Origin: Methylocapsa sp. D3K7
GTDB lineage: Bacteria; Pseudomonadota; Alphaproteobacteria; Rhizobiales; Beijerinckiaceae
Assembly (NCBI RefSeq): GCF_029855125.1
Contig: NZ_CP123229.1
Coordinates: 1,798,001 to 1,862,000 of the forward strand
Direction of reading: 5' to 3'
Length of the DNA: 64,000 nt
Part shown: positions 1 to 64,000 of the stretch, one piece after another
Position numbering within the stretch: the first letter of the stretch is position 1
Layout of the letters: every line of letters begins with the position of its first letter
Notes under the pieces: model-generated
Seen by the model: only the letters and a program-made list of their open reading frames with translations
The model's database searches: none
What the model was told of the DNA's origin: nothing
Translations under genes and position numbers: made by a program

Positions 1-1
1 T

Positions 2-439
2 TTGTCTGCAGGCCGCGACCGGCCGGTGGAGAGCATAGCGGCGCCGGAGGTCCTTCTCGCGCGGATCACCAGCCTGACGAAGCGCGACGACACCGATGCG
101 CCACGCCTCCTCATCGATGGACTTGAGCGACAGGGCGAGATGGAACTTGCCGCCCAGGGCCGCTACAATCTGGCCAATGCGCTCCTACGCAAGGCTTTTG
201 CCGCGCTCGAAAAGGGCGATCTCGAAGCGGCCGGCCCTCTGGTCACTCTGAGCCGGCGCGAATACCGCCGTTCGCTCGCGTTACGTCCCGATTTTTGGGA
301 CGCCAAATTCAATTTCGATGTCGCCTCCCGGCTCATTCGGGAATATCCCGAACTCGATCGCACCAGTGGAGACGAGTTGCTCGCCGATCCCAAAAACATT
401 TGGACTGATATTCCAGGCCTGCCGAAAGGCTTGCCTTGA
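2..439 (+). CDS. mxaK: MxaK-like methanol dehydrogenase accessory protein (5' end cut by window)
   Basis: The open frame enters from the left edge, so the N-terminus is missing and the TTG at position 2 is not a credible start. The 145 visible residues are charged and alpha-helical, with an alanine/leucine-rich TPR-like stretch around residues 50-95 (RYNLANALLRKA, RRSLALRPDFWDAKFN) and a closing motif DIPGLPKGLP. MxaK belongs to the MxaA/K/L group, which established work links to calcium insertion into or assembly of periplasmic methanol dehydrogenase. The call rests on this C-terminal pattern and on the gene order that follows (a VWA protein, a SRPBCC-type protein, a beta-propeller, a lipoprotein), which matches mxaK-L-D-E-H. 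Its stop overlaps the next start (TGATG), suggesting translational coupling. Confidence 0.75.
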   Translation: MSAGRDRPVESIAAPEVLLARITSLTKRDDTDAPRLLIDGLERQGEMELAAQGRYNLANALLRKAFAALEKGDLEAAGPLVTLSRREYRRSLALRPDFWDAKFNFDVASRLIREYPELDRTSGDELLADPKNIWTDIPGLPKGLP

Positions 440-1443
440 TGCGTGCGCGCCTGAATGATCCGCGTCTTCTTTTGCTCGCCACCACCGCCGCTTTGCTGCT
501 CCTTTCCATCGTTGTGCCAAGCATCAAAATCGAACGCAAGGGCTACGACCTCCTCGCGGTCCTTGACATCACCGGCAGCATGAACACGCGCGACTATGTG
601 TTGAACGAAAAGCCGATAAGCCGTCTCGAACTTGCCAAGCTTGCCTTGCGCGATCTCGCCCGAAATCTTCCTTGTCCGTCGCGGTTAGGTCTGGCGATCT
701 TCACCGAACGCCAACCGTTCCTGCTGTTCGAGCCGATCGACATCTGTGCCGATTTCGCTCCCGTCGATGCGGCTATTGCCTCACTCGATTGGCGGATGGC
801 TTGGGAGGGGGACAGCCATATTGCCGCGGGGCTTTACCGGGCCGTGGCGATGGCGAAGGATTTGAGTACGGACGTGATCTTCATCACCGATGGTCAGGAG
901 GCGCCGCCGTTGCCGTGGTCCGGTGGTCCGACCTTTGAAGGCCGGCACGGCGAAGTCGGCGGGCTCATCATCGGCGCCGGCAATTATGCCTTGTCGCCCA
1001 TTCCAAAATTCGATGACAATGGCCGGGAAACAGGCTTTTACGCCGCCGAGGATGTGCCCCATGAAAGCCGTTTTGGCTTGCCGCCACCTGAGGCGGAAAA
1101 TCGCGAGGGCTATAATCCGCGCAACGCGCCGTTCGGCTCGACCATAGTTCTTGGCACCGAACATTTATCCTCAGTGCGAGAGTCCTATCTGAAGGAACTC
1201 GCCAATATCACCGGCTTGACCTACCGCCATCTCGCACGCGTCCCGGATTTAGCCAAGGCGGTCAGGGACGCAGCTACACCTCGCCCGCGCCCCGGTACCA
1301 TCGATCTACGGCCCTGGTTCATTGCGATGGCACTTATATGCCTCATTTTCCTTTATCTCGCGTTGCCGATCACCGAGCGGCTTCGCTCTTTCCAGGAGCG
1401 CCGCTTGCTCCACCTTTCCACCTTGAAAAGGAGATCTCCTTGA
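439..1443 (+). CDS. mxaL: MxaL, membrane-anchored VWA-domain protein
   Basis: 334 residues from the ATG that overlaps the mxaK stop (a TTG three bases earlier is possible). A transmembrane helix lies at about residues 10-27, then a von Willebrand factor A domain with the metal-ion site DITGSMN near residue 43 and a second acidic cluster at FITDGQEA, and a second transmembrane helix near residues 285-305 (WFIAMALICLIF). This layout, with a large periplasmic VWA domain between two membrane segments, is that of MxaL and its relative MxaC, which help load calcium into PQQ-methanol dehydrogenase. The gene overlaps both neighbours by a few bases, so it sits in one transcription unit with mxaK, D, E and H. 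No lesion is visible. Confidence 0.85.
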   Translation: MRARLNDPRLLLLATTAALLLLSIVVPSIKIERKGYDLLAVLDITGSMNTRDYVLNEKPISRLELAKLALRDLARNLPCPSRLGLAIFTERQPFLLFEPIDICADFAPVDAAIASLDWRMAWEGDSHIAAGLYRAVAMAKDLSTDVIFITDGQEAPPLPWSGGPTFEGRHGEVGGLIIGAGNYALSPIPKFDDNGRETGFYAAEDVPHESRFGLPPPEAENREGYNPRNAPFGSTIVLGTEHLSSVRESYLKELANITGLTYRHLARVPDLAKAVRDAATPRPRPGTIDLRPWFIAMALICLIFLYLALPITERLRSFQERRLLHLSTLKRRSP

Positions 1444-1967
1444 GACTGAACCTTCTTGCCGGCCTGGTTTTTATTTTCGCGTCGCCGTGCCTCGCCCACG
1501 GGCCGACCCCGATCAAAGTTGACGAGATTGTCACGATTGCCGCCGACCCGCAGAAGGTGTGGGCGATAGTCGGTGCTTTCGGTGGGATCGCCAAATGGCA
1601 TCCCGACATCAAGAGCGTTGATGCGACCGGCGGCGATGCGTTGGGCGGTGAACGTACCCTCACTTTTCAAAACGACGCCGCGCTCAAGGAGAGTCTCGAT
1701 GAATTTGATTCGAGCGCGCTCAAATATTCCTATCGTATGCTCGACCCAAATCTCGATGCTTTGCCGGTCAGCTCTTATTCCATGACCCTTGCGGTGCGCC
1801 CGGCGTCGGGCGGAGGCAGTGAGGTCGAGTGGTATGGCCGTCTCTATCGCGGCGACACCGGCAATGAGCCGCCGGATAATCTCAATGATGATGCGGCTCG
1901 CCAAGCGGTCGGCAATTTTCTGCGCCATGGGCTGCAGGCGCTTAAGGCGAAATTGGAAGCGAAATAG
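1440..1967 (+). CDS. mxaD: MxaD-like periplasmic SRPBCC protein
   Basis: 175 residues if translation starts at the TTG at 1440, which overlaps the mxaL stop and lies 8 nt after a strong ribosome site (AAGGAG, 1426-1431). That start gives a clean signal peptide (LRLNLLAGLVFIFASPCLA then HG). Longer starts would add a signal-destroying extension read out of frame with mxaL. The mature part has the START/SRPBCC polyketide-cyclase pattern: IAADPQKVWAIVG at the first helix, AKWHPDIKSV, and a C-terminal helix NFLRHGLQALKAKLE. MxaD is a periplasmic protein reported to help electron transfer or interaction between methanol dehydrogenase and cytochrome cL. Position after mxaL supports the name. The rare TTG start may keep expression low. 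Confidence 0.85.
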   Translation: MRLNLLAGLVFIFASPCLAHGPTPIKVDEIVTIAADPQKVWAIVGAFGGIAKWHPDIKSVDATGGDALGGERTLTFQNDAALKESLDEFDSSALKYSYRMLDPNLDALPVSSYSMTLAVRPASGGGSEVEWYGRLYRGDTGNEPPDNLNDDAARQAVGNFLRHGLQALKAKLEAK

Positions 1968-1982
1968 ACCTGACGGGCGAAG

Positions 1983-2951
1983 ATGAGTCGGTGGCAATTA
2001 TGTGTGACGGGCTTTTGTCTCGGTCTCGTCGGGGTCGCGTCGCAAGGTTGGGCCGAAGACCTGTTCGTCGTCTGCCAGGATGCATCTCTCGTTTGGCGAA
2101 TCGACACGAGGACGAATGCCATTGTTGAATCGATCCGTGTCGATGCGGGCCCCGCGACGATCGCAGCGAGCCCGGACGGCGAATATCTCTATGTGACTCA
2201 TCCAGATCATGGCGAGATCACAAAACTCGATGCGATCCATCTTTCCATTCATTCGACCTTCCCTTTCGATGGCGAGCCTTTCGGCGTAGTGGCGGATCCG
2301 AATGGGCGGTTCGTCTATATCGGTGATTGGAATAAGGGTCGAGTCGTTCGAATCGACGCGGAGAGTGGCGCGCTGCGTGGCGACGTGGCGGTTGGACGCA
2401 AACCAGCGGGGCTTGTTCTAGATCAGCACGATCATCGTCTTTATGTCGCCAATCGCGAGAGTAATTCGGTGAGTGTCATCGACACGAATGGGATGCGACA
2501 GATTGCGGAGCTTACCGTTGGAGGGGCACCCTTCGCCATGGCGCTTTCACCCGATGAGAAATTGCTCGTCGTCGCCAACGTCCGCAGCGGCGATGCCACG
2601 ATCGTCGATACGGCGCGGCTTATCGTCCTCGCCCGTGTCAGGATCGGGGCGGCGCCCTATGGCGCTGCGGTGACTAATGCAAATGATCGGGCGCTGATCA
2701 GCGATCAACATAAGGACACCCTCTCGGTGATCGATCTGCCGTCCGGAAGGGTGAGCGCGCTCATCAAAATTGGCCGCTATCCGGAAGCCGTTCTGGTTGG
2801 TGCCGATCGCGCGTATGTCGCCAATTGGTTTTCCGGCGATCTTTCAGTCATCGACCTCTCAGACTACAGGGAGCTGACAAGGATCAAACTCTGCGATGGA
2901 CCGCGCGGCATGGTCTTTGGCCGCCGCAAAGCCGATGTTTTTGGCCGATGA
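1983..2951 (+). CDS. mxaE: Periplasmic YVTN-type beta-propeller protein (MxaE by position)
   Basis: 322 residues with an N-terminal signal peptide (cleavage near GWAED). The rest consists of repeated blades of about 40 residues with the YVTN-family pattern: YLYVTHPD, FVYIGDWN, RLYVANRESNSVSVID, LLVVANVRSGDATIVD, AYVANWFSGDLSVIDL. Such seven-bladed propellers are usually extracytoplasmic and occur beside PQQ-dehydrogenases in many methylotrophs. No haem or PQQ-binding signature is seen, so it is probably an accessory or binding protein and not an enzyme. The symbol mxaE is given only from its place between mxaD and mxaH in the K-L-D-E-H order. It begins 15 nt after mxaD, and its stop overlaps the start of the next gene. 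Confidence 0.7.
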   Translation: MSRWQLCVTGFCLGLVGVASQGWAEDLFVVCQDASLVWRIDTRTNAIVESIRVDAGPATIAASPDGEYLYVTHPDHGEITKLDAIHLSIHSTFPFDGEPFGVVADPNGRFVYIGDWNKGRVVRIDAESGALRGDVAVGRKPAGLVLDQHDHRLYVANRESNSVSVIDTNGMRQIAELTVGGAPFAMALSPDEKLLVVANVRSGDATIVDTARLIVLARVRIGAAPYGAAVTNANDRALISDQHKDTLSVIDLPSGRVSALIKIGRYPEAVLVGADRAYVANWFSGDLSVIDLSDYRELTRIKLCDGPRGMVFGRRKADVFGR

Positions 2952-3466
2952 AGCGAAGAGATCTGGCCCTACTGTTGCTCATCCCTGCCGTATGCTTGGG
3001 TGGCTGCAGCAATGGCCAGCCGGAGGGTCGAAGCGGCGAGAGCGGGGCGGTGACTTACGGCCATCCCGCCACCAATTTGAATTGGCTACGGACCGGGGAT
3101 CGCACCGACCCGGCACTTTGGCTTGCCGGGAAGGAGGCGCATGCTTCCACTCCTCCGAGTCCCGAGGCCATCGCGCGCATCCGAAATGCCCTGGCCAACG
3201 CCAACGACCGATTTCTCGAGGCGCCAAGGATGATAGCCAATCGAACTGCACAGCTGTCTGATATGCTGGCGCTCGATAGGCAAGAGGAAAGCTACATCGA
3301 TTTGATCGAATCTCTTACCAAGATCGTGGAAGGCAGCAAGGGCAAGCAGGAATATGGCGATCTCTGCCAGCATTATTACAATTTGCGCCATAATGGGACG
3401 GATAAGGCCGCCGCGCTCGCCGCCTTGACCGAGAAAAATCGAGCCCTCATCCGCAACCATAATTAA
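2948..3466 (+). CDS. mxaH: MxaH-like lipoprotein
   Basis: 172 residues starting at the ATG that overlaps the mxaE stop (ATGA). A much longer upstream frame exists but would run antiparallel in meaning through mxaE, so the internal ATG is preferred. The N-terminus is a typical lipoprotein signal: MKRRDLALLLLIPAVCLGGC, with Cys20 as the lipid site. The mature protein is hydrophilic and helical (LANANDRFLEAPRMIANRTAQL, LALDRQEESYIDLIESL), without a recognisable catalytic motif. By position at the end of the mxaK-L-D-E run it corresponds to MxaH, whose function is not firmly established. It is the last gene of this operon before the convergent regulator. Confidence 0.7.
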   Translation: MKRRDLALLLLIPAVCLGGCSNGQPEGRSGESGAVTYGHPATNLNWLRTGDRTDPALWLAGKEAHASTPPSPEAIARIRNALANANDRFLEAPRMIANRTAQLSDMLALDRQEESYIDLIESLTKIVEGSKGKQEYGDLCQHYYNLRHNGTDKAAALAALTEKNRALIRNHN

Positions 3467-3579
3467 AGCATAGGAACAAGAGTGGGAACCAGTTTGGGAA
3501 GCCGACGCTCAAATATCGGGATAAAGCAGCAGACCAATTCAACCTGATCGCCCGCCGATTTATGGGGCAAGGCCGCCAT

Positions 3580-4227
3580 TCAGACAATCATGTTGGAGGC
3601 TTTACCCTCGATCGCGATCCGGATGAGATCGGCGCGCGACCGGGCCCCAAGCTTGTGCTTCAGCAAAGAGCAGCAATTGGCGACGGTCTTATAGGAAATC
3701 TTCATGACATGGGCGATTTCCGCCATCCCCTTGCCTTCGGCGAGCAAGCGAAGCGTCTCGATCTCACGGGTGCTCAGATCAAGAAACTGACTGTTGCCGT
3801 GCTTCTGTTGAAAAAAAGCAAGTTTCTGGGCGATCTGATCAGATAAATAGCAAGTGCCGCTGGCGACGAGCTGAACGGCTTTGACGAATTGCGAAGGATC
3901 CTCGGTTTTTGCTATATATCCCATAGCGCCGAGCTCGATCGCGCGGGCGGCAAAGGTGATATTCTCATTCATCGTGAAGACAATGAACCGGGATTTCGGT
4001 TCCTGCTTGAGGATGCGTCGCAGAACTTCAAATCCAGAGAGATCAGGTAGATTAATATCGAGGACGGTGACGTCAGGAGCTCTTGAGGCATGGGCATCGA
4101 GGGCCTCGCGCGCATCATGCGCCTCGATCACTTCAATATCCACCTGGCCCGACAGCATGCCGCGGCAGCCAGCGATTACCATGGGATGATCGTCGACGAT
4201 GAGAACGCGCATGGGGCCAGGTCGCAT
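3580..4227 (-). CDS. mxaB: NarL/FixJ-type response regulator, MxaB candidate
   Basis: 215 residues, or 210 from the second ATG at 4212 (MRVLIVDDHPMV), which is the usual start for this family. Residues 6-125 form a receiver domain with the acidic pair DD, the phosphate-accepting Asp in VTVLDINLPDLSGF and the conserved Lys in AKTEDPSQF. The C-terminus (150-215) is a LuxR-type helix-turn-helix (LSTREIETLRLLAEGKGM, KISYKTVANCC). It lies tail-to-tail with mxaH, 113 nt apart. In methylotrophs an orphan LuxR-type regulator, MxaB, is encoded beside mxaH and is needed for methanol oxidation gene expression, hence the symbol. Its partner kinase is not in the window. The family assignment is secure; the specific name rests on context. 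Confidence 0.75.
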   Translation of the reverse strand: MRPGPMRVLIVDDHPMVIAGCRGMLSGQVDIEVIEAHDAREALDAHASRAPDVTVLDINLPDLSGFEVLRRILKQEPKSRFIVFTMNENITFAARAIELGAMGYIAKTEDPSQFVKAVQLVASGTCYLSDQIAQKLAFFQQKHGNSQFLDLSTREIETLRLLAEGKGMAEIAHVMKISYKTVANCCSLLKHKLGARSRADLIRIAIEGKASNMIV

Positions 4228-4534
4228 AGGGACTTCGATTTCCTATGCGGGACTGTGGGAGGCTTTGTCAATCCGGCCAGCAGGGCACCTTGGCTCGTCA
4301 GGCGGATCCCTGAAGGCAAAGCTGTGCAAGTACCGGTCAGCGCCTGAATCGCGGCAATTTCACAGCGGCCATGGCTTTCGAACTCGGCGCATGCCAGCCG
4401 GTTATTCGCAGAGGAGCGGCGATTTTTGTCGCGAAATTTTTTTTCTATCCCATCAGCCGGTGCCCAAGTGGCGGCACCGCCGCCGCAATAAGCTGATTAT
4501 TTCGGAGCGGAAACAGCCGGATCAGGCGAAAGCA
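4228..4534. other. Non-coding stretch upstream of the mxaB-like gene
   Basis: No plausible gene on either strand. It would hold the promoter of the minus-strand response regulator. I see no clear -35/-10 pair. Confidence 0.4.
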
Positions 4535-4765
4535 ATGCAATCTCACTCGACATCGACGCAGGAAAGTCAGAACGATCCCGGCCAGTCGGTCAACATTCGC
4601 GGGTTACAAGACTTCGGGCGGGTCAACATTCTCGTCGACGGGGCGCGTCAGGATTACCAAATTTTTGGCTACAATGCGAAAGGCACCTATTATCTTGATC
4701 CCGCCTTCGTGGGGAAAACCGACGTCAAGGGGGGACACGGTTTCGGGCTGTATGATCCGCTGTAA
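4535..4765 (+). pseudogene. Fragment of a TonB-dependent receptor plug domain
   Basis: About 76 residues whose core (SVNIRGLQDFGRVNILVDG, ARQDYQIFGYNAKGTYYLD, PAFVGKTDVKGG) matches the plug region of haem/haemoglobin-type TonB-dependent outer-membrane receptors: the RGL...VLVDG turn followed by the FYxDP and VDVxKG signatures. A complete receptor is 650-800 residues with a 22-strand barrel, and none of that follows: after VKGG the frame runs into HGFGLYDPL and a stop. No TonB box or signal peptide precedes it. It is therefore a relic, probably left by a deletion next to the integration hotspot on its right. The exact family is uncertain. Confidence 0.65.
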
Positions 4766-4845
4766 TTGGGCGGAGCGTGGATCGTGGCGTTGTGGCCGAA
4801 GGCCTGTCTCGGACGCCTTGGAGCGGTGCAGAGCCAATTTGAATC

Positions 4846-5094
4846 TTACGGGTGGCTTTTCCCGTAGCTGGAAAACGTGGTCATGACGTTTTCATGCCCA
4901 AGGTTTTGCGACCAAGCCTTGAATTCCTCGGGCGTCTGGCAAACCTCCTGCCCAAACAGCGCAAGGGTCTTTCGGAAGGAATGGGGATTGAAATACGGAA
5001 GCCTTGCTCCCCCCAATGCCGCTCGGAAAATTGTCCGAATCGACGTCGCGTTCGCCCAACACTTACGGGCGCGCGAGGCGGCGCGATTCCGCAA
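4846..5094 (-). pseudogene. C-terminal fragment of a tyrosine recombinase
   Basis: About 65 of the 82 residues resemble the end of a phage-type integrase. The HxxR box is present in NPHSFRKTLALFGQEV, the second box in NLGHENVMTTF, and the nucleophilic tyrosine probably in SSYGK just before the stop. The N-terminal 250 or more residues of a normal integrase are absent, and the first 20 residues of this frame (MRNRAASRARKCW) do not look like integrase. It lies just outside the left copy of the tRNA-Gly repeat, pointing away from the island, so it probably records an earlier or separate insertion at the same place. Confidence 0.7.
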
Positions 5095-5191
5095 TTGCGT
5101 TCGAATGCTTCCCTAATAAGGCTTCCCCAGAACGGGCGCCACTCGCCCCTCTTTTCCGAGGGGAAAGTAAACGTTTGATTTTATATAGTTC

Positions 5192-5239
5192 TGGAGTGGG
5201 CGAAGGGATTCGAACCCTCGACCCCAGCCTTGGCAACGT
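5192..5239 (-). repeat. Left attachment-site copy: 3' part of tRNA-Gly
   Basis: 48 nt matching the T-arm, acceptor 3' strand, CCA and the anticodon-side region of the tRNA-Gly at 24885-24959, in the same orientation, with three mismatches. The 5' half of a tRNA (D-arm, acceptor 5' strand) is absent, so this is not a working tRNA gene. It marks one edge of the genomic island. Confidence 0.8.
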
Positions 5240-5380
5240 CCTCAGGCGATTTACGCCACAGCATCTTTTTCTATCCCAGAGACCGCTAAATCCTTATCGC
5301 ATAAGGGTTTTAGTTGCCCATGACCCTCCCCCTCCGTATCCTCGGCACACCCGGCGATTTCCTCTCTCGTGCTTCCCCCG

Positions 5381-5417
5381 TGCTTCCCCGGCCTCCACCA
5401 GGAAGTCCGGGGAAGCA
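5381..5417. repeat. 11-bp perfect inverted repeat near left att
   Basis: TGCTTCCCCGG (5381-5391) and CCGGGGAAGCA (5407-5417) are exact inverses around a 15-nt loop, between the left att copy and the integrase start. A related CTTCCCCG/CGGGGAAG pair occurs at 24800-24831 next to the right att site, so it may be an integrase arm-type or excisionase site, or part of an att-proximal hairpin. Confidence 0.5.
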
Positions 5418-5459
5418 GATTTTGGGGACAATGATGGAGCGATAGAGCAGGAACGGATT

Positions 5460-6134
5460 ATGGCCAAGATTATGAAACGCACGGTGGACGCGCTCCAACC
5501 TGAGCCCGGCTGAGACGTGTTCGCGTGGGATTCGGAACTGAGGGGCTTCGGCGTCCGGGTGAAGCCGTCCGGATTGAAAACCTTCCTCATTTAATACCGT
5601 AACGCTGAGCCCGGACCCGGCGTCTGGTGCTCGGTCAATACGGCGTGCTGACGCCTGAGGCCGCACGCGATCTTGCACGTAAAAAGCTGACCGCCTTTGC
5701 TGAAGTCGAAGACCCGTCCGCCGACCGTCGCGCAGTTCGTGCCGGCATCTCAGTCAGCGAAGTCTGCGATTGGTATCTCGAGCAGGCCGAGGGAGGTCGC
5801 ATCCTTGGTCGCAACCGGCGACCGATCAAGGCATCGACGCTCCATATGGACCGGAGCCGCATCGAGACCCACATCAAGCCATTGCTCGGTTCGCGTCTAG
5901 TGAGTGGCCTCACCCTTCATGACATCGAGGGTATGCAGGCGGATATTGCAGCAGGCAAGTCAGCACGCGGCCGGAAGAAGGGTCGCGGTGGTCGGTCGAC
6001 CGGGGGCGCTGGCGTGGCGAGTCGGACGATCGGCACCTTGCGAGGATTGCTCGGCCAGGCTGCTCGCCTCAACATCATCGGAAAAAATCCAGCGGACGGC
6101 GTTCGGCAACTCACTGGCAAGAAGCGGCAACGTG
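5460..6134 (+). pseudogene. Broken phage-type integrase (Arm-DNA-binding, P4/Bro family-like)
   Basis: Reading from the ATG at 5460 gives the typical integrase start MAKIMKRTVDALQPEPG, then an in-frame TGA (5511-5513), DVFAWDSELRGFGVRVKPSG, LKTFLI, a TAA (5592-5594) where a glutamine codon is expected (LIQYRNA), and then a shift into the +2 frame, which continues LGQYGVLTPEAARDLARKKL and a SAM-like core-binding region (EVCDWYLEQAEGGRI, STLHMDRSRIETHIKPLLG). The reading ends after NPADGVRQLTGKKRQRG near 6134, where an unrelated XdhC fragment begins. The whole catalytic half with the R-H-R-Y residues is missing. Position beside the att repeat makes it the island's own integrase, now dead. Confidence 0.85.
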
Positions 6135-6665
6135 GAATGGGGCGGCAAGGAGCTATTCATTCGTGTCGAGGCGCCGCCGGTGCGACTCATCGTCATTGGC
6201 GCTGTCCATGTTTCGCAAATGCTCGTGCCGATCGCCAGCCTCGCTGGTTTCGATATGATCATCATTGATCCGCGCAACGCTTTCGCAACACCCGAACGGT
6301 TCCCCGGCGTGCAGCTTGTCACCGAATGGCCAGAGGTGGCACTCCTTTCCCTGCATCTTGACACCTATAACGCAATGGTGCTGCTGACTCATGACCCGCG
6401 CATTGACGATCAGGCCTTGATGGCGGCCTTGCGTGCTGATTGCTTCTATATTGGTGCGCTGGGATCGCGAAAGACCCATGCCAAGCGACTTGAGCGGATG
6501 CGCACCGAAGGGTTCGGCGACGCTGTGCTCAAGCGCATCCATGCTCCGATCGGACTTGACATTGGGGCGGTCAGTCCAGCCGAAATAGCCATTTCTATTG
6601 CCAGCGAAATCATAGCAAAATTACACCGCAAAGCCTTGCGTGTGGAAACGGAGAAGGCCGCATGA
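6132..6665 (+). pseudogene. XdhC/CoxI-family protein, C-terminal domain only
   Basis: From a possible GTG at 6132 the frame encodes 177 residues of the XdhC Rossmann domain: RLIVIGAVHVSQMLVPIA, IIIDPRNAFATPERFPGV, LLTHDPRIDDQALMAALR, YIGALGSRKTHAKRLERM and HAPIGLDIGAVSPAEIAISI. XdhC family proteins bind molybdenum cofactor and help insert or sulfurate it in xanthine dehydrogenase/CO dehydrogenase-type enzymes. A full protein has an additional N-terminal CoxI domain of about 100 residues, which has been lost where this gene abuts the integrase remnant. Whether the stub is translated is unknown. Its stop overlaps the next start (ATGA), so the three genes 6132-7897 were once an operon. Confidence 0.75.
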
Positions 6666-7260
6666 AATTTGGACTGCTCCCCGTAGCCGAAAGTGAGGGC
6701 GTCTTTCTCGCCCATGCGATCAGGAAACCTGGCTTGACGTTGAAAAAGGGTGAATGGATCGGCGCCGTTCAGATTGCCGCGTTGCAGGCCGCTGATGTCG
6801 CCGAAATTGTCGCAGCCTGCATCGAGCCCGGCGAGGTCGACGAGAATACGGCGGCGCTGAGTTTGGCCTGCAGCATCGCCGGCGCCAATCTCCATCTCGC
6901 TGAAAGTGTTACCGGACGCTGCAATCTTATCGCGAACTGCGCCGGTATCCTCGTCGTTGACGCCGCGGTCATCGATCGCGTCAATATGGTCGACGAGGCC
7001 ATCACACTCGTGACCCTAGCGCCGTTTCGCCGGGTCACTGAAGGGGAGATGATAGTGACGGCGAGGGAAAGCCGGTCATCGGGGCCCCCGGCTGCGCCCG
7101 TTCGCCGAAGAAAAATGGTTTTGACTTCGTCCTCGACCGGATTCTTGCTGGATTGCCGATGCGCAGCCAAGATATCCGCCGGATGGGGGTCGGCGGCCTT
7201 TTGATCGAGACTACTAGCCATGCGCAGTTCGCCTTCTCCCATGATGCCTCAGTTGAGTGA
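6662..7260 (+). pseudogene. MoeA-like molybdopterin-binding protein, internally deleted and frameshifted
   Basis: The first 130 residues (MKFGLLPVAESEGVFLAHAI, ACIEPGEVDENTAALSLACS, VVDAAVIDRVNMVDEAITL) match the N-terminus of the molybdopterin-binding protein commonly found between xdhC and mocA. After GEMIVT near 7060 the frame turns into low-complexity nonsense. In another frame the family's C-terminus appears at once: GKPVIGAPGCARSPKKNGF, DFVLDRILAGLPM, MGVGGLLIE, ending at 7260. The middle of the protein, which includes the MPT-binding fold, is therefore deleted (over 100 residues missing compared with the usual ~340) and the remaining parts are out of frame. It overlaps mocA by 41 nt, as in intact operons. 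Confidence 0.8.
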
Positions 7261-7897
7261 CATCGGCGCGATCATCCTGGCGGCTGGCCTTTCGTCGCGC
7301 TTCGAGGTTGGCCCGGAGTAGACGAAGCTCGTTGCCCCTCTTTTCGGCAAGCCACTGGTCCGGCATGCCGTGGAGGCGGCGCTCGCCTCGCGATCTCGCC
7401 CGATTTTCGTTGTTACCGGCCATGCCGCCAGGCAAGTCGAGAACGCACTCGAAAACCTCGGTGTGTCCTTCATTTTCAATCCCGACTATCGATCTGGCCT
7501 TACAAGTTCTTTGAAGGCTGGACTCGCGGCCTTACCGGAAACGGCGGTAGGTGTTCTTGTCGTCCTCGGCGACATGCCTTGCGTTCCAGCAAGAATCATC
7601 GATCGTCTGGTCCAAGTGTTTATAGAACCGGCGCGGACTCCGCTCGCTGTTGTGCCGGTCCGCCGCGGTATGCGCGGCAATCCGGCGCTGATCTCTAGAG
7701 ATTTGTTCGACGCGATAAAACGCCTTGAAGGCGACAGAGGCGCGCGCGCTCTCATTGAGGCCGCCGGAAACGACGTGCTTGAATGCTTGATAGATGATGA
7801 GGCGATCGAAATTGATATTGATAGGCAGGAGACATTCCACCGCTTATGTACCTTGCAGCAGGAGTTGAAGCGACCGGGTTCGACGATCACGTTCTAA
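7220..7897 (+). pseudogene. mocA: MocA-type molybdenum cofactor cytidylyltransferase with one in-frame TAG
   Basis: 225 codons plus stop from the ATG at 7220. The N-terminus carries the nucleotidyltransferase signature IGAIILAAGLSSRF. The only lesion is a TAG at 7319-7321 (codon 34), between GPE and TKLVAP, exactly where the substrate-binding lysine loop follows the signature. The rest is intact: FGKPLVRHAVEAALA, FVVTGHAARQVENAL, FNPDYRSGLTSSLKAGL, VLGDMPCVPARIIDRL and RGMRGNPALISRDLFDAI, all typical of MocA/MobA-like enzymes that attach CMP to molybdopterin for hydroxylase-type enzymes. Reinitiation downstream would lose the active-site loop. The gene is functional only if the TAG is suppressed. 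It was the last gene of an xdhC-moeA-mocA cassette. Confidence 0.8.
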
Positions 7898-8401
7898 TCA
7901 TCTTGATGCCATCTCAAATCAGGGAAGAATAAGCTCATGATGTTGCGCTGTACTAACGGGTCTCGATTATGTGACGGGAAGACCAGCCGACTACGTCCAG
8001 GTCGACGAGATTGGCGGTCGTCTTGGTCTCAATATCCTACCCACCTATAATGTCAGCGAGAGTTGCAATCGCATCGGGAAACTCGGCCCCGCTCGGTTGA
8101 ACGGCCATAAGGGCGCGAAACAGCGGTGACGGGCCGGAAGCGGTCGGTCTGGTCTCGGGCGATCGCCCCAAGAAAGCGGTCGATCAGCGGGCATGTGTTG
8201 AATGGTAAGGTTCGACCCAAAACAGAATTTCAGCTCACAATACTCGGTGACGGAATTGGCCCAAGACATGGTGACAGTACCATTCCAAAAAATGATAACA
8301 CACCACTATTGACATATAATCAAATCGACTCAACACTGTAAGGCCTGATCCGCTCGCGCACCGGCGATGTGCGCTTTTGAGATGTAGCTGAGATCAGTAT
8401 C
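7898..8401. other. Non-coding stretch with a dispersed repeat
   Basis: No credible gene. It contains one copy of a 95-nt inverted repeat (8128-8222) and, nearer the next gene, an AT-rich stretch around 8285-8340 that may hold its promoter. A TTGACA hexamer is present there, but the TATAAT follows it without the required spacer. Confidence 0.5.
8128..8222 (-). repeat. Inverted-repeat family A, copy 1
   Basis: This segment, read on the minus strand, matches 19556-19649 on the plus strand with only about eight mismatches over about 94 nt. Neither copy codes for a recognisable protein. The two copies enclose 11.3 kb of the island. Confidence 0.75.
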
Positions 8402-9082
8402 ATGCAAAAATCATTGGCTGCTGCTTTGGTGCTTTCTTGGTTCTGCGGGTATGAAGCTAGGGCGCAGACGAGGCCAATGTACTGCTATGGACAGTACGCT
8501 CTGTGTCCAGCATCAACTTGTATGCCAACTGGACATGAGATTGCGACGAGGGTCGTATCCACCAGTGGCATATTCATCGGATATCGCAAATACCCAGAAG
8601 CCGTCTGCACGTGCCCGGTTCTTCAAGGAAAGTTTCAAGCGTCGGGCGCAAATTTGGGTCAAATGCAGGGGAGCTGCGCACAACCAACTTTCGGCCTTAG
8701 GCCGGATTGGGGATTGGTATGGTCGTTATACAGCCCTATGCCTCTGCCGCAGGCGTTCAATTACAGTCTTAATGCAGACTCTCAAAAGCCGCTGGTGCAG
8801 GTATGCCCCGCCTCCCCCAAGCGCTCGTTTGTCAATTGTTTCGGGTTCAAATGCTCCGTAAACCCTGAAACAGTCAACGGTGTGCTCCTCGCGACTTGTT
8901 ACTGCCCGATCGACGACGACATGTACGGCAACCCAGTGCCGAGGGGAAGTACCGCTTTCAAGAATGAGGCCGGTCAATGTGACCCAAATTACTGCTCGCT
9001 TCTGCCAGTTTCGGTGCCGTACTCGCCAAGTAACTCAGCGGGGATGTGCCTCGGAACTCCTCCACCCTTGCCACCAGGGTAG
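8402..9082 (+). CDS. Cysteine-rich exported protein with an internal duplication, function unknown
   Basis: 226 residues with a signal peptide (MQKSLAAALVLSWFCG...ARAQ). The mature part has 14 cysteines, an even number consistent with disulfides in the periplasm or outside. It appears to be two related halves: residues ~30-75 (YALCPASTCMPTG ... AVCTCPVLQG) and ~135-190 (FVNCFGFKCSVNPE ... ATCYCPIDDD) share the order C-x4-5-C, a glycine/valine strand, then C-x-C-P. A third C-x3-C style end (CDPNYCSLLP) and a proline-rich tail (TPPPLPPG) follow. I do not recognise the family. It stands alone in the island between non-coding stretches, and its AT content is higher than that of its neighbours, suggesting transfer from elsewhere. 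Confidence 0.7.
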   Translation: MQKSLAAALVLSWFCGYEARAQTRPMYCYGQYALCPASTCMPTGHEIATRVVSTSGIFIGYRKYPEAVCTCPVLQGKFQASGANLGQMQGSCAQPTFGLRPDWGLVWSLYSPMPLPQAFNYSLNADSQKPLVQVCPASPKRSFVNCFGFKCSVNPETVNGVLLATCYCPIDDDMYGNPVPRGSTAFKNEAGQCDPNYCSLLPVSVPYSPSNSAGMCLGTPPPLPPG

Positions 9083-9735
9083 GTCAGAGCGAGAACTTCT
9101 ACCCGGAGTCGTAAAAGTGCCGACGAGCATGAGCTCCCGGATCTTCGCGCACAGTGCATCTTGCCGACGACACAACATCAAGCGGGGAAGTGACGGGACC
9201 TCGAAGTCCGTCGGCCTAACTGGCATCACACAAACTATAAGCTGGTGCCCTATGCCTCGCGTCGTTTTAACAACGTAAAACTCGATAATTACTCACCGCA
9301 AAGCCAACTCCAGGAATCAGCGTACCTAAGGTACGGGCGAATCTCTGCTCAACACCCATGATGGTCGAAGGCCCTCGACGACGTAATGTCTGCCTTCGAG
9401 AAGAGAGCCAGTGCGGCTGAGTGACCAATATGGGCGCGAAACAGACTCAGCGGGCTGAAAGGGGATCGTCCGCTTGGGGACGCGATAAGGCAATTCCGGC
9501 CATTCCTTCGGCATCGTTCGTTGAACCGATAGGGCTCAGACTTGCCCGTTACGTCTCGCCAGCGTTGCGCCAATAGTCGATATCATATGCTGAGCAAAAC
9601 GAAGACACGTCGCGGAGGTACCGTCGCGGGATCAATTTGAAAGCGTACTGCCGTCACTCCAGTGGATTTCAATGACCATATGGCGCATGAGTGAAGTGTG
9701 AGCTGTCGCCGTACCGTCGGAACAGCTCGCCGCCT
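9083..9735. other. Non-coding stretch with repeat copy
   Basis: No supportable gene. It contains repeat family B copy 1 (9353-9437). Other short frames here lack ribosome sites and any recognisable sequence. Confidence 0.5.
9353..9437 (-). repeat. Inverted-repeat family B, copy 1
   Basis: 85 nt that match 13735-13819 in inverted orientation with four mismatches. The pair flanks the oxalate decarboxylase and gamma-glutamyltransferase genes and is nested inside the family A pair. Confidence 0.8.
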
Positions 9736-10176
9736 TTACCGCAGCGCAATTGCAAGCCCGCTCAGGTCGAGATTTGCAATCAAACCGATTTGTCGGCCTT
9801 CCAATTGCAAGACGGCGCCCTTGTCGTTGGCAAGTTGGATCAACCGTGCGCCAATCCCAACCGCGGCGCCGGCCCCGGCGGCGACATAGACTCCGGCGAC
9901 GTCCGACGGCCTGCGAATGTTGATGACCCGGCCAACCAAGGTCGTCTGCGACAGACCGAAGACGAGGCCAGCGTCTACACCGCCGACCGACAATCGGTAT
10001 CGCCGTCCGTGAAAGATCAGCGTGCCCCATCCTCCGTTCGCGCCGATGAACCAACCGCCCTTCACCACCGAAATGCGGACAATGCCGCTGTCAGCAGAGG
10101 CCCCGGATGAAATGCTCGCGCCAACCATAGCGACCAACGCGATAAGGCTGACACGGGCTCGGTGAGCAATTTGCAT
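9736..10176 (-). CDS. Small exported glycine-rich protein, function unknown
   Basis: 146 residues starting at an ATG with a purine-rich ribosome site (GGGAGAA) about 8 nt upstream. A signal peptide (LIALVAMVGASISSGASA) precedes a soluble domain of short beta-strands: GGWGTLIFHGRRYRLSVGG, VDAGLVFGLSQTTLVGRV, GVYVAAGAGAAVGIGARL, GAVLQLEGRQIGLIANL. This pattern (G-L-F-x-G-x-x-Y-x-L-x-V-G-G followed by a fibre-like end) resembles small periplasmic proteins of unknown function common in alphaproteobacteria, but I cannot name the family. Its divergent neighbour is the oxalate decarboxylase, 249 nt away, so the two may share a regulatory region. Confidence 0.65.
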   Translation of the reverse strand: MQIAHRARVSLIALVAMVGASISSGASADSGIVRISVVKGGWFIGANGGWGTLIFHGRRYRLSVGGVDAGLVFGLSQTTLVGRVINIRRPSDVAGVYVAAGAGAAVGIGARLIQLANDKGAVLQLEGRQIGLIANLDLSGLAIALR

Positions 10177-10425
10177 GTTGGAGTTCTCCCGGAAACCCTT
10201 GGGCGCAGCTCGGCAGCCTTAATCGGACTCCCCAGATGCCCCCGAACCGACGTGAATTGTAGACGTTCTCTGCGCTGATTGGAAGCGCGACCCGAGCCGA
10301 AACGGCTCATTGCCTGCTTCAACCTGGAGGCGGCCTTACCACGGCCCACGAGATCGGGGTACGACTTTGAAAAATCATGCGGTGACCCCTATAATGCGTA
10401 AAGCTGTGCTCGAGAGGAAGCTTTC

Positions 10426-11532
10426 ATGTTCTCGTCCAACATCCCGATCAGTTCGGAAGGCGGCGACAATAGTTTCCAGAATAATGTTCCCGACCCCGTG
10501 ACCTCGGGCACGGAGCTGCCAACCTTCAAATTCGAGCTGGAAAAATCCGAGGGGCGTGTGAGCTACGGCAGCTATGGCAAGGAGGCCACGGTGGTCCAAT
10601 TGCCGATATCGAAGGCTCTTGCCGGCGTCTCGATGCGCATGGAGCCTGGGGTGATGCGCGAGCTGCATTGGCATGCCACGGCGGCGGAGTGGGCATTTGT
10701 CACGGAAGGATCCGTGCGCACCACGGTGATCGACCCGCAGGGCTGCTCCGAGACCAATGACTTTGGTCCGGGTGACATCTGGTATTTTCCGCGCGGTCAC
10801 GCGCATGTCATCGAGACCTTGGGCGATACGCCGTGCCACTTCATCCTTGTCTTCGACAATGGATATTTTTCCGAATTCGGCACCTTCAGCATCACCGATT
10901 GGCTCGGCCATGCGCCCAAGGAATTGCTCGCCAAAAATTTCGGCGTTCCGGCTTCGACCTTCGAAAGTTTCCCCAAGAACGAGGTCTATTTCGCCAAGGG
11001 GAAAATCCCGCCGGCCGTCCCCTCCGTTCCTCTGCAAGGTTGGAAGGCGCCGCCGCTCACCCACAAATATAGTCTCCTCTCCCAGAAGCCGTATGAAATT
11101 TTCAACGGGGGTATTGAGTGGCGTGTCGATGGCTCGCAGTTTCCCATTTCCACCACCATGACAGGGGTCGTGCTGGAGATGGAACCGGGCGCTCTGCGAG
11201 AACTTCATTGGCATCCGAATGCCTCGGAGTGGCAATATGTGCTCAGCGGCAATTTCAACGTGACGCTCTTTGGCTCGAAAGGACGCTGGCGGCAGGAGAC
11301 TCTGAGCAAGGGCGATGTCGGCTATATTCCGCAGGGGTTCGGCCATTCGATTGAAAACGTCGGGCAAGACGAGGCCCGTATCCTCATCGTTTTCAACAAC
11401 GGCCATTACCAGACGATCGATCTGTCGCAATGGATTGCCGGAAATCCCCTCGACGTCCTCGCCACCAATTTCTCGCAAGAGGCGGCGGTCTTTGATAAAT
11501 TCCCGCGCAAGGATGTCTTCATCACGAAATAG
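10426..11532 (+). CDS. oxdC: Bicupin oxalate decarboxylase
   Basis: 368 residues with two cupin domains, each with the manganese ligands. First site: ELHWHATAAEW (His, His, Glu) and PRGHAHVIE (His). Second site: ELHWHPNASEW and GFGHSIENV. The lid between strands reads SEFGT where the classical Bacillus enzyme has SENST: the glutamate thought to act as proton donor is kept, two neighbours differ. The enzyme converts oxalate to formate and CO2 using O2 as cofactor, and formate is a useful electron source for a methylotroph. There is no signal peptide, so it is cytoplasmic. The ATG at 10426 follows GAGAGGAAG by 6 nt. It is intact, unlike many island genes. The next gene follows 56 nt later in the same direction. 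Confidence 0.9.
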   Translation: MFSSNIPISSEGGDNSFQNNVPDPVTSGTELPTFKFELEKSEGRVSYGSYGKEATVVQLPISKALAGVSMRMEPGVMRELHWHATAAEWAFVTEGSVRTTVIDPQGCSETNDFGPGDIWYFPRGHAHVIETLGDTPCHFILVFDNGYFSEFGTFSITDWLGHAPKELLAKNFGVPASTFESFPKNEVYFAKGKIPPAVPSVPLQGWKAPPLTHKYSLLSQKPYEIFNGGIEWRVDGSQFPISTTMTGVVLEMEPGALRELHWHPNASEWQYVLSGNFNVTLFGSKGRWRQETLSKGDVGYIPQGFGHSIENVGQDEARILIVFNNGHYQTIDLSQWIAGNPLDVLATNFSQEAAVFDKFPRKDVFITK

Positions 11533-11588
11533 CCGCATTGCCATAAGGGCTACAATTACTGACTTCAAGCCTGAGACCTGGAACCCGC

Positions 11589-13208
11589 ATGAAATCCTTC
11601 AATTTTCAACGCGCTCCAATTTTTGCAAAAAATGGCATGGCTTGTTCGAGCCAGCCTCTCGCTGCAGCCGTCGGCAGAGACATACTCAGGGCAGGAGGAA
11701 ATGCTGTGGATGCCGCAGTCGCGATGGCCGCAATGGTCAATATAACCGAGCCCATGATGAATGGGCTCGGTGGCGATTGCATGATGCTCGTACATTGGAA
11801 TGGCGCGTTTTTTGGGCTTAATGGCAGTGGTCGTGCGGGTTCCCGCCTGACCATCGACAATCTTTGCGCCGCAGGTTTTTCTTCTATGCCTAAGGCTGGT
11901 GCTGCGACCGTCACTGTCCCCGGCGCACTCGATGCCTACCTTGCACTGCACGACCGATTTGGGTCCATGGACCTTTCCGCGCTTGTTGAGCCTGCGGCAG
12001 CCTATGCCGAGGATGGCTTTGCGGTGAGCGCGAAGGTAAGCCAGGCGTGGAAGTGGGGGGCGTCGAAACTCCAGCGTTTCTCGCCCGACGCGAGCCCTTA
12101 CTTGCCGGGAGGTGAGGCACCGAAGGCCGGGCAGATTTTCCAACACAAAGACCTCGCGCGCACGTGGCGCTTGATTGCAAAGGGAGGTCGCGCTGCGTTT
12201 TACGGAGGCGAGGTTCGAGATCGCGTCCTCGACGCGTTGCAGAAGGCCGGAGGCTATTTGGAAATTGAGGACTTTGATCAGGTGCAAGCCGAGTGGGTCG
12301 AGCCAATCCGCGCCAGCTACCGGGGCCATACCATTTTGGAGCTCCCGCCAAATGGCCAAGGCATCGTGGCCCTCATGGCTTTAGGTATTCTTGAAGGCTT
12401 CGATTTGACGGGCCTTTTCAATGAGAATGAGGCTCAGGCCGGCCATTTGATAATCGAGGCCATCAAGCTGTGCTTTGCCGATGCGGAAAGGTACGTTGCC
12501 GATCCTCGCTTCGTAGAGATACCCGTGGAACGTCTCCTCTCGGCAGAGTACCTCGGGGGGCGTCGCGGCCTGATCGAGCGAGATCGTGCGCTCGATAATC
12601 CTCCTGCGGGCCGAGTCTATGGAGACACGACGTACCTCACGGTCGTCGATCGCGATCGCAATGCTGTTTCCCTGATTACAAGCATTTCCGACGTGTTCGG
12701 GTCCGGCATCATCGTTCCTGGAACCGGGATCATCCTCCACAATCGCGGGGCTGATTTTGAGATGAATGCAGCCCATCCGAATCATGCCGCTCCTGGCAAG
12801 CGTGTACGCCACACGATTATTCCCTCAATGATGCTTGCGCCCGATGGTTCACTAAAGCTGAGTTTTGGCTGTATGGGTGCTAATATGCAACCTCAGGGAC
12901 AGGTTCAGATCCTCGTCAATATCCTTGACCGCGGAATGAATCTGCAGCAGGCGGTGGATGCTCCGCGCGTGCGAGTGCTCGATGGTCATCGAATCTCCAT
13001 CGAGCAGCATCCCGATTCAAATTTTGCCGACGAACTCAAGGCTCTTGGACACGACATCGTCATAGGCGAGGAAATTCCCGCGGATTGGATGCTGCCTCAC
13101 GATTTCATGAGGTCCTTCGAGGGTAGCGCCCAGGCCATCGCTATTGATGGCGAATCCTTGTGTGGCGCCTCCGACCCTCGCCTCGATGGAATCGCAGTAT
13201 CTTGGTAA
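11589..13208 (+). CDS. ggt: Gamma-glutamyltransferase-family Ntn hydrolase
   Basis: 539 residues, the usual length. The family start is visible (NGMACSSQPLAAAVGRDILRAGGNAVDAAVAM), then NGLGGDCMML, PGALDAYLALHDRFG and the autoprocessing site, with the nucleophile threonine in GDTTYLTVVD near residue 350, followed by SLITSISDVFGSGIIVPGTG and the small-subunit end MQPQGQVQILVNIL, QQAVDAPRVRV. No signal peptide is evident, in contrast to the periplasmic enteric enzyme. These enzymes split gamma-glutamyl bonds of glutathione-like substrates or, in related branches, acylases or oxamate-type amides; the exact substrate cannot be read here. It follows oxdC by 56 nt and is probably co-transcribed. No lesion is seen. 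Confidence 0.85.
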   Translation: MKSFNFQRAPIFAKNGMACSSQPLAAAVGRDILRAGGNAVDAAVAMAAMVNITEPMMNGLGGDCMMLVHWNGAFFGLNGSGRAGSRLTIDNLCAAGFSSMPKAGAATVTVPGALDAYLALHDRFGSMDLSALVEPAAAYAEDGFAVSAKVSQAWKWGASKLQRFSPDASPYLPGGEAPKAGQIFQHKDLARTWRLIAKGGRAAFYGGEVRDRVLDALQKAGGYLEIEDFDQVQAEWVEPIRASYRGHTILELPPNGQGIVALMALGILEGFDLTGLFNENEAQAGHLIIEAIKLCFADAERYVADPRFVEIPVERLLSAEYLGGRRGLIERDRALDNPPAGRVYGDTTYLTVVDRDRNAVSLITSISDVFGSGIIVPGTGIILHNRGADFEMNAAHPNHAAPGKRVRHTIIPSMMLAPDGSLKLSFGCMGANMQPQGQVQILVNILDRGMNLQQAVDAPRVRVLDGHRISIEQHPDSNFADELKALGHDIVIGEEIPADWMLPHDFMRSFEGSAQAIAIDGESLCGASDPRLDGIAVSW

Positions 13209-13965
13209 CCGTTGCCGACTTGTTCGAGAGTCGGCGTGATGCCGTCGGCAACCTTCCGCCCTTGCACCAGATCTTCCTGATCAAATGGCTCCAGTCGTAC
13301 GCATCGTGGATAACGACGTATAGATCGAAATGATGCACTGGGAATGCCGGGGTCGCTGCCATATGGCGGCGCTCTGGTGACGGACATCCGCACTCTAAAA
13401 GCCCCGCATTAGGGGCGCTGGCTCGGGCCTGAAAGCCGCAGCATTGGAGCAAAAATGACAACTTCCCACCCATCATTGCCGTGAACACCCTTAGGGTGGA
13501 CGTCCGTTCTGGAGAAGCGGCAATGGTCGGTTGGACGGCCCAAATTGGCGCGAACGGGCCGAACGCGAATGCCAATTCGGGCCGGAAGCGGAATGGCAGC
13601 TTCCGGATAGGAAGTGAAAGCGGACGTCCCGTAGCACAACTCAGACGGCAAACTTCGATCCAACTACGTCGCTCAGGCGCTGATCAGCTCGTTCCGAAAG
13701 CAGTCGCAGCGCGGACAAACCGACCGGCGGTAGAGCGCCCAGATTGGTCACTCAGCCGCACTGGCTCTCTTCTCGAAAGCAGACATTACGTCGGCGAGGG
13801 CCTTCGACCATCACGGGTGGAAAGCGGCCATTTGCTCAACCCTGTTGAACGACGCCAGTGCGCCAATTGTAGCTTCTCGCCTCGCCGAGAAATCGCGAGC
13901 GAACTCCTGAAAGTGTCAACAATGCAATCTAATAAATTCGACGGTCATCAAAGTCACGGCTCGGC
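13209..13965. other. Non-coding stretch with repeat copy
   Basis: About 760 nt without a credible gene between two genes that converge. Contains family B copy 2 (13735-13819) and further GC-rich stretches rich in short inverted words (for example around 13500-13640) that look like more degraded repeat units. Confidence 0.5.
13735..13819 (+). repeat. Inverted-repeat family B, copy 2
   Basis: Inverse of 9353-9437, 81 of 85 positions identical. Confidence 0.8.
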
Positions 13966-16317
13966 TCACGAGTTTTGTGTTAGCCCGGAGACGGCGATGA
14001 GCAGGATCGCTCCCAAAGCCAGGCCTACGACGCCAAGGGCGGAGAATACAAAGACTTGCCAACCCTTGAGATACTTGCGCTCGGGATCGTTGAAGAAATC
14101 GGTGAGTTCCTTGTTGATCGGGATCACGGGCAAGAGCTGCGCCAGGCTGGCGCAGGTACACCAGATTGCTCCACGGTTTTTCGCCGCCGGAACGGTCGAC
14201 CAAAGCAGCGCGACGCCACCAAGCCAGAAGGCAAGCACCCAGGGTATAACTTTGAAAGTATGTGAGCCCAAGCCATAGCCGGCCACGGAGCCGAGCACGG
14301 TCTGAAGAATGCAGGAGCCCAGCCGGCCTTCCTCGCACGCCATCTCGCGTTCCCGCTCGCGGCGAAGATAGCGGATATCGTCGGCGGCATCACGGTCGCC
14401 TGCATTCGTGAAGGCGATCGCAAGTTGCGAGTAGATAGCCGGACTGTGGTGGGGATCGCGCCTTGCCCAATTGTCCCACCATTTCGCTTCCTGATCGTGC
14501 CCTTGCGGTCTGGTGTCTCCATCGATTCCGCCAAGGCGACCGAAAGTGAGGCCTTCGAGAAAAAGCTGACCCTTCGCAGGCCAGTCGTTCATCGCATCCA
14601 TCCGGCTGCCGATATGCACGTTATGCAAGTTCAAAGCGCCGTGTTTGCAGTCATTTCCGTTGCAGAGAGAGGAGTCATGTGCGCCCCCAAGTTTCAGGTC
14701 GGCGGCAATCGACGCGCCTGATAGATCAAGTCCCGCCAGACCGGCGCCACTGAGGTCGAGACTGCCGCCGATATGGGCCAGGCCCATATTGACCTGATCG
14801 GCGAAACGGCTATCGGGCATGTTCATATTGCCGCCCGCCTGCAAGAAGGACGCGTCCATAGCGCCCTCGAAGCTGGCGTCCGGTATTAGGATATTTCCCT
14901 CCACCTTGGAGCCCGTCAGAAACACCTGTTTGAATTTGACCTTGTTTGCCTTGTACTCCGATGGAGCTCCGGCGAGACGGGCGAAGTGCTCTAAACTTTC
15001 GGCGGTCTGCGATCCCATTCCTAGATTGCCACCGACTTTTAACAAGCCGGCGAACAACGGCCCATCGAAACTGGCGCCGATCATTAAGATATTTCCCGCA
15101 ATCGTTGCGCCATTGATATCCACAGTCTTGAAACTAGAACCCCGCCACCGGTCGGATTGCATGAGCAGATTGCCGTCAACATGCAGGGTTTCGCCATGTA
15201 GTGCGCCCTCGAAATCGGCGCCGCTCATGTCGAGCTTTCCCTTGATTTTCGCGCCGGTGAGATTCACCTCGTCGAAGGTAGTCCTATTGTCCGCGTCGGA
15301 TTGCATCGAGAGATCGCCGCCGACTTCTATGGAGGACGCGTTCAGCGTGCCATCGAAATGAGCGCCAGTCATGCTAACTTCTTGATTGATCCTCGCGCCG
15401 CTCAGAATCACACTCTTTAAGCTCGTCGTGTTTTGAGCCAAGGATCCCATGAACAGAGCGCCGCCGACCTGCAACAAACTGGCGTCCAGCGCCCCATCGA
15501 AACTGGCGCCGATGATGGAGACATTTCCCGCGATCCTCGCGCCGACAAGAGACATTCCCTTCTGGAAGCTGGTCTTGTTTGGTGGCAGGGAAGCCATCAA
15601 CAGATTGCCGCCAACCTCCAGGGCGGCGGCATTCAGCACCTCATTGAAGCTCGCACCGGGCATCATGAGTTGTCCATTGACTTTCGCGCCGCTAAGACTC
15701 ACCGAACTCTTAAAGCTGGCGCCGTTTAAAACAAGTTGTCCCGCGATCCGCACGCTGCCGAGACTCACCGCACTCTGGAAAACGGCGCCATTGCGGAGAT
15801 TCAAATCGCTGTCGGAATGCAAACCGTCCGCCAACAATTCGCCGCTCATCAGCGAGTCGTCGAGCTCGATTAGACTGTTGGTCTGCACGCGTGTCAGATC
15901 GATTTTGCCTTCAATGCGGCTGCCGTCGATCAGAATTGCCCGAATGAGGCTCGTATCCGTAAGATCGAGATTCCCGACAATCCGGGCACCTCCGATTCCG
16001 ATGCCTCCCAAGGGGGTTGCCTCCCGCCAAGGGGCTCGCGTCAACAAATCCTGCAGAAAGCGGGCAGAGAGTTTGCGGCAGCCGTCTTGCCAGCGCGGAT
16101 CCTTCTCGTCCCTGGGATCGATTATAGGCGTGCGACAGTGAGCGTTGAAGTCGGCCGCTTCACCCCGCTTGATCTGTGACCAAGCCCACCCCTCGGCGGT
16201 TCCGGGGTCGTCATAGAGCTCACGCGCCACAGTTGCGTCGAGCGAGACCAGCGACAGCCCCAGAAGCGAATATGAGCAAACTAATAACGCGCCGGCCGTG
16301 CCACGCATTTTCCGCAT
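13966..16317 (-). CDS. Large exported beta-helix-like repeat protein with C-terminal membrane segments
   Basis: 783 residues. A signal peptide or anchor (residues ~5-30) is followed by a small helical domain (WSQIKRGEAADFNAHC, ARFLQDLLTRAPWRE), then from ~105 to ~590 a long array of repeats of about 20 residues built as GARIxGNLxMxGASFDG, ALDASLLQVGGNLLM, alternating with KTSFKxVxLxGA. This regular leucine/isoleucine-glycine spacing suggests a right-handed beta-helix akin to pentapeptide-repeat proteins. A TPR-like helical section (IYSQLAIAFTNAGDRDAADDI) and two transmembrane helices (~690-715 and ~755-778) end the protein. Similar architectures are annotated as pentapeptide-repeat or membrane-associated proteins without known function. 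It is intact. Upstream on the minus strand I see no convincing promoter. Confidence 0.7.
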   Translation of the reverse strand: MRKMRGTAGALLVCSYSLLGLSLVSLDATVARELYDDPGTAEGWAWSQIKRGEAADFNAHCRTPIIDPRDEKDPRWQDGCRKLSARFLQDLLTRAPWREATPLGGIGIGGARIVGNLDLTDTSLIRAILIDGSRIEGKIDLTRVQTNSLIELDDSLMSGELLADGLHSDSDLNLRNGAVFQSAVSLGSVRIAGQLVLNGASFKSSVSLSGAKVNGQLMMPGASFNEVLNAAALEVGGNLLMASLPPNKTSFQKGMSLVGARIAGNVSIIGASFDGALDASLLQVGGALFMGSLAQNTTSLKSVILSGARINQEVSMTGAHFDGTLNASSIEVGGDLSMQSDADNRTTFDEVNLTGAKIKGKLDMSGADFEGALHGETLHVDGNLLMQSDRWRGSSFKTVDINGATIAGNILMIGASFDGPLFAGLLKVGGNLGMGSQTAESLEHFARLAGAPSEYKANKVKFKQVFLTGSKVEGNILIPDASFEGAMDASFLQAGGNMNMPDSRFADQVNMGLAHIGGSLDLSGAGLAGLDLSGASIAADLKLGGAHDSSLCNGNDCKHGALNLHNVHIGSRMDAMNDWPAKGQLFLEGLTFGRLGGIDGDTRPQGHDQEAKWWDNWARRDPHHSPAIYSQLAIAFTNAGDRDAADDIRYLRREREREMACEEGRLGSCILQTVLGSVAGYGLGSHTFKVIPWVLAFWLGGVALLWSTVPAAKNRGAIWCTCASLAQLLPVIPINKELTDFFNDPERKYLKGWQVFVFSALGVVGLALGAILLIAVSGLTQNS

Positions 16318-17051
16318 AAGTTATTTGTCCTGACGGAACGCGGATCTATTGTTAGCCTAAACCCACCCATGGGCTTCGTCAAAGTCGCGATAGAGCGAGA
16401 ACTTTTGCAAAAGGGATTTGCTATGCGGCGCTTGATGGTCGCCCTTTGGGTCCGAATCAGCTATTGAGTACCCGGTCGCCGGATGACCGCTCCTGGCGCT
16501 CAACGTAAGTGCCAGCACGGCTCGCGTCCGTCAGCTTTCCGACTCAGTACGGAAAACATAAGTGCGTAGCGTTAAAGTTCGACTCAGAGTTCTAGATGAC
16601 AGGAATTGCCTGCGGAAATTCACCCGATGATTCTTGCATTCGTCCTCGTAGCCGGATGGTAAGAATCTGGCCGAGCGCGAAGAGCAGTTTGCGCGCCAGG
16701 GGCAGGCTGCTCTGCTCGAATGCCGGACCAACACACGCGTCCAGAGCACAGCTTAAGATGTCCAGTCTTCTTTCGGCATCAAACGTCGCTTTCACCCTCG
16801 AAGACCTATGGCAAAAACGTTGCCGTCGGGCTGCTCTCCTTCTCGCTCACAGAAGGTCGACGAGGGGGGCTCGTCATCAACGCGAAGCTTTTTAGCGAAG
16901 GTGGGGTACCTTGGATGGGTCATGATTTGGAGGCTGATATGGGCTCCAATACGAAGGAAACGAATGTGGGTGTGAGCCCGTACTTTGTGGCTGTTACATT
17001 CCTCTTGTGAGAGGAGTTTTAGGAACGTGGACGATGACCATTCACCGTTGC
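16318..17051. other. Non-coding stretch
   Basis: About 730 nt with no credible gene on either strand. Short frames lack ribosome sites and protein-like composition. It separates the beta-helix gene from the small zinc protein module. Confidence 0.45.
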
Positions 17052-17077
17052 GCGCTACATCTGTTTGGATGTAGCGC
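17052..17077 (+). terminator. Perfect 10-bp hairpin (terminator or leader hairpin)
   Basis: GCGCTACATC and GATGTAGCGC are exact inverses around a 6-nt loop (TGTTTG), followed after about 10 nt by a short T run (CTTTTG). It could end an upstream transcript or act in the leader of the small gene that starts 61 nt later. Stem strength is high, the T run is weak. Confidence 0.45.
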
Positions 17078-17138
17078 TCGGTACAACTTTTGCCTCAATG
17101 TTGGTGTTTCTTTTGAGATTGGTATTTAGGAGAGAGTG

Positions 17139-17324
17139 ATGGCGCACTTTCGATTTGAACCGCCTCGGATTAATACAGACGAAGCGAAACAACGTGGTGC
17201 CTACTGCCACGAATGTCTTTCGCGGTTCAATGCAAGCGAAGCGCGATATCGATATGGCACTAAGCATTTCCACAAGGAGTGTGCCAGGAAATGGCTGCAG
17301 CGAGAGATGGCTCAGTGCGGATAG
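17139..17324 (+). CDS. 61-residue LIM-like zinc-finger mini protein
   Basis: Starts at the ATG at 17139, 5-6 nt after a strong ribosome site (TTTAGGAGAGAG); a GTG directly before it is possible. The cysteine and histidine spacing Cys23-x2-Cys26-x18-His45-x2-Cys48 fits half of a LIM-type zinc finger (C-x2-C-x16-23-H-x2-C), with an extra His43 and Cys60. The rest is basic and aromatic (EARYRYGTKHFHKECARKW), as in small nucleic-acid- or protein-binding zinc modules. No close family is recognised. It lies between a strong hairpin and a tRNA-like gene (48 nt downstream) in the same direction, so the three may be one small transcription unit of phage or plasmid origin. Confidence 0.65.
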   Translation: MAHFRFEPPRINTDEAKQRGAYCHECLSRFNASEARYRYGTKHFHKECARKWLQREMAQCG

Positions 17325-17372
17325 TTCTTTAGGCGGCCATCGAAAGACCGGCCGCTTTGTTTGGAAATTATC

Positions 17373-17444
17373 GCGGAGTCGTCTAACGGCAGGACAAGGC
17401 GTCTTAGACGCTTGTATTGGGGTTCGATTCCCTACTCCGCACCA
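17373..17444 (+). tRNA. tRNA-like gene with UUA anticodon position (suppressor-type or degenerate)
   Basis: 72 nt that fold as a cloverleaf with encoded CCA. Acceptor GCGGAG/CTCCGC (6 bp, A73, CCA), D-arm with GG and the usual A14/A21, a canonical T-arm (TGGGG-TTCGATT-CCCTA) and a 4-nt variable loop. The anticodon arm AGGCG/CGCTT encloses the 7-nt loop TCTTAGA, which puts TTA at positions 34-36, so it would read UAA and perhaps UAG by wobble. Oddities: the acceptor is one pair short, base 33 is C in place of the near-universal U, and 32-38 and 33-37 can pair, collapsing the loop to TTA. It could be a suppressor tRNA of a mobile element, or a tRNA relic. The D-arm resembles Glu/Gln tRNAs. Confidence 0.6.
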
Positions 17445-17721
17445 ACTATTTGCAGAAAATTTTTGGCCTATCCCTCACAAGTGCCGGTCCGCAATGCCGC
17501 GTCACTGCGTCTGCTCCCCCCTTGTTCTGTCGGCAAACCAGCCATTGGCGCCGCAAATGCGTCGCTGGTCACTACGGACACGCTGCGGGCTGCGTTCCAC
17601 CGGACTTCGGCTGCGTCACAGACGCCGCACAGAAATAGGCACAGGAGAAACTCGCCAGGGTCGTGCCAAACGCTTCTCGTCGATGATACGACAAAGTTAT
17701 CTTCAATCTTGCTAAGTCGGC

Positions 17722-19272
17722 TTAAAGAGTATTGAGGAAATTGACCAAGTCTGTTTTCTGTTGGTCCGTGAAACCGATGCTAAACCGCTTGTCATAAAAG
17801 TTCACGGCATCGATCAGTGTGGCGGCGGAGCCGTTGTGGAAATAGGGCGCACGGGCAGCTATCCCCCGTAGGATGGGTCCCTTGAGCCTGCCGATGTCCT
17901 GACACTTCCCCGAAATCAACGCTTTTCCTGGATCAGTGACGGTATAAATATTTCCCGCAAGCGGACCTCGCTTGCAGGTAAGCGTGAAAACCGGCAGTCC
18001 CGATATGTCGAGCGCTGGAGGACTTTTGACGCCCGCATCGGCGATGCCAATGTTCAAAGGTGCTTTGACCGAATGATCGCCGACATTGGGTGCGTCGTGA
18101 CACGTACCGCAAAATCCCTGGATGACTGGCGTGTTCAGATCGTCGTTCAGGCCCGCGACTCCGGTGATATTGATTTTTATGGTGTTGAATATTTTCTCAC
18201 CACGGGCGACCGACTTGCGAGCTTCCGTGTCGCTATCCAATCCGCCCCGCAGTGTTAACCAAGGCTTGTAGAGGTTGAAAATATTGGGGTCGAAGGGCGA
18301 GCCCGTGGGATTCATTCCCAGCGGATCGTTGATTCCGATAAAGAATTTCTGTACCGACAGTGCGGCAGGGCCGCCTGTGGCGCCGCGAGTATTCAAATCA
18401 TGGGCCTGCGCGTCGAAGCTTTGAGCAACAAAAACGCCGGTTTCGAAGGCCACCATCCGCGCTTGCTGAGCCGTCGTCGGCGCGGCGTTTGCCTGCGCAT
18501 GGATAAGTGTGGCGTCCATGGATTGAGAAGCCAGGCTCGGCTCGCGTCCATCCCACATGAACGTGGAAAGAAAGCCGAGATTGGCCGATGGAAGCGGACG
18601 CCGGTAAATGGACACCAGCCCGGTCGTTGGTGTCGTCAGCATCGTGCAATGGTAAGGATCGTCGACTGATGTGACCTCAAACTGCAGTATCGCCGCCGCC
18701 GGCAGCGGCAGGCCAATCCGGATTAGACCTTTTTCGAGCAGCAGTTTATAGGACTGGCTCTTGGCCGCGAGCGAAGAGACATCGTCGGTTGGGCAGGAAG
18801 CACCGTCGATCAAACGGAAAATCGGATCGGCGCCCGCGCTAGAATCAAACCGTTTGCGAACGCTGGCCGCGCTGACGGTCCACCCATTCTGGGGCTGATG
18901 ACAGGTAAAGCAGGTGCGCCCATTCGTCCCTAAATTCTGAAAAAATGGGTTTAATGCCGTAAATGTGGGACCGCCGGGCTGGAGGGTTGCGACCTTGCCG
19001 TTGGGATCGGCATCGACTTCGGACCTCGGAATGATGGCCGGTGTCGGTTGCGAGCCATGGTCGGCATCTTGATGAATGCGCATCTTCTGCGCGTGCTCGA
19101 TCGCGCCTGGCGCCCACGCTCGTGCTCCCAGTGTATCGGTGCTGACGGCATTTTGTGCAGAGGCCGGGCAGCCGATGACCAGGGACAGGCTGATGGCAAG
19201 TCCCGTGGCGATAACGACCGCCGACTTAGGTATAGACGTTACAACAGTAGCTAAAGGCAATCCTTTTTGCAT
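17722..19272 (-). CDS. Exported di-haem cytochrome c peroxidase/MauG-family protein
   Basis: 516 residues. The ATG at 19272 follows GGGGGAGG by 7 nt. A signal peptide (AVVIATGLAISLSLVIGCPASA) directs it to the periplasm. Two c-type haem sites are visible: CFTCHQPQNGW near residue 120 and CGTCHDAPN near 390. The C-terminus carries the family's RAPYFHNGSAATLIDAVNFYDKRF and the helix QQKTDLVNFLNTL. The middle contains FMWDGREPSLASQ, as in other members. Such enzymes reduce peroxide or, like MauG, carry out oxidative maturation of partner proteins; which applies here cannot be told. The length (about 150 longer than classical CcpA) places it in the large unstudied branch. No lesion. It ends close to the tRNA-like gene, pointing toward it. 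Confidence 0.85.
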   Translation of the reverse strand: MQKGLPLATVVTSIPKSAVVIATGLAISLSLVIGCPASAQNAVSTDTLGARAWAPGAIEHAQKMRIHQDADHGSQPTPAIIPRSEVDADPNGKVATLQPGGPTFTALNPFFQNLGTNGRTCFTCHQPQNGWTVSAASVRKRFDSSAGADPIFRLIDGASCPTDDVSSLAAKSQSYKLLLEKGLIRIGLPLPAAAILQFEVTSVDDPYHCTMLTTPTTGLVSIYRRPLPSANLGFLSTFMWDGREPSLASQSMDATLIHAQANAAPTTAQQARMVAFETGVFVAQSFDAQAHDLNTRGATGGPAALSVQKFFIGINDPLGMNPTGSPFDPNIFNLYKPWLTLRGGLDSDTEARKSVARGEKIFNTIKINITGVAGLNDDLNTPVIQGFCGTCHDAPNVGDHSVKAPLNIGIADAGVKSPPALDISGLPVFTLTCKRGPLAGNIYTVTDPGKALISGKCQDIGRLKGPILRGIAARAPYFHNGSAATLIDAVNFYDKRFSIGFTDQQKTDLVNFLNTL

Positions 19273-19744
19273 TGTTTCCTCCCCCTAACGAAGTTGCGGT
19301 TGCAGGTCTGTACAGGCCTGTACTTCGTTCACGAGTCCTCCGCGTAGCCCAGTCCTTTCACGTCTAGATCGCGTTGAGGCTTTGGTTTAAATTGTCACGA
19401 AATCGTTTCCGGCGCGCCCCCTTATCAGGGGACGCCAGAGCCCGCGCCGATGGCTTGGAATTCGGACGATCGATTGGAATACGCCGCCGCCTACCGACGT
19501 GATGGCAACAATCGGAGACCGCGCAGGGTCAGCTTGCGCCAAAGCTTATTTCCGCTTTGGGTCGAACCTTACCATTCAACACGTGCCCGCTGATCGACCG
19601 CTTCCTTGGGGCGAGAGCCCGAGAGTAAACCGACCGCTTCCGGCCCGTCGCGAAGCGGGCTGGTGGCCTTCGTCCGATAAGTCCACTTCAATTGCAATTT
19701 TCCTTTGCGTAGCTGCCAAATTGCGCCTTCAGGTAGACTGCGCT
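19273..19744. other. Non-coding stretch with repeat copy
   Basis: Upstream region of the di-haem peroxidase; contains family A copy 2. No gene and no clear promoter seen. Confidence 0.45.
19556..19649 (+). repeat. Inverted-repeat family A, copy 2
   Basis: Plus-strand match to the inverse of 8128-8222, about 90 percent identical by eye, sharing words such as GTCGAACCTTACCATTCAAC. Confidence 0.75.
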
Positions 19745-20206
19745 TTGGGGTGTACAACGGCTAAGAAGACACTGACGCTGCATCTTGGAAAGACGAGTAT
19801 CGAGGCGTTCGAGGATGTCTTTTCCGAGGAAGCCTCACTCAAACTCAGACATCAGTCGACCAGGAGGGTGGACGATCTAAACTTCGGTGATGGCGCTCGC
19901 CTCTATGTATTCGTTAGAGATAATCACACGCCGAAGTGGCTCACGGAAGTAAGACGCCACTTTGATGTGCAGGGCCATTTAGCGACCAGTTCGGCTGCTG
20001 GCGGTCTACTTTTTTGGACAGTCAATCGCCTGTTTGCATCTACATTTGCGCACGGTTGGATGTACTTGCTCGTCTCGCCTTGCTCCCAAGAGCGGAACCT
20101 GTGTCGGGCGAATGCCAATTCCCGCGCGAGCATTTACCGCGCCTATCTGTCCGCTTCCCCAAAGTGGCGTTGTTCCTGCTCAAGGGTGATTGCAACGATT
20201 TGCTGA
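19745..20206 (+). pseudogene. N-terminal remnant of a TIGR04141/DUF6119-type sporadically distributed protein
   Basis: From about 19745 the frame reads TTAKKTLTLHLGKTSIEAF, then a lysine/arginine/aspartate-rich stretch, LYVFVRDNHTPKWLTEVRR, and SSAAGGLLFWTVNRLFAST, FAHGWMYL. This matches the opening of the TIGR04141 family: a KKTLYLL-like start, a 'W...l..ff' segment and a 'grlFaltFG.g..l' strand. A full member is over 500 residues; here the homology stops at about 20068 and the frame continues with unrelated sequence to a stop. Members of this family have patchy distribution and are often found in mobile or defence-associated regions, which agrees with this place. It is a relic without its core. 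Confidence 0.55.
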
Positions 20207-20249
20207 TTCGAGGTGTTAAACTTCAGAAAGGACCTCGCACATCAAGCGA

Positions 20250-22085
20250 ATGGGGCCAATTATGCATCTGTGCTTGCGGATTTGCGTGGTCCTCGCCGTC
20301 GGCTGGGTTTTGCGAGCGCAGGCAGCTCCTTTCGTCCCGGAATCCGATAGTCAGATCCTTGAACGGTTGCCATTTACAGCGAGCGATCCAGCGATTCGCG
20401 TTCTCCGCGCCTTGAACGCCCGCCTAAAGGATGAGCCGAACAATTTGCCCCTCGCGCTTCGCGTCGCCCGCGGCTACCTGGAGTTGAGCCGCGCTACGAG
20501 CGATCCGCGTTACGCCGGATACGCACAAGCAGCGCTCGCCCAGTGGTGGGCACTCCCGCATGCACCGAAGGAAGTGCTCATCCTGCGCGCCACATTGCGT
20601 CAGCGCGCGCACCAGTTCGACGCTGCCTTGGTAGATTTGGCAACGGTTCTGGAAAACGACCCCCGCAATGCCCAGGCGCGGCTCATACGAGCAACAGTAC
20701 TGCAAGTGGTGGGCAATTATCCTGGCGCCCGAGACGAATGCCTCGCACTTCGGAAGCTGACGCAGGAACTGGTGTGGACTGCCTGTCTCGCAAGCGTAAA
20801 TGGGGCCACCGGACATTTGCGGCAAAGCTACGATGAATTGTTGACTACGCTCGATCAGTTCCCCGACAGCCAGCGGCAGCTTCGAAGCTGGGTTCTGACC
20901 AGTCTGGCCGAAATGTCAGCGCGCGCTGACATGGCTGGGCCAGCGGAAGCGCATTTTCGTGACACCTCCACCATCGACGCCACGGACGCATACCTTCTCG
21001 GGGCCTATGCCGACTTCCTGCTAGACCATCACCGGCCACGCGAGGTTTTGCAATTGTTGCGCGATCACACTCGCGCGGACCCTCTCCTGTTGCGCTACGC
21101 GCTTGCCTTGCAAGCCGAAGGATCACCTGAACTGCCAGCTCAAGTAGAGCAGCTGCGTGATCGCTTCACTGGGCAGCGTGCCGAGACGTTCTATATCGAT
21201 CTTGGCGCGGTGTTCGATACGCTGAATTTGCGCCGCTATCTTCCAGCGTTAACTGTCGCCGAGGATGCCGACAACGTCAATCCATTCGGTGTCAACCGTT
21301 TCAGTGGTTTCAATATCAGTACCATTGCGATCGAAGTCCCCATTACCCGTGTCACCAGCGATGGCAAGACTGCTGCGGCGACTATCAATCCGGTTATTGG
21401 CATATATGCCGAGACCGACCGGCGCGTGGTAAGTGGATTGCGAAACTCATTTGAACAAGTCTCTCGCATGGCCAATCCACTCGTAAATGAGCTCATCATC
21501 AATACGCCATTCAAGGACAAATGGAACGCCTCCGAGCCGGAAAACGAGGCGAACTTTCAGTCGTTTTACAAGAATCCGGTAATTGCCACGGAACTGAAAC
21601 TGGTCTTCAATCAAGACATTGTACCCATAGACGGTTCTGCGGCCAACAACCGCACCGACCTCATGAACATTCTGCTCAAATACCCTGGCCAACCTTTGAG
21701 CGCTACCAATTGCGGGGTTCCATGCGCGGAACTGTTGCGGCTTGACTTGCGCGTACCGCCGACTGCACCGGAGACCCAGAGCCGTCTCGGCTCCGCGTTG
21801 AGCGCGGATAAGGCGGGCTGGCCGAACGGACGGCGGCCCAATGACGACGTCACAGATATTGCAATCCGCGTGGTTGGGGGCAAGAACTACATCGCCGCGC
21901 ATATCGGCGATGGCGTCAACTTCCTTGCCGGCGCTCCCGGAGTTGTTGGCACCGATATAACCGCGAATGGCATAGCCAAGATCTTTCCATTCCTGCCTAC
22001 CCCCTACGACGGCAAGAACCGCCGACATGTCGATTGCGGCGAGACCGGACCCGGTGGTAAATCCTGCGGGCCGCTCGTGCCTTGA
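20250..22085 (+). CDS. TPR protein fused to the C-terminal half of a DUF4331 protein
   Basis: 611 residues (an ATG at 20262 gives a shorter signal peptide: LRICVVLAVGWVLRAQA). Residues ~30-305 are helical TPR-like repeats (ALRVARGYLELSRATSDPRYA, ILRATLRQRAHQFDAALVDL, ARLIRATVLQVVGNYPGA). At about residue 307 (nt ~21172) the character changes to the second half of a DUF4331 protein: GQRAETFYIDLGAVFDTLN, TIAIEVPITRV, NPLVNELIINTPFKDKWNAS, PNGRRPNDDVTDIAIRV. In many bacteria DUF4331, a TPR protein and a HupE/UreJ protein are separate neighbouring genes. Here one deletion or rearrangement seems to have joined two of them in frame, since the N-terminal DUF4331 half is absent. Whether the chimera works is unknown. 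Followed by the HupE gene. Confidence 0.7.
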   Translation: MGPIMHLCLRICVVLAVGWVLRAQAAPFVPESDSQILERLPFTASDPAIRVLRALNARLKDEPNNLPLALRVARGYLELSRATSDPRYAGYAQAALAQWWALPHAPKEVLILRATLRQRAHQFDAALVDLATVLENDPRNAQARLIRATVLQVVGNYPGARDECLALRKLTQELVWTACLASVNGATGHLRQSYDELLTTLDQFPDSQRQLRSWVLTSLAEMSARADMAGPAEAHFRDTSTIDATDAYLLGAYADFLLDHHRPREVLQLLRDHTRADPLLLRYALALQAEGSPELPAQVEQLRDRFTGQRAETFYIDLGAVFDTLNLRRYLPALTVAEDADNVNPFGVNRFSGFNISTIAIEVPITRVTSDGKTAAATINPVIGIYAETDRRVVSGLRNSFEQVSRMANPLVNELIINTPFKDKWNASEPENEANFQSFYKNPVIATELKLVFNQDIVPIDGSAANNRTDLMNILLKYPGQPLSATNCGVPCAELLRLDLRVPPTAPETQSRLGSALSADKAGWPNGRRPNDDVTDIAIRVVGGKNYIAAHIGDGVNFLAGAPGVVGTDITANGIAKIFPFLPTPYDGKNRRHVDCGETGPGGKSCGPLVP

Positions 22086-22194
22086 ACCGGTGCTTCAGGC
22101 GCGGTCTACGTAACGTGAAGCGTGGATCGCGCCTCGGCACGGAGGCAATTGAACAACAATTCCATATTTGGCTTCGAAAATTAGCGCGGGCGGG

Positions 22195-23324
22195 ATGCGG
22201 CGTTTCGTTTTCATCTTGGCACTGATGCCATGGGCCACAACCGCCCAAGCCCATAAGCCTAGCGACAGTTACACTGCGCTTTCCGTACAGGATGAACGCG
22301 TGAACGGGCAATGGGACATTGCGCTGCGCGACCTCGACTTTGCCATTGGGCTCGACGCCGACGGCAACGGCGAGATCACCTGGGACGAAGTCAAGGCCAA
22401 GCGCAGTGAGATCATTGCTTACGCCATGGCAAGACTGGCGATCGACGCCGACGAAGCGAATTGTCCCATCACCAACACCGGGGAATTGATCGACAATCAC
22501 AGCGATGGAGCTTACGCGGTTCTGCGCTTCGCTGCGAAATGCCCGCACAAAGCCAAAGATTTGTGGGTGACGTATCGCCTGTTCTTCGACATCGACCCGC
22601 AGCACAAAGGCCTTCTGCGCTTAGAGAAGGACGGCAAGACGCGCACAGCAATTTTCGGCCCAGATACCGCCCGGCAAATGTTCAGCTTAGACAATCACAA
22701 CACTTGGCGACAATTTCGCGACTATCTTGCGGCTGGCGTCGAGCACATTTGGACGGGATACGACCACATTCTGTTCCTGCTTTCGCTACTGTTGCCGGCT
22801 GTCATCGTGTCTGACATCAAGAGATCGAAGACACCGAGCCAAGGATTTCGCGCCGCCTTCCTCGACGTCTTGAAGATCGTGACCGCATTCACGCTCGCGC
22901 ATTCGATGACGCTCGCTCTTGCGACACTTCGAATCGTGAGCATTCCGGCGCGTATAACTGAATCCGCGATTGCATTGTCAGTGGTGCTCGCGGCCCTCAA
23001 TAATCTCTATCCCGTCGTTTACGGCAGGCGCTGGACGGTGGCCTTCGGCTTCGGCCTCATCCATGGCTTTGGTTTTGCAAGTGTCCTCACGGATCTTTTG
23101 CTCCCCGAAGGGCCCTAGCACTGGCCCTCGCAGGCTTCAACCTGGGTGTGGAAGTTGGGCAGATCGCGATTGTTGTAGCATTCCTACCGCTCGCCTATTT
23201 GATGCGTCACACTTGGCTTTACCGGCGTTTCGTCTTTGTGGGAGGCTCCGGAACCATTGTTATCATCGCGGCGCTTTGGTTTCTCGAGCGATCCTTGGAT
23301 CTTCGATTCCTCCCTATCCACTAA
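22195..23324 (+). pseudogene. HupE/UreJ-family membrane protein with a frameshift
   Basis: The ATG at 22195 gives the signal peptide MRRFVFILALMPWATTAQA followed by HKPSDSY, typical of this family. A periplasmic domain (to ~170) contains a calcium-type loop DADGNGEITWDE; then come membrane helices with the signature EHIWTGYDHILFLLSLLLP, TAFTLAHSMTLALA and FGFGLIHGFGFASVL. The frame stops at 23116-23118 right after LLLPEGP. One base earlier the frame continues perfectly: LALALAGFNLGVEVGQIAIV, AFLPLAYLMRHTWLYRRF, to a stop at 23322-23324. A single-base frameshift at about 23112-23116 thus removes the last two or three helices. HupE/UreJ relatives are putative nickel/cobalt transporters. It follows the TPR-DUF4331 chimera by 109 nt. 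Confidence 0.8.
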
Positions 23325-23799
23325 TGATATGTGGTGTTGTACTGTTAATAAGTTACCTTGTTAAGCTGATTAACAGAACACAATCGCCGTTTATATCGCC
23401 AATTTTTTGGAGAGAGAGCCGCACTTCTTCGGAAGCGCGTAGGAGTGAAATCTGAAGAAAACGTACACTAAATTCTTGAGCGCAAATTCCAACAATGGCT
23501 GCTTTGGGTCAAACCCGGACCGCTGGATCAAATCAAATGACGTCCGCTTCTGCGTGCTGATGGATCCAGAACTGACCGACTGCTCTCGGACCAGCCACGC
23601 CATAGACAGAATGACCGCTTTCCGAGTTGCAAGCTCGCAAGCGGAGAGGCAGAAAGCCACCCATCCTAGCCGTCTATGCCTCCCAGCCGGATGTCCGCTT
23701 CGGATCAGCGGTGCCGTTGGACCGAACGGCAGAGATGGGCGCTCTGAAGTCGGCACCCTAACTTCGTGAACGACTGCTTGTAAGAATCGGAATCTAGTC
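23325..23799. other. Non-coding stretch
   Basis: No credible gene. It contains CCGCTTT/GTCCGCTTC-type words that recall the repeat families elsewhere in the island but without a long match. Confidence 0.4.
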
Positions 23800-24054
23800 T
23801 TGGAACGACCAGGTTGGGTCGAGCCGACGAAGGCGCTCATCGAGCGCGCGGCGCAGCTCGAGCGGCGCAAGCTGACGGACTTCTGTATGACTGCGCTCAC
23901 CGGCGCCGCGCGCCGGACTATCGCGGGGCATGAGACAATTGTCTTGTCCGAGCGGGACCGTGCCACCTTCTTCCACACGCTCGTCAATCCGCCTACGCCG
24001 AGCGAGCGGCTTCAACGTGCGTTCGCGCAGCACAAGCGGCGAGTCGTGCGGTGA
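23800..24054 (+). CDS. DUF1778/TacA-type antitoxin, N-terminus possibly truncated
   Basis: 84 residues from a TTG at 23800; no better start is present. The body follows the TacA pattern: KALIERAAQLERRKLTDF, a helix with AARRTIAGHETIVLSERDRAT, then FFHTLVNPPTPSERLQRAF and a basic tail. TacA antitoxins are ribbon-helix-helix repressors that bind and neutralise the partner GNAT toxin. The first ten residues (MERPGWVEP) do not match the usual VRVSPE strand that makes the DNA-binding ribbon, so this copy may have lost its N-terminus or its first exon-like part by mutation. The stop TGA is immediately followed by the toxin's ATG, the standard arrangement. Confidence 0.65.
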   Translation: MERPGWVEPTKALIERAAQLERRKLTDFCMTALTGAARRTIAGHETIVLSERDRATFFHTLVNPPTPSERLQRAFAQHKRRVVR

Positions 24055-24579
24055 ATGGCGCGGAACACATCGGCGGAGCTTCGGATCGTGCTGCTCAACG
24101 ACGGCCACGATCGGAGCGGGTTCACCTGCGGGGTCGAAAGCCTGGATCGCTACCTCAAGACCCAGGCAGGCCAGGATGTCCACCGGAAGGTGAACGCCGT
24201 CTTTGTGCTAAGCCTGGAGGCCGTGCCCGCGCGCGTGCTCGGCTACTATACTCTTTGCGCGATGGCGATCTCCCAGGGCAAGGTGCCGTAGGCCGCGCGG
24301 AAGCACGTCCCGCGCTATCCGCTAGTCAGCGCGACTTTGATTGGTCGGCTGGCGGTCGCCAAGGACCGGCAGGGAGAGCGTCTCGGTTCTATCCTGCTGG
24401 CGGACGCACTGCAACGCGCGTTCGAAAGCGCGGATACGGTGGGCTCGTCGATGGTGATCGTCGACGCGCTGGTCGAAGCGGCGACGGGTTTCTACAAGGC
24501 GCATGGCTTCGTGCGATTGCTGGACTCGCTCCGGCTTGTGCTGCCAATGCGCTTGGCCGGCGGGAGGTCTGAGCGATGA
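24055..24579 (+). pseudogene. TacT-type GNAT toxin with one in-frame TAG
   Basis: 174 codons plus stop starting directly after the antitoxin. The N-terminus matches TacT enzymes (CGVESLDRYLKTQAGQD, RVLGYYTLCAMAI). At 24289-24291 (codon 79) a TAG interrupts KVP-AARKHVPRYPL; the same frame then carries the rest: RLAVAKDRQGERLGSILLAD for acetyl-CoA binding (the usual second glycine of QGxGLG is Arg) and ATGFYKAHGF with the catalytic-type tyrosine. TacT toxins acetylate charged tRNAs and halt translation. No other lesion is seen, so the gene is inactive unless the amber codon is read through. GAG to TAG would be a one-base change at this place. Confidence 0.75.
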
Positions 24580-24884
24580 GGTTGGGATCCGCCTCACGAT
24601 CCTCACCGGGGAAGCATTCGGGCAAGCAAAATGGGCCCCGCCTCGGCGTCAGGGGAAGCACGGACGCATCCAAAGCAAGTCTTCACCGTGGCCTGCGGCA
24701 GCTCCCGTTGCGACCTGTCGTGCGGGCGGAAAGCCGTGGTTTCGGGACGCTGCCCATGCCGAACGCAGCCGTTAGCACGCTGCTTTTCGCTCCCCCCTGC
24801 TTCCCCGGTTCTTGGGCGGGGTTCGGGGAAGAAAAAAACGGCCACGACGGACCGTTCTAAGTATCTAATTTTATTGATGAAATT
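24580..24884. other. Right edge of island, non-coding
   Basis: Holds a CTTCCCCG/CGGGGAAG inverted repeat (24800-24831) like that near the left att copy. No gene seen. Confidence 0.4.
24800..24831. repeat. Inverted repeat near right att site
   Basis: CTTCCCCG (24800-24807) and CGGGGAAG (24824-24831), 8 bp exact with a 16-nt loop. The same words make the 11-bp repeat at 5381-5417. The spacing to the att copy differs, so a role in recombination is only a suggestion. Confidence 0.45.
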
Positions 24885-24932
24885 TGGAGCGGGCGAAGGG
24901 ATTCGAACCCTCGACCCCAACCTTGGCAAGGT
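24885..24932 (-). repeat. Right attachment-site copy inside tRNA-Gly
   Basis: Direct repeat partner of 5192-5239; 45 of 48 positions match. Because this copy keeps the tRNA complete, integration did not harm the host. Confidence 0.8.
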
Positions 24933-24959
24933 TGTGCTCTACCCCTGAGCTACACCCGC
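24885..24959 (-). tRNA. tRNA-Gly (GCC)
   Basis: 75 nt on the minus strand including encoded CCA. Acceptor GCGGGTG/CGCCCGC with discriminator T, D-arm GCTC...GAGC, anticodon arm CAACC-TTGCCAA-GGTTG with anticodon GCC, and T-arm GTCGAGGGTTCGAATCCCT. All invariant positions look right, so this is the working gene. Its 3' 48 nt are the right attachment copy of the genomic island, whose body lies on its 3' side, the normal arrangement for tRNA-targeting integrases. Plus-strand reading of this locus gives the well-known spurious GEGIRTLDP peptide, which is not a gene. Confidence 0.95.
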
Positions 24960-25110
24960 ATCCGTGCCTTCCCCGGCAGGGTGAGCCGGCGGCTCGCCTA
25001 TATGCCGCAAACCTTTCCTGAATGCAACAAATTGGTGGAAAGCGGTCATAACCCCTCATGGCCGGCCCCGGGCTAGGGGCGGTTAAAAGCGCGGCAAGTC
25101 ATGACCGCCG

Positions 25111-25680
25111 TCAATATGGCGTGCCTTTGCCGCGTTCCGCCCGCAAGGCCCGCGCATACCACTCGAGTTCGCTCAAAAAGCGTACTGTGGGGAGCGCCGT
25201 GGCCGGGTCATGCGGAACGCCCTCTTCGGAGGAGGCGCTGCCAATACGGGCAAAGGGCAGGATGGAAGGAATGCTCGGCATCCCGAGTTCGCTCAGGGTC
25301 ATCCGCAGCTGCATGGCGGCGCGGACGCCGCCAAAACCGCCGGCGGAATAGCAGACGATCGCCGATGGCCTCCAAAAATACTCCTCCAAAAAATGGTCGA
25401 GCAAATTTTTAAGCGCCGGTGGAATGCCGTGATTATATTCGCCGCTCACGATCACGAAGCCGTCGGCCTTCTTGTAAAAATCCGCAAGTTCGTCGAGAGG
25501 CGCCGGCGCGTCGCCTTTGTATTCCTTATACATGCGGTCGAGCAGCGGCAGCCGGTAAATCACCGGCTCGATCAGTGCCGTCGTGTGGCCCCGGCTCCGG
25601 ATCTGAGAGTCGATATACCGGGTAACCTTGATGCCTTGCCGCGCCGTCCTGACCGAGCCGTAAATAATTACGAAATTCAT
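25111..25680 (-). CDS. NAD(P)H-dependent FMN reductase-family flavoprotein
   Basis: 189 residues with a flavodoxin-like fold. The phosphate-binding loop is near the start (IIYGSVRTARQGIK), the region that contacts the flavin ring is VIVSGEYNHGIPPALKNLLDHF, and the second loop is CYSAGGFGGVRAAMQLR. This matches the NADPH-dependent FMN reductase family (ChrR/ArsH/azoreductase relatives), which moves electrons from NAD(P)H to quinones, dyes, metals or free flavin. The true substrate cannot be read from sequence. It is the first chromosomal gene right of the island and stands alone, with a 321-nt gap before phaC in the opposite direction. No defect is visible. Confidence 0.85.
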   Translation of the reverse strand: MNFVIIYGSVRTARQGIKVTRYIDSQIRSRGHTTALIEPVIYRLPLLDRMYKEYKGDAPAPLDELADFYKKADGFVIVSGEYNHGIPPALKNLLDHFLEEYFWRPSAIVCYSAGGFGGVRAAMQLRMTLSELGMPSIPSILPFARIGSASSEEGVPHDPATALPTVRFLSELEWYARALRAERGKGTPY

Positions 25681-26001
25681 TGGCTTGAACCCTCCAAGGG
25701 TGACGCGCGGTGAACGTTATCTCCGGCGCCTCATGTTGCACTGGGGATGTCGCTCTCGCGGATTTGGCGCAGATGGAATAAAACTATAGGAATTGCACGG
25801 CCGTAGATTGTCGAATTCGTCGATGCGGAAGCAACCTGGCGGGGCGTCGCCGCGCATAAGCGAAACTTGGCTGTCATAACAATGCAATAAGGTGGGCGTG
25901 GCTGTCCATTACACGGCTGCGCCGGCCATAGCTGGGATACCCGGCACGATATAGATCAAGCGGTGCAGCTGACCAATATTAGGCAATCTTACAGGAGAGC
26001 C
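25681..26001. other. Divergent intergenic region between FMN reductase and phaC
   Basis: About 320 nt that must hold both promoters. No clear promoter consensus or palindrome stands out. Confidence 0.4.
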
Positions 26002-27780
26002 ATGATGCTCGATCGTTCGCAAGAATCAGTCTCCGCGAGAGATGCGCTGGCAGCGAAAGCGGAAAAAGGCTTTACCGGCTTCGATCGGCGCTTTCATTCA
26101 GCCATCGCACGCTTGACCGGGGGGCTTTCGCCGCTTGCGCTGAGGCAGGCCTATACGGATTGGGCCGAGCATCTTCTTATGTCCCCGGACAAGCAGGCCG
26201 CGCTTGTCCACGACGCGGCCGCTGCCTGGGCGCGGTTCCTATCCTACTGTCTGCATGATGGGCCGGGCTCCGATTGTCCTCCCTGTATCGAACCGCTCCC
26301 ACAGGACACGCGGTTTAACGGAGAGGAATGGCGGCAATGGCCCTTCAATATCCTCTCCCAAGGATTTCTACTCACCCAGCAATGGTGGCACAAGGCGGCC
26401 ACCGATATCCCCGGCGTCACCAAGCACCATGAAGACATTGTAGCGTTTCTGGCGCGCCAGGTACTCGATACCGTCTCGCCAAAGAATTTTCCGCTCACCA
26501 ATCCTGAGATTATCGCGCAGACACAAAAGCAGGCCGGCATGAATTTCATGCGCGGCGCGCTCAATTTCTGGGAGGACAGACAACGGCTGGCCGCGGGCAA
26601 AAAACCAGCCGGCACTGAGGCGTTTCAGGTTGGACGCGACGTCGCGATTACGCCAGGCAAGGTCGTCTTTCGTAATCGCTTGATCGAACTTATTCAATAT
26701 ACTCCGGTGACAGCGGAGGTGCGAGCGGAACCGGTTCTAATCATCCCGGCCTGGATTATGAAATATTATATCCTCGATCTCTCGCCGCAAAACTCACTCG
26801 TCCGCTATCTCGTCGGGCAAGGCTATACGGTGTTCATGATTTCCTGGAAGAATCCGGGGAGCTGCGATGGCGGCCTTGGCATGGAAGACTACCGACAACT
26901 CGGCGTGATGGCGGCGCTCGACGCGGTTTCGGCAATTGTTCCCGATAGCGGCATCCATGCCGCGGGCTATTGCCTCGGCGGTACCTTGCTCTCCGTCGCG
27001 GCGGCAGCGATGGCGCGCGACGGTGACATGCGTCTCGAGAGCCTCACGATGCTGGCGGCGCAAACGGACTTTTCGGGAGCAGGCGAGCTGACTTTGTTTA
27101 TCGACGAGGGCCAGGTGAGGTTTCTTGAGGATATGATGGCGGAAAAAAACTACCTCGACGGAAAGCAAATGTCGGGCGCGTTTCAATTGCTCCGCTCGAA
27201 TGATCTTTTCTGGTCGGCGGCGGTACACGAATATCTGATGGGCGAGCGGCCGCCGATGATCGACCTCATGGCGTGGAACGCCGACACCACGCGGATGCCT
27301 TATCGCATGCACTCCGAATATCTCAGACGCTTCTTCCTCCGCAATGATTTGGTGGAGGGCCGTTTCGAGGCAGGCGGTAAAGCGGTTTCCCTGCGGGATA
27401 TTCATGCCCCCATTTTCGCGGTGAGCACGATCACCGACCATGTCGCGCCGTGGCGATCCGTTTATAAAATCCAGATGCTGACGGATGCTGATGTTACTTT
27501 CGTGCTGTCAAATGGTGGCCACAATGCCGGTATCGTGAGCCCCCCGGGTCATCCGCACCGACATTTTCAGATCGCAACCCACAAGGAGAACGATACCTAC
27601 ATCGATCCGGAGCGCTGGCAGGCAGCCGGGGTCCGAGAGGAGGGGTCGTGGTGGCCGTGCTGGCGCGATTGGCTCGACCGCCATTCCGGTGAAAAGACGG
27701 CCCCACCAGGCATAGGCGCCCCGGAACGAGGCTTTGCGCTTCTCGCGGATGCTCCTGGTGCCTATGTCCTTGAAGCGTGA
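26002..27780 (+). CDS. phaC: Class I-type polyhydroxyalkanoate synthase
   Basis: 592 residues from the ATG at 26002, preceded by AGGAGAG at 25993-25999; a longer GTG start at 25963 would place the ribosome site inside the gene and is rejected. The N-terminal PhaC domain (to ~250) contains QWPFNILSQGFLL and NFPLTNPEI. The alpha/beta-hydrolase part has PAWIMKYYILDL, the lipase-like box GYCLGGT with the catalytic cysteine, WNADTTRMPYRMH and TITDHVAPW with the acidic residue, and GGHNAGIVSPPG with the catalytic histidine. It polymerises 3-hydroxyacyl-CoA into storage granules. The two following genes make an acyl hydratase/phosphotransacetylase fusion and acetate kinase, an arrangement that couples storage to acetyl-CoA overflow. 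Confidence 0.93.
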   Translation: MMLDRSQESVSARDALAAKAEKGFTGFDRRFHSAIARLTGGLSPLALRQAYTDWAEHLLMSPDKQAALVHDAAAAWARFLSYCLHDGPGSDCPPCIEPLPQDTRFNGEEWRQWPFNILSQGFLLTQQWWHKAATDIPGVTKHHEDIVAFLARQVLDTVSPKNFPLTNPEIIAQTQKQAGMNFMRGALNFWEDRQRLAAGKKPAGTEAFQVGRDVAITPGKVVFRNRLIELIQYTPVTAEVRAEPVLIIPAWIMKYYILDLSPQNSLVRYLVGQGYTVFMISWKNPGSCDGGLGMEDYRQLGVMAALDAVSAIVPDSGIHAAGYCLGGTLLSVAAAAMARDGDMRLESLTMLAAQTDFSGAGELTLFIDEGQVRFLEDMMAEKNYLDGKQMSGAFQLLRSNDLFWSAAVHEYLMGERPPMIDLMAWNADTTRMPYRMHSEYLRRFFLRNDLVEGRFEAGGKAVSLRDIHAPIFAVSTITDHVAPWRSVYKIQMLTDADVTFVLSNGGHNAGIVSPPGHPHRHFQIATHKENDTYIDPERWQAAGVREEGSWWPCWRDWLDRHSGEKTAPPGIGAPERGFALLADAPGAYVLEA

Positions 27781-27893
27781 CTTTGATACCGGTCAAGTCA
27801 ATGAAAAGCGCCAGGTGTAAAATTTCCGGGCATGGCCGTTAGGCAGGATAAAAATCCTAATGCGCAGGCTTTTCAGGAAATCGGATCGGCGCA

Positions 27894-29288
27894 ATGGACT
27901 TTATTGAAAATCGCACGTTCGATGAGTTGCAAGTTGGCGAGACCGCAAGCCTTGCCCGCACGCTCACCTACAAGGATATTGAACTCTTCGCCATCATGTC
28001 CGGCGACGTCAATCCAGCGCATGTCGATGAAGTGTTCGCCAAAAGCGACATGTTCCACAAAATCGTGGCGCATGGCATGTGGGGCGGCGCTTTGATCTCG
28101 ACCGTGCTCGGCACGCTCCTGCCAGGCCCCGGCACCATTTATCTCGGGCAATCGTTGCATTTTCTCAAGCCCGTCGGCCTTGGCGACACTCTGACCATTA
28201 GGCTGAAAGTCGTGGACAAAAACCCAGAGAACTGCCGCATTCTTCTCGATTGCCAGGCGCTGAACCAACACGGTCAGATCGTGATCACCGGCACCGCAGA
28301 AGTCATCGCGCCAATCGAAAAAATTTCAAGGCCGAGGGTTATCCTACCCGAGGTGGAATTGTACGAAAAAGGCCGCTTTCATCGCAAGCTCGTTGCGATG
28401 ACGCAGGGACTGACGCCCATCCGCACCGCCGTCGTCCACCCTGTTGATATGGTGTCCCTGCTCGGTGCCATCGAAGCCGCGCGCGAACAGCTGATCGTGC
28501 CGGTGCTAATCGGCCCAAAACTCAAGATCCGGGCCGCCGCCGCGCAAGCGCAAATCGATATTTCTCCCTATGAACTCATTTCGACGGAACACAGCGAAGC
28601 GGCCGCTGTTATGGCGGTCGCGATGGCGAGGGCGGGCAAGGTCGAAGCGCTGATGAAAGGAGCGCTGCACACCGACGAGCTCATGCATGCAGTGGTCGAT
28701 GGCGATCAAGGCCTGCGCACGGCGCGCAGAATCAGCCACGTCTTTGTGATTGATGCTCGCAACTATCCAAGGCCGCTTTTCGTCACGGATGCGGCGATCA
28801 ATGTGTATCCGACCCTCGATGACAAGCGTGACATCGTGCAAAACGCCATCGATCTCGCCCAGGCCCTCGGCATCGCGACACCAAGAGTCGCGATCCTCGC
28901 GGCCGTGGAAACCGTCACAACGAAACTCAGATCGACGCTAGACGCCGCCGCGCTGTGCAAGATGGCCGACCGGGGACAGATCACCGGCGGCGTCATCGAC
29001 GGGCCGCTCGCTTTTGACAACGCCGTTTCGGAAGAGTCGGCGAAGACGAAAGGCATCATCTCTCCGGTCGCGGGCCAAGCGGACATTTTTGTCGTTCCCG
29101 ACGTCGAAGCCGGGAATATGCTGGCAAAGCAGCTCGAATATTTGGCGGATGCGGAAATCGCAGGGATTGTGCTCGGCGCCCGCGTGCCGATCATCCTCAC
29201 AAGCCGCGCCGACAAGGCGCTGGCCCGGCAAGGCTCCTGCGCGATCGCGCTGCTGCTCGCCCGCCGCAAGATGCAGGGCAAGCCATGA
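27894..29288 (+). CDS. Fused MaoC-like enoyl-CoA hydratase/phosphate acetyltransferase
   Basis: 464 residues. Residues 1-140 are a hot-dog MaoC/PhaJ domain: NRTFDELQVGETASL, then the active-site FAIMSGDVNPAHVDEVFA (Asp and His) and HGMWGGALISTVLGT. Residues ~165-460 are a phosphate acetyl/butyryltransferase domain: HPVDMVSLLGAIEAAREQL, LMKGALHTDELMHAVV, ISHVFVIDARNYPRPL, TDAAINVYPTLDDKRDI, GVIDGPLAFDNAVS, FVVPDVEAGNMLAKQLEY. Fusions of this kind are known as bifunctional enoyl-CoA hydratase/phosphate acetyltransferase. The hydratase half could make (R)-3-hydroxyacyl-CoA for PhaC; the Pta half makes acetyl-phosphate for AckA, whose start overlaps this stop (ATGA). Confidence 0.92.
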   Translation: MDFIENRTFDELQVGETASLARTLTYKDIELFAIMSGDVNPAHVDEVFAKSDMFHKIVAHGMWGGALISTVLGTLLPGPGTIYLGQSLHFLKPVGLGDTLTIRLKVVDKNPENCRILLDCQALNQHGQIVITGTAEVIAPIEKISRPRVILPEVELYEKGRFHRKLVAMTQGLTPIRTAVVHPVDMVSLLGAIEAAREQLIVPVLIGPKLKIRAAAAQAQIDISPYELISTEHSEAAAVMAVAMARAGKVEALMKGALHTDELMHAVVDGDQGLRTARRISHVFVIDARNYPRPLFVTDAAINVYPTLDDKRDIVQNAIDLAQALGIATPRVAILAAVETVTTKLRSTLDAAALCKMADRGQITGGVIDGPLAFDNAVSEESAKTKGIISPVAGQADIFVVPDVEAGNMLAKQLEYLADAEIAGIVLGARVPIILTSRADKALARQGSCAIALLLARRKMQGKP

Positions 29289-30466
29289 CCGGCAATATCC
29301 TCATCCTCAACGCGGGATCGTCAAGCATCAAATTCTCGCTCTATCCGGTGACAACCGTCGCCGCCGGCGAAACGCCGCTTTGCGAGGGCGCCGTTGACGG
29401 CATTGGTCATGCCGCGCATTTCCATGCGGCCGCGGCGCGAAAGGATGTGCTGGTCGACACCAATCTCGGCGAAGCAAGCACGCATGAGACGGCGCTTGCC
29501 GCCTTGCTGCAATGGCTTGAGCAAATGTTCACGGCAAATCATTTGCGCGCCGTGGGTCACCGTGTGGTGCATGGCGGAAGCCGCTTCACGGCTCCCACCC
29601 TAATCGATGCAGAGGTTATCGCGAGATTACGTGCACTTATTCCACTGGCGCCACTGCATCAGCCGCACGCCATCTTGGCGATCGAAGCACTAGCGCGACT
29701 GCATCCGTCCTTGCCACAGATCGCTTGCTTCGACACGGCCTTCCATCACGCGCAGCCGGACATCGCAACGATGTTCGCGCTGCCACGCAATCTCCATGAC
29801 GAGGGCGTCCGCCGCTACGGCTTTCATGGCCTTTCCTATGAATATATCGCGAGCGTCCTGCCGCACTATCTGGACCCCGAAGCGGCCATGGGGCGGATCG
29901 TGGTGGCACATCTTGGCAGCGGAGCCAGCATGTGCGCCATGAAAGATCGCAAAAGCGTCGCGAACACTATGGGCTTTACGGCGCTTGATGGCCTGCCGAT
30001 GAGCCGGCGTTGCGGCGCCCTCGATCCGGGAGTCGTGCTCTATCTCTTGAACGAGAAGAGAATGGATGCGAAGGCGGTCAGCACCCTTCTTTACAATGAA
30101 TCAGGGCTGCTGGGTGTGTCCGGTATCAGCGACGATATGCAAACGCTTCTTGCGTCAAGAGTTCCGAGGGCGCGGGAAGCGATCGCGCTTTTCATCTATC
30201 GGATCGGCCGCGAACTTGGCTCGCTCGCCGCGGCGCTGGGCGGTCTCGATGCGCTGATCTTCACCGCCGGCGTCGGCGAACATGCCGTCGATGTCAGACG
30301 CCGTGTCCTGGAGGATGCGGCTTGGCTAGGCGTCGAGATTGACCCCGCCGCCAATGCCTCTGGCGGCCCCCGGCTCACCCGCCCCGCAAGCCGCGTCGCA
30401 GCCTTTGTGATCCCAACCAATGAGGATCTGATGATCGCCCGCCATAGCTTGGATTGCCTGCAGTAA
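29285..30466 (+). CDS. ackA: Acetate kinase
   Basis: 393 residues, the family's normal length. ASKHA-fold motifs are all present: LILNAGSSSIKFSLY at the start, VGHRVVHGGSRFT, CFDTAFHHAQPDIA, YGFHGLSYEYIA, VVAHLGSGASMCAM, MGFTALDGLPMSRRCG, the catalytic-type RKSVANTMG region and TAGVGEHAVDVRRRV. It interconverts acetyl-phosphate and acetate with ATP/ADP. It overlaps the Pta fusion by 4 nt and so is translationally coupled. Together they allow ATP formation from excess acetyl-CoA or acetate assimilation. No lesion seen. Confidence 0.95.
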   Translation: MTGNILILNAGSSSIKFSLYPVTTVAAGETPLCEGAVDGIGHAAHFHAAAARKDVLVDTNLGEASTHETALAALLQWLEQMFTANHLRAVGHRVVHGGSRFTAPTLIDAEVIARLRALIPLAPLHQPHAILAIEALARLHPSLPQIACFDTAFHHAQPDIATMFALPRNLHDEGVRRYGFHGLSYEYIASVLPHYLDPEAAMGRIVVAHLGSGASMCAMKDRKSVANTMGFTALDGLPMSRRCGALDPGVVLYLLNEKRMDAKAVSTLLYNESGLLGVSGISDDMQTLLASRVPRAREAIALFIYRIGRELGSLAAALGGLDALIFTAGVGEHAVDVRRRVLEDAAWLGVEIDPAANASGGPRLTRPASRVAAFVIPTNEDLMIARHSLDCLQ

Positions 30467-30494
30467 TATCGAGGCGATCGCGGAGCATCAGGGA

Positions 30495-30827
30495 CTAAAC
30501 CTCAACCTCTTCGCCCGCGTTCGACCATTCCAAAAATCCGCCGGGGTAATGCGCGCGCACATCGTCGCGTCCGGCCTTGTGAGCCAAATCCAAAGCAGTC
30601 AGCGACCGTTTGCCGGAGCGGCAGGAGAGTACCACGCGCTTTCCAGGCACTTGGGGCAGGGCCTTGGGGTCAAATTTCTGGAGGGGGTTGAGCACCGAAC
30701 CGGGAATCCGGCCCGCTGCATATTCATTGGGTTCGCGCACATCCACGAGTAGGATCGAGCCATCGGCCAATCCCTTCTTCAACTCGTCGCGATAGACGTT
30801 TTCGACTGCCGTAACCGTCAAAGTCAT
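30495..30827 (-). CDS. Single-domain rhodanese-like sulfurtransferase
   Basis: 110 residues from the ATG at 30827, which lies 6 nt after CAGGAGG; a TTG two codons upstream is less likely. One rhodanese domain: LLVDVREPNEYAAGRIPGSV and the active-site loop VVLSCRSGKRS, where the cysteine carries the persulfide, followed by YPGGFLEWSNAGEEVEV. Such small proteins move sulfur to cyanide, thioredoxin or cofactor pathways and are often controlled by sulfide- or persulfide-sensing ArsR-type repressors. An AT-rich palindrome 54-83 nt upstream of the start may be the operator. It ends 28 nt from the convergent ackA. Confidence 0.88.
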   Translation of the reverse strand: MTLTVTAVENVYRDELKKGLADGSILLVDVREPNEYAAGRIPGSVLNPLQKFDPKALPQVPGKRVVLSCRSGKRSLTALDLAHKAGRDDVRAHYPGGFLEWSNAGEEVEV

Positions 30828-30880
30828 CTTCAACCTCCTGTGTGTCCTCCGGCGCTATTTTTACACAAAGTATATGTATA

Positions 30881-30910
30881 TTGCCAGAATATCCATATTT
30901 TATATGGCAA
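30881..30910. promoter_or_regulatory. AT-rich nested palindrome upstream of the rhodanese gene
   Basis: CCATAT (30893-30898) and ATATGG (30902-30907) are exact inverses with TTT between, and an outer pair TTGCCA (30881-30886)/TGGCAA (30905-30910) overlaps them. The surrounding 60 nt are unusually AT-rich for this genome. This may be a repressor site or the -10 region. The regulator is not identified. Confidence 0.35.
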
Positions 30911-30997
30911 AAGACCCAGCTTAGGCAATATGTGTTGCCGCCGAGGCCGCCAGCCGTAAAGGTGCAGGTCTCAATCCGTCGGCCCGGCGGGCGGCGG

Positions 30998-31807
30998 TTA
31001 AAACCGGTACCAGACGCCCGCGGTGGGGCCCAGTTCGCGGCCGGCGTTCTCCCCCGCGACGGTGAGAAAACCGCCAATCTGCAGCGACCATTGGGGGGCG
31101 AGATCATAGACGATGCTCGGTTGCAGCTTGGTCCAGGATATATGGCCAAACTGGCCGGGACCATTGGAAATCGAAATAAAACTTTGCAAGAGCATAAGAA
31201 GCCGGGGCATTGGCCGCAGTCCCGACGTCAAATCGATGCGCCATTCGCCCGGCTGCTTTTCGGCATAGATGCGATAGCCGCCCTGCGCCTCGATGAAACC
31301 CTCCATTCCGGCGATGACGCAATTGCGCCCAGCCAAGCCGCGCAAATCGACGGATGTGGCGCGGCGGACTTCCAAGGGCCCAAGAGAGTCGAAAGACGCG
31401 CCGGGCGTCCGCAAACCCGCTTGAACAGAGATGATTGCGGTATCCGTGCGGTAAAGACCGGCCTTTACCGCGATTTCGCTCTCGCCGAGGCCATTGTAGA
31501 ATTGCCCCGGAAGGGGAGTCTGGACCCGGTCATAGGCGGGCGCCGCGATCACCGTGAGCCAATCGGTCAGGCCATATTCGAGATAGCTTCCAACCTCGAA
31601 TTTTCGGGATGCCGGAATTGCAATGAGATTGCCATGCGCGTCGAAAGCGAGCGTCGTTTCGGAAAAGGCGGAGTAGGTGATCAGCTGGCCATAACCTGAA
31701 GGCAGGAGCCAGGCGCCGCCCCAAGCGACGTCAATGCCAACGCCAGTCACTCCGGCGATAGCGGCAAAACACACGGACAAGAGACGCGAACACAAACGAC
31801 GCAACAC
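30998..31807 (-). CDS. Outer-membrane beta-barrel-like protein, function unknown
   Basis: 269 residues from a GTG at 31807, preceded by GGGGG at 7-8 nt; a longer frame to 31846 exists but weakens the signal peptide. After the signal (LLSVCFAAIAGVTGVGIDVAWG) come alternating hydrophobic strands typical of an outer-membrane barrel: GQLITYSAFSETTLAFD, FEVGSYLEYGLTDWLTVIA, SEIAVKAGLYRTDTAIISVQ, HISWTKLQPSIVYDL, SLQIGGFLTV. The last residue is Phe in TAGVWYRF, the usual barrel-assembly signal. The 'G.TDWLTV.A.P.Y' word recalls exported transporter-like proteins of unknown role. It is 170 nt upstream of the rhodanese on the same strand. Confidence 0.75.
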   Translation of the reverse strand: MLRRLCSRLLSVCFAAIAGVTGVGIDVAWGGAWLLPSGYGQLITYSAFSETTLAFDAHGNLIAIPASRKFEVGSYLEYGLTDWLTVIAAPAYDRVQTPLPGQFYNGLGESEIAVKAGLYRTDTAIISVQAGLRTPGASFDSLGPLEVRRATSVDLRGLAGRNCVIAGMEGFIEAQGGYRIYAEKQPGEWRIDLTSGLRPMPRLLMLLQSFISISNGPGQFGHISWTKLQPSIVYDLAPQWSLQIGGFLTVAGENAGRELGPTAGVWYRF

Positions 31808-32149
31808 AATGCCCCCTTCACATACCTGCGAGGTGACAACTATCAAAGGATCAACAATGACTGTTCATATTGATTAAGCTGCATCTTAGCGGCATTTGCC
31901 GCAAAGGCAACGGTGTCACTTGAAAAATTTGGACATTCTTCGAGTGCTGCGGCATATCGCCATGCGCCGGCCGGCTTACCGCTTTTGGCTTGACGATAGA
32001 CCGCCGGGATTTGATAGAGCGGACCTCCCTGCCCTTGCGCACGCCGTGCTGGGCAACCAAAAACCGCAAATCCGCTTGATCCGGAGGACTTAAATGTTTC
32101 GCGAGAGACATTTTTCCCGTGAAACATTTGCTCCAAAACGGTTGCCCGC

Positions 32150-33034
32150 GTGACCCGGCTTTTGCTTGGATTGGCCAGTGTCGCGGAAGGATATGATGTC
32201 ATTTTATGTGACGTCTGGGGCGTCATCCATAATGGGCTGAAGGCCTTCGAGAAGCCCGCCGAGGCATTGCGCCGGTTTCGCGCCACTGGCGGCAGGGTCG
32301 TGCTCATCACCAATTCGCCCAACCCGAGCCGGGTCGTCGAGGCCCAACTCGACCGGCTCCGTTTTCCACGCGGAGCCTACGATGCGATCGTTTCCTCCGG
32401 GGATGTCACCGTTTCCTTGCTGGTCGAGAGGGCGGCCGGCGGCATGTTCCGCATCGGTCCCTCCGACGAAACAGCCCTCTTCGAGGAGGTTCTGGCCTTG
32501 CGGGGCGAGCCGTTGCGCCTGGTGCCGCTGAAACAAGCCCAATTCGTCCTCTGCACCGGGCTCGTCGATCCCTGGCGCGAAACGCCCGAGGATTACGACG
32601 CCATTCTTGCCGCCATGCACGCCCGGCGCCTGGAGATGATTTGCGCCAATCCCGATATCGTGGTCGAGGACGGCGGCAAGCTGTTTTATTGCGCCGGCGC
32701 GATCGCCGAGCGCTATGCCGCCGCGGGAGGCAAGGTCATCCAGGCCGGCAAGCCTTTCGCCCCGATCTATACGCGAGCGCTCGAACTGGCGCGGTTGCCG
32801 TGCAAGGTACCGATTGGGCACGCCCGGGTCCTCGTGATTGGCGATGCCATGCACACCGATATCAAAGGCGCCCGCAACCAAGGTTTCGACAGTCTGTTCG
32901 TAACTTCCGGCATCCACCGGATGGAGTTGCACGGCGCCGCGCAAGACGCCGCGCTCGATGCCGCAGCCTTCCGCCAATTTGTAGACGCCTCGGATTTTGC
33001 TCCCACGGCGGCACTTGCCGAACTCGTCTGGTAG
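32150..33034 (+). CDS. TIGR01459-type HAD-superfamily hydrolase
   Basis: 294 residues from a GTG. The haloacid dehalogenase motifs are present: DVILCDVWGVIHNGLK (nucleophile and acid aspartates), VVLITNSPNPS (motif II) and, at the end, AGKPFAPIYTRALELA (motif III lysine) plus VLVIGDAMHTDIKGARNQGFDS (motif IV). This is the class IIA arrangement of NagD-like phosphatases, in the TIGR01459 subfamily that in alphaproteobacteria often sits directly before ribF, as here (93 nt). A role in removing phosphate from a flavin precursor would fit the neighbour, but that is inference. It is probably a cytoplasmic sugar- or nucleotide-phosphate phosphatase. Confidence 0.88.
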   Translation: MTRLLLGLASVAEGYDVILCDVWGVIHNGLKAFEKPAEALRRFRATGGRVVLITNSPNPSRVVEAQLDRLRFPRGAYDAIVSSGDVTVSLLVERAAGGMFRIGPSDETALFEEVLALRGEPLRLVPLKQAQFVLCTGLVDPWRETPEDYDAILAAMHARRLEMICANPDIVVEDGGKLFYCAGAIAERYAAAGGKVIQAGKPFAPIYTRALELARLPCKVPIGHARVLVIGDAMHTDIKGARNQGFDSLFVTSGIHRMELHGAAQDAALDAAAFRQFVDASDFAPTAALAELVW

Positions 33035-33126
33035 ACCATCAACACGGGAGATGTGCGCACGCCATCGCGGCATATCGCCTGGCGGCCTTGACGCGGACGC
33101 CTCGCCCATGCAGTTTGCGGCGGCGT

Positions 33127-34140
33127 ATGGAGCTCCACCTGCTTCCGCGTGGTGCCCCCGGTTTTTTTGCCTTGGCCGAACTTTCCATCTCGAAAAAATT
33201 CATCCTCGCCGTTGACCCGGCGGCGCCACCCCCCGGCCTTGAGGGCGCGGTGGCCGCGATCGGCAATTTCGATGGTCTTCATCGCGGCCATATGGCGGTG
33301 ATCGAGCGCGCCATGGCCTTGGCGAAAACGCTTCATCGCCCTTGTGTTGTGCTGACTTTCGAACCGCATCCAACCGATTTCTTCAAGGGCGCCAATACAA
33401 TCTTCCGGCTGACCCCGCGCGACGTCAAAGCCAAGATTCTGGAGCAATCCGGCGTGGATGGGATGATCGTCATGACGTTCGACAAAGCCTTGGCAAGCCT
33501 TTCGGCCGATGCGTTTATCGCCGAAATCCTGCTTCGCCGCCTTGGCATCAGCGGGGTTGTCGCGGGCTATGATTTCCATTTCGGCGCCGGCCGCTCCGGC
33601 TCACCCGCATTCCTGAAAGAGGCCGGCGCACGTTTCGGCTTTGCCGTCGAAATCGTGGAACGGGTGGCGGCCCATGTGGCCGACCAGGCTGCTTCCTCAA
33701 CCACGACGAGAGCCGCGTTGGAGGCGGGCGATGCGGCGCTCGCGGCAAAACTGCTCGCTCACCCCTTTGCGATCATGGGCAAAGTCGTTACAGGCCAGAA
33801 ACTTGGCCGGACCTTGGGATTTCCTACGGTCAATATCGTGACCGATCCAAGCTGCCGGTTGCGCCATGGCGTCTATGCTGTCCGCGTCGTGGTTGGTGCA
33901 AAGACCTACGATGGTGTGGCGAGTTATGGACGCCGGCCCACATTCGACAATGGCCCGGCCATCCTGGAAGCTTTTCTGTTCGATTTTTCTGGCGATCTCT
34001 ACGGCGAGACTATCGAGATCCTTTTTATCGATTGGATCAGACCCGAGGCTAAGTTCGATTCGGTGGCAGCGCTCGTCGCGCAAATGAAGCAGGACGAAGC
34101 ACGCGCGAAGGATATCCTTCGCGCATTGTCCGTCGCTTGA
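33127..34140 (+). CDS. ribF: Bifunctional riboflavin kinase/FAD synthetase
   Basis: 337 residues from the ATG at 33127; the conserved part starts about 30 residues in, so a shorter start is possible. The N-terminal FAD synthetase domain has AAIGNFDGLHRGHMAVI (nucleotidyltransferase HxGH-type motif) and VLTFEPHPTDFF, and GYDFHFGAGRSGSP. The C-terminal riboflavin kinase domain (from ~215) has GRTLGFPTVNIVTD, HGVYAVRVVV, VASYGRRPTFDNG and a final helix MKQDEARAKDIL. The enzyme makes FMN and then FAD from riboflavin and ATP. It follows a HAD hydrolase in the same direction. No lesion is seen. Confidence 0.95.
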   Translation: MELHLLPRGAPGFFALAELSISKKFILAVDPAAPPPGLEGAVAAIGNFDGLHRGHMAVIERAMALAKTLHRPCVVLTFEPHPTDFFKGANTIFRLTPRDVKAKILEQSGVDGMIVMTFDKALASLSADAFIAEILLRRLGISGVVAGYDFHFGAGRSGSPAFLKEAGARFGFAVEIVERVAAHVADQAASSTTTRAALEAGDAALAAKLLAHPFAIMGKVVTGQKLGRTLGFPTVNIVTDPSCRLRHGVYAVRVVVGAKTYDGVASYGRRPTFDNGPAILEAFLFDFSGDLYGETIEILFIDWIRPEAKFDSVAALVAQMKQDEARAKDILRALSVA

Positions 34141-34284
34141 AACCGCGGCAATTGAGCTGATTTGGATCAATCGGCCGGGCGGACCCAGGGCTATTTATTT
34201 GATGAGCGAACATTTTGTCTGGCGCACTTGTGCCAAGAAATCTGAAAAATGAAATGCCAGCTTGTGCTGCAGCGCAATATCAAC

Positions 34285-34313
34285 TTGACGTGAATGCTGC
34301 ACTGCAGTATAAA
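34285..34313 (+). promoter_or_regulatory. Sigma-70-type promoter
   Basis: TTGACG (34285-34290), 17-nt spacer, TATAAA (34308-34313): near-perfect consensus and spacing. An 8-bp palindrome ACTGCAGT overlaps the spacer end and the -10 (34301-34308) and could be an operator. It points at the small membrane peptide gene about 200 nt downstream. Confidence 0.6.
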
Positions 34314-34518
34314 CGAGATAACTTAAGCGCAGATCTTATCTGACCCGAGCCCAAAGATCACAAATCTCCCTTCCCGGGACATTCGTGAGAAGCCCTTTGG
34401 AGGGAATTCCGTCCAGGGCGGGGCAAGCCATCTCAGGTAAGGTAGCCCCCTGTTTCAAATCGCGGCTGGAATTGAACATTAACGGGCAACGGAGGCCCAT
34501 ACTTCCTTAGGAGAATAA

Positions 34519-34614
34519 ATGAGCGCGTTGCTTTCGATGACAGTTTCTCCCCTCGTCTCCGGTTCCATTTGCCTTGCGGCTGGTTGGTTTGTCGCTTTCG
34601 TGATTTGGAAATAG
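34519..34614 (+). CDS. 31-residue single-span membrane peptide, unknown
   Basis: The reading is MSALLSMTVSPLVSGSI plus 14 more residues ending FVAFVIWK. The ATG sits 6 nt after TTAGGAGAA, one of the best ribosome sites in the window, and a consensus promoter lies about 200 nt upstream. Residues ~4-28 are hydrophobic enough for one membrane helix, and the C-terminus is Trp-Lys, giving a short cytoplasmic or periplasmic positive end. Small peptides of this shape often serve as subunits of membrane enzymes or transporters (the KdpF and CydX type), but no partner gene is adjacent. Codon use and the signals make it likely to be real. The family is unknown to me. Confidence 0.55.
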   Translation: MSALLSMTVSPLVSGSICLAAGWFVAFVIWK

Positions 34615-35197
34615 CTATTGCGGCGGCCCGGTAAAGGCATTGGAATTTTCCTCCAAGCCGACCCGGCGCCATCAACACCTCGGCCAATTCCGGCGCGTTT
34701 TAAACCGCTTTTTGATTTTTCCGGGGGGTGCTCGCGGGCTTCGCAGTCTCCCTGGACGCAGGCTGGCCAAGGGCCGCAAAAAATGCGTCTCCCGCTCCCG
34801 GATGAGCTTTATGCTTTCATCTGAAGATATTACCGCCTGTGCTGAAACTTTCTGGCCGCGGCACCCATAAGGTTCATCATGAGGCAATAGCCTACGGGAG
34901 CGAGGGGCGATCCTCCCCTTCTCGCTTCTCCTCTTTGATGACCGAACGATTTTGATCGCTGTGGCCGCTGCTTTACCGGCTCTCCCCCAGAGGCATGAAG
35001 CAGCGGCAATTCTCTTCATCGGTGAGGCGCGTTGCCCGCTCAAAAACGCCTTCGCTTGCGTTTGCCGCAGTCCTCCCTTAGTATCGCGGGATCATGACTG
35101 AGGGTTTTGCTTCCAATCTCCTTCATATCGGCGCGGCCGGGCTTTCGCCTTGCTCCCGTGCGGCGTTGCTTACGCCTGGGTTGCTTCGGCTTATCAG

Positions 35198-35239
35198 CCC
35201 CTGAGAGCCGGCCGGGCAATGCGCCTGGGCGCTCAGGGG
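35198..35239 (+). promoter_or_regulatory. Strong hairpin in the leuA leader
   Basis: CCCCTGAG (35198-35205) and CTCAGGGG (35232-35239) are exact inverses with a 26-nt GC-rich loop. The region just before it can be read as a short leucine-containing peptide from an ATG at 35095, as in attenuation leaders. No T run follows, so a terminator role is doubtful. It may be an attenuator arm or the terminator of an unseen transcript. Confidence 0.35.
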
Positions 35240-35281
35240 ACACTGCGAGCCTAAAAAGACATCAACCCGAAGACAAAAATT

Positions 35282-35330
35282 TCTCGCAGACATTATATTA
35301 ATGTCTCGAAATCATTGTCTCGCAGACAAT
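35282..35330. promoter_or_regulatory. Paired palindromes overlapping the leuA translation start region
   Basis: Two perfect palindromes: AGACATTA-tat-TAATGTCT (35288-35306) and ATTGTCT-cgc-AGACAAT (35314-35330). The 11-mer TCTCGCAGACA occurs at 35282 and again at 35318, 36 nt apart. The second palindrome ends 13 nt before the leuA ATG, over the place expected for the ribosome site. This looks like a double operator for a dimeric repressor, or mRNA hairpins controlling translation. Confidence 0.5.
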
Positions 35331-35343
35331 CCGGACAATCGCC

Positions 35344-36924
35344 ATGTCAGAGATTCATCCCGCTCCCATGGAGCAAAAGCCGCAAAATTCGCAAGCCGTC
35401 GTCATCTTCGATACGACGCTACGGGACGGTGAACAATCGCCCGGCGCCTCGATGACGTTCGAGGAAAAACTGCAGGTCGCCGATCTCCTCGATCAAATGG
35501 GCGTCGATATCATCGAGGCCGGTTTTCCGGTGACCTCGGAAGGCGATTTCGAAGCGGTGTCAGCCATTGCCAAACGCTTGAAGCGGGCGAGCGTCGCGGG
35601 CCTTGCCCGGGCGGCCGCAAAAGACATTGACCGTTGCGCCGAAGCGGTGCGCCCGGCTCTGCGCCCGCGCATTCATCTGTTTATTTCGACTTCGCCCCTG
35701 CACATGAAATACAAGCTGCAAAAGGAGCCGGATCAGGTTCTCGAGATGATCACCGCGAGCGTTTCGCGGGCGCGCAATCTTGTCAGCGACATCGAATGGT
35801 CGGCGGAGGACGGCACGAGGTCAGAGATCGATTTTCTCTGCCGCTGCGTCGAGGCCGCGATCAAGGCGGGCGCCACCACCATCAATATCCCCGATACCGT
35901 CGGCTATGCGGTGCCGCACGAATATCGGGCGTTGTTCGAAACCGTGCGGCAACGAGTTCCCGATTCGGACAAAGCGGTCTTTTCCGTCCATTGTCACAAC
36001 GATCTGGGTCTCGCGGTGGCCAATACCTTGGCTGGAATCGAAGGGGGCGCGCGGCAGGTCGAATGCACGATCAACGGGATGGGCGAGCGGGCTGGCAATG
36101 CTGCCATGGAAGAGGTCGTCATGGCGCTGCAGGTGCGCCGCGATACCATGCCCTACCATACCAGCATCGACGCGACGATGCTGACGCGGGCCTCGAAACT
36201 CGTCTCCGCCGTGAGTTCGTTTCCAGTGCAATACAACAAAGCGATCGTCGGGCGGAACGCATTCGCGCATGAGAGCGGCATTCACCAGGACGGCATGCTG
36301 AAAAATGCCGGAACCTATGAGATCATGACTCCCGAGAGCGTCGGCGTGAGCAAGACGTCCCTCGTCATGGGCAAGCATTCCGGCCGCCACGCTTTTAAGG
36401 AGAAGCTGAAAGAGCTCGGCTACGAACTCGGCGAAAACGCACTCGAAGATGCGTTTGCCCGCTTCAAGGATCTCGCCGACCGCAAGAAGATCGTTTACGA
36501 CGAGGATCTCGCCGCGCTCGTCGACGACGAAATCGCCAACGCCTATGACCGCATCAAGCTTGTCGCCTTGACCGTGATCGCCGGCACGAAGGGCCCGCAG
36601 TCGGCGGCGTTGACACTCGACATCGATGGCAAGCAGATCACCCATCAGGCCACAGGCAATGGCCCGGTCGATGCGATTTTCAACGCGATCGTCGCGCTCG
36701 TGCCGCACAAAGCCGTGCTGGAACTCTATCAAGTGCATGCGGTCACCCAGGGAACCGACGCGCAGGCCGAGGTCTCCGTCCGGCTTGCGGAGGATGGCAA
36801 ATCGGTCACCGCCAAGGGCGCCGATCCCGATACTCTGGTCGCATCGGCGCGGGCCTATATCGCCTCCTTGAACAAGCTAATGGTCAAGCGGGGAAGAACC
36901 CGACCGGAAGTTCTGACGGGGTGA
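35344..36924 (+). CDS. leuA: 2-isopropylmalate synthase
   Basis: 526 residues. The catalytic TIM-barrel (30-300) has [50 protein letters not shown] and [20 protein letters not shown]. The HMGL-like linker contains [19 protein letters not shown] and the C-terminal LeuA allosteric domain (from ~400) reads [33 protein letters not shown], where leucine binds for feedback inhibition. It joins acetyl-CoA and 2-oxoisovalerate, the first step of leucine synthesis. leuD lies 5 kb away at 41723 and leuC and leuB are elsewhere. Two palindromes and a hairpin upstream suggest special regulation. The ribosome site is weak (CCGGAC). Confidence 0.96.
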
Positions 36925-37005
36925 GGACTGAAGAAGCGCCCTTTGTGCAACATTCCTGTCATGTCCGGTAGCTAACCGCGTGAAGATAACCAGGAGGAGC
37001 ACCCA

Positions 37006-37272
37006 ATGAGCGAGCCGCTGACCGGACCCGTCATTTTCGAACCCGGCGATGTCGTCGCGCTGAAATCCGGCGGGCCGGCCATGACGGTCATTGGGGTGAA
37101 AGAGGATGGTGTGCAGTGCTTATGGTACGCCGACGTGACCGACGAAGTGAAAACGTCGGTCATCCCCGCTATTTGCATTGAGAAGGCGCTCGCCTGGGAA
37201 GATGACGAGGACGAGGATGACGGCGGCAAACTCAAGAAATCGGGAAAGAAGAAACGTCACGACGACGATTGA
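37006..37272 (+). CDS. DUF2158/YodC-family small protein with an acidic-basic tail
   Basis: 88 residues. ATG 6 nt after AGGAGG. Residues 8-65 match the DUF2158 pattern (FEPGDVVALKSGGPAMTVIG, DGVQCLWYADVTDEV), a small beta-barrel also seen in enteric YodC. The tail after residue 63 is a run of Asp/Glu, then Lys-rich, then Asp again (EDDEDEDDGG, KKSGKKKRHDDD), probably disordered. The function is unknown; the usual family members are stress-linked small proteins. It lies between leuA and the convergent cobB with no sign of co-regulation. Confidence 0.75.
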   Translation: MSEPLTGPVIFEPGDVVALKSGGPAMTVIGVKEDGVQCLWYADVTDEVKTSVIPAICIEKALAWEDDEDEDDGGKLKKSGKKKRHDDD

Positions 37273-37331
37273 CAGCGCGGACTTAACGCCGAAACGGCGG
37301 GGAGCGATCGTCGCCGAAGCGTTCCTGAACA

Positions 37332-38675
37332 TTAGGCTTCTTCAGTCGCGATGACGTGGAAAAAGCTTCCCGTCACGTTTCCCTGCCTGCCGCCTTCCGC
37401 TTGCTCGGCCCCGCCATACGCGTCACGAACAAAAGCGAAAGGCGGATCGCCATTCGCCTCGATCGTGGCGTAATGAAATTCATGGCCGCGCAGGAGGGTG
37501 CCCTTCGCCCCCAAGGGGTGATCCGCCGCAAGGTACGCCTGCCGGTAGCCGAGGTGTAGTTTGCGTTTCACGAAACTGAACGACGCGCCCACCAGCCCCG
37601 CCATGCGGTGCGCGTGTCCTGCTTGATCTGTCAGGCTTTGCCCCAAAACCATGTAGCCACCGCATTCGCCATGCACCGGTTTTGTCGCCGCGAAACTGCG
37701 CAAGCCTTCGAGGAAACGTTCCGCCGCCGCGAGCGGCCCCACATAAAGCTCGGGATAGCCGCCTGGGAGCCAGCAAAGATCGCAATCTGCTGGCGGGGGC
37801 TCATTGGCGAGCGGCGAAAAGAAAGTGAGTTCCGCGCCCGCCTTTCGCCAGCCCGCTAGAATATGCGGATAAAGAAAGGAAAATGCCTCGTCCCGCGCGA
37901 TGGCGATGCGCTGGGCGGGAGGAGGCAAGGCAAGAGCCTCCGCGTGATCCAGCACCGGAGAAGCTCGCGCGCAAGCCAAAATGGCGCCCGTATCGACATG
38001 CTCACGGATGAACGCCGCGATCTGATCGAGGCGCGTATCAAGACCTCGTGTTTCACCAGCCTGCACGAGGCCGAGATGGCGTTCCGGCAGACTGATGTTT
38101 TCGTCGCGCGGCAAGGCCCCCAGCACGGGAAGCCCAAGCGCCTCGATGGACGCACTGACAAGCCGTTGATGGCGCGGACTTGCGACCCGGTTCAACACCA
38201 CCCCGGCGATTTTTAAGCGCGGGTCGAAACTGGTGCAGCCTAGGACGATGGCTCCCGCTGTTTGCGATTGCCCGCTCACGTCCAGCACGAGCAGGACCGG
38301 CCAGCCGAGCGCCGCCGCGACATCGGCGGAGGAGCCGGTCCGGCCTGCCTTCCCGGGAACGCCGTCGAAAAGCCCCATCAGGCCTTCGCAAAGGATAAGC
38401 TCGCAAGCATCGCCAGCGGCGGCGCCCAATTGGCCAAGCAGCGCCGCAGGCATCGCCCAACTGTCGAGATTGAAACTTTGCCGGCTGGTCGCGGCGGCAT
38501 GGAAAGCGGTATCAATATAGTCCGGCCCGCATTTGGACCCCGCGACAGAAAGACCCGCGTTGCGGTAAGAGCGCATGAGGCCAAGCGTCAGCATCGTCTT
38601 GCCGCTGCCAGAGCGCGGCGCCGCGATGACAAGCCCACGTGCTAATATAGGGCCGTCATGTCCGGAAATGGTCAC
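37332..38675 (-). CDS. cobB: Cobyrinic acid a,c-diamide synthase
   Basis: 447 residues. The N-terminal ATPase domain begins APRSGSGKTMLTLGLMRSY (P-loop) and GSKCGPDYIDTAFHAAA, with CEGLMGLFDGVPGKAGRTGSSA and VVLNRVASPRHQRL. The C-terminal glutamine amidotransferase domain has WLPGGYPELYVGPLAA, the cysteine nucleophile in VHGECGGYMVLG, and the final His in HEFHYATIE. It converts cobyrinate to its a,c-diamide with ATP and glutamine (CobB in the aerobic pathway, CbiA in the anaerobic). It diverges from cbiD with only 20 nt between the starts, so their promoters must overlap the coding ends. Confidence 0.93.
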   Translation of the reverse strand: MTISGHDGPILARGLVIAAPRSGSGKTMLTLGLMRSYRNAGLSVAGSKCGPDYIDTAFHAAATSRQSFNLDSWAMPAALLGQLGAAAGDACELILCEGLMGLFDGVPGKAGRTGSSADVAAALGWPVLLVLDVSGQSQTAGAIVLGCTSFDPRLKIAGVVLNRVASPRHQRLVSASIEALGLPVLGALPRDENISLPERHLGLVQAGETRGLDTRLDQIAAFIREHVDTGAILACARASPVLDHAEALALPPPAQRIAIARDEAFSFLYPHILAGWRKAGAELTFFSPLANEPPPADCDLCWLPGGYPELYVGPLAAAERFLEGLRSFAATKPVHGECGGYMVLGQSLTDQAGHAHRMAGLVGASFSFVKRKLHLGYRQAYLAADHPLGAKGTLLRGHEFHYATIEANGDPPFAFVRDAYGGAEQAEGGRQGNVTGSFFHVIATEEA

Positions 38676-38695
38676 GAAAAGGCGTTCCCTGTCTG

Positions 38696-39811
38696 ATGAG
38701 CGAGGTTGAGAAGACGCCAGGCCAAAAAGCGAATCTGCGCAAAGGATGGACGACAGGCACCTGCGCCACCGCCGCAGCCCGCGCGGCCTATGAAGCGCTG
38801 CTTTCCGGCAAGTTTCCCGCTGACGTCACCATTACTTTGCCAGGTGGAACGCAGCCGTCCTTTGCGCTCGCCTTGGAGGATCTGGGAGCGGGGTTTGCCC
38901 GCGCGGGCGTCATCAAGGATGCTGGCGACGATCCCGACGTCACGCATGGCGCACTCGTCATCGCCCGCGTGTCGGATGGGCCGCCAGGATCGGGCGTCAC
39001 CTTTCGTGCGGGAGAGGGAATTGGCACGGTCACCCGCGCGGGCCTGCCGCTGCCACCTGGCGAACCGGCGATCAATCCGGTTCCCCGACGGATGATCAAA
39101 GCGGCGATCGAAGAAATCGCCCGGCTTTATGACGCCACAGGCGACGTCATGGTCGAGATTTCGATTCCGGGCGGCGAGGACATCGCCAAGCGAACGCTCA
39201 ACGCAAGGCTTGGGATCGTTGGCGGTCTTTCGATCCTCGGCACGAGCGGGATCGTCGTCCCCTATTCCTGCGCCGCATGGATCGATACGATTCATCGCGG
39301 CATTGATGTCGCCGGCGCGGCCGGCCTCGATCATGTCGCGGGCTCGACCGGCTCGGCGTCGGAAGCCGCCATCAAGACGTTGCACGGATTGCCGGACATC
39401 GCACTCATCGAGATGGGCGATTTCGCCGGCGGCATGTTGAAATATCTTCGTACGCATCCCATCCCGAAAGTGACGATCGCCGGCGGCTTCGCCAAAATGA
39501 CAAAGCTCGGCCAAGGCCTTCTCGACCTTCATTCGAAACGCGGCGAGGTCGATCTGTCCTGGCTCGCTTCGTGTTGCGCGGACACTGGCGCGGATGAAGA
39601 TTTTGCCGCACGGGTAAAGACCGCCCAGAGCGCCGGAGAGGTCTTGGAACTTGCCCGTGCGGAAGATTTTGACATCGCCGCGCCCGTAGCGAAGGCCGCG
39701 TGGCGCACGGCGGCAAAACCTCTGCATGGCAGCGGCATTATGCTGGAAATCGCGGTGTTCGATCGTGCCGGCAATCTTCTCGCGCGAACACCCTTTTTGC
39801 CGGTTCATTGA
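38696..39811 (+). CDS. cbiD: Cobalt-precorrin-5B C1-methyltransferase
   Basis: 371 residues with the CbiD family features: [121 protein letters not shown] and [17 protein letters not shown]. It adds the C1 methyl group to the corrin ring in the cobalt-early (anaerobic) route; in some alphaproteobacteria CbiD replaces CobF. The gene's last 7 nt overlap the convergent cobM end. It is a likely part of a larger cob cluster split by orientation. No lesion. Confidence 0.93.
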
Positions 39812-40566
39812 GCTTTTCCCCGGAACCGGCGCTGGTAATCCTTATCGTAGAGCGCGCTGGGACGAAAATCGCCGCGCGCCAAAACTTGTCCCACAATAAT
39901 CAGCGCGGTGCGCTCCATCGGCGCTTCGTTCAATTGCGCGGCGATGGACTCAAGTGTTCCTCGCAAGATTCTTTGATCCGGCCAGGACGCGCGGCACACG
40001 ATGGCCACCGGGCAATCGGCGCCATAATGCGGTATCAGTTCGGCAACGACCTTCGCGATCGCATGGATCGAGAGATGAATGGCCAGCGTCGTCCTCGTCG
40101 CCGCAAAGCTCGCGAGCTTCTCACGGTCCGGCATCGACGAGGCGCGACCCTGCGTCCGCGTGAGAACCAGCGATTGCGCGACTTCCGGTAACGTAAGTTC
40201 GACACCCAAAGCAGCCGCTGCCGCGGCAAAAGCTGGCACACCGGGTGTGATCGTATAGGGAATGGAGAGTTGCTCCAGCACGCGGATTTGTTCGCCGAGC
40301 GCGCTCCAGATGGAGAGATCCCCCGAATGCAACCGTGCAACATCCTCCGCCGCACGATGCGCGCGTAAAAATTCCGCGCCGATCTCATCGAGACTCATCG
40401 AGGCCGTATCGATGATGCGGGCATCCTTCGGGCAATGTCCGAGCAATGCCTGCGGCACCAGCGATCCCGCATAAAGACAAACCGGCGAGACCGCAATAAG
40501 ATCGCGGCCGCGCAAGGTAATGAGATCGGGGGCGCCTGGCCCCGCACCGATGAAATGAACGGTCAT
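39805..40566 (-). CDS. cobM: Precorrin-4 C11-methyltransferase
   Basis: 253 residues from the ATG at 40566 ([15 protein letters not shown]); a longer frame to 40614 would overlap the upstream gene and is rejected. The SAM-dependent tetrapyrrole methylase fold is evident: [89 protein letters not shown] and a final [16 protein letters not shown]. It methylates C11 during vitamin B12 synthesis. It starts 10 nt after the cobE stop, so the two form an operon. Confidence 0.93.
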
Positions 40567-40576
40567 GGCTCTCTGG

Positions 40577-40981
40577 TTACGAGTCTCTTCTGCCTGCGAT
40601 CGCGCAGCTTGCACCTGCTTCGCTCATCCGTGCAAGCAGCAGAACGGACCCAGGCCCAGCCCCGGCCAGCGCGGCCGTCTCGGCGATAGACGGCAATCCA
40701 AACAGCGCCATAACTTTTGAAGAGCGCGTGGCGGCGCGTGAGGAGACTTGCCGCAAAACCTCGGCTTCGAGAAAAACAAGCGGCAGGCCGAGGGTTTTCG
40801 CCGCCTTGGCCAGGCCGGGCTCGTTTTGCTTCGCAGCATGCGTAAAAAGGCAGGCGTCCGTGTCAAGACAGGACGCCACCGCCAGAGCACGGGCGACAAG
40901 CGCAACGATGGCCTCGCTCGGACAGCCCTTTTTGCAGCCGATGCCGATGGCGACAGTGGTTTGGGGTGCGTTGAGTTGCAC
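40577..40981 (-). CDS. cobE: CobE/CbiG C-terminal-domain cobalamin biosynthesis protein
   Basis: 134 residues from a GTG at 40981, which lies 4 nt after AAGGAGCA; the frame could open five codons earlier without a better signal. The domain matches CobE/Cbi[79 protein letters not shown] and [16 protein letters not shown]. In the aerobic pathway CobE helps open or contract the ring together with CobM neighbours; its enzymatic step is not fully settled. It is transcribed with cobM downstream (10 nt). Confidence 0.88.
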
Positions 40982-41019
40982 CGTGCTCCTTCGCAATCAA
41001 CGCGGTTGGCTTGCCCCGT

Positions 41020-41469
41020 TCAATAGGTTTTATACGCCAAGAATTTTCCCGACATGACAATTTTCACGCGGTCGCCCTTGGGATCCGGCTCGCGGCTGAT
41101 GTCCATCGAGAAATCGATCGCACTCATGATGCCGTCACCGAATTCCTCATGGATCAATTCCTTGATCGTCGTCCCATAGACTGAGACGATCTCGTTCAAA
41201 CGGTAAATCAGAGGATCGGTCGAAATAGCAGTCGGCAAGGAGCCTTTGTAGGGCGCGATCTGAAGCCAGGCGATCGCATCATCTGGAAGTTCGAAGAGTG
41301 CGCCGACTTTCTCGGCTTGCTCCTTGGTGAACACCATCTGGCCAAGGCAAGCGGCGGTCGTCCATTCCTTGCTCTTCCCAACCGCCGCCGCGACATCCGC
41401 CCAGCTGATGTTTTTCATAACCTTGGCGTGGCGGATCATGTTTGTGACTTCACTGCGATGGGTGAACAT
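41020..41469 (-). CDS. cynS: Cyanate hydratase (cyanase)
   Basis: 149 residues from the ATG at 41469. The N-terminal helix-turn-helix-like domain (NISWADVAAAVGKSKEWTT, CLGQMVFTKEQAEKVGALF) precedes the catalytic C-terminal domain DPLIYRLNEIVSVYGTTIKE, LIHEEFGDGIMSAIDF, which holds the known Arg, Glu and Ser of the decameric active site. It converts cyanate and bicarbonate to ammonia and CO2. Cyanate arises from urea or carbamoyl phosphate and would be a nitrogen source. It is a lone gene between cobE (39 nt beyond its stop) and the divergent leuD, and no cyanate transporter is adjacent. Confidence 0.94.
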   Translation of the reverse strand: MFTHRSEVTNMIRHAKVMKNISWADVAAAVGKSKEWTTAACLGQMVFTKEQAEKVGALFELPDDAIAWLQIAPYKGSLPTAISTDPLIYRLNEIVSVYGTTIKELIHEEFGDGIMSAIDFSMDISREPDPKGDRVKIVMSGKFLAYKTY

Positions 41470-41722
41470 AAGGGGCTCCGTGGATGGGAAGGCTCCGGTG
41501 ATCCTACAATCAGTAACCGCAGTGTCCAAAGTTTTGTGAACAGCGGCAAATCATCATGCCCGCGCGTGCCAGGTTTTGCTTCGAGGTCAGCGCTTTGCTA
41601 GAAGCTCTGAGGAGCGGGCACAATTGGCTTCTTGGAGAGCGGAGTCCAGGGGTTTCCCTGCGCTCAATCGAGACTTGCTGCGCAAACGTCATTGGATGAA
41701 ACCCAACCCAGCCAGGACAAAA

Positions 41723-42328
41723 ATGGAACAATTCACCTCTCTCACCGGTGTCGCGGCGCCGCTCGAAATCACCAATATCGACACCGACATGATCATCCCG
41801 AAGCAATATCTCAAAACCATCAAGCGCACCGGCTTGGGCGAGGGCCTTTTCGCGGAGATGCGCTACCAGGATGATGGCAGCGAAAACCCCGATTTCGTCC
41901 TCAACAAGCCCGCCTACCGCAACGCCAAGATTCTCGTGGCGGGCGACAATTTTGGCTGCGGCTCGTCGCGCGAGCATGCCCCCTGGGCGCTTCTCGATTT
42001 CGGCATAAGATGTGTGATTTCAACGAGTTTTGCCGATATTTTCTACAACAATTGCTTCAAAAACGGCATTTTGCCAATCGTTGTCTCTCCGGAAAATCTT
42101 GCCAAGCTGCTGGACGACGCCAAGCGCGGTGCCAATGCGACGGTTTCCGTCGATCTCGAGGCCCAGGACATTCGCGGCCCCGACGGCGGCATAATTCATT
42201 TCGACATCGACCCTTTCCGCAAGCATTGCCTGTTGAATGGCCTCGACGACATCGGCTTGACGCTCAAAAAATCCTCTCAAATCGAGATATTCGAGAAAAA
42301 ATCCGGGGCGGAGCGTTTTTGGCTCTGA
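41723..42328 (+). CDS. leuD: 3-isopropylmalate dehydratase small subunit
   Basis: 201 residues from the ATG at 41723 (AGGA about 7 nt upstream; an in-frame ATG at 41696 is the alternative). The aconitase swivel-domain motifs are present: [19 protein letters not shown], the substrate-binding loop [20 protein letters not shown], and [18 protein letters not shown]. It works with LeuC to isomerise 2-isopropylmalate in leucine synthesis. leuC is not in the window. It leads into the pqq operon 136 nt later in the same direction; co-transcription is possible but not supported by any clear signal. Confidence 0.93.
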
Positions 42329-42464
42329 TCGCGTGGAAAAAATCCTGTGGCAATGGCCCCCGTGCGATGCTAAATAAGCGCCAGGACAGCATCGACATCT
42401 GTTCAAGCTTTGGGAAATTAGCGCTTAGGCTGAGAGCCGCGCTTTGTTGGAGGAAATCGCAGAT

Positions 42465-42542
42465 ATGACTTGGACAACCCCCATCATCACGGAAATCTGC
42501 ATCGGCATGGAAGTCACGAGCTACCTTTCCGCCGAAATCTGA
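42465..42542 (+). CDS. pqqA: PQQ precursor peptide PqqA
   Basis: 25 residues, too short for most gene finders. It reads MTWTTPIITEICIGMEVTS then YLSAEI: the conserved Glu16 and Tyr20, whose side chains become the backbone of PQQ, sit in the standard E-V-T-S-Y core. A strong ribosome site (TTGGAGGAAA) precedes it by 9 nt. PqqE links the two side chains and the peptide is then cut out and oxidised. It is the first gene of the pqqABCDE order. Confidence 0.97.
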   Translation: MTWTTPIITEICIGMEVTSYLSAEI

Positions 42543-42573
42543 CGGTCACGCTCGATTCCTCATTGTTTCATGA

Positions 42574-43482
42574 TTGGCGCGCGCCTTGCGCATTCTCGTC
42601 CTGGGTTCGGCGGCGGGTGGAGGCTTTCCGCAATGGAATTGCCTCTGCCCGGTTTGCCAGCTTGCCTGGAGTGGCGATAAGCGCGTCAAGGCGCGCAGCC
42701 AATCAAGTCTCGCCGTCAGCGCCGATGGAGAGCGCTGGCTTCTCCTGAATGCCTCGCCGGACCTCCGCCAGCAGATCATCGCTTCGCCAAGCCTGCACCC
42801 GCGCGGCGCCAAGCGGCATTCGCCGATCCGGGCGGTTTTTGTCACCAATGCCGACGTCGATCATCTCGCCGGGCTCTTAATCCTCCGCGAACAGCAAAGC
42901 TTGACGCTCTTTGGAAGCCGCGCCACCTTGGCGCAAACAAGTTCCGGGATGTTTGGCGTTTTGAACCCGCAGCTTGTTGACAGGCATCCCGTTGATCTCG
43001 ATACAACCGTGGATACCGGACTTGGCATCTTCGTAAAACCTTTCGCGGTTCCTGGTAAAGTCGCGCTCTATCTCGAAGACGAGAACCTTGCGGTCGGCGC
43101 CGAAACCGAGACGACGATCGGCCTTGAAATTAGCGACGGCGGCAAAAGCTTTTTCTACGTGCCGGGCTGCGCCGAGATCAATCAACGCGTGCTCGAAAGG
43201 CTTTCCCAGGCGGAGCTTGTTTTTTTTGACGGCACCACCTTCACGGACGGCGAGATGGTGGAGCTTGATCTGTCTCAAAAAACCGCCCGCCGGATGGGTC
43301 ATGTTGCGATGAGCGGTGCCGAGGGCTCGCTCAAGCGGCTCGCCTCTTGCGGGATCGGCCGCAAAATTTATGTTCACATCAACAACACGAATCCGGTGCT
43401 GATTGAGGATTCCCCCCAACGCATGGAAGCCGCCAGCGCCGGTTGGGACATCGCCTATGATGGCATGGAGATTTCGCTATGA
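42574..43482 (+). CDS. pqqB: PqqB, PQQ biosynthesis metal-dependent hydrolase
   Basis: 302 residues if it starts at the TTG at 42574; a second TTG at 42586 would also give a good N-terminus (LRILVLGSAAGGGFPQWNC). No ATG is in frame, since an in-frame TGA lies directly upstream at 42571. The family signatures are clear: GSAAGGGFPQWNCLCPVCQ, NASPDLRQQI, VFVTNADVDHLAGLLILREQ (metal ligands of the beta-lactamase fold) and HINNTNPVL. PqqB is needed for a late hydroxylation step in PQQ synthesis. The unusual start may limit its level; its stop overlaps pqqC (ATGA). Confidence 0.95.
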   Translation: MARALRILVLGSAAGGGFPQWNCLCPVCQLAWSGDKRVKARSQSSLAVSADGERWLLLNASPDLRQQIIASPSLHPRGAKRHSPIRAVFVTNADVDHLAGLLILREQQSLTLFGSRATLAQTSSGMFGVLNPQLVDRHPVDLDTTVDTGLGIFVKPFAVPGKVALYLEDENLAVGAETETTIGLEISDGGKSFFYVPGCAEINQRVLERLSQAELVFFDGTTFTDGEMVELDLSQKTARRMGHVAMSGAEGSLKRLASCGIGRKIYVHINNTNPVLIEDSPQRMEAASAGWDIAYDGMEISL

Positions 43483-44240
43483 GCGTTGACGCCCAGCCTT
43501 TGGCCAACAACGAACTCGAAGCCCGCTTGCGGCAAATCGGGGCCGAGCGCTACCACAATCTGCATCGTTTCCATCGCCGCCTTCATACGGGCAAATGCAC
43601 CTATGAAGAAGTCCAGGCCTGGACGCTCAATCGCTACTATTATCAAGCGATGATCCCGATCAAGGACGCGACGATCTTGACCCGGATGACAAATTCGGAG
43701 GACCGCCGCCAATGGCGCAAGCGCATCGAAGATCACGACGGCCTGCATGAAGGCGATGGCGGCATCGAGCGCTGGCTGAAGCTCACCGACAGCCTTGGCT
43801 TTCCCCGCGATTATGTCACCTCGACGCATGGCATCTTGCCCGGCACCCGTTTCGCCGTCGAAGCCTATACGGAATTCTGCCGCAGCCGGAGCCTTTTGCA
43901 GGCGGTCGCCTCTTCCCTCACGGAATTGTTTTCGCCTGCCATTATCGGCGAGCGCGTCGCCGGAATGCTGGCGCATTATGATTTCGTGAGCAAGGACACG
44001 CTCGCCTATTTTTCGCAGCGCCCGGTGCAAGCCAAACGCGACAGCGACTTCGCCCTCGATTTTGTCAAAAAGCACGCGGCAACGCGGGCGGAACAAAATT
44101 CCGCCATCGCCGCCTTGGAGTTCAAATGCTCCGTGCTGTGGGCGCAGCTCGATGCGCTTTGGAGCGCCTATGTCGATGACGCCATCCCGCCCGGAGCCTG
44201 GGTGCCGGGAACGGTGACGGCGCATGGCCGGGCCGCCTGA
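43479..44240 (+). CDS. pqqC: PqqC, pyrroloquinoline-quinone synthase
   Basis: 253 residues. The TENA/THI-4-like all-helical fold shows in YHNLHRFHRRLHTGKCTYEE, VQAWTLNRYYYQAMIPIKDA, DHDGLHEGDGGIERWLKL, YVTSTHGILPGTRFAVEAY and MLAHYDFVSKDTLAYFSQRP. PqqC performs the last, oxygen-dependent ring closure and eight-electron oxidation to PQQ. Its start overlaps the pqqB stop and its stop overlaps the pqqD start, so the order is tightly coupled. It is intact and of normal length. Confidence 0.97.
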   Translation: MSVDAQPLANNELEARLRQIGAERYHNLHRFHRRLHTGKCTYEEVQAWTLNRYYYQAMIPIKDATILTRMTNSEDRRQWRKRIEDHDGLHEGDGGIERWLKLTDSLGFPRDYVTSTHGILPGTRFAVEAYTEFCRSRSLLQAVASSLTELFSPAIIGERVAGMLAHYDFVSKDTLAYFSQRPVQAKRDSDFALDFVKKHAATRAEQNSAIAALEFKCSVLWAQLDALWSAYVDDAIPPGAWVPGTVTAHGRAA

Positions 44241-44524
44241 TGGAGGTAAACACGCCATCCATCGAGTCGAGGCCCCGCCTGTTGCGGGGCGTGCGGTTGA
44301 AATATGACGAGACACGCGGCGAATGGCTTCTGCTCGCACCTGAGCGCGTGATTAAGGCGGACGCAATTGCCGTGGAGATATTGAAACGCTGCGATGGAGT
44401 TGCGACGTTCGATGCGATTGTCGATGACCTCGCCCAACAGTTTTCCGCGGATCGCACCCGGGTTGGGGCGGATGTCCGGGCGCTGTTGGAGGACCTTGCG
44501 GCGAAGCGCATGGTGGTTCTATGA
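44240..44524 (+). CDS. pqqD: PqqD, PqqA chaperone
   Basis: 94 residues, the usual size. It contains the family words PRLLRGVRLKYDETRGEWL, LAPERVIKADAIAVEIL and VATFDAIVDDLAQQFSAD. PqqD is a small RiPP-recognition protein that binds PqqA and delivers it to PqqE. It overlaps pqqC by one base (TGATG) and pqqE by four (ATGA). A peptide-binding protein of this size between PqqC and PqqE is the normal gene order. Confidence 0.95.
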   Translation: MEVNTPSIESRPRLLRGVRLKYDETRGEWLLLAPERVIKADAIAVEILKRCDGVATFDAIVDDLAQQFSADRTRVGADVRALLEDLAAKRMVVL

Positions 44525-45639
44525 GTGCCGCACCGGCAAAACTAAGCGCCCCCGTCGCGCTGCTCGCCGAGTTGACGCATCGTTGTCCGCTGGCCTGCCC
44601 CTATTGTTCCAATCCGCTCACGCTCGATCCGCGCGGCGATGAACTCGCGACCGCCGACTGGACCCGCGTTTTTTCGGAAGCCGCGAAGCTTGGTGTTTTG
44701 CATGCGCATCTCTCCGGCGGCGAACCGGCGGCGCGGCAGGACCTCACAGAGATCGTCGCCCATTGTGCGAAAGTTGGCCTTTATACCAATCTCATCACCT
44801 CCGGCATCGGGCTCACGCAAGATCGCGTCAAGGAACTCGCGGATGCTGGTCTCGACCACGCGCAGCTTTCGATCCAGGATTCGGAGGAAGGCTCTGCCGA
44901 CAAAATCGCCGGCTACAAAGGCGCCTTCGCGCGAAAGCAGTTGGTTGCGGAATGGATCGCGGAGGTCGGTCTGCCCCTCACTGTGAACGCGGTGATTCAC
45001 CGGGCCAATGTGACGCGCGCCGGAAAGATGGTCGAGCTTGCCGTGAAGCTCGGGGCACGCCGGGTCGAGGTTGCGCATGCGCAATATTACGGCTGGGGGC
45101 TGCTCAATCGTGCCGCGCTTATGCCCTCGCGGAGCGAGGCAGAGGCAGCGATCGCCGAGGTCGAAGCCCTGCAAAAGTCGCTTGCCGGGGTCATCGTCAT
45201 CGACCATGTCATCCCGGATTATCACGCACGCTATCCGAAGGCCTGCATGGGTGGCTGGGGCAAGCGCGGGCTCAACATCACACCCACGGGAAAAGCGCTG
45301 CCGTGCCACGCGGCGGAGACGATTCCAGGCCTTGAATTTTGGAATGTGCGCGATCATTCAATCGAGGACATCTGGACCTATTCGGCTGCCTTCAACGCCT
45401 TCCGCGGCGAGGATTGGATGCGCGAGCCGTGCCGCTCCTGTCCGCGCAAGACGGTCGATTATGGCGGCTGCCGCTGCCAGGCCCTCGCGCTCACGTGCGA
45501 TGCCCGGGAGGCCGACCCGGTGTGTTACCTCTCGCCGCATCACGGCAAAATCGCCGCGATCACGGCGCAAAGCGAAGACGCGGCGGCCCCAATAGTCTAT
45601 AGCTACAGGCGCAGCAAACTGCGCGAGCCGACGGAATAG
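44521..45639 (+). CDS. pqqE: PqqE, radical SAM enzyme
   Basis: 372 residues. The radical SAM cluster motif C-x3-C-x2-C is in AELTHRCPLACPYCSNPL, followed by HAHLSGGEPAARQDLTEIV and TNLITSGIGLTQ. The C-terminal SPASM domain with auxiliary clusters has GWGKRGLNITPTGKALPCHA and CRSCPRKTVDYGGCRCQALA. It crosslinks Glu16 and Tyr20 of PqqA, the first committed step of PQQ synthesis, with PqqD as chaperone. Start overlaps pqqD. The next gene starts 146 nt later and has its own ribosome site, so pqqE probably ends the operon. Confidence 0.97.
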   Translation: MSAAPAKLSAPVALLAELTHRCPLACPYCSNPLTLDPRGDELATADWTRVFSEAAKLGVLHAHLSGGEPAARQDLTEIVAHCAKVGLYTNLITSGIGLTQDRVKELADAGLDHAQLSIQDSEEGSADKIAGYKGAFARKQLVAEWIAEVGLPLTVNAVIHRANVTRAGKMVELAVKLGARRVEVAHAQYYGWGLLNRAALMPSRSEAEAAIAEVEALQKSLAGVIVIDHVIPDYHARYPKACMGGWGKRGLNITPTGKALPCHAAETIPGLEFWNVRDHSIEDIWTYSAAFNAFRGEDWMREPCRSCPRKTVDYGGCRCQALALTCDAREADPVCYLSPHHGKIAAITAQSEDAAAPIVYSYRRSKLREPTE

Positions 45640-45784
45640 GCTCTTTCGCTTGCGCAACAGCCACTTCCCCGGTGGAAAAGCCCGCCAATCCTTGGAAAAT
45701 ATGGCGGTCCCGCCTATATTCCAGGCATTGTGGCAAGGAATGCCGCAGGGCCGGGCGGCGGCTGTCCGGCAGGAGAGTTGAGCG

Positions 45785-48700
45785 ATGGCGGACGCGGTGA
45801 AAGGCCCGGTCGACCTGCCCCAAGACTTATCTCAAGAATTCCCTCAGGATCTTCGATCGACCTCGCTCGACGACAAATATGATCTGACGAAGCGGCGAAT
45901 CTTCGTGTCGGGTCCGCAGGCGATTGTCAGGCTCTTGCTCATGCAAAAGGAGCTTGACCGACGCAATCATCTCGCCACAGCGGGTTTTGTCTCCGGCTAT
46001 CGCGGCTCGCCACTCGGCGGTCTCGATTTGGCTTTCTTGCGCGCCAAGCACCCGCTGGACGCGGCTTCCATCCAGTTTTTGCCGGGCCTCAACGAGGATC
46101 TGGCGGCGACCGCCATTTGGGGCGCCCAACAGGCCGAGATGCGCGGGGAAGGCAAGTACGACGGCGTCTTCTCGCTCTGGTATGGCAAGGGTCCGGGCGT
46201 CGATCGCAGCGGCGATGTCCTCCGCCACGCCAATCTCGCTGGCACCTCCAAACATGGCGGCGTGCTGGCCCTGATGGGCGATGATCACACTGCCGAATCC
46301 TCAACGACCGCGCATCAATCGGAATTCAATTTCGTCAATGTGATGATGCCCGTACTGTCTCCGGCGGGCGTGCAGGAGATTGTCGATTACGGGCTCTATG
46401 GCTTTGCGATGAGCCGTTTCACAGGTGCTTGGGTCGGCCTCAAATGCCTGAAGGATACGGTCGAATCGACCGGCTCGATCGATGTCTCGCTCGATCGCGT
46501 GCGGCCCATCGTTCCCGCCTCTTTCGTCATGCCGCAGGGCGGTCTCAACATTCGCGCGCATGACACGGTTCTCGATCAGGAAAAGCGCCTACAGAATTAC
46601 AAACGCGACGCGATGGTGGCGTGGCTGCGGGCCAACCAGCTCAACAAAATCATCACCTCCGGCGGTCCCAACGCAAAAATTGGGGTGATCACGGCGGGCA
46701 AATCCTATCTCGACGTGCGCCAGGCAATGGACGATCTCGGCATCGACGAGATCGGTGCGAACAGGCTTGGTTTGCGGCTCATGAAGCTCGCCTGCACCTG
46801 GCCGGTCGAGCCCGAAGGATTGCGCGAGTTCGCGCGCGGGCTCGAATTGATTATCGTCGTCGAGGAAAAACGCTCGCTGATCGAAGTGCAGCTGCGCGAG
46901 GAGCTTTACGGCTCGCCAAGCCAGCCCATTTGCGTTGGCAAAAAGGATGAAGAGGGGAACTGGCTGTTTCCGGTCACCGGCGCTCTGGACGCCAATGACA
47001 TCGCGATCGCGATCGGCCGCCGCCTGTTGCGGTTCGCTGGCGGCGATGACCTTGAGCAGCGGATACGCAAGCTGGAGCGCATGCAGGCCGCGCTCGCGAG
47101 CGCGGGTGATTTGGGTGTCCGCACCCCCTATTTCTGCTCCGGCTGCCCGCACAATACCTCGACAAAAGTGCCTGACGGCATGCGCGCCTATGCCGGGATC
47201 GGTTGCCACTACATGGTGCAGTGGATGGACCGCGCGACCGAGGGCTTCACCCAGATGGGTGGCGAAGGCGTCAACTGGATCGGCGAGGCGCCCTTCTCCA
47301 AACGGGCGCATGTTTTCCAAAATCTTGGTGATGGCACTTACGATCATTCCGGGACGCTCGCGATCCGCTTCGCGGTCGCCGCTGGCGTCAACATCACCTA
47401 CAAGATCCTTTTCAATGACGCCGTGGCGATGACCGGCGGTCAGCCCCTTGAGGGCAATCTCACCGTTGACATGATCGCTCGCCAGGTCGCCGCCGAAAAT
47501 GTAAAGCGTATCGTCGTTCTGTCCGATGAGCCCAAGAAATATCCGGCCGCCATCCATTGGCCAAAAGGGCTCACCATCAAGGACCGTCACGAGCTCGAGA
47601 GCGTGCAGCGCGAACTTGCCGCCATTTCAGGCGTCACTGTGCTGATCTATGATCAGACGTGCGCGGCCGAAAAGCGTCGGCGCCGCAAAAAGAAAGAGAT
47701 GCCCGATCCCCCCCGGCGCGTCTTCATCAACGAGCTCGTCTGTGAAGGCTGCGGCGATTGCGGCGTCAAATCGAATTGCGTTTCGGTGCAGCCTCTCGAA
47801 ACCGAATTCGGCCGCAAGCGGGTCATCGACCAATCGAGCTGCAACAAGGATTTTTCCTGCCTCGACGGGTTCTGCCCGGCCTTGGTCACGGTGCATGGCG
47901 GCAAGCTTCGAAAGGCAAAGGTCAAACACGAGCAGGACTTTCCCGAGCCTGCGCGGCCGGCTATTCCGGCAATCGGCAGCAAGCCCTATGGCATCCTCGT
48001 GACCGGAGTCGGCGGCACGGGCGTTGTCACCATCGGCGCCATATTGGGCATGGCGGCGCATCTCGAAGGAAAGGGCTGCGGCTCGATCGATATGGCAGGG
48101 CTCGCGCAGAAAGGCGGCGCGGTCTACAGCCATGTGAAGATTGGCGCGAGGCCAGAGGATATCCATGCCATAAGGGTCGCCGCCGGCGAAGCCGATCTGG
48201 TGCTCGGTTGCGACCTTGTCGTCTCCGGCACTAAGAAAGTGCTTGCCGCCGTCCGCCGGAACGAGACGGGATTTGTGGTCAACACGGCGGAAATTTTCCC
48301 AGGCGACTTCACCCACGATCCGGATTTTTCGCTCCACCCCGGACGCATCAAACGGGCGATCTTGGAGACCGCCGGGGACCGAGTGAGCTTCATCGACGCG
48401 ACCGGTATCGCCACTGCCTTGCTGGGAAATTCCATCGCCGCGAATATGTTCATGCTCGGCTACGCCTGGCAGAAAGGCCTCGTGCCGCTAGACGATACCT
48501 CGATCCTGCATGCGATCGCCCTCAACGGCGAAGCCGTCGAGATGAATCAGGCGGCGTTTTTATGGGGCCGGCGGGAAGCCGCCAATTCCGCCGCGGTGGA
48601 AGCCGCCGCATCGCCGCTGCGCCGGAGCGCCGCGACGCAAGCGCCATCCCGGCCGCTCGACGAAACGATCCAAAGACGCGCCGCATTTCTCGGGGCCTAT

Positions 48701-49312
48701 CAAAACGAAGCCTATGCCAAGCGCTATTTGGCTTTGGTGAAGCATGCCGATGAGATTGAGCGGGCGCGGGTGCCGGGCAGGCATGACCTCGCGGACGCAT
48801 GCGCACGCTATTACTTCAAACTGCTCGCGATCAAGGATGAATATGAAGTCGCCCGGCTTTATAGCGACGGGTCTTTTGCAAAGCAGATCGCGGCAACATT
48901 CGAAGGCGGCCCGCGCATTGAATTCCATCTCGCGCCGCCGCTGGTTGGCCGGAAAACCGCGCAAGGAGAAGCGGTCAAATCCAGCTTTGGATCTTGGGTC
49001 ATGCCGCTGTTCCGTGGTCTTGCTGCTCTAAAAGGGCTGCGTGGAACGGCTTTCGATATTTTCGGTTACACAAAAGAGCGCCGCGCCGAGCGGCAATTGA
49101 TCAAAGACTATGAGGTTTTGATAGCGGAGATTTTGGCTAACCTTTGCCTGGCCAATCATGACGTCGCCGTCGCCCTCGCCGCAATTCCAGAAAAAATCCG
49201 CGGCTACGGCCATGTCAAAATGCGGCACTTGAAAGCCGCGAAGGCCGAGGAGCAAAATCTCTTGGAACAGTTTCGCGCGGGTCCTGCACCCGTGAAACTG
49301 GCGGCGGAATAG
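45785..49312 (+). CDS. Indolepyruvate ferredoxin oxidoreductase, single-chain
   Basis: 1175 residues, one of the long IorA-IorB-type fused chains. The N-terminal pyruvate/TPP pyrimidine domain includes AGFVSGYRGSPLGGLDLA. The TPP-binding part (450-620) has YFCSGCPHNTSTKVPDG, GIGCHYMVQWMDRATEGFTQ, FQNLGDGTYDHSGTLAIR and LFNDAVAMTGGQPLEG. Then comes a ferredoxin-like segment (NELVCEGCGDCGVKSNC, with a second cluster in SCNKDFSCLDGFCP) and a C-terminal gamma domain GVGGTGVVTIGAILGMAA, AGLAQKGGAVYSHV. It decarboxylates 2-oxoacids, mainly indolepyruvate from tryptophan, to acyl-CoA with ferredoxin as acceptor. RBS AGGAGAG. Its last 98 nt overlap the convergent patatin gene. Confidence 0.93.
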   Translation: MADAVKGPVDLPQDLSQEFPQDLRSTSLDDKYDLTKRRIFVSGPQAIVRLLLMQKELDRRNHLATAGFVSGYRGSPLGGLDLAFLRAKHPLDAASIQFLPGLNEDLAATAIWGAQQAEMRGEGKYDGVFSLWYGKGPGVDRSGDVLRHANLAGTSKHGGVLALMGDDHTAESSTTAHQSEFNFVNVMMPVLSPAGVQEIVDYGLYGFAMSRFTGAWVGLKCLKDTVESTGSIDVSLDRVRPIVPASFVMPQGGLNIRAHDTVLDQEKRLQNYKRDAMVAWLRANQLNKIITSGGPNAKIGVITAGKSYLDVRQAMDDLGIDEIGANRLGLRLMKLACTWPVEPEGLREFARGLELIIVVEEKRSLIEVQLREELYGSPSQPICVGKKDEEGNWLFPVTGALDANDIAIAIGRRLLRFAGGDDLEQRIRKLERMQAALASAGDLGVRTPYFCSGCPHNTSTKVPDGMRAYAGIGCHYMVQWMDRATEGFTQMGGEGVNWIGEAPFSKRAHVFQNLGDGTYDHSGTLAIRFAVAAGVNITYKILFNDAVAMTGGQPLEGNLTVDMIARQVAAENVKRIVVLSDEPKKYPAAIHWPKGLTIKDRHELESVQRELAAISGVTVLIYDQTCAAEKRRRRKKKEMPDPPRRVFINELVCEGCGDCGVKSNCVSVQPLETEFGRKRVIDQSSCNKDFSCLDGFCPALVTVHGGKLRKAKVKHEQDFPEPARPAIPAIGSKPYGILVTGVGGTGVVTIGAILGMAAHLEGKGCGSIDMAGLAQKGGAVYSHVKIGARPEDIHAIRVAAGEADLVLGCDLVVSGTKKVLAAVRRNETGFVVNTAEIFPGDFTHDPDFSLHPGRIKRAILETAGDRVSFIDATGIATALLGNSIAANMFMLGYAWQKGLVPLDDTSILHAIALNGEAVEMNQAAFLWGRREAANSAAVEAAASPLRRSAATQAPSRPLDETIQRRAAFLGAYQNEAYAKRYLALVKHADEIERARVPGRHDLADACARYYFKLLAIKDEYEVARLYSDGSFAKQIAATFEGGPRIEFHLAPPLVGRKTAQGEAVKSSFGSWVMPLFRGLAALKGLRGTAFDIFGYTKERRAERQLIKDYEVLIAEILANLCLANHDVAVALAAIPEKIRGYGHVKMRHLKAAKAEEQNLLEQFRAGPAPVKLAAE

Positions 49313-50378
49313 CAAGACAGTTTTCGCCGAAGATTGAAAGCGCTCTTTCCTGAGGAAGGTACTTGGAGTCGAATAGCTTCAACAACGCCTTATCGGTCTG
49401 CTTGAAACCTTCATCCGCACGTTGTTCGATGGTGCCAGGTGAAAAATCACTGCCGCCAAAGCCCAAAACCTGTTCCGGGCGGGTGATCTCGACAATGCGC
49501 GGATGCCGGACGTATTGACGTTTTGCCACCGCCTGATAGGCCGGATTATCCTTGAGTGGGTTGCCTTCGGGAAGATTTTCTAGCGCCTCCATTAGATCGG
49601 CGACCTCATTGATCCTCTCCAGCATCCTCACATCGGCACGGCTCCTGTTGTCGAAATGGAGATTGTGCGTTCGTACTCTGACCTCATGCAAGTTGGTGGG
49701 AAGGGGCACCTCGTTGGGGAATAGATTGATGACAAAAATTGTCCGGTCGGCGTCCTTGGCAGTATCGAGCCTCTCGAGCACGGCGCCAAGCGGTGTATTG
49801 TCGAACAAACCTCCGTCCCAGTAATATTTCTCACCGATCCGTGTCATCGGAAACGATGGCGGAAAGCTGCTACTTGCCATGATGTGGTCCAAGGACAGTC
49901 CGCCCTCCCGGCTGAAGAAATACTCGATCTCTCCAGCCTCGACGTCGGTCGCGCTGACCAAGAGGCCAGGCATGGCCTCCGGGTCCGCGAGGGCCTTGAG
50001 ATCAATCAATTGCGAGAGGGTCTCGCGTAATGGCGCCGTGTCGTAGATGTGCGTCCACATCGGCAACGCGTAGTAATCTAGCCTCGGTGTGAAGAAGTTC
50101 GGATTTCCCAGCGCCGATGCATATGGCCGCAATGGCGGCGGCAGAAAAAGTCCGGTGACGGTGACTTTTTGCCAGAAGGCTTCCAGCGCTTCGAGCGGTT
50201 TCAAACCTTGCGCGGGACGGGCCAGAAGCACTGCGGTGATCGCACCGATTGAGACGCCGGCGATCAAATCTGGCGCGAAATCTGGATCCTTGTAGAGCCG
50301 CCGCGCGGCACCAAGCTCATAGGCGCCAAGCGCGCCGCCTCCTTGGAGGACCAATGCCGTGCTCTCTGGGTTCGGCAT
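49215..50378 (-). CDS. Patatin-like phospholipase (DUF3734-type), tail overlapping a neighbour
   Basis: 387 residues. The patatin catalytic dyad is complete: the oxyanion loop LVLQGGGALGAYELGAA, nucleophile Ser in AGVSIGAITAVLLA and the Asp in DGGLFDNTPLGAVLERL. Other matching words are LLVSATDVEAGEIEYFFSRE and DHIMASSSFPPSFPM. Such enzymes hydrolyse acyl esters of lipids; this family is common in PHA-accumulating alphaproteobacteria. The last ~33 residues (from about AIPPPVSRVQD) lie antisense over the 3' end of the indolepyruvate oxidoreductase and do not look like the family's usual ending, so the natural stop may have been lost. It is the last gene of a four-gene minus-strand unit. Confidence 0.88.
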   Translation of the reverse strand: MPNPESTALVLQGGGALGAYELGAARRLYKDPDFAPDLIAGVSIGAITAVLLARPAQGLKPLEALEAFWQKVTVTGLFLPPPLRPYASALGNPNFFTPRLDYYALPMWTHIYDTAPLRETLSQLIDLKALADPEAMPGLLVSATDVEAGEIEYFFSREGGLSLDHIMASSSFPPSFPMTRIGEKYYWDGGLFDNTPLGAVLERLDTAKDADRTIFVINLFPNEVPLPTNLHEVRVRTHNLHFDNRSRADVRMLERINEVADLMEALENLPEGNPLKDNPAYQAVAKRQYVRHPRIVEITRPEQVLGFGGSDFSPGTIEQRADEGFKQTDKALLKLFDSKYLPQERALSIFGENCLAIPPPVSRVQDPRETVPRDFAPRPSRLSSAAF

Positions 50379-50393
50379 GAAATACTTCCATAA

Positions 50394-50807
50394 TTACAAC
50401 AACCCCTCGAAAGGTCCCCAGCCAATGGTTTTGGGCGGGCCGTCATCGGGATCATAACGAGGCTTTGACGCCTCGCCGCTGTCATCGCCCGAATAAAAAT
50501 CAAACGCCGTGACGGAAAGCACACCGCCACGCTCCGACAACACAACCCTGACCGGCAACGTGAACGAGACCTCTTGCATCGCTTGCCCCGGCCGCAATGC
50601 GCCGGGCGCCTTGAGCAGCAATTCGCCCCGGCCGAGCCAAGTGTCTTCTGTTGTGTTTTTCTCGAAAGACCGGGGATCAACATCCGTCGTAAAAAAGGAC
50701 ACGCCCGGGACAGCGTTGGAGAGCGCAAGCCATTGCTCGCCATCCTCGACCGGAAAGGCGGTCACGGCATCGATGATTTGATCCAACACCAATGGATCTT
50801 CAGACAT
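50394..50807 (-). CDS. Unknown 137-residue protein between FRG and patatin genes
   Basis: The sequence MSEDPLVLDQIIDAVTAF starts a soluble, acidic protein with a beta-rich middle: EQWLALSNAVPGVSFFTTD, LLLKAPGALRPGQAMQEV, LPVRVVLSERGGVLSVTAFD. The end is Asp/Pro-rich (ASKPRYDPDDGPPKT). I do not recognise a family or motif. It has no signal peptide and no membrane segment. Its start is 21 nt after the FRG gene and its stop is 15 nt before the patatin start, so it is almost certainly co-transcribed with both. The tight linkage suggests a shared function, for example an inhibitor or adaptor of the patatin. Confidence 0.7.
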   Translation of the reverse strand: MSEDPLVLDQIIDAVTAFPVEDGEQWLALSNAVPGVSFFTTDVDPRSFEKNTTEDTWLGRGELLLKAPGALRPGQAMQEVSFTLPVRVVLSERGGVLSVTAFDFYSGDDSGEASKPRYDPDDGPPKTIGWGPFEGLL

Positions 50808-50828
50808 CCGCGCGATCCTTCTCCACTC

Positions 50829-51524
50829 TTACCGCTGACGGTAGCGCCACGCCAGCATCTTACTGAGCGCGTCCATATCCACATAGATCCGTTGCGTATC
50901 ATAGCCAAATATATGCAGCAGCCGCCGGAACTCCGCCTTTTCCGAAGCAGGGACCTTGAAAGTCACAAAGTCGTAAGCTGGCGGCGACGGCTGCCAGGCC
51001 GATTGCGGATCGGCATGCAGGGAGAAACATCCTTGCTGCGCCGTGATCCGCGCGACGCGCGGGGAGACTTGCACGATGACTGGCGCGCCGGACGACCCAA
51101 AGAGGGGCGCTGCCTGTAAGCGCCGCACGAAAGGAACACGCAGCGCCAAAATTTGTGCGTCGGCCGAAACGCTCTCGTCTTCCGTGGCAAACCAAGCCGC
51201 AACCATGGGATTGGCCGACCAATCGAGCAACCGCGTCGGCAGCCCATGATGCTGGGCCACCGCCATCCATTCAAGCTCCGTAAATCCATCCGCATCGAGA
51301 TAGCGCTTCGCCTCCCGCACGAAATCCTCGAACAGGATTTTTTCATCGGCCAGCCGGTACGCTGTCGCTGACGGCTGCCTGCCGATCGCCGGGACGAGAG
51401 TCCAGGCCGTGTCGGCGTGACCCCGGAAGAGCCAAGTACCGTCAGCCTTCACCGAAGCGAAGTCGAGGAAATCGAGCCACGTCTGAGAGACGACGGGCGA
51501 AGTTGGCCAGAATGCAAAAGGCAT
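50829..51524 (-). CDS. FRG-domain protein
   Basis: 231 residues. The FRG domain occupies residues ~12-150: TWLFRGHADTAWTLVPAIGR with the name-giving FRG, then EWMAVAQHHGLPTRLLDWSANPMVAAWFA, a strongly conserved block. The C-terminal 80 residues are variable (RRLLHIFGYDTQRIYVDM). FRG proteins are widespread and found in mobile and conflict-type contexts as well as in ordinary chromosomes; no enzymatic function is established. It lies 13 nt after homospermidine synthase and 21 nt before the unknown 137-residue protein. It is intact. A link to polyamine synthesis is only positional. Confidence 0.82.
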   Translation of the reverse strand: MPFAFWPTSPVVSQTWLDFLDFASVKADGTWLFRGHADTAWTLVPAIGRQPSATAYRLADEKILFEDFVREAKRYLDADGFTELEWMAVAQHHGLPTRLLDWSANPMVAAWFATEDESVSADAQILALRVPFVRRLQAAPLFGSSGAPVIVQVSPRVARITAQQGCFSLHADPQSAWQPSPPAYDFVTFKVPASEKAEFRRLLHIFGYDTQRIYVDMDALSKMLAWRYRQR

Positions 51525-51537
51525 TGCCCCGCCCCTT

Positions 51538-52968
51538 CTACCGCACGATCACATTCTTGAACTGCCACGGATCCGCCGTATCGATGTCCTCCGGAAACAG
51601 AACCGCGCGGCCCTCCAGCGGGGTCCAATCCGTATAATGCCCTGTCACCGGCCCGAGGTAGGGCAGCTGGATTTCGAGGCAGCGGCGAAAGTCGAGTTCA
51701 TCCGCCTCGACGATCCCGGCATTGGGATTTTCCAACGCCCAGACCATGCCGGCGAGCACGGCGGAGGTCACTTGCAGGCCCGTTGCATTCTGATACGGGG
51801 CAATCCGCCGTGTCTCCTCGATGGACAGCTGCGAACCATACCAATAGGCATTTTTGGCATGACCATAGAGCAGGACCCCGAGTTCGTCGATGCCATCGAC
51901 AATCTCGTTCTCGTCCAAAATATGCGACTTTTCCTGACGCTGCCATTGGGCGCCTGCCATTTCGTCGAGCGAAAGCACCGCATCGTCGGCGGGGCGGTAG
52001 GCGTAATGGCAGGTCGGCCGGTAGACGACGTTGTCTCCCTCACGCACGGTCAGATAATCGGCGATCGAGATCGCTTCATTGTGCGTGATGAGCCAGCCGT
52101 GCTGCGCTTTGGCGGTCGGCGTCCAGGACCGCACCCGCGTGCCGGCGCCCGGCCGCATCAGATAGATCGCGCAATCGGGCCCAAAGGCATGCCGCTTTCC
52201 TTCCGGGGGGATATGTTTTTCATGGGTTCCCCAGCCGAGTTCGGCAGGCTGCAAACCTTCCGAAACGAAACCCTCGACCGACCAGGTGTTGACGAACACC
52301 CCGCGCGGCTTGGCCGCCGTCGCCCTCTGCGTATCGCATTCAGCGATATGGATGCCTTTGACTCCCACGCGCTGCGCGAGCCGCGCCCAATCCTCGCGGG
52401 ACGACGGCTGCCCGGCATCGATGCCGCAATCAGCCGCGACATTCAAAAGCGCCTGCTTGACGAACCAGGACACCATGCCCGGATTGGCGCCACAGCATGA
52501 AATCGCGGTTGGACCCGTCTTGAGAGCGCGGCGAAGATCGAGGATTGCCTCGCGCAGCGCATAATTGGATCGTTCCGAGGCCGTCAGCCGCGTGTCGGTA
52601 TAGAACCCAAGCCAAGGCTCGGCGACGGTATCGACATAAAGGGCGCCAACTTCGTGACAGAGCCGCATGATCGCGGCGGATGAGACATCGACCGACAGAT
52701 TGACGACAAAAGCCTGGCCATCGCCCTTTGTCAGGAGCGGCTTCAAGAGATCGACAAAATCATCGCGCGTGACCGCGTTCTTGATGAAGGCGATGCCGCG
52801 CTCGTCGAGCAGATGGCGATCCTTATCCTCCGGATCGATGACGGTGAAGCGCGATTTGTCGAATTTGAAATGCCGTTCAATGAGCGGCAGCACGCCACGC
52901 CCGATCGAGCCAAAGCCGATCAAGACAATCGGACCTGTAATCGAGCCGTGCACGGGCCATTGCGACAT
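51538..52968 (-). CDS. hss: Homospermidine synthase
   Basis: 476 residues. The NAD-binding Rossmann fold begins IVLIGFGSIGRGVLPLIE. Conserved words follow: AVTRDDFVDLLKPLL, VNLSVDVSSAAIMRLC, SCCGANPGMVSWFVKQALL, WSVEGFVSEGLQPAELGWG, HNEAISIADYLTV and YRPTCHYAYRPADDAV. The enzyme condenses two putrescines (or putrescine and spermidine) to sym-homospermidine, the main polyamine of many alphaproteobacteria, using NAD as internal cofactor. The putrescine source, ornithine decarboxylase, is 0.9 kb upstream on the same strand with a GNAT gene between. It is first in a tight four-gene unit with FRG, unknown and patatin genes. Confidence 0.95.
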   Translation of the reverse strand: MSQWPVHGSITGPIVLIGFGSIGRGVLPLIERHFKFDKSRFTVIDPEDKDRHLLDERGIAFIKNAVTRDDFVDLLKPLLTKGDGQAFVVNLSVDVSSAAIMRLCHEVGALYVDTVAEPWLGFYTDTRLTASERSNYALREAILDLRRALKTGPTAISCCGANPGMVSWFVKQALLNVAADCGIDAGQPSSREDWARLAQRVGVKGIHIAECDTQRATAAKPRGVFVNTWSVEGFVSEGLQPAELGWGTHEKHIPPEGKRHAFGPDCAIYLMRPGAGTRVRSWTPTAKAQHGWLITHNEAISIADYLTVREGDNVVYRPTCHYAYRPADDAVLSLDEMAGAQWQRQEKSHILDENEIVDGIDELGVLLYGHAKNAYWYGSQLSIEETRRIAPYQNATGLQVTSAVLAGMVWALENPNAGIVEADELDFRRCLEIQLPYLGPVTGHYTDWTPLEGRAVLFPEDIDTADPWQFKNVIVR

Positions 52969-53020
52969 TTTTTTCTCCAGAAAAGTCTAGGGGATGCGGG
53001 CCGCGATAAGCGGTACAAGA

Positions 53021-53051
53021 AGGAGCCGCCAGCTTCAAGCCAGCGGCTCCT
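53021..53051 (-). terminator. Hairpin after the GNAT gene
   Basis: AGGAGCCGC and GCGGCTCCT (9 bp exact) around a 13-nt loop that can itself pair partly. Read on the minus strand it is followed by TTCTTGT. It lies after the GNAT stop and before the hss start, so it probably separates the two transcripts. Confidence 0.5.
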
Positions 53052-53090
53052 CCAGATAAGAACGTTGGATATGAACTTTTTTTAACGATG

Positions 53091-53693
53091 TTAAGCCGCG
53101 TGGCGGAATTCGAGAGTGCCGCGCCGCGCCGGAACATCAAAGCCCCGGCCCGCCGTCACCAGGCCCTTCGCGCCGCATAAAGCGCCGTCTTCGAGTTCAA
53201 GCCCGAGAAACCGCGCTTCATTGACCGGACCCGGCAGCGACAGCCCGAGCGTATGACGCGGGGAAAAACCAAAGGGCTCGTAATAGGGCGCGTCCCCAAC
53301 AAGCAATATCGCGCGATGCCCCGCGGTGATCGCCCGGAACAAAGCCTCCCCCATCAATCTACGGCCAAGCCCTTGTGAGCGATGGGTCTTGGCGACGGCC
53401 AGGGGTCCGAGCAGAAGCGCCGGCACGCGGCCCGCGCGAATCGGCCACAGCCGTAAGCTGCCCACAAGATCGCCGCCATCCTTCGCCACCAGCGCAAGAC
53501 CCAGCGCCGGCACGCGGCCCTTGCGCAGACGTTCGACGGTTTTCTCAAACCGCGCCGCGCCGAACGCCTCATCGAGCAAGCGCTCCCGCCCCCCGACATC
53601 GGCTGGCGATTCATCGGCGATAAAAAGATAGGGTGCTGCGACAGCACCAATGAATGCGGGTGCCTGCACGATTTCATTTGCGATCAAGGTCAT
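53091..53693 (-). CDS. GNAT-family N-acetyltransferase
   Basis: 200 residues from the ATG at 53693, which has GGGGAGG 5-6 nt upstream; a longer frame exists without such a signal. The GNAT fold is seen in GDLVGSLRLWPIRAG, the acetyl-CoA loop PLAVAKTHRSQGLGRRLMGE (Q-G-L-G) and YYEPFGFSPRHTLGLSL. This resembles YhbS-like enzymes with an N-terminal LLDEAFGAARFEKTVERLR helix. The substrate is unknown. Its place between ornithine decarboxylase and homospermidine synthase suggests a polyamine acetyltransferase, but YhbS relatives are widespread and this is only a guess. Confidence 0.85.
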   Translation of the reverse strand: MTLIANEIVQAPAFIGAVAAPYLFIADESPADVGGRERLLDEAFGAARFEKTVERLRKGRVPALGLALVAKDGGDLVGSLRLWPIRAGRVPALLLGPLAVAKTHRSQGLGRRLMGEALFRAITAGHRAILLVGDAPYYEPFGFSPRHTLGLSLPGPVNEARFLGLELEDGALCGAKGLVTAGRGFDVPARRGTLEFRHAA

Positions 53694-53841
53694 CTGAGCC
53701 TCCCCCACAGCATGGGATTGCACGGACGACCCTCGCGGCGTGCACGAGCTCGACCTTCGAGCCCATGCCCGCCGTCCGGGACAAGGTTTTGGGAGAATGC
53801 GGCGGAGATTTCTCCGCCGCCAAGGGCTTCGGCTGCGCCGT

Positions 53842-54972
53842 TCAGATCACATAGGATCGAAGCGGCGGAAAGCCGTTGAATCCGACCGAGGAATAGGTCG
53901 TCGTATAGGCGCCAGTTCCTTCGATCAACACTTTCGAGCCGATTTCGAGGCCAACGGGAAGGAGATAGGGGTCCTTCTCATACAGCACATCGACGGAATC
54001 GCAGCTCGGCCCTGCCAGCACGCAAGGCTCGGTCGCCCCTCCATCGAACGGCGTTTTGATCGGATAGCGGATCATCTCATCCATCGTCTCGGCGAGGCCG
54101 TTGAACTTGCCGATGTCGAGATAGACCCATTTCACCTTGTCATCATCCGACTTCTTCGAGATCAGCACGACTTCCGCTTCGATCACGCCGGCATTGCCGA
54201 CCATCCCGCGTCCCGGTTCGATAATCGTCTCGGGAATATGGTTGCCGAAATGACGCCGCAACGAATGAAAGATCGCCTGCGCATAGGTCTTCACCGCCGG
54301 CACATTCTTCAGATATTTTGTCGGAAAGCCGCCGCCGAGATTGACCATTTGCAAATTGATCCCGCGCTCTGCCAAGTCACGGAAGATCGTTGAGGCCGCC
54401 TTCAAGGCGCTGTCCCACATGCGCGGATTGCGCTGCTGCGAACCGACGTGAAACGACAGACCGAAGGCAACGAGCCCCAGCCGGTGTGCATGTTCGAGGA
54501 CGCGCGGTGCCATCTCGGGCGCGCAGCCAAATTTGCGCGAGAGCGGCCATTCGGCGCCGGCACCGTCGCAGAGCATGCGGCAAAACACCTTGGACCCCGG
54601 CGCAACGCGTGCGATCTTTTCGACCTCAGCCTCGCAATCGACCGCGAACAGGCGCACGCCAAGCTCGAAGGCGCGCTTGATGTCGCGCTCCTTCTTGATC
54701 GTATTGCCATAGCTGATGCGGTCGGCGCTCGCGCCCGTTGCCAAGACCTGCTCGATCTCGACGACAGAAGCGGTGTCGAAACACGAACCAAGACGCGCCA
54801 GCAAGTCGAGCACTTGCGGATCGGGATTGGCCTTGACGGCGTAGAACACCCGCGTGTCCGGCAGCGCCTTGGCGAAAGCTGTATAATTGTCGCGCACGAC
54901 ATCAAGGTCGAGCACAAGGCACGGCCCGTCCTCGCGGCGGTTGCGGAGAAATTCCAAGATACGATCGGTCAT
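53842..54972 (-). CDS. Ornithine/lysine decarboxylase (PLP fold III)
   Basis: 376 residues from the ATG at 54972 (MTDRILEFLRNRREDGPCL); a longer frame adds an unrelated end. Alanine racemase-type barrel motifs: the PLP lysine in FYAVKANPDPQVLDLLA, then SYGNTIKKERDIKRAFE, AFGLSFHVGSQQRNPRMW, VNLGGGFPTKYL and EPGRGMVGNAGVIEAEVVL. The second active site (supplied by the other subunit) is in PSCDSVDVLYEKDPYLLP, the Cys-Asp pair of ODC, and YTTTYSSVGFNGF ends it. It makes putrescine for homospermidine synthase. A long structured leader lies upstream (54973-55520). Ornithine is the likely substrate, but alphaproteobacterial members also use lysine. Confidence 0.93.
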   Translation of the reverse strand: MTDRILEFLRNRREDGPCLVLDLDVVRDNYTAFAKALPDTRVFYAVKANPDPQVLDLLARLGSCFDTASVVEIEQVLATGASADRISYGNTIKKERDIKRAFELGVRLFAVDCEAEVEKIARVAPGSKVFCRMLCDGAGAEWPLSRKFGCAPEMAPRVLEHAHRLGLVAFGLSFHVGSQQRNPRMWDSALKAASTIFRDLAERGINLQMVNLGGGFPTKYLKNVPAVKTYAQAIFHSLRRHFGNHIPETIIEPGRGMVGNAGVIEAEVVLISKKSDDDKVKWVYLDIGKFNGLAETMDEMIRYPIKTPFDGGATEPCVLAGPSCDSVDVLYEKDPYLLPVGLEIGSKVLIEGTGAYTTTYSSVGFNGFPPLRSYVI

Positions 54973-55623
54973 CGCGGCATCCCTTCGAGCGGCGCGGATT
55001 CCCACGCCGGAACGAAAAAGTTACGGGTGAATGGCGATGCGAAATCAGCGTCCGCGCGTTGGAAACGCGGCCGCTAAGAACCATGCCATTCGCGACCGGC
55101 GGCTTTGAGCGAAGCAGATGCCTCGCGGGCCACGCGGTCAGATGCTGCGCCGTTGGACATATCCACCGTGGACACCGCAAATCACGCTGTCCGGAGTGTT
55201 TATGGCCATCGCTTGGATTGGGATGAGAACCCGCTCCGCACGCCCGGCAAGATAGACTAGCCTCTTCGGTAAGCCAGCTTTGGAGGCTGGCAGAGACGAA
55301 AAAGCCCGGTCCGTCGTTGCTTTAAGTCGCGTCCCCCGTTTGGCGGGGTTCGCCGGTTCGCCTCCGGCTGCTGGTCCTTATTCGGCGGTTAACCGGCCTC
55401 TTGTCCGGATCCCCGCCAACCAGCACACGACCACAGGCACGTGCGAAATTGGGCAAAGGCAGAAATATGCGATTCTTCCCGCAACACAAGAGTTTTTTTA
55501 AAAAAAAATACGGGCAAGGCGCCGGCGAATGGTTAAACCTTACTTAACCTTGCATCTGCTGGACGCCCCAATCGGACCTGCAATGAGCTGAAGCTTGCTC
55601 TTCGCACCCAGCAGCCGAAACCG
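54973..55623 (-). ncRNA. Long structured leader upstream of ornithine decarboxylase (speF-element candidate)
   Basis: 650 nt with no gene on either strand and many GC-rich inverted repeats: GCCAGC/GCTGGC (55273-55278/55286-55291), the GGCGGGG/CCCCGCC set around 55333-55415 and CCGG-rich stems at 55393-55408. A cis-regulatory RNA called speF is known upstream of ornithine decarboxylase in alphaproteobacteria, which fits this place. I cannot recall the consensus well enough to verify it. An A/T run (55494-55509) and AT-rich sequence near 55530 may mark the minus-strand promoter side. Confidence 0.4.
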
Positions 55624-56772
55624 CTACTTCAAAGTCTGCAGCTCTTCAGGTCTTTCCAAGGGCAGCGGTGAACCCACCAAGCGCGGCGTAAAAAGGCGCC
55701 GAAAAAGTCCGCGGACACCCTTGATGAGCTGGCGCTCAACGAAAACATGAATGAGGACGCCGAAGCCCGCGCACAGCACGACGAAAAATGGAATGACCGG
55801 CCATTGCGGGAAATTCGTCAGGCTGCCTTTGAGGAGCCATGCGTAAGAAATCAAGGTCAAGGGATGGGTGAGGTAGATAGCGTAGGAAGCATCCCCGAGT
55901 AAAACCATCTGCCGTCTCAAAGGAGTGCCATTGGTTTTCAGCGAGAGAAACGACGCCACGATGAGAAACGCGGGAATGCCCCAAAGGACTCGGGCTGGGC
56001 TCGGAGGAAAATGGGTGCTTGCATAAGGTGCGATCATGGGCGCGGCCACAAGAAGGGCGAGGCCCGGGATCCAAAGGGGACGGGCTGCAGAAGCAAAGTT
56101 TGGCCATTCCCGGAACAGGTAAGCCAAAAAAAGCCCGAAGCAAAACTCGACCGCGATCGGATTGCCTAGGAAGGCGCGCAGCGCGGGGTCCGGCGCCCAA
56201 TTGCTGAGTGCGTATAAAACGAGGATTGTGATGCTGGTGCCATATAAGGAAACGAGCGGTCTGGAAAAATACAGCGTCGCAGCGAAGATGAGATAAAAAT
56301 ACATTTCGTAGACAAGCGTCCACGCTACCCCGATAACAAAATAATTGCTTGGAAACAGCAAAACGGACCGGATCAAAATACTCCTATCCGGCTGTATTGA
56401 AGGGACAAGGCCCAGACTCCAGAAGCCGAGAGTCAGCGCCACACAGAACCAATAGAACGGGTAAATCCGGGTCAACCGCTTCAGCAGGAAAGAGGCCGGC
56501 GCAACGCTCGGCCGATGAGCGGGGAAGCTCACGTAGAACATGATGAACCCGCTGATCACAAAAAATATGTCGACTCCGACAGAGCCAAAAGCCGTGAGCC
56601 AGGCTGGGCTCTTCGGCGGCGCAACGGCCGCTAAGGATTCCAAGAGCGTGTGAGACATCACGACAAGAAGAGCCGCCGCAGCGCGAAGAATCTGTATCCC
56701 CTCAAGGGAACTACTGTGGCGTGCTGCAGCCTGCCCGTCTCCGTCAAGTCCCATGAATGTCCGCCCTGCCAT
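55624..56772 (-). CDS. Acyltransferase 3 (OafA/OpgC-type) membrane protein
   Basis: 382 residues (an ATG at 56754 is an alternative start). It has the family's roughly ten membrane helices and the signature SLEGIQILRAAAALLVVMSH, where the His is the proposed catalytic residue, then SVGVDIFFVISGFIMFYVS and FLLKRLTRIYPFYWF. Typical later motifs are AWTLVYEMYFYLIF and LLGDASYAIYLTHPLT. Such proteins transfer acetyl or succinyl groups to sugars of polysaccharides, glycans or osmoregulated periplasmic glucans. An SGNH hydrolase and OpgG follow on the other strand, so a role in decorating periplasmic glucan is plausible. Confidence 0.88.
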   Translation of the reverse strand: MAGRTFMGLDGDGQAAARHSSSLEGIQILRAAAALLVVMSHTLLESLAAVAPPKSPAWLTAFGSVGVDIFFVISGFIMFYVSFPAHRPSVAPASFLLKRLTRIYPFYWFCVALTLGFWSLGLVPSIQPDRSILIRSVLLFPSNYFVIGVAWTLVYEMYFYLIFAATLYFSRPLVSLYGTSITILVLYALSNWAPDPALRAFLGNPIAVEFCFGLFLAYLFREWPNFASAARPLWIPGLALLVAAPMIAPYASTHFPPSPARVLWGIPAFLIVASFLSLKTNGTPLRRQMVLLGDASYAIYLTHPLTLISYAWLLKGSLTNFPQWPVIPFFVVLCAGFGVLIHVFVERQLIKGVRGLFRRLFTPRLVGSPLPLERPEELQTLK

Positions 56773-56979
56773 CCCATCGTATCAAGCCGCGGCGATCCCG
56801 CCGGGAGACGCAGGGCGGCCCGCTATTTGCCTCATGCCTGCGTTTCAGGCAAGCTTGCCATGCTGACGTGGGATGTTGATGGGGAGGCTCTTGTGCCATG
56901 CGGGGCGGCGAATCAACTCTCTAGCGCCCCGCTTGGCTTAGTCCGTTTGCCCGCCAGTCTCAGGTAGAAACGCCTTTCG

Positions 56980-57639
56980 ATGAAAGAGGCCATGAAGATC
57001 CATCCCAACAGCACGCTGCTCATGATCGGTGATTCGATTACAGATTGCGGCCGCGCCCGGCCGGTCGCCGAAGCTGTGGGCTCGGACCTTGGCAATGGCT
57101 ACGTCTCCCTCATCCACGCCTTGCTCGGCGCGACCTGCCCCGAAAGGCACATCCGCATCCGGAACATGGGGATCTCCGGCAACACCGTGCGCGATTTGGC
57201 GGCCCGTTGGCAATCCGATGTCTTGGAATTGGCGCCCGATTGGCTTTCCATCATGATCGGCATCAACGACGTCTGGCGTCAGTTCGATGCCCCCCTGCAA
57301 ACGGAATGGCACGTCTCTCTTGACGAATATGCCTCCATTTTGGAGCAACTTGTCCGCACGACCCGCCCGCAACTCAAGGGATTGGTTCTGATGACGCCCT
57401 ATTTCATCGAAACGAACCAGGCCGATCCCATGCGGGCGGCCATGGACCTTTATGGGGACGTGGTGCGCCAGTTGGCTGGGCGTTACCGAGCCGTCTTAGT
57501 GGATACACAAGCAGCGTTCGATGATCTCTTGACCGCGGTTCATCCGATGGCGCTGGCGTCCGACCGGGTTCATGCAAACTTGACAGGCCACATGGTTATC
57601 GCACGGGCTTTTTTAAAGGCCCTGAACTACACCTGGTGA
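56980..57639 (+). CDS. SGNH/GDSL-family hydrolase
   Basis: 219 residues. The four conserved blocks are clear: I in LLMIGDSITDCGRARP (Gly-Asp-Ser nucleophile), II glycine in MGISGNTVRDLAARW, III asparagine in SIMIGINDVWRQFD and V in DRVHANLTGHMVIA with the catalytic Asp-x-x-His. There is no signal peptide, so it may act inside, although the family includes exported forms. These enzymes remove acyl groups from carbohydrates or lipids. It is head-to-head with the acyltransferase and followed by OpgG, so glucan deacylation is a reasonable guess. Ribosome site weak. Confidence 0.9.
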   Translation: MKEAMKIHPNSTLLMIGDSITDCGRARPVAEAVGSDLGNGYVSLIHALLGATCPERHIRIRNMGISGNTVRDLAARWQSDVLELAPDWLSIMIGINDVWRQFDAPLQTEWHVSLDEYASILEQLVRTTRPQLKGLVLMTPYFIETNQADPMRAAMDLYGDVVRQLAGRYRAVLVDTQAAFDDLLTAVHPMALASDRVHANLTGHMVIARAFLKALNYTW

Positions 57640-57825
57640 GCCTGTATAGAAGGCTTTTTCGGGCAGGCCAACAAACAATTGCCTAGATTGCCTAACCCTT
57701 ATGGGCTTTCCTGCCAAACTCGCTCTAGGAGGGGCCGCCTTGCCGCTGGCGCAAAAGGTGAGTAACCCGTGAGCACGCCTCCCGCCTGACCAAATTTGCG
57801 TACAAACCTTCTTTTCTGGACACCC

Positions 57826-59397
57826 ATGGTCAAACTCAGCCGCCGTACAATCGTCAAATATCTCGTTCTCTCGAGCGCCGGCTTCTCGTCGCCCATCTTG
57901 TCCGCCCCAGCGCAACCCGCCAAGGCCCCGCAGGCGCCGCTAAAATTCGATTTCGAAGATGTCATACGCCGCGCCCGCGATCTCTCCGCGGTGGCTTTCG
58001 ATACCGCCTCCCCGGGGCTCCCCGACGCGCTCAACAAACTGGATTTCGATGCCTGGCGCGATATAAGGTTTCGCCCCGACAAGGCCTTCCTTGGCGCCGC
58101 TGGCAGTCAATTCCGGCTGCAATTGTTCCATCTCGGCCATCTTTACCAGCGCCCCGTCACGATCAACTTGATTAGAGACGGGATACCAGCCCCCATTCCC
58201 TATTCCGCCAACCTTTTTGATTACGGCCGCACAAAAATTGAGAAGCCCTTGCCGGTCAATCTGGGCTTCGCCGGGTTCCGGTTGCATTATCCGTTAAACA
58301 GCCCAAAGGTTTATGATGAACTGATCGCTTTCCTCGGCGCGAGTTACTTCCGTTTTCTCGGCCGCGGCCAGCGCTACGGCATGTCGGCACGGGCCCTCGC
58401 CGTCGAGGCTGGCACCACCAGCGAAGAGTTTCCTTTTTTCCGCGAATTTTGGATCGAGACGCCCGAGCCCGGCGCCGATCAGGCAACGATCTATGCGCTG
58501 CTCGATAGTCCTTCGGCGACTGGCGCTTATCGCTTCGACCTTTTTCCCGGAGTCGAGACGGCGATCGAAGTTTATGCGCAGCTTTTTCCGCGCAAGCCGA
58601 ATGTCAAGTTTGGACTCGCCCCATTGACTTCGATGTTTTTCATCGGCGAGGACGATCACCGGTTCAACGACGACTTCCGTCCCGAGCTGCACGATTCGGA
58701 TGGGCTTTTGATCCATTCGGGAACCGGCGAATGGATTTGGCGTCCGTTGCGCAATCCGGTGAAGCCGGAGGTCTCGGCCTTTCTCGATAAGGATCTTCGC
58801 GGCTTTGGCCTGTTGCAACGGGACCGCGACTTCGATCACTATCAGGATCTCGACCTCAACTACGAAATGCGTCCGAGCCTTTGGGTCGAGCCGAGGGGGA
58901 ATTGGGGCGAAGGCCGGGTCGAGCTCGTCGAACTGCCGACCGGACATGAAACGAACGACAACATCGTCGCTTCCTTTGTCCCGAAGGATTCGCCCGAGCC
59001 AGGCAAGCCTTTCATTTATGCCTATCGCATGGCCGCCGGTCTCGAGCTGGCTCAACTCTCGCCGAACGGGCGCGTCCTGAACACCTATCAGACGGTAGCC
59101 GCGGCGCTTGGCTCGATCGAGCCGCCAGCACCGGGCTCGCGCCGGTTCATCATCGATTTTAGCGGCGGCGAGCTGCCTTATTACGCCACCGATCCGCAAC
59201 TTGTCGAAGTTGTTCCATCAACAAGCCAAGGCACGATCACTCGCTCCTTCATCGTGCCAAACGAGCACACCAAGGGTTTTCGGGCGATCATCGACGTGCA
59301 GCTGGAGCCCGGCCAAGCCACCGATTTGCGGGCCTTTTTGCGCACTGGCGCGCGGGCGCTCACCGAGACTTGGACGTTTCCGTGGCGTGCCGATTGA
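57826..59397 (+). CDS. OpgG/MdoG periplasmic glucan biosynthesis protein
   Basis: 523 residues from the ATG at 57826; the earlier TTG is rejected. The N-terminus has a twin-arginine signal (KLSRRTIVKYLVLSSAG), so it is exported folded. The OpgG beta-sandwich is recognisable: PLKFDFEDVIRRARDLS, LHYPLNSPKVYDELIAFLGA, SYFRFLGRGQRYGMSARAL, TSMFFIGEDDHRFNDDFRP, NDNIVASFVPKDSPEPG and GGELPYYATDPQLVEV. OpgG/OpgD proteins shape the branching of osmoregulated periplasmic glucans. The partner glucosyltransferase OpgH is not in the window. The Tat signal points to the OpgD-like form. Confidence 0.9.
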   Translation: MVKLSRRTIVKYLVLSSAGFSSPILSAPAQPAKAPQAPLKFDFEDVIRRARDLSAVAFDTASPGLPDALNKLDFDAWRDIRFRPDKAFLGAAGSQFRLQLFHLGHLYQRPVTINLIRDGIPAPIPYSANLFDYGRTKIEKPLPVNLGFAGFRLHYPLNSPKVYDELIAFLGASYFRFLGRGQRYGMSARALAVEAGTTSEEFPFFREFWIETPEPGADQATIYALLDSPSATGAYRFDLFPGVETAIEVYAQLFPRKPNVKFGLAPLTSMFFIGEDDHRFNDDFRPELHDSDGLLIHSGTGEWIWRPLRNPVKPEVSAFLDKDLRGFGLLQRDRDFDHYQDLDLNYEMRPSLWVEPRGNWGEGRVELVELPTGHETNDNIVASFVPKDSPEPGKPFIYAYRMAAGLELAQLSPNGRVLNTYQTVAAALGSIEPPAPGSRRFIIDFSGGELPYYATDPQLVEVVPSTSQGTITRSFIVPNEHTKGFRAIIDVQLEPGQATDLRAFLRTGARALTETWTFPWRAD

Positions 59398-59409
59398 GGA
59401 GAAATCCGC

Positions 59410-60225
59410 TCACAAACCCTCGGACAACGGCCCTTCTTTCAAGCGTGTCAGATCGAAGCCATCGATATCTTGCAGCAACTCGATGAAGGCGGTGGCGCCG
59501 TAGTCGGCACAGGCCACGCCCTTGCGCGCATTGGCCGCCGCCGCATCTCCCATGGCGCCCGAGATCGAGAGATCCTGGGCCATCCAGCCAAAGCCTGTTG
59601 GACGGCCGGCGCGCAGCCAGTTGAAATCGCGTTCGAGTGCGAGGCTTCGCGACGGAAAATCGGCGGCCTCGTCCTCGCGCACAAGGTCCGGCCGGAAGTT
59701 CATCATTAAAGACGTTTCGATCTCTCCCGCATGGATTCCATGCGTTTGCTCCTGCGCGGAAAAAAGCCCATCGGGTGCGCCGAAACGCCGCCAGGAGGCG
59801 AGCACGACGAGCATGTCGAGTCGGGCGCGCAGATCATGCGCGACGATGTCGAGAATCGCACTGTTCCCCCCATGCGAATTCAAGAGCACCAGCTTGCGGC
59901 AGCCCGCGCGATGCACGCATTCGCCAAGCGCAGTCCAAGCACTGATGAGGGTTACGGCCGGGATGCTGAGCGTGCCGGGAAAATCCATGTGTTCGATCGA
60001 AAGCCCGCAATTTTGCACGGGCAGGAACAAGACGGAAAGTTCGCGCGGCAAGCGTTCAATGACCTGCTCAATGTAGCCTTCCATGATGAAGCTATCCGTG
60101 CCGAGCGGCAGATGCGGCCCATGCTGCTCGGTCGCGGCAAGCGGCAAAACGGCGATCACGCGCGCCATGTCGGCTTCGGCAAAATCAGTCCAGGTCAGCT
60201 CAACCCAAAAACTTGTTTCCGGCAT
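59410..60225 (-). CDS. Creatininase-family amidohydrolase
   Basis: 271 residues from the ATG at 60225 (AAGGA 8 nt upstream). The metal-binding words of the family are present: LAATEQHGPHLPLGTDSF, LSIEHMDFPGTLSIP, LVLLNSHGGNSAILDIV and THGIHAGEIETSLMM (Glu/His ligands). Members hydrolyse creatinine, or cyclic or peptide-like amides such as FAPy or mycofactocin precursors, so the substrate is open. It ends 12 nt from the convergent opgG gene. No mycofactocin genes are seen in the window. It is intact. Confidence 0.85.
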   Translation of the reverse strand: MPETSFWVELTWTDFAEADMARVIAVLPLAATEQHGPHLPLGTDSFIMEGYIEQVIERLPRELSVLFLPVQNCGLSIEHMDFPGTLSIPAVTLISAWTALGECVHRAGCRKLVLLNSHGGNSAILDIVAHDLRARLDMLVVLASWRRFGAPDGLFSAQEQTHGIHAGEIETSLMMNFRPDLVREDEAADFPSRSLALERDFNWLRAGRPTGFGWMAQDLSISGAMGDAAAANARKGVACADYGATAFIELLQDIDGFDLTRLKEGPLSEGL

Positions 60226-60335
60226 CTCCAAGTCCTTCGCGAAGGCTAACTGCGAAAGCTTACATATTTGCTGCCGGTGCGCAAAGCCTGTTCGTCAACA
60301 CATGCCGATACGATCAAGCGCCCCTTGGATTCGAC

Positions 60336-60653
60336 TTAGCGATCAAGCCCCTTGATATACGCCACGATGTCGGCGATCTCGTCACGCGTCAGACTCATAT
60401 CCGGCATTTTGGGATGCGGATCGGTCAGGAAGGCCGAAAGCGCTTTCGAGGTCGGTTTCTTATGCGCGATGGAGGCAAAGCTCGGTGCATCCGAATTGGC
60501 CTTCGTCTGATCGGGCGCGACCAGATGACACGCGGCGCACCAGCGCTTGGCGATGATCCCGCCCTTCGCCACATCGGCGGCGGCGGCCGGCGGCACCGCC
60601 ATCAGCACCGGCAATGCGGCGCAAAGGAAGAGGCATCGCATATATGAGATCAT
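60336..60653 (-). CDS. Small class I cytochrome c
   Basis: 105 residues from the ATG at 60653 (GAAGGA at 9 nt). The signal peptide (MRCLFLCAALPVLMAVPPAAAA) is followed by a single haem site KRWCAACHLVAP and a C-terminal axial-ligand region HPKMPDMSLTRDEIADIVAYI, where one methionine binds the haem. This is the shape of small soluble periplasmic cytochromes c. It is a possible electron carrier for methanol oxidation, but several such proteins exist in methylotrophs. No close neighbours share its direction except the creatininase-family gene 110 nt downstream. Confidence 0.87.
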   Translation of the reverse strand: MISYMRCLFLCAALPVLMAVPPAAAADVAKGGIIAKRWCAACHLVAPDQTKANSDAPSFASIAHKKPTSKALSAFLTDPHPKMPDMSLTRDEIADIVAYIKGLDR

Positions 60654-60923
60654 GACCATCGTCCTTCGACTCCGTCCGCACCGCGCAATAAGGGCGATTC
60701 GCTCTATAACCACTTCCGCGCCATCGTGAAACCACCCGCGAAGGCCTATTTGAAAAATCATTCGTGCGATTGATATGCGTCAAGCCTCCGGGCACCAAAA
60801 GGCTTGAATGTAAATCTCACGGCACTTGACATCACAAATCCTCGGTCCATTTGGAAGCGAGGGATCGTCTCGCCGGCGAATCGTCCCGCGCTGGCATCAA
60901 GCCTACATCGAAAAGGAAAACTC

Positions 60924-61400
60924 ATGAACCTACGCGCCATTCTCTGCGCGGCGTCTCTTGCCATTTTGACCGCGACAACGCAAACTGCGGTTGCGCAGCA
61001 AGGATTGAAACTCGGCAGGTTGCGCTGCAATGTGTCTGGAGGGCTCGGTCTTATTGTGACTTCCACCAAGGAGATGGCGTGCGTTTTCACGTCGGTGCAT
61101 GGATATCACGAGCGTTATTACGGCACGATTCGCAAATTCGGTCTTGATATCGGCGCCACCGACCGGGGCGTTTTGAGCTGGGCCGTTTTTGCACCCTCGG
61201 AAGGACCCAAGCATGGCGCGCTCGCCGGTGAGTATATCGGCGTCGATGCCTCGGCGACAGTCGGTGTCGGGCTCGGCGCGAATGCGCTTGTCGGCGGCTC
61301 GAATCGCTCGATCGCCTTACAGCCCCTGTCGGTTCAGGCGCAAACCGGCCTCTCTCTCGCGGGTGGCGTCGCGGCGCTGACGCTTCGCCCCGGAAGCTGA
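60924..61400 (+). CDS. DUF992-family exported protein
   Basis: 158 residues from the ATG at 60924, 7 nt after AAAAGGAAAA. A signal peptide (LCAASLAILTATTQTAVA) precedes the DUF992 domain: KLGRLRCNVSGGLGLIVTS, KEMACVFTSV, RYYGTIRKFGLDIGATDRG, VLSWAVFAPSEG, TVGVGLGANALVGGSNRSIA, LQPLSVQAQTGLSLAGGVA. Two cysteines may form a disulfide. The family is common in Rhizobiales and its function is unknown. The gene is monocistronic and intact. Confidence 0.88.
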   Translation: MNLRAILCAASLAILTATTQTAVAQQGLKLGRLRCNVSGGLGLIVTSTKEMACVFTSVHGYHERYYGTIRKFGLDIGATDRGVLSWAVFAPSEGPKHGALAGEYIGVDASATVGVGLGANALVGGSNRSIALQPLSVQAQTGLSLAGGVAALTLRPGS

Positions 61401-61493
61401 AATCTCGCGGAACGGGAGACTTTGTTCCTGGCGCCGATCAAAATAGGACCGGGCTATCCCGGTCCGAATTTCGGGTTCGGCGCATAGGCGAGG

Positions 61494-61694
61494 CTACCAA
61501 AATTTTGGGGGATGGATTCCGGCCGGCGAGACAACGCTGACCACGAGAACAACCGCCGACACCACGAGCACGCCGCTCGACATGATCCAGAGCGCAATGC
61601 CGTAAACATCCGCCCGCGTACCGCGGGGCGGGATGCTGTAGTAGATGGCCCCGGCACACAACGCGCAGAGCCAAAGAGCCAAAAGCGCCGTCAT
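61494..61694 (-). CDS. Small two-span membrane protein, unknown
   Basis: 66 residues from the ATG at 61694. Two hydrophobic helices (ALLALWLCALCAGAIYYSI and GVLVVSAVVLVVSVV) are separated by a short loop (PPRGTRADVYGIALW), and the end is SPAGIHPPKFW. No family is recognised. A longer frame upstream lacks a ribosome site. It is plausible but not certain as a gene; codon use in the helices is normal. Confidence 0.5.
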   Translation of the reverse strand: MTALLALWLCALCAGAIYYSIPPRGTRADVYGIALWIMSSGVLVVSAVVLVVSVVSPAGIHPPKFW

Positions 61695-61941
61695 GATTCG
61701 TGTCCCGTGTACGCAAATATACACCCGGCGGGTTTGCCCAGCAACAGTCTCCCCCTCACCGCGTTTATGCCAGCGCTTGCGCTTATTGTGACGTGCGGCA
61801 AGAGCCTGGCGTAGTCTTGCGTGGCGGAATAGTAAGCTGACTGGCGCGGCGAAAATTATATTTGCCGGTCTTATTTTTCCCAATTGTTTGTATCATGCGT
61901 TGTGCCCCGCCGCATCGCACACGGACGATCGAGGATTCCCC

Positions 61942-62961
61942 TTGCCCCTTTTCGCTCTTCTCCGCACGGCATGTTTCCTTGCGTCTCTTGCCACGCTCGC
62001 CTCTCTTGCCACGCCCGCCGCCGCCCTCGACAAAGTGACATTCGCAACGAATTGGCTTGCCGAGGCCGAACATGGCGGCTTCTACCAGGCCAAGGCCGAC
62101 GGTACCTATGAGAAATACGGCCTCGATGTCACGATCCTGCAAGGCGGCCCCAACGCCAACAACAGGCTGTTGCTCGCGGCCGGAAAAGTCGAATTCGCCC
62201 TAGGCGCCAATTTGATTCAGGCGTTCGATGCGGCGGCCGGAGAAATTCCCATCGTCGCGGTCGCCGCGCTGTTTCAAAAAGATCCCTTTATCCTGATGTC
62301 GCACCCGAACGCGGGGTTCGACCAATTCAAGGACTTGCCCCGCGCGACCGCCTTTATCGGCAAGGACGGCTTTGTTTCCGTATATCAGTGGTTGAAACTC
62401 GCCTACGGATTCCGGGACGAAAACGTCAAGCCCTACACATTCAACTCCGCACCCTTCATCGCGGATAAAAATTCTATCCAGCAAGGATATGCGACCTCTG
62501 AGCCTTTCGAGATCGAACGGCAAGGCAAGTTCAAGCCGAATGTGTTTCTGATCGCGGACTATGGTTACGATTCCTATTCGACCACAATCGAGACCACGCG
62601 CGGCCTCATCGATAAGAACCCGGATCTCGTCCAGCGCTTCGTCGATGCCTCGATCGTCGGCTGGTACAATTATATCTATGGCGACAATCACGCGGCCAAT
62701 GAGCTGATCAAACGCGACAATCCGGACATCCGCGACGAGCAGCTTGCCTATTCGGTTGCGAAGATGAAAGACTATGGCATCGTTGATTCGGGAGATTCCT
62801 TGACCCTCGGCATCGGCGCCATGCGGGACGCCCGGGTCAAAAGCTTTTTTACCAAAATGGTGGATGCTGGGCTTTTTAAACCTTACCTCGAATACAAACG
62901 CGCCTATACGTTGCGGTTCATTGGCCACGGCGTTGGTCTTGAACTGCGGCCGCGCCAATGA
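61942..62961 (+). CDS. NMT1/SsuA-type ABC transporter substrate-binding protein
   Basis: 339 residues from a TTG at 61942 that follows GAGGA by 7-8 nt; this gives a proper signal peptide (LFALLRTACFLASLATLASL...AAA). A longer frame from 61888 would bury it. The domain reads KVTFATNWLAEAEHGGFYQ, KYGLDVTILQGGPNANNRLL, QQGYATSEPFEIERQGK and ETTRGLIDKNPDLVQRFVDA, as in the thiamine-pyrimidine/aliphatic sulfonate/nitrate binding family. The ligand cannot be named. The ATPase and permease genes follow with short gaps, forming one importer operon. Confidence 0.9.
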   Translation: MPLFALLRTACFLASLATLASLATPAAALDKVTFATNWLAEAEHGGFYQAKADGTYEKYGLDVTILQGGPNANNRLLLAAGKVEFALGANLIQAFDAAAGEIPIVAVAALFQKDPFILMSHPNAGFDQFKDLPRATAFIGKDGFVSVYQWLKLAYGFRDENVKPYTFNSAPFIADKNSIQQGYATSEPFEIERQGKFKPNVFLIADYGYDSYSTTIETTRGLIDKNPDLVQRFVDASIVGWYNYIYGDNHAANELIKRDNPDIRDEQLAYSVAKMKDYGIVDSGDSLTLGIGAMRDARVKSFFTKMVDAGLFKPYLEYKRAYTLRFIGHGVGLELRPRQ

Positions 62962-62979
62962 TGCTGGATAATCGCGCGC

Positions 62980-63741
62980 GTGACACAGACGCTCATCTCC
63001 CTGCGCAACGCGGGGAAGATTTACAAAAATGGAACGGTCGCCCTCGCGGGCCTTAATTTCGAAGTGCGCGAAGGTGAATTTCTCACTTTGCTCGGCCCCT
63101 CGGGCTGCGGCAAATCGACGATTTTGCGGCTGATCGCGGGGCTTGAGACAGTCTCTTCCGGCACCCTCACGAGGGCGTTGGCGCCGGAGCGCGCGAGCAT
63201 CGGATTCGTGTTCCAGGACCCGACTTTGATGCCCTGGGCCAATATCTTCGACAATGTGTTTCTGGGCCTGCGCTTGCAGGGATCAACGCGGCAAGATGCG
63301 GCCGGAACTGTCCATGAGGCTCTGGCTCTTGTCGGCCTTGCCGCCGAAGCGAAGATGTTCCCTCTTGAGCTTTCCGGCGGCATGCGCATGCGTGTTTCGA
63401 TTGCCCGCGCGCTTGTCCTGCGGCCGCCCTTACTCTTGATGGATGAGCCCTTCGCGGCGCTCGATGAGATTTCGCGGTTCAAGCTCAATGACGATCTTTT
63501 GGCATTGCAACGCGCGCTCGGCACAACGATCGTCTTCGTCACCCATTCGGTTTATGAGAGTGTTTATCTGTCAAGCCGGATCGCGGTCATGGCGGCCCGG
63601 CCCGGCCGCATCATCGATGAAATTGAAGTTGACGCGCTCGCGACACGCGGCGAAAATTTTCGCGTGAGTCCGGCCTATGCGCGCTCTTGCGCGCTCGCCT
63701 CGCGCGCGTTGCAGAGCGCGATGGATGAGCATTCGCAATGA
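62980..63741 (+). CDS. ABC transporter ATP-binding protein
   Basis: 253 residues from a GTG. All nucleotide-binding motifs are seen: Walker A LLGPSGCGKSTILRLIAG, the Q-loop FVFQDPTLMPWANIFDN, the signature LSGGMRMRVSIARAL, Walker B PPLLLMDEPFAALDE and the switch His in VFVTHSVYESVYLSSR. The length and words match NitT/TauT/SsuB-type ATPases. It starts 18 nt after the binding protein, and its stop overlaps the permease start by 4 nt (ATGA). Confidence 0.95.
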   Translation: MTQTLISLRNAGKIYKNGTVALAGLNFEVREGEFLTLLGPSGCGKSTILRLIAGLETVSSGTLTRALAPERASIGFVFQDPTLMPWANIFDNVFLGLRLQGSTRQDAAGTVHEALALVGLAAEAKMFPLELSGGMRMRVSIARALVLRPPLLLMDEPFAALDEISRFKLNDDLLALQRALGTTIVFVTHSVYESVYLSSRIAVMAARPGRIIDEIEVDALATRGENFRVSPAYARSCALASRALQSAMDEHSQ

Positions 63742-64000
63742 CCTTGGCAAGGGCAAGACGTCTCCCCCGATGGGTTGTGCGGAACGGGCCGCCGGCCCTG
63801 GTCTTCACGGCGATGCTGACGGCGTGGGAAGCCTATGTCAGGCTGCGCGATGTGCCGCCCTACATCCTGCCATCGCCTTCGCTCGTGCTTCAAACACTCG
63901 TGACCGACCGCGGCATTTTGTTTCCGGCCTTGCTCGTGACCTTGCAGACGACCTTTGGCGCGCTCGCGGCGGCGGTCTTGGGCGGCGTTGGCCTCGCTGT
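63738..64000 (+). CDS. ABC transporter permease (3' end cut by window)
   Basis: Only the first ~87 residues are inside. The start is the ATG overlapping the ATPase stop. A basic N-terminus (RARRLPRWVVRNG) is followed by PALVFTAMLTAWEAY, VPPYILPSPSLVLQTL and LLVTLQTTFGALAAAVLG, which is the typical opening of SsuC/TauC/NitT-like permeases ('P..ilPsP..v...l' and 'hl..TL.r...G'). The remaining helices and the EAA loop lie beyond the window. Confidence 0.88.
   Translation, partial: MTLARARRLPRWVVRNGPPALVFTAMLTAWEAYVRLRDVPPYILPSPSLVLQTLVTDRGILFPALLVTLQTTFGALAAAVLGGVGLA

Follow-up and report, generated by a model that had tools for sequence, protein, structure and literature searches.

Within a 64,000-nucleotide stretch of the Methylocapsa sp. 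D3K7 genome (the window, in whose numbering coordinates are given unless stated otherwise), an island at a tRNA-Gly(GCC) gene carries a tRNA-like gene with the anticodon UUA, which raises the question of whether a mobile element here encodes a natural suppressor tRNA or whether the locus is a degenerate tRNA. The original prediction left both options standing. The evidence from the attachment repeat and from the phage-type body supports an origin in a mobile element, and a loss of function fits better than suppression. We consider it probable that a phage-type tRNA-Gln(UUG) was imported with, or into, the tRNA-Gly(GCC) island and altered at both of its working ends, and that it is most likely out of decoding.

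Fold and deviations of the tRNA-like gene

The gene and its anticodon loop are located as follows.

17373-17444, + strand: tRNA-like gene with anticodon UUA, C33 and encoded CCA (ARAGORN, Rfam)
17403-17409, + strand: anticodon loop TCTTAGA (tRNA positions 32-38), with UUA at 17405-17407 and C33 at 17404

The tRNA-like element first noticed in the letters at this site is called by both ARAGORN, as tRNA-Stop(tta) at 17372-17443 on the + strand, and Rfam, as an RF00005 match at 17372-17442; both calls count in C1 and so start at 17372, the gene being otherwise given from 17373. The covariance model accepts the element at 41.5 bits, above the gathering score of 29 (E-value 3.4e-7 for the whole 4.15-Mb, one-contig genome), which counts for a real tRNA fold. 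The gene, present in a single copy in the host genome, ranks 46th of the 51 RF00005 matches genome-wide, beneath 45 that score at least 49.9 bits and above weak matches, some of which are 3' scars of host tRNAs. A chance fold was rejected on this score, on the fold energy, which lies 2.6 standard deviations under dinucleotide shuffles, and on a degenerate tRNA pattern, designed with the element in view, that matched once in the window and in 0 of 100 shuffles.

Two side observations concern the host tRNA set. The 3' tRNA fragments L048, L049, L051 and L052 (Thr, Thr, Val and Gly), near 633708, 1903212, 1917135 and 289690 of the genome, are likely the scars of other integrations. Two tRNAs with a CAT anticodon were read among the host RF00005 matches, where three is the usual number; this is probably a miss of the loose first look.

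The T-arm, the D-arm and the CCA (17442-17444) are where they had been placed from the letters, as is the stop-reading anticodon UUA at positions 34-36 of a 7-nucleotide loop with C33. In the ARAGORN register, the 5' part comprises C1 and GCGGAG, U8 and C9, the D-arm GUCU-AACGGCA-GGAC and A26; the anticodon arm AGGCG-UCUUAGA-CGCUU, with loop bases U32, C33, U34, U35, A36, G37 and A38, is followed by the variable loop GUAU; and the 3' part comprises the T-arm UGGGG-UUCGAUU-CCCUA, then CUCCGC, A and CCA. Outside the anticodon loop the body is intact: 12 of 12 invariants, which are textbook tRNA positions, are present, as are 20 of the 21 pairs of the cloverleaf.

The deviations lie in the anticodon loop and at the acceptor end. 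C33 replaces the canonical U33, T33 being present in all 45 other host tRNAs. According to older work, C33 can be tolerated in amber suppression. At the acceptor end, C1 stands opposite A72 or, in the other register, the first pair is G1-C72; with the CCA in its normal place this pair is G17373-C17440, and the acceptor then has 6 pairs. ARAGORN draws a 6-bp acceptor and a 5-bp T-stem, RNAfold a 7-bp acceptor that takes in U17379-A17434 and a 4-bp T-stem, two drawings that arise because A17434 can pair either way. The 6-bp acceptor of the original prediction thus stands in the one drawing and gives way to 7 bp in the other; in both, acceptor and T-stem stack 11 pairs and not the canonical 12. 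The statement that bases of the anticodon loop can pair is true, but the property is ordinary and not diagnostic: among the 45 host tRNA loops, 33:37 can pair in 38, 32:38 in 13 and both in 10, so that self-pairing was rejected as a sign of decay. These counts exclude the gene itself and the weak pseudo-tRNA L050, and never included four further weak Rfam matches without an ARAGORN tRNA.

Relationship to phage tRNA-Gln

No host tRNA resembles the gene, and a duplicate or scar of a host tRNA was rejected on this ground. Scars of integration are present in the genome, as the Thr, Thr, Val and Gly 3' fragments and one Gly scar in the window attest, and the gene might be another, a copied tRNA end completed by chance. 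The known host scars are, however, near-exact copies of host 3' halves, whereas the gene is a whole tRNA for which the best host identity is with Met (56 matches in a 79-column alignment), making this explanation highly improbable. That integrative elements leave tRNA-like calls is an artefact warned of in the available portion of one report (PMC9897764); the gene is like the fragments described there in being a low-scoring tRNA call in an island, and unlike them in having a whole cloverleaf that is not a host tRNA copy.

By contrast, bodies of this type occur in phages. In a blastn search of phage records, the top match by E-value, among the best 20 of 60, is a locus in Synechococcus phage S-CRM01 that is annotated as tRNA-Gln (E 1e-6; 82% across 61 nt) and shares 51 of 70 positions with the gene; ARAGORN says Ser(tga) for this phage gene, yet its loop, CTTTGAA, reads UUG. 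Patterns made from the window's own D-arm, which show the company of that D-arm and not an unbiased ranking, gave the following results: 34 viral contigs contain the exact D-arm plus GGTTCGA when any anticodon is allowed, of which 32 have UUG, one has UCC of Gly type and one has another; all 51 viral contigs matching a TTN-anticodon pattern have UUG; and a class-level search of 384 other genomes found a similar tRNA (up to 3 mismatches) in five, all with Gln anticodons (UUG in three, CUG in two). Over the 52 positions beyond the D-arm, viral relatives match the gene at 34 at best and at 26.8 on average, and the nearest viral anticodon loops differ from that of the gene at 2 of 7 positions. The host tRNA-Gln genes carry other D-arms.

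When viral tRNAs of the same layout are compared, those identical over 70 positions being entered once, the 1:72 pair is intact in 43 of 43 and T33 is present in 42. The exception, L065:6487-6560 (- strand) in a viral contig, is a tRNA-Gln(UUG) with C33 and G37 and an otherwise complete cloverleaf. Viral contigs L189, L190 and L191 carry a tRNA that shares the 5' acceptor strand and the D-stem with the gene and that has C1 opposite A72, the anticodon CAT and an A-A mismatch in its acceptor.

The gene is thus like the phage-encoded tRNA-Gln(UUG) of type TCGTCTAAYGGYAGGACA (S-CRM01; IMG/VR loci L056-L106 and L109-L137) in its D-arm, layout, short variable loop and T-loop. It departs from this class in lacking the UUG/CUG anticodon and U1-A72 with G73: it has UUA, C33 and 11 instead of 12 stacked pairs, and it stands alone in a chromosomal island, outside any tRNA cluster. 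On this comparison we conclude that the gene has the body of a phage-type tRNA-Gln, with a changed anticodon loop and a changed acceptor end.

The search for conserved homologues that the original prediction had proposed spoke against its suppressor option: BLAST found no homologue of the gene in 197 other relatives, and a CTTAGA-loop pattern, with up to 3 mismatches allowed, matched in 0 of 396 other genomes of the order; among these sets and the class-level search, no homologue with covarying stems came to light. A YTTAR-anticodon-loop pattern had no match in viral contigs and one in genome contigs, to an unrelated Glu-like tRNA of a Coprenecus MAG. This tRNA (L107:5363-5437, - strand) is well formed, with anticodon UUA and T33, and is flanked by genes for a class I E/Q synthetase and for ribosomal protein S20; it may reflect an assembly error. 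In the literature searched neither this element nor an island-borne UUA tRNA of its kind was found, which is not proof of absence.

The island and its genes with in-frame UAG

The island edges, the sequences immediately upstream of the gene and two genes interrupted by UAG are the following.

5192-5239, no strand assigned: attachment repeat at the outer island edge, the far copy of the 3' end of tRNA-Gly(GCC)
24885-24932, no strand assigned: matching stretch within the intact tRNA-Gly(GCC) gene (24885-24959, - strand), at the other island edge
17136-17324, + strand: ORF of the zinc mini-protein (62 aa, or 61 when counted from the ATG at 17139)
17331-17362, + strand: terminator-like hairpin with tail TGTTT (hairpin 17331-17357, -14.6 kcal/mol)
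7241-7897, + strand: gene for a MocA/MobA-like nucleotidyltransferase, interrupted by one in-frame UAG (7319)
24055-24579, + strand: GNAT gene interrupted by one in-frame UAG (24289), adjoining a TacA-like antitoxin gene (23800-24054)

The placing of the gene inside an island was borne out, in that a 48-bp direct repeat of the tRNA-Gly(GCC) 3' end (94% identical, copies 19,693 bp apart) lies on both sides of it, as in an integrative island at tRNA-Gly. None of the genome's 17 PF00589 integrase matches falls between the repeats, which therefore enclose no tyrosine integrase by this measure. In the same genus, 11 stretches of 1.5 to 19.9 kb at tRNA-Gly gave no tRNA-like calls beyond tRNA-Gly and two tRNA-Arg; none of the 11 matches the sequence left of the repeat in the window, so that none attests an empty site. 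The 1-kb bin at 17001-18000 has the lowest G+C in the window (0.527). Other observations on the island include inverted repeats of approximately 100 nt (8128-8227/19550-19649, 91%; 9337-9437/13735-13835, 89%) and a cupin gene (10426-11532) with a 99% identical copy at G000:C1:3698022-3699128.

The tRNA-like gene begins 48 nt past the zinc mini-protein ORF, the distance originally reported. Among 5.8 billion proteins the mini-protein has a single relative, identical to it at 56 of 61 residues (92%) and encoded on a 1,816-bp metagenome contig, and no predicted protein overlapping the tRNA site beside that relative was found; the mini-protein has no match in Pfam or PHROGs and none in the 197 relatives, and a plasmid search with the 331-nt stretch of zinc ORF plus tRNA gave no match. 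A phage home for the mini-protein was rejected, its one pattern match in viral contigs being unconfirmed. Between the ORF and the tRNA-like gene sits the hairpin with its T-tail, ending 10 nt upstream of the latter; it is unlisted in the formal terminator scan because its loop exceeds the limit of 8. A promoter scan found none, the chance expectation being just 1.0.

It may be asked whether the tRNA-like gene, folded yet non-standard in its anticodon loop and lying so close downstream of the zinc ORF, is an RNA structure kept for a non-decoding role, e.g. a tRNA-like processing mark or the 3' end of the zinc mini-protein transcript. The T-tailed hairpin already separates the two, however, and the arrangement was not encountered a second time, the mini-protein having its one relative and none in the 197 relatives; we regard such a role as decidedly unlikely.

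A Pfam domain scan of the island (5240 to 24884, both strands, all frames, stops as X) returned the two genes with a single UAG, which are otherwise open, and one frameshifted gene. The latter is HupE-like (22168-23455), with a frameshift near 23107 and a HupE_UreJ_2 match over two adjoining frames. A working, probably weak, natural suppressor for UAA and UAG might serve the island itself or a phage that formerly carried the tRNA. The two genes with one in-frame UAG each count in favour of this possibility, and their sequences bear on it in opposite ways. For the GNAT gene, of which matches existed in 178 plasmid records and 36 of 99 genomes, the UAG site holds Glu in all three homologues examined. 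After the UAG, dN/dS against two homologues is 0.11 and 0.14, like the 0.12 between those intact copies, and amino-acid changes number 9 on the window branch and 7 on the G002 branch, with no excess; the stop is therefore either young or read through, which leans towards a suppressor. The nucleotidyltransferase scores 137.5 bits against TIGR03310, below the cut-off of 186.45, and matches were present in 48 of 60 genomes. In the 10 homologues examined, out of 13 fetched loci, its UAG site holds Glu in five, Asp in two, Ala in two and Thr in one. Singleton changes in columns that are otherwise uniform number 15 in this gene and 7, 5, 5, 2 and 0 in five homologues, a pattern that resembles relaxed selection and argues against readthrough by a suppressor. 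Stop reassignment across the whole genome was also rejected: none of the 48 PF00005 (ABC) matches has an inner stop, and among the 30 listed reading frames several terminate with UAA or UAG, inside as well as outside the island, so that no sign of reassignment is seen. The island genes that themselves end in these codons thus count against a suppressor as well.

Charging, possible suppression and probable loss of function

Bacterial Gln identity, as set out in the accessible part of PMC9976931, comprises G73, U1-A72, G2-C71, G3-C70, G10, U34, U35 and G36. The gene keeps G10, U34 and U35 and, in the ARAGORN register alone, G2-C71. The same portion of that work describes A73 with U35 as a Lys-type set that misacylates some amber suppressors, and the gene has both, so that Lys would be a candidate should any charging occur; it also describes an indirect route in which Gln-tRNA is made from Glu-tRNA by an amidotransferase that relies on U1-A72 (PMC9976931). 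A Gln-type tRNA without U1-A72 might thus keep Glu.

With these elements in view, the case for a working suppressor can be weighed. Its UUA is an ochre suppressor anticodon, as the ARAGORN call has it, its body is intact in 20 of 21 pairs, and C33 is found in a phage tRNA-Gln too; yet C33 and the 11-pair stack also tell against function, its identity set is incomplete for every synthetase, a hairpin lies upstream and it is without a homologue in the sets searched. Phages offer precedents, e.g. the UCA tRNA of Agrobacterium phage Atu_ph07, and the reported suppressor tRNAs, as far as the portions consulted of two reports extend, are of UCA type or are treated in general terms (PMC6102473, PMC13092985). 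The gene shares an anticodon complementary to a stop codon with the natural suppressor tRNAs that phages, and organisms whose stops are reassigned, encode, and differs in that its own genome is without sign of reassignment and in being known here from sequence alone. It resembles the allo-tRNAs and tRNA-Sec, among which an ochre anticodon is mentioned for 9/3 allo-tRNAs in the part of PMC7609411 at hand, in departing from the 7/5 form; those tRNAs, however, stack 12 or 13 pairs and carry a long variable arm (PMC7609411), whereas the gene stacks 11 and has a short arm. Overall, we judge a working suppressor unlikely.

Bolder still is the proposal of a Glu-inserting suppressor derived from a phage tRNA-Gln, by which the island would supply both the stop-marked genes and the tRNA that decodes them. 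The UUA anticodon would read UAG and UAA, the loss of U1-A72 would block the conversion of Glu-tRNA to Gln-tRNA by the amidotransferase so that Glu stays, and the UAG sites of the two island genes, mostly Glu in homologues, would match Glu insertion. The proposal presupposes indirect charging of tRNA-Gln in the host, and we hold it to be a long shot. If it were true, the island would carry a private stop-codon decoder together with matched stop-marked genes, and local code change by mobile elements would become directly testable.

The reading that we prefer is an imported tRNA-Gln that is losing its function. The gene is well folded, yet altered at sites that working tRNAs need, making this likelier than a working suppressor, and C33, the missing U1-A72, the 11-pair stack, the upstream T-tailed hairpin and the lack of a homologue all favour it. 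The anticodon loop would have changed from U33 to C33 and from UUG to UUA, and the acceptor end would have lost U1-A72 and become one position short. With U1-A72, G73 and G36 missing, charging with glutamine and amidation would fail; C33 and the 11-pair stack would weaken what function remained, and transcription from upstream would mostly stop at the hairpin before the gene. The fold, the body class, the deviations, the island edges and the lack of close homologues in the sets searched are observed directly; the direction of change, the loss of charging and the lack of transcription are what we infer from these features. The setting of this proposed loss is an island with an attachment repeat and no PF00589 integrase, in which another gene is frameshifted and two more are interrupted by an in-frame stop.

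Three results weigh against decay. The phage tRNA-Gln with C33 (L065) has an otherwise complete cloverleaf, the nearest viral anticodon loops are only 2 of 7 positions away, and in simulated runs 4, 5 or 6 random substitutions left the body this intact in 12%, 7% and 3.5% of cases, so that the change would be recent or not random, while a reading of early loss is neither strongly rejected nor strongly favoured by the simulation. The best reading is therefore of a gene recently altered and at an early stage of loss. If this is right, a phage-type tRNA on its way to being lost would here have taken on a stop-reading anticodon in passing, and the locus would serve as a warning for automatic 'tRNA-Sup' calls in islands.
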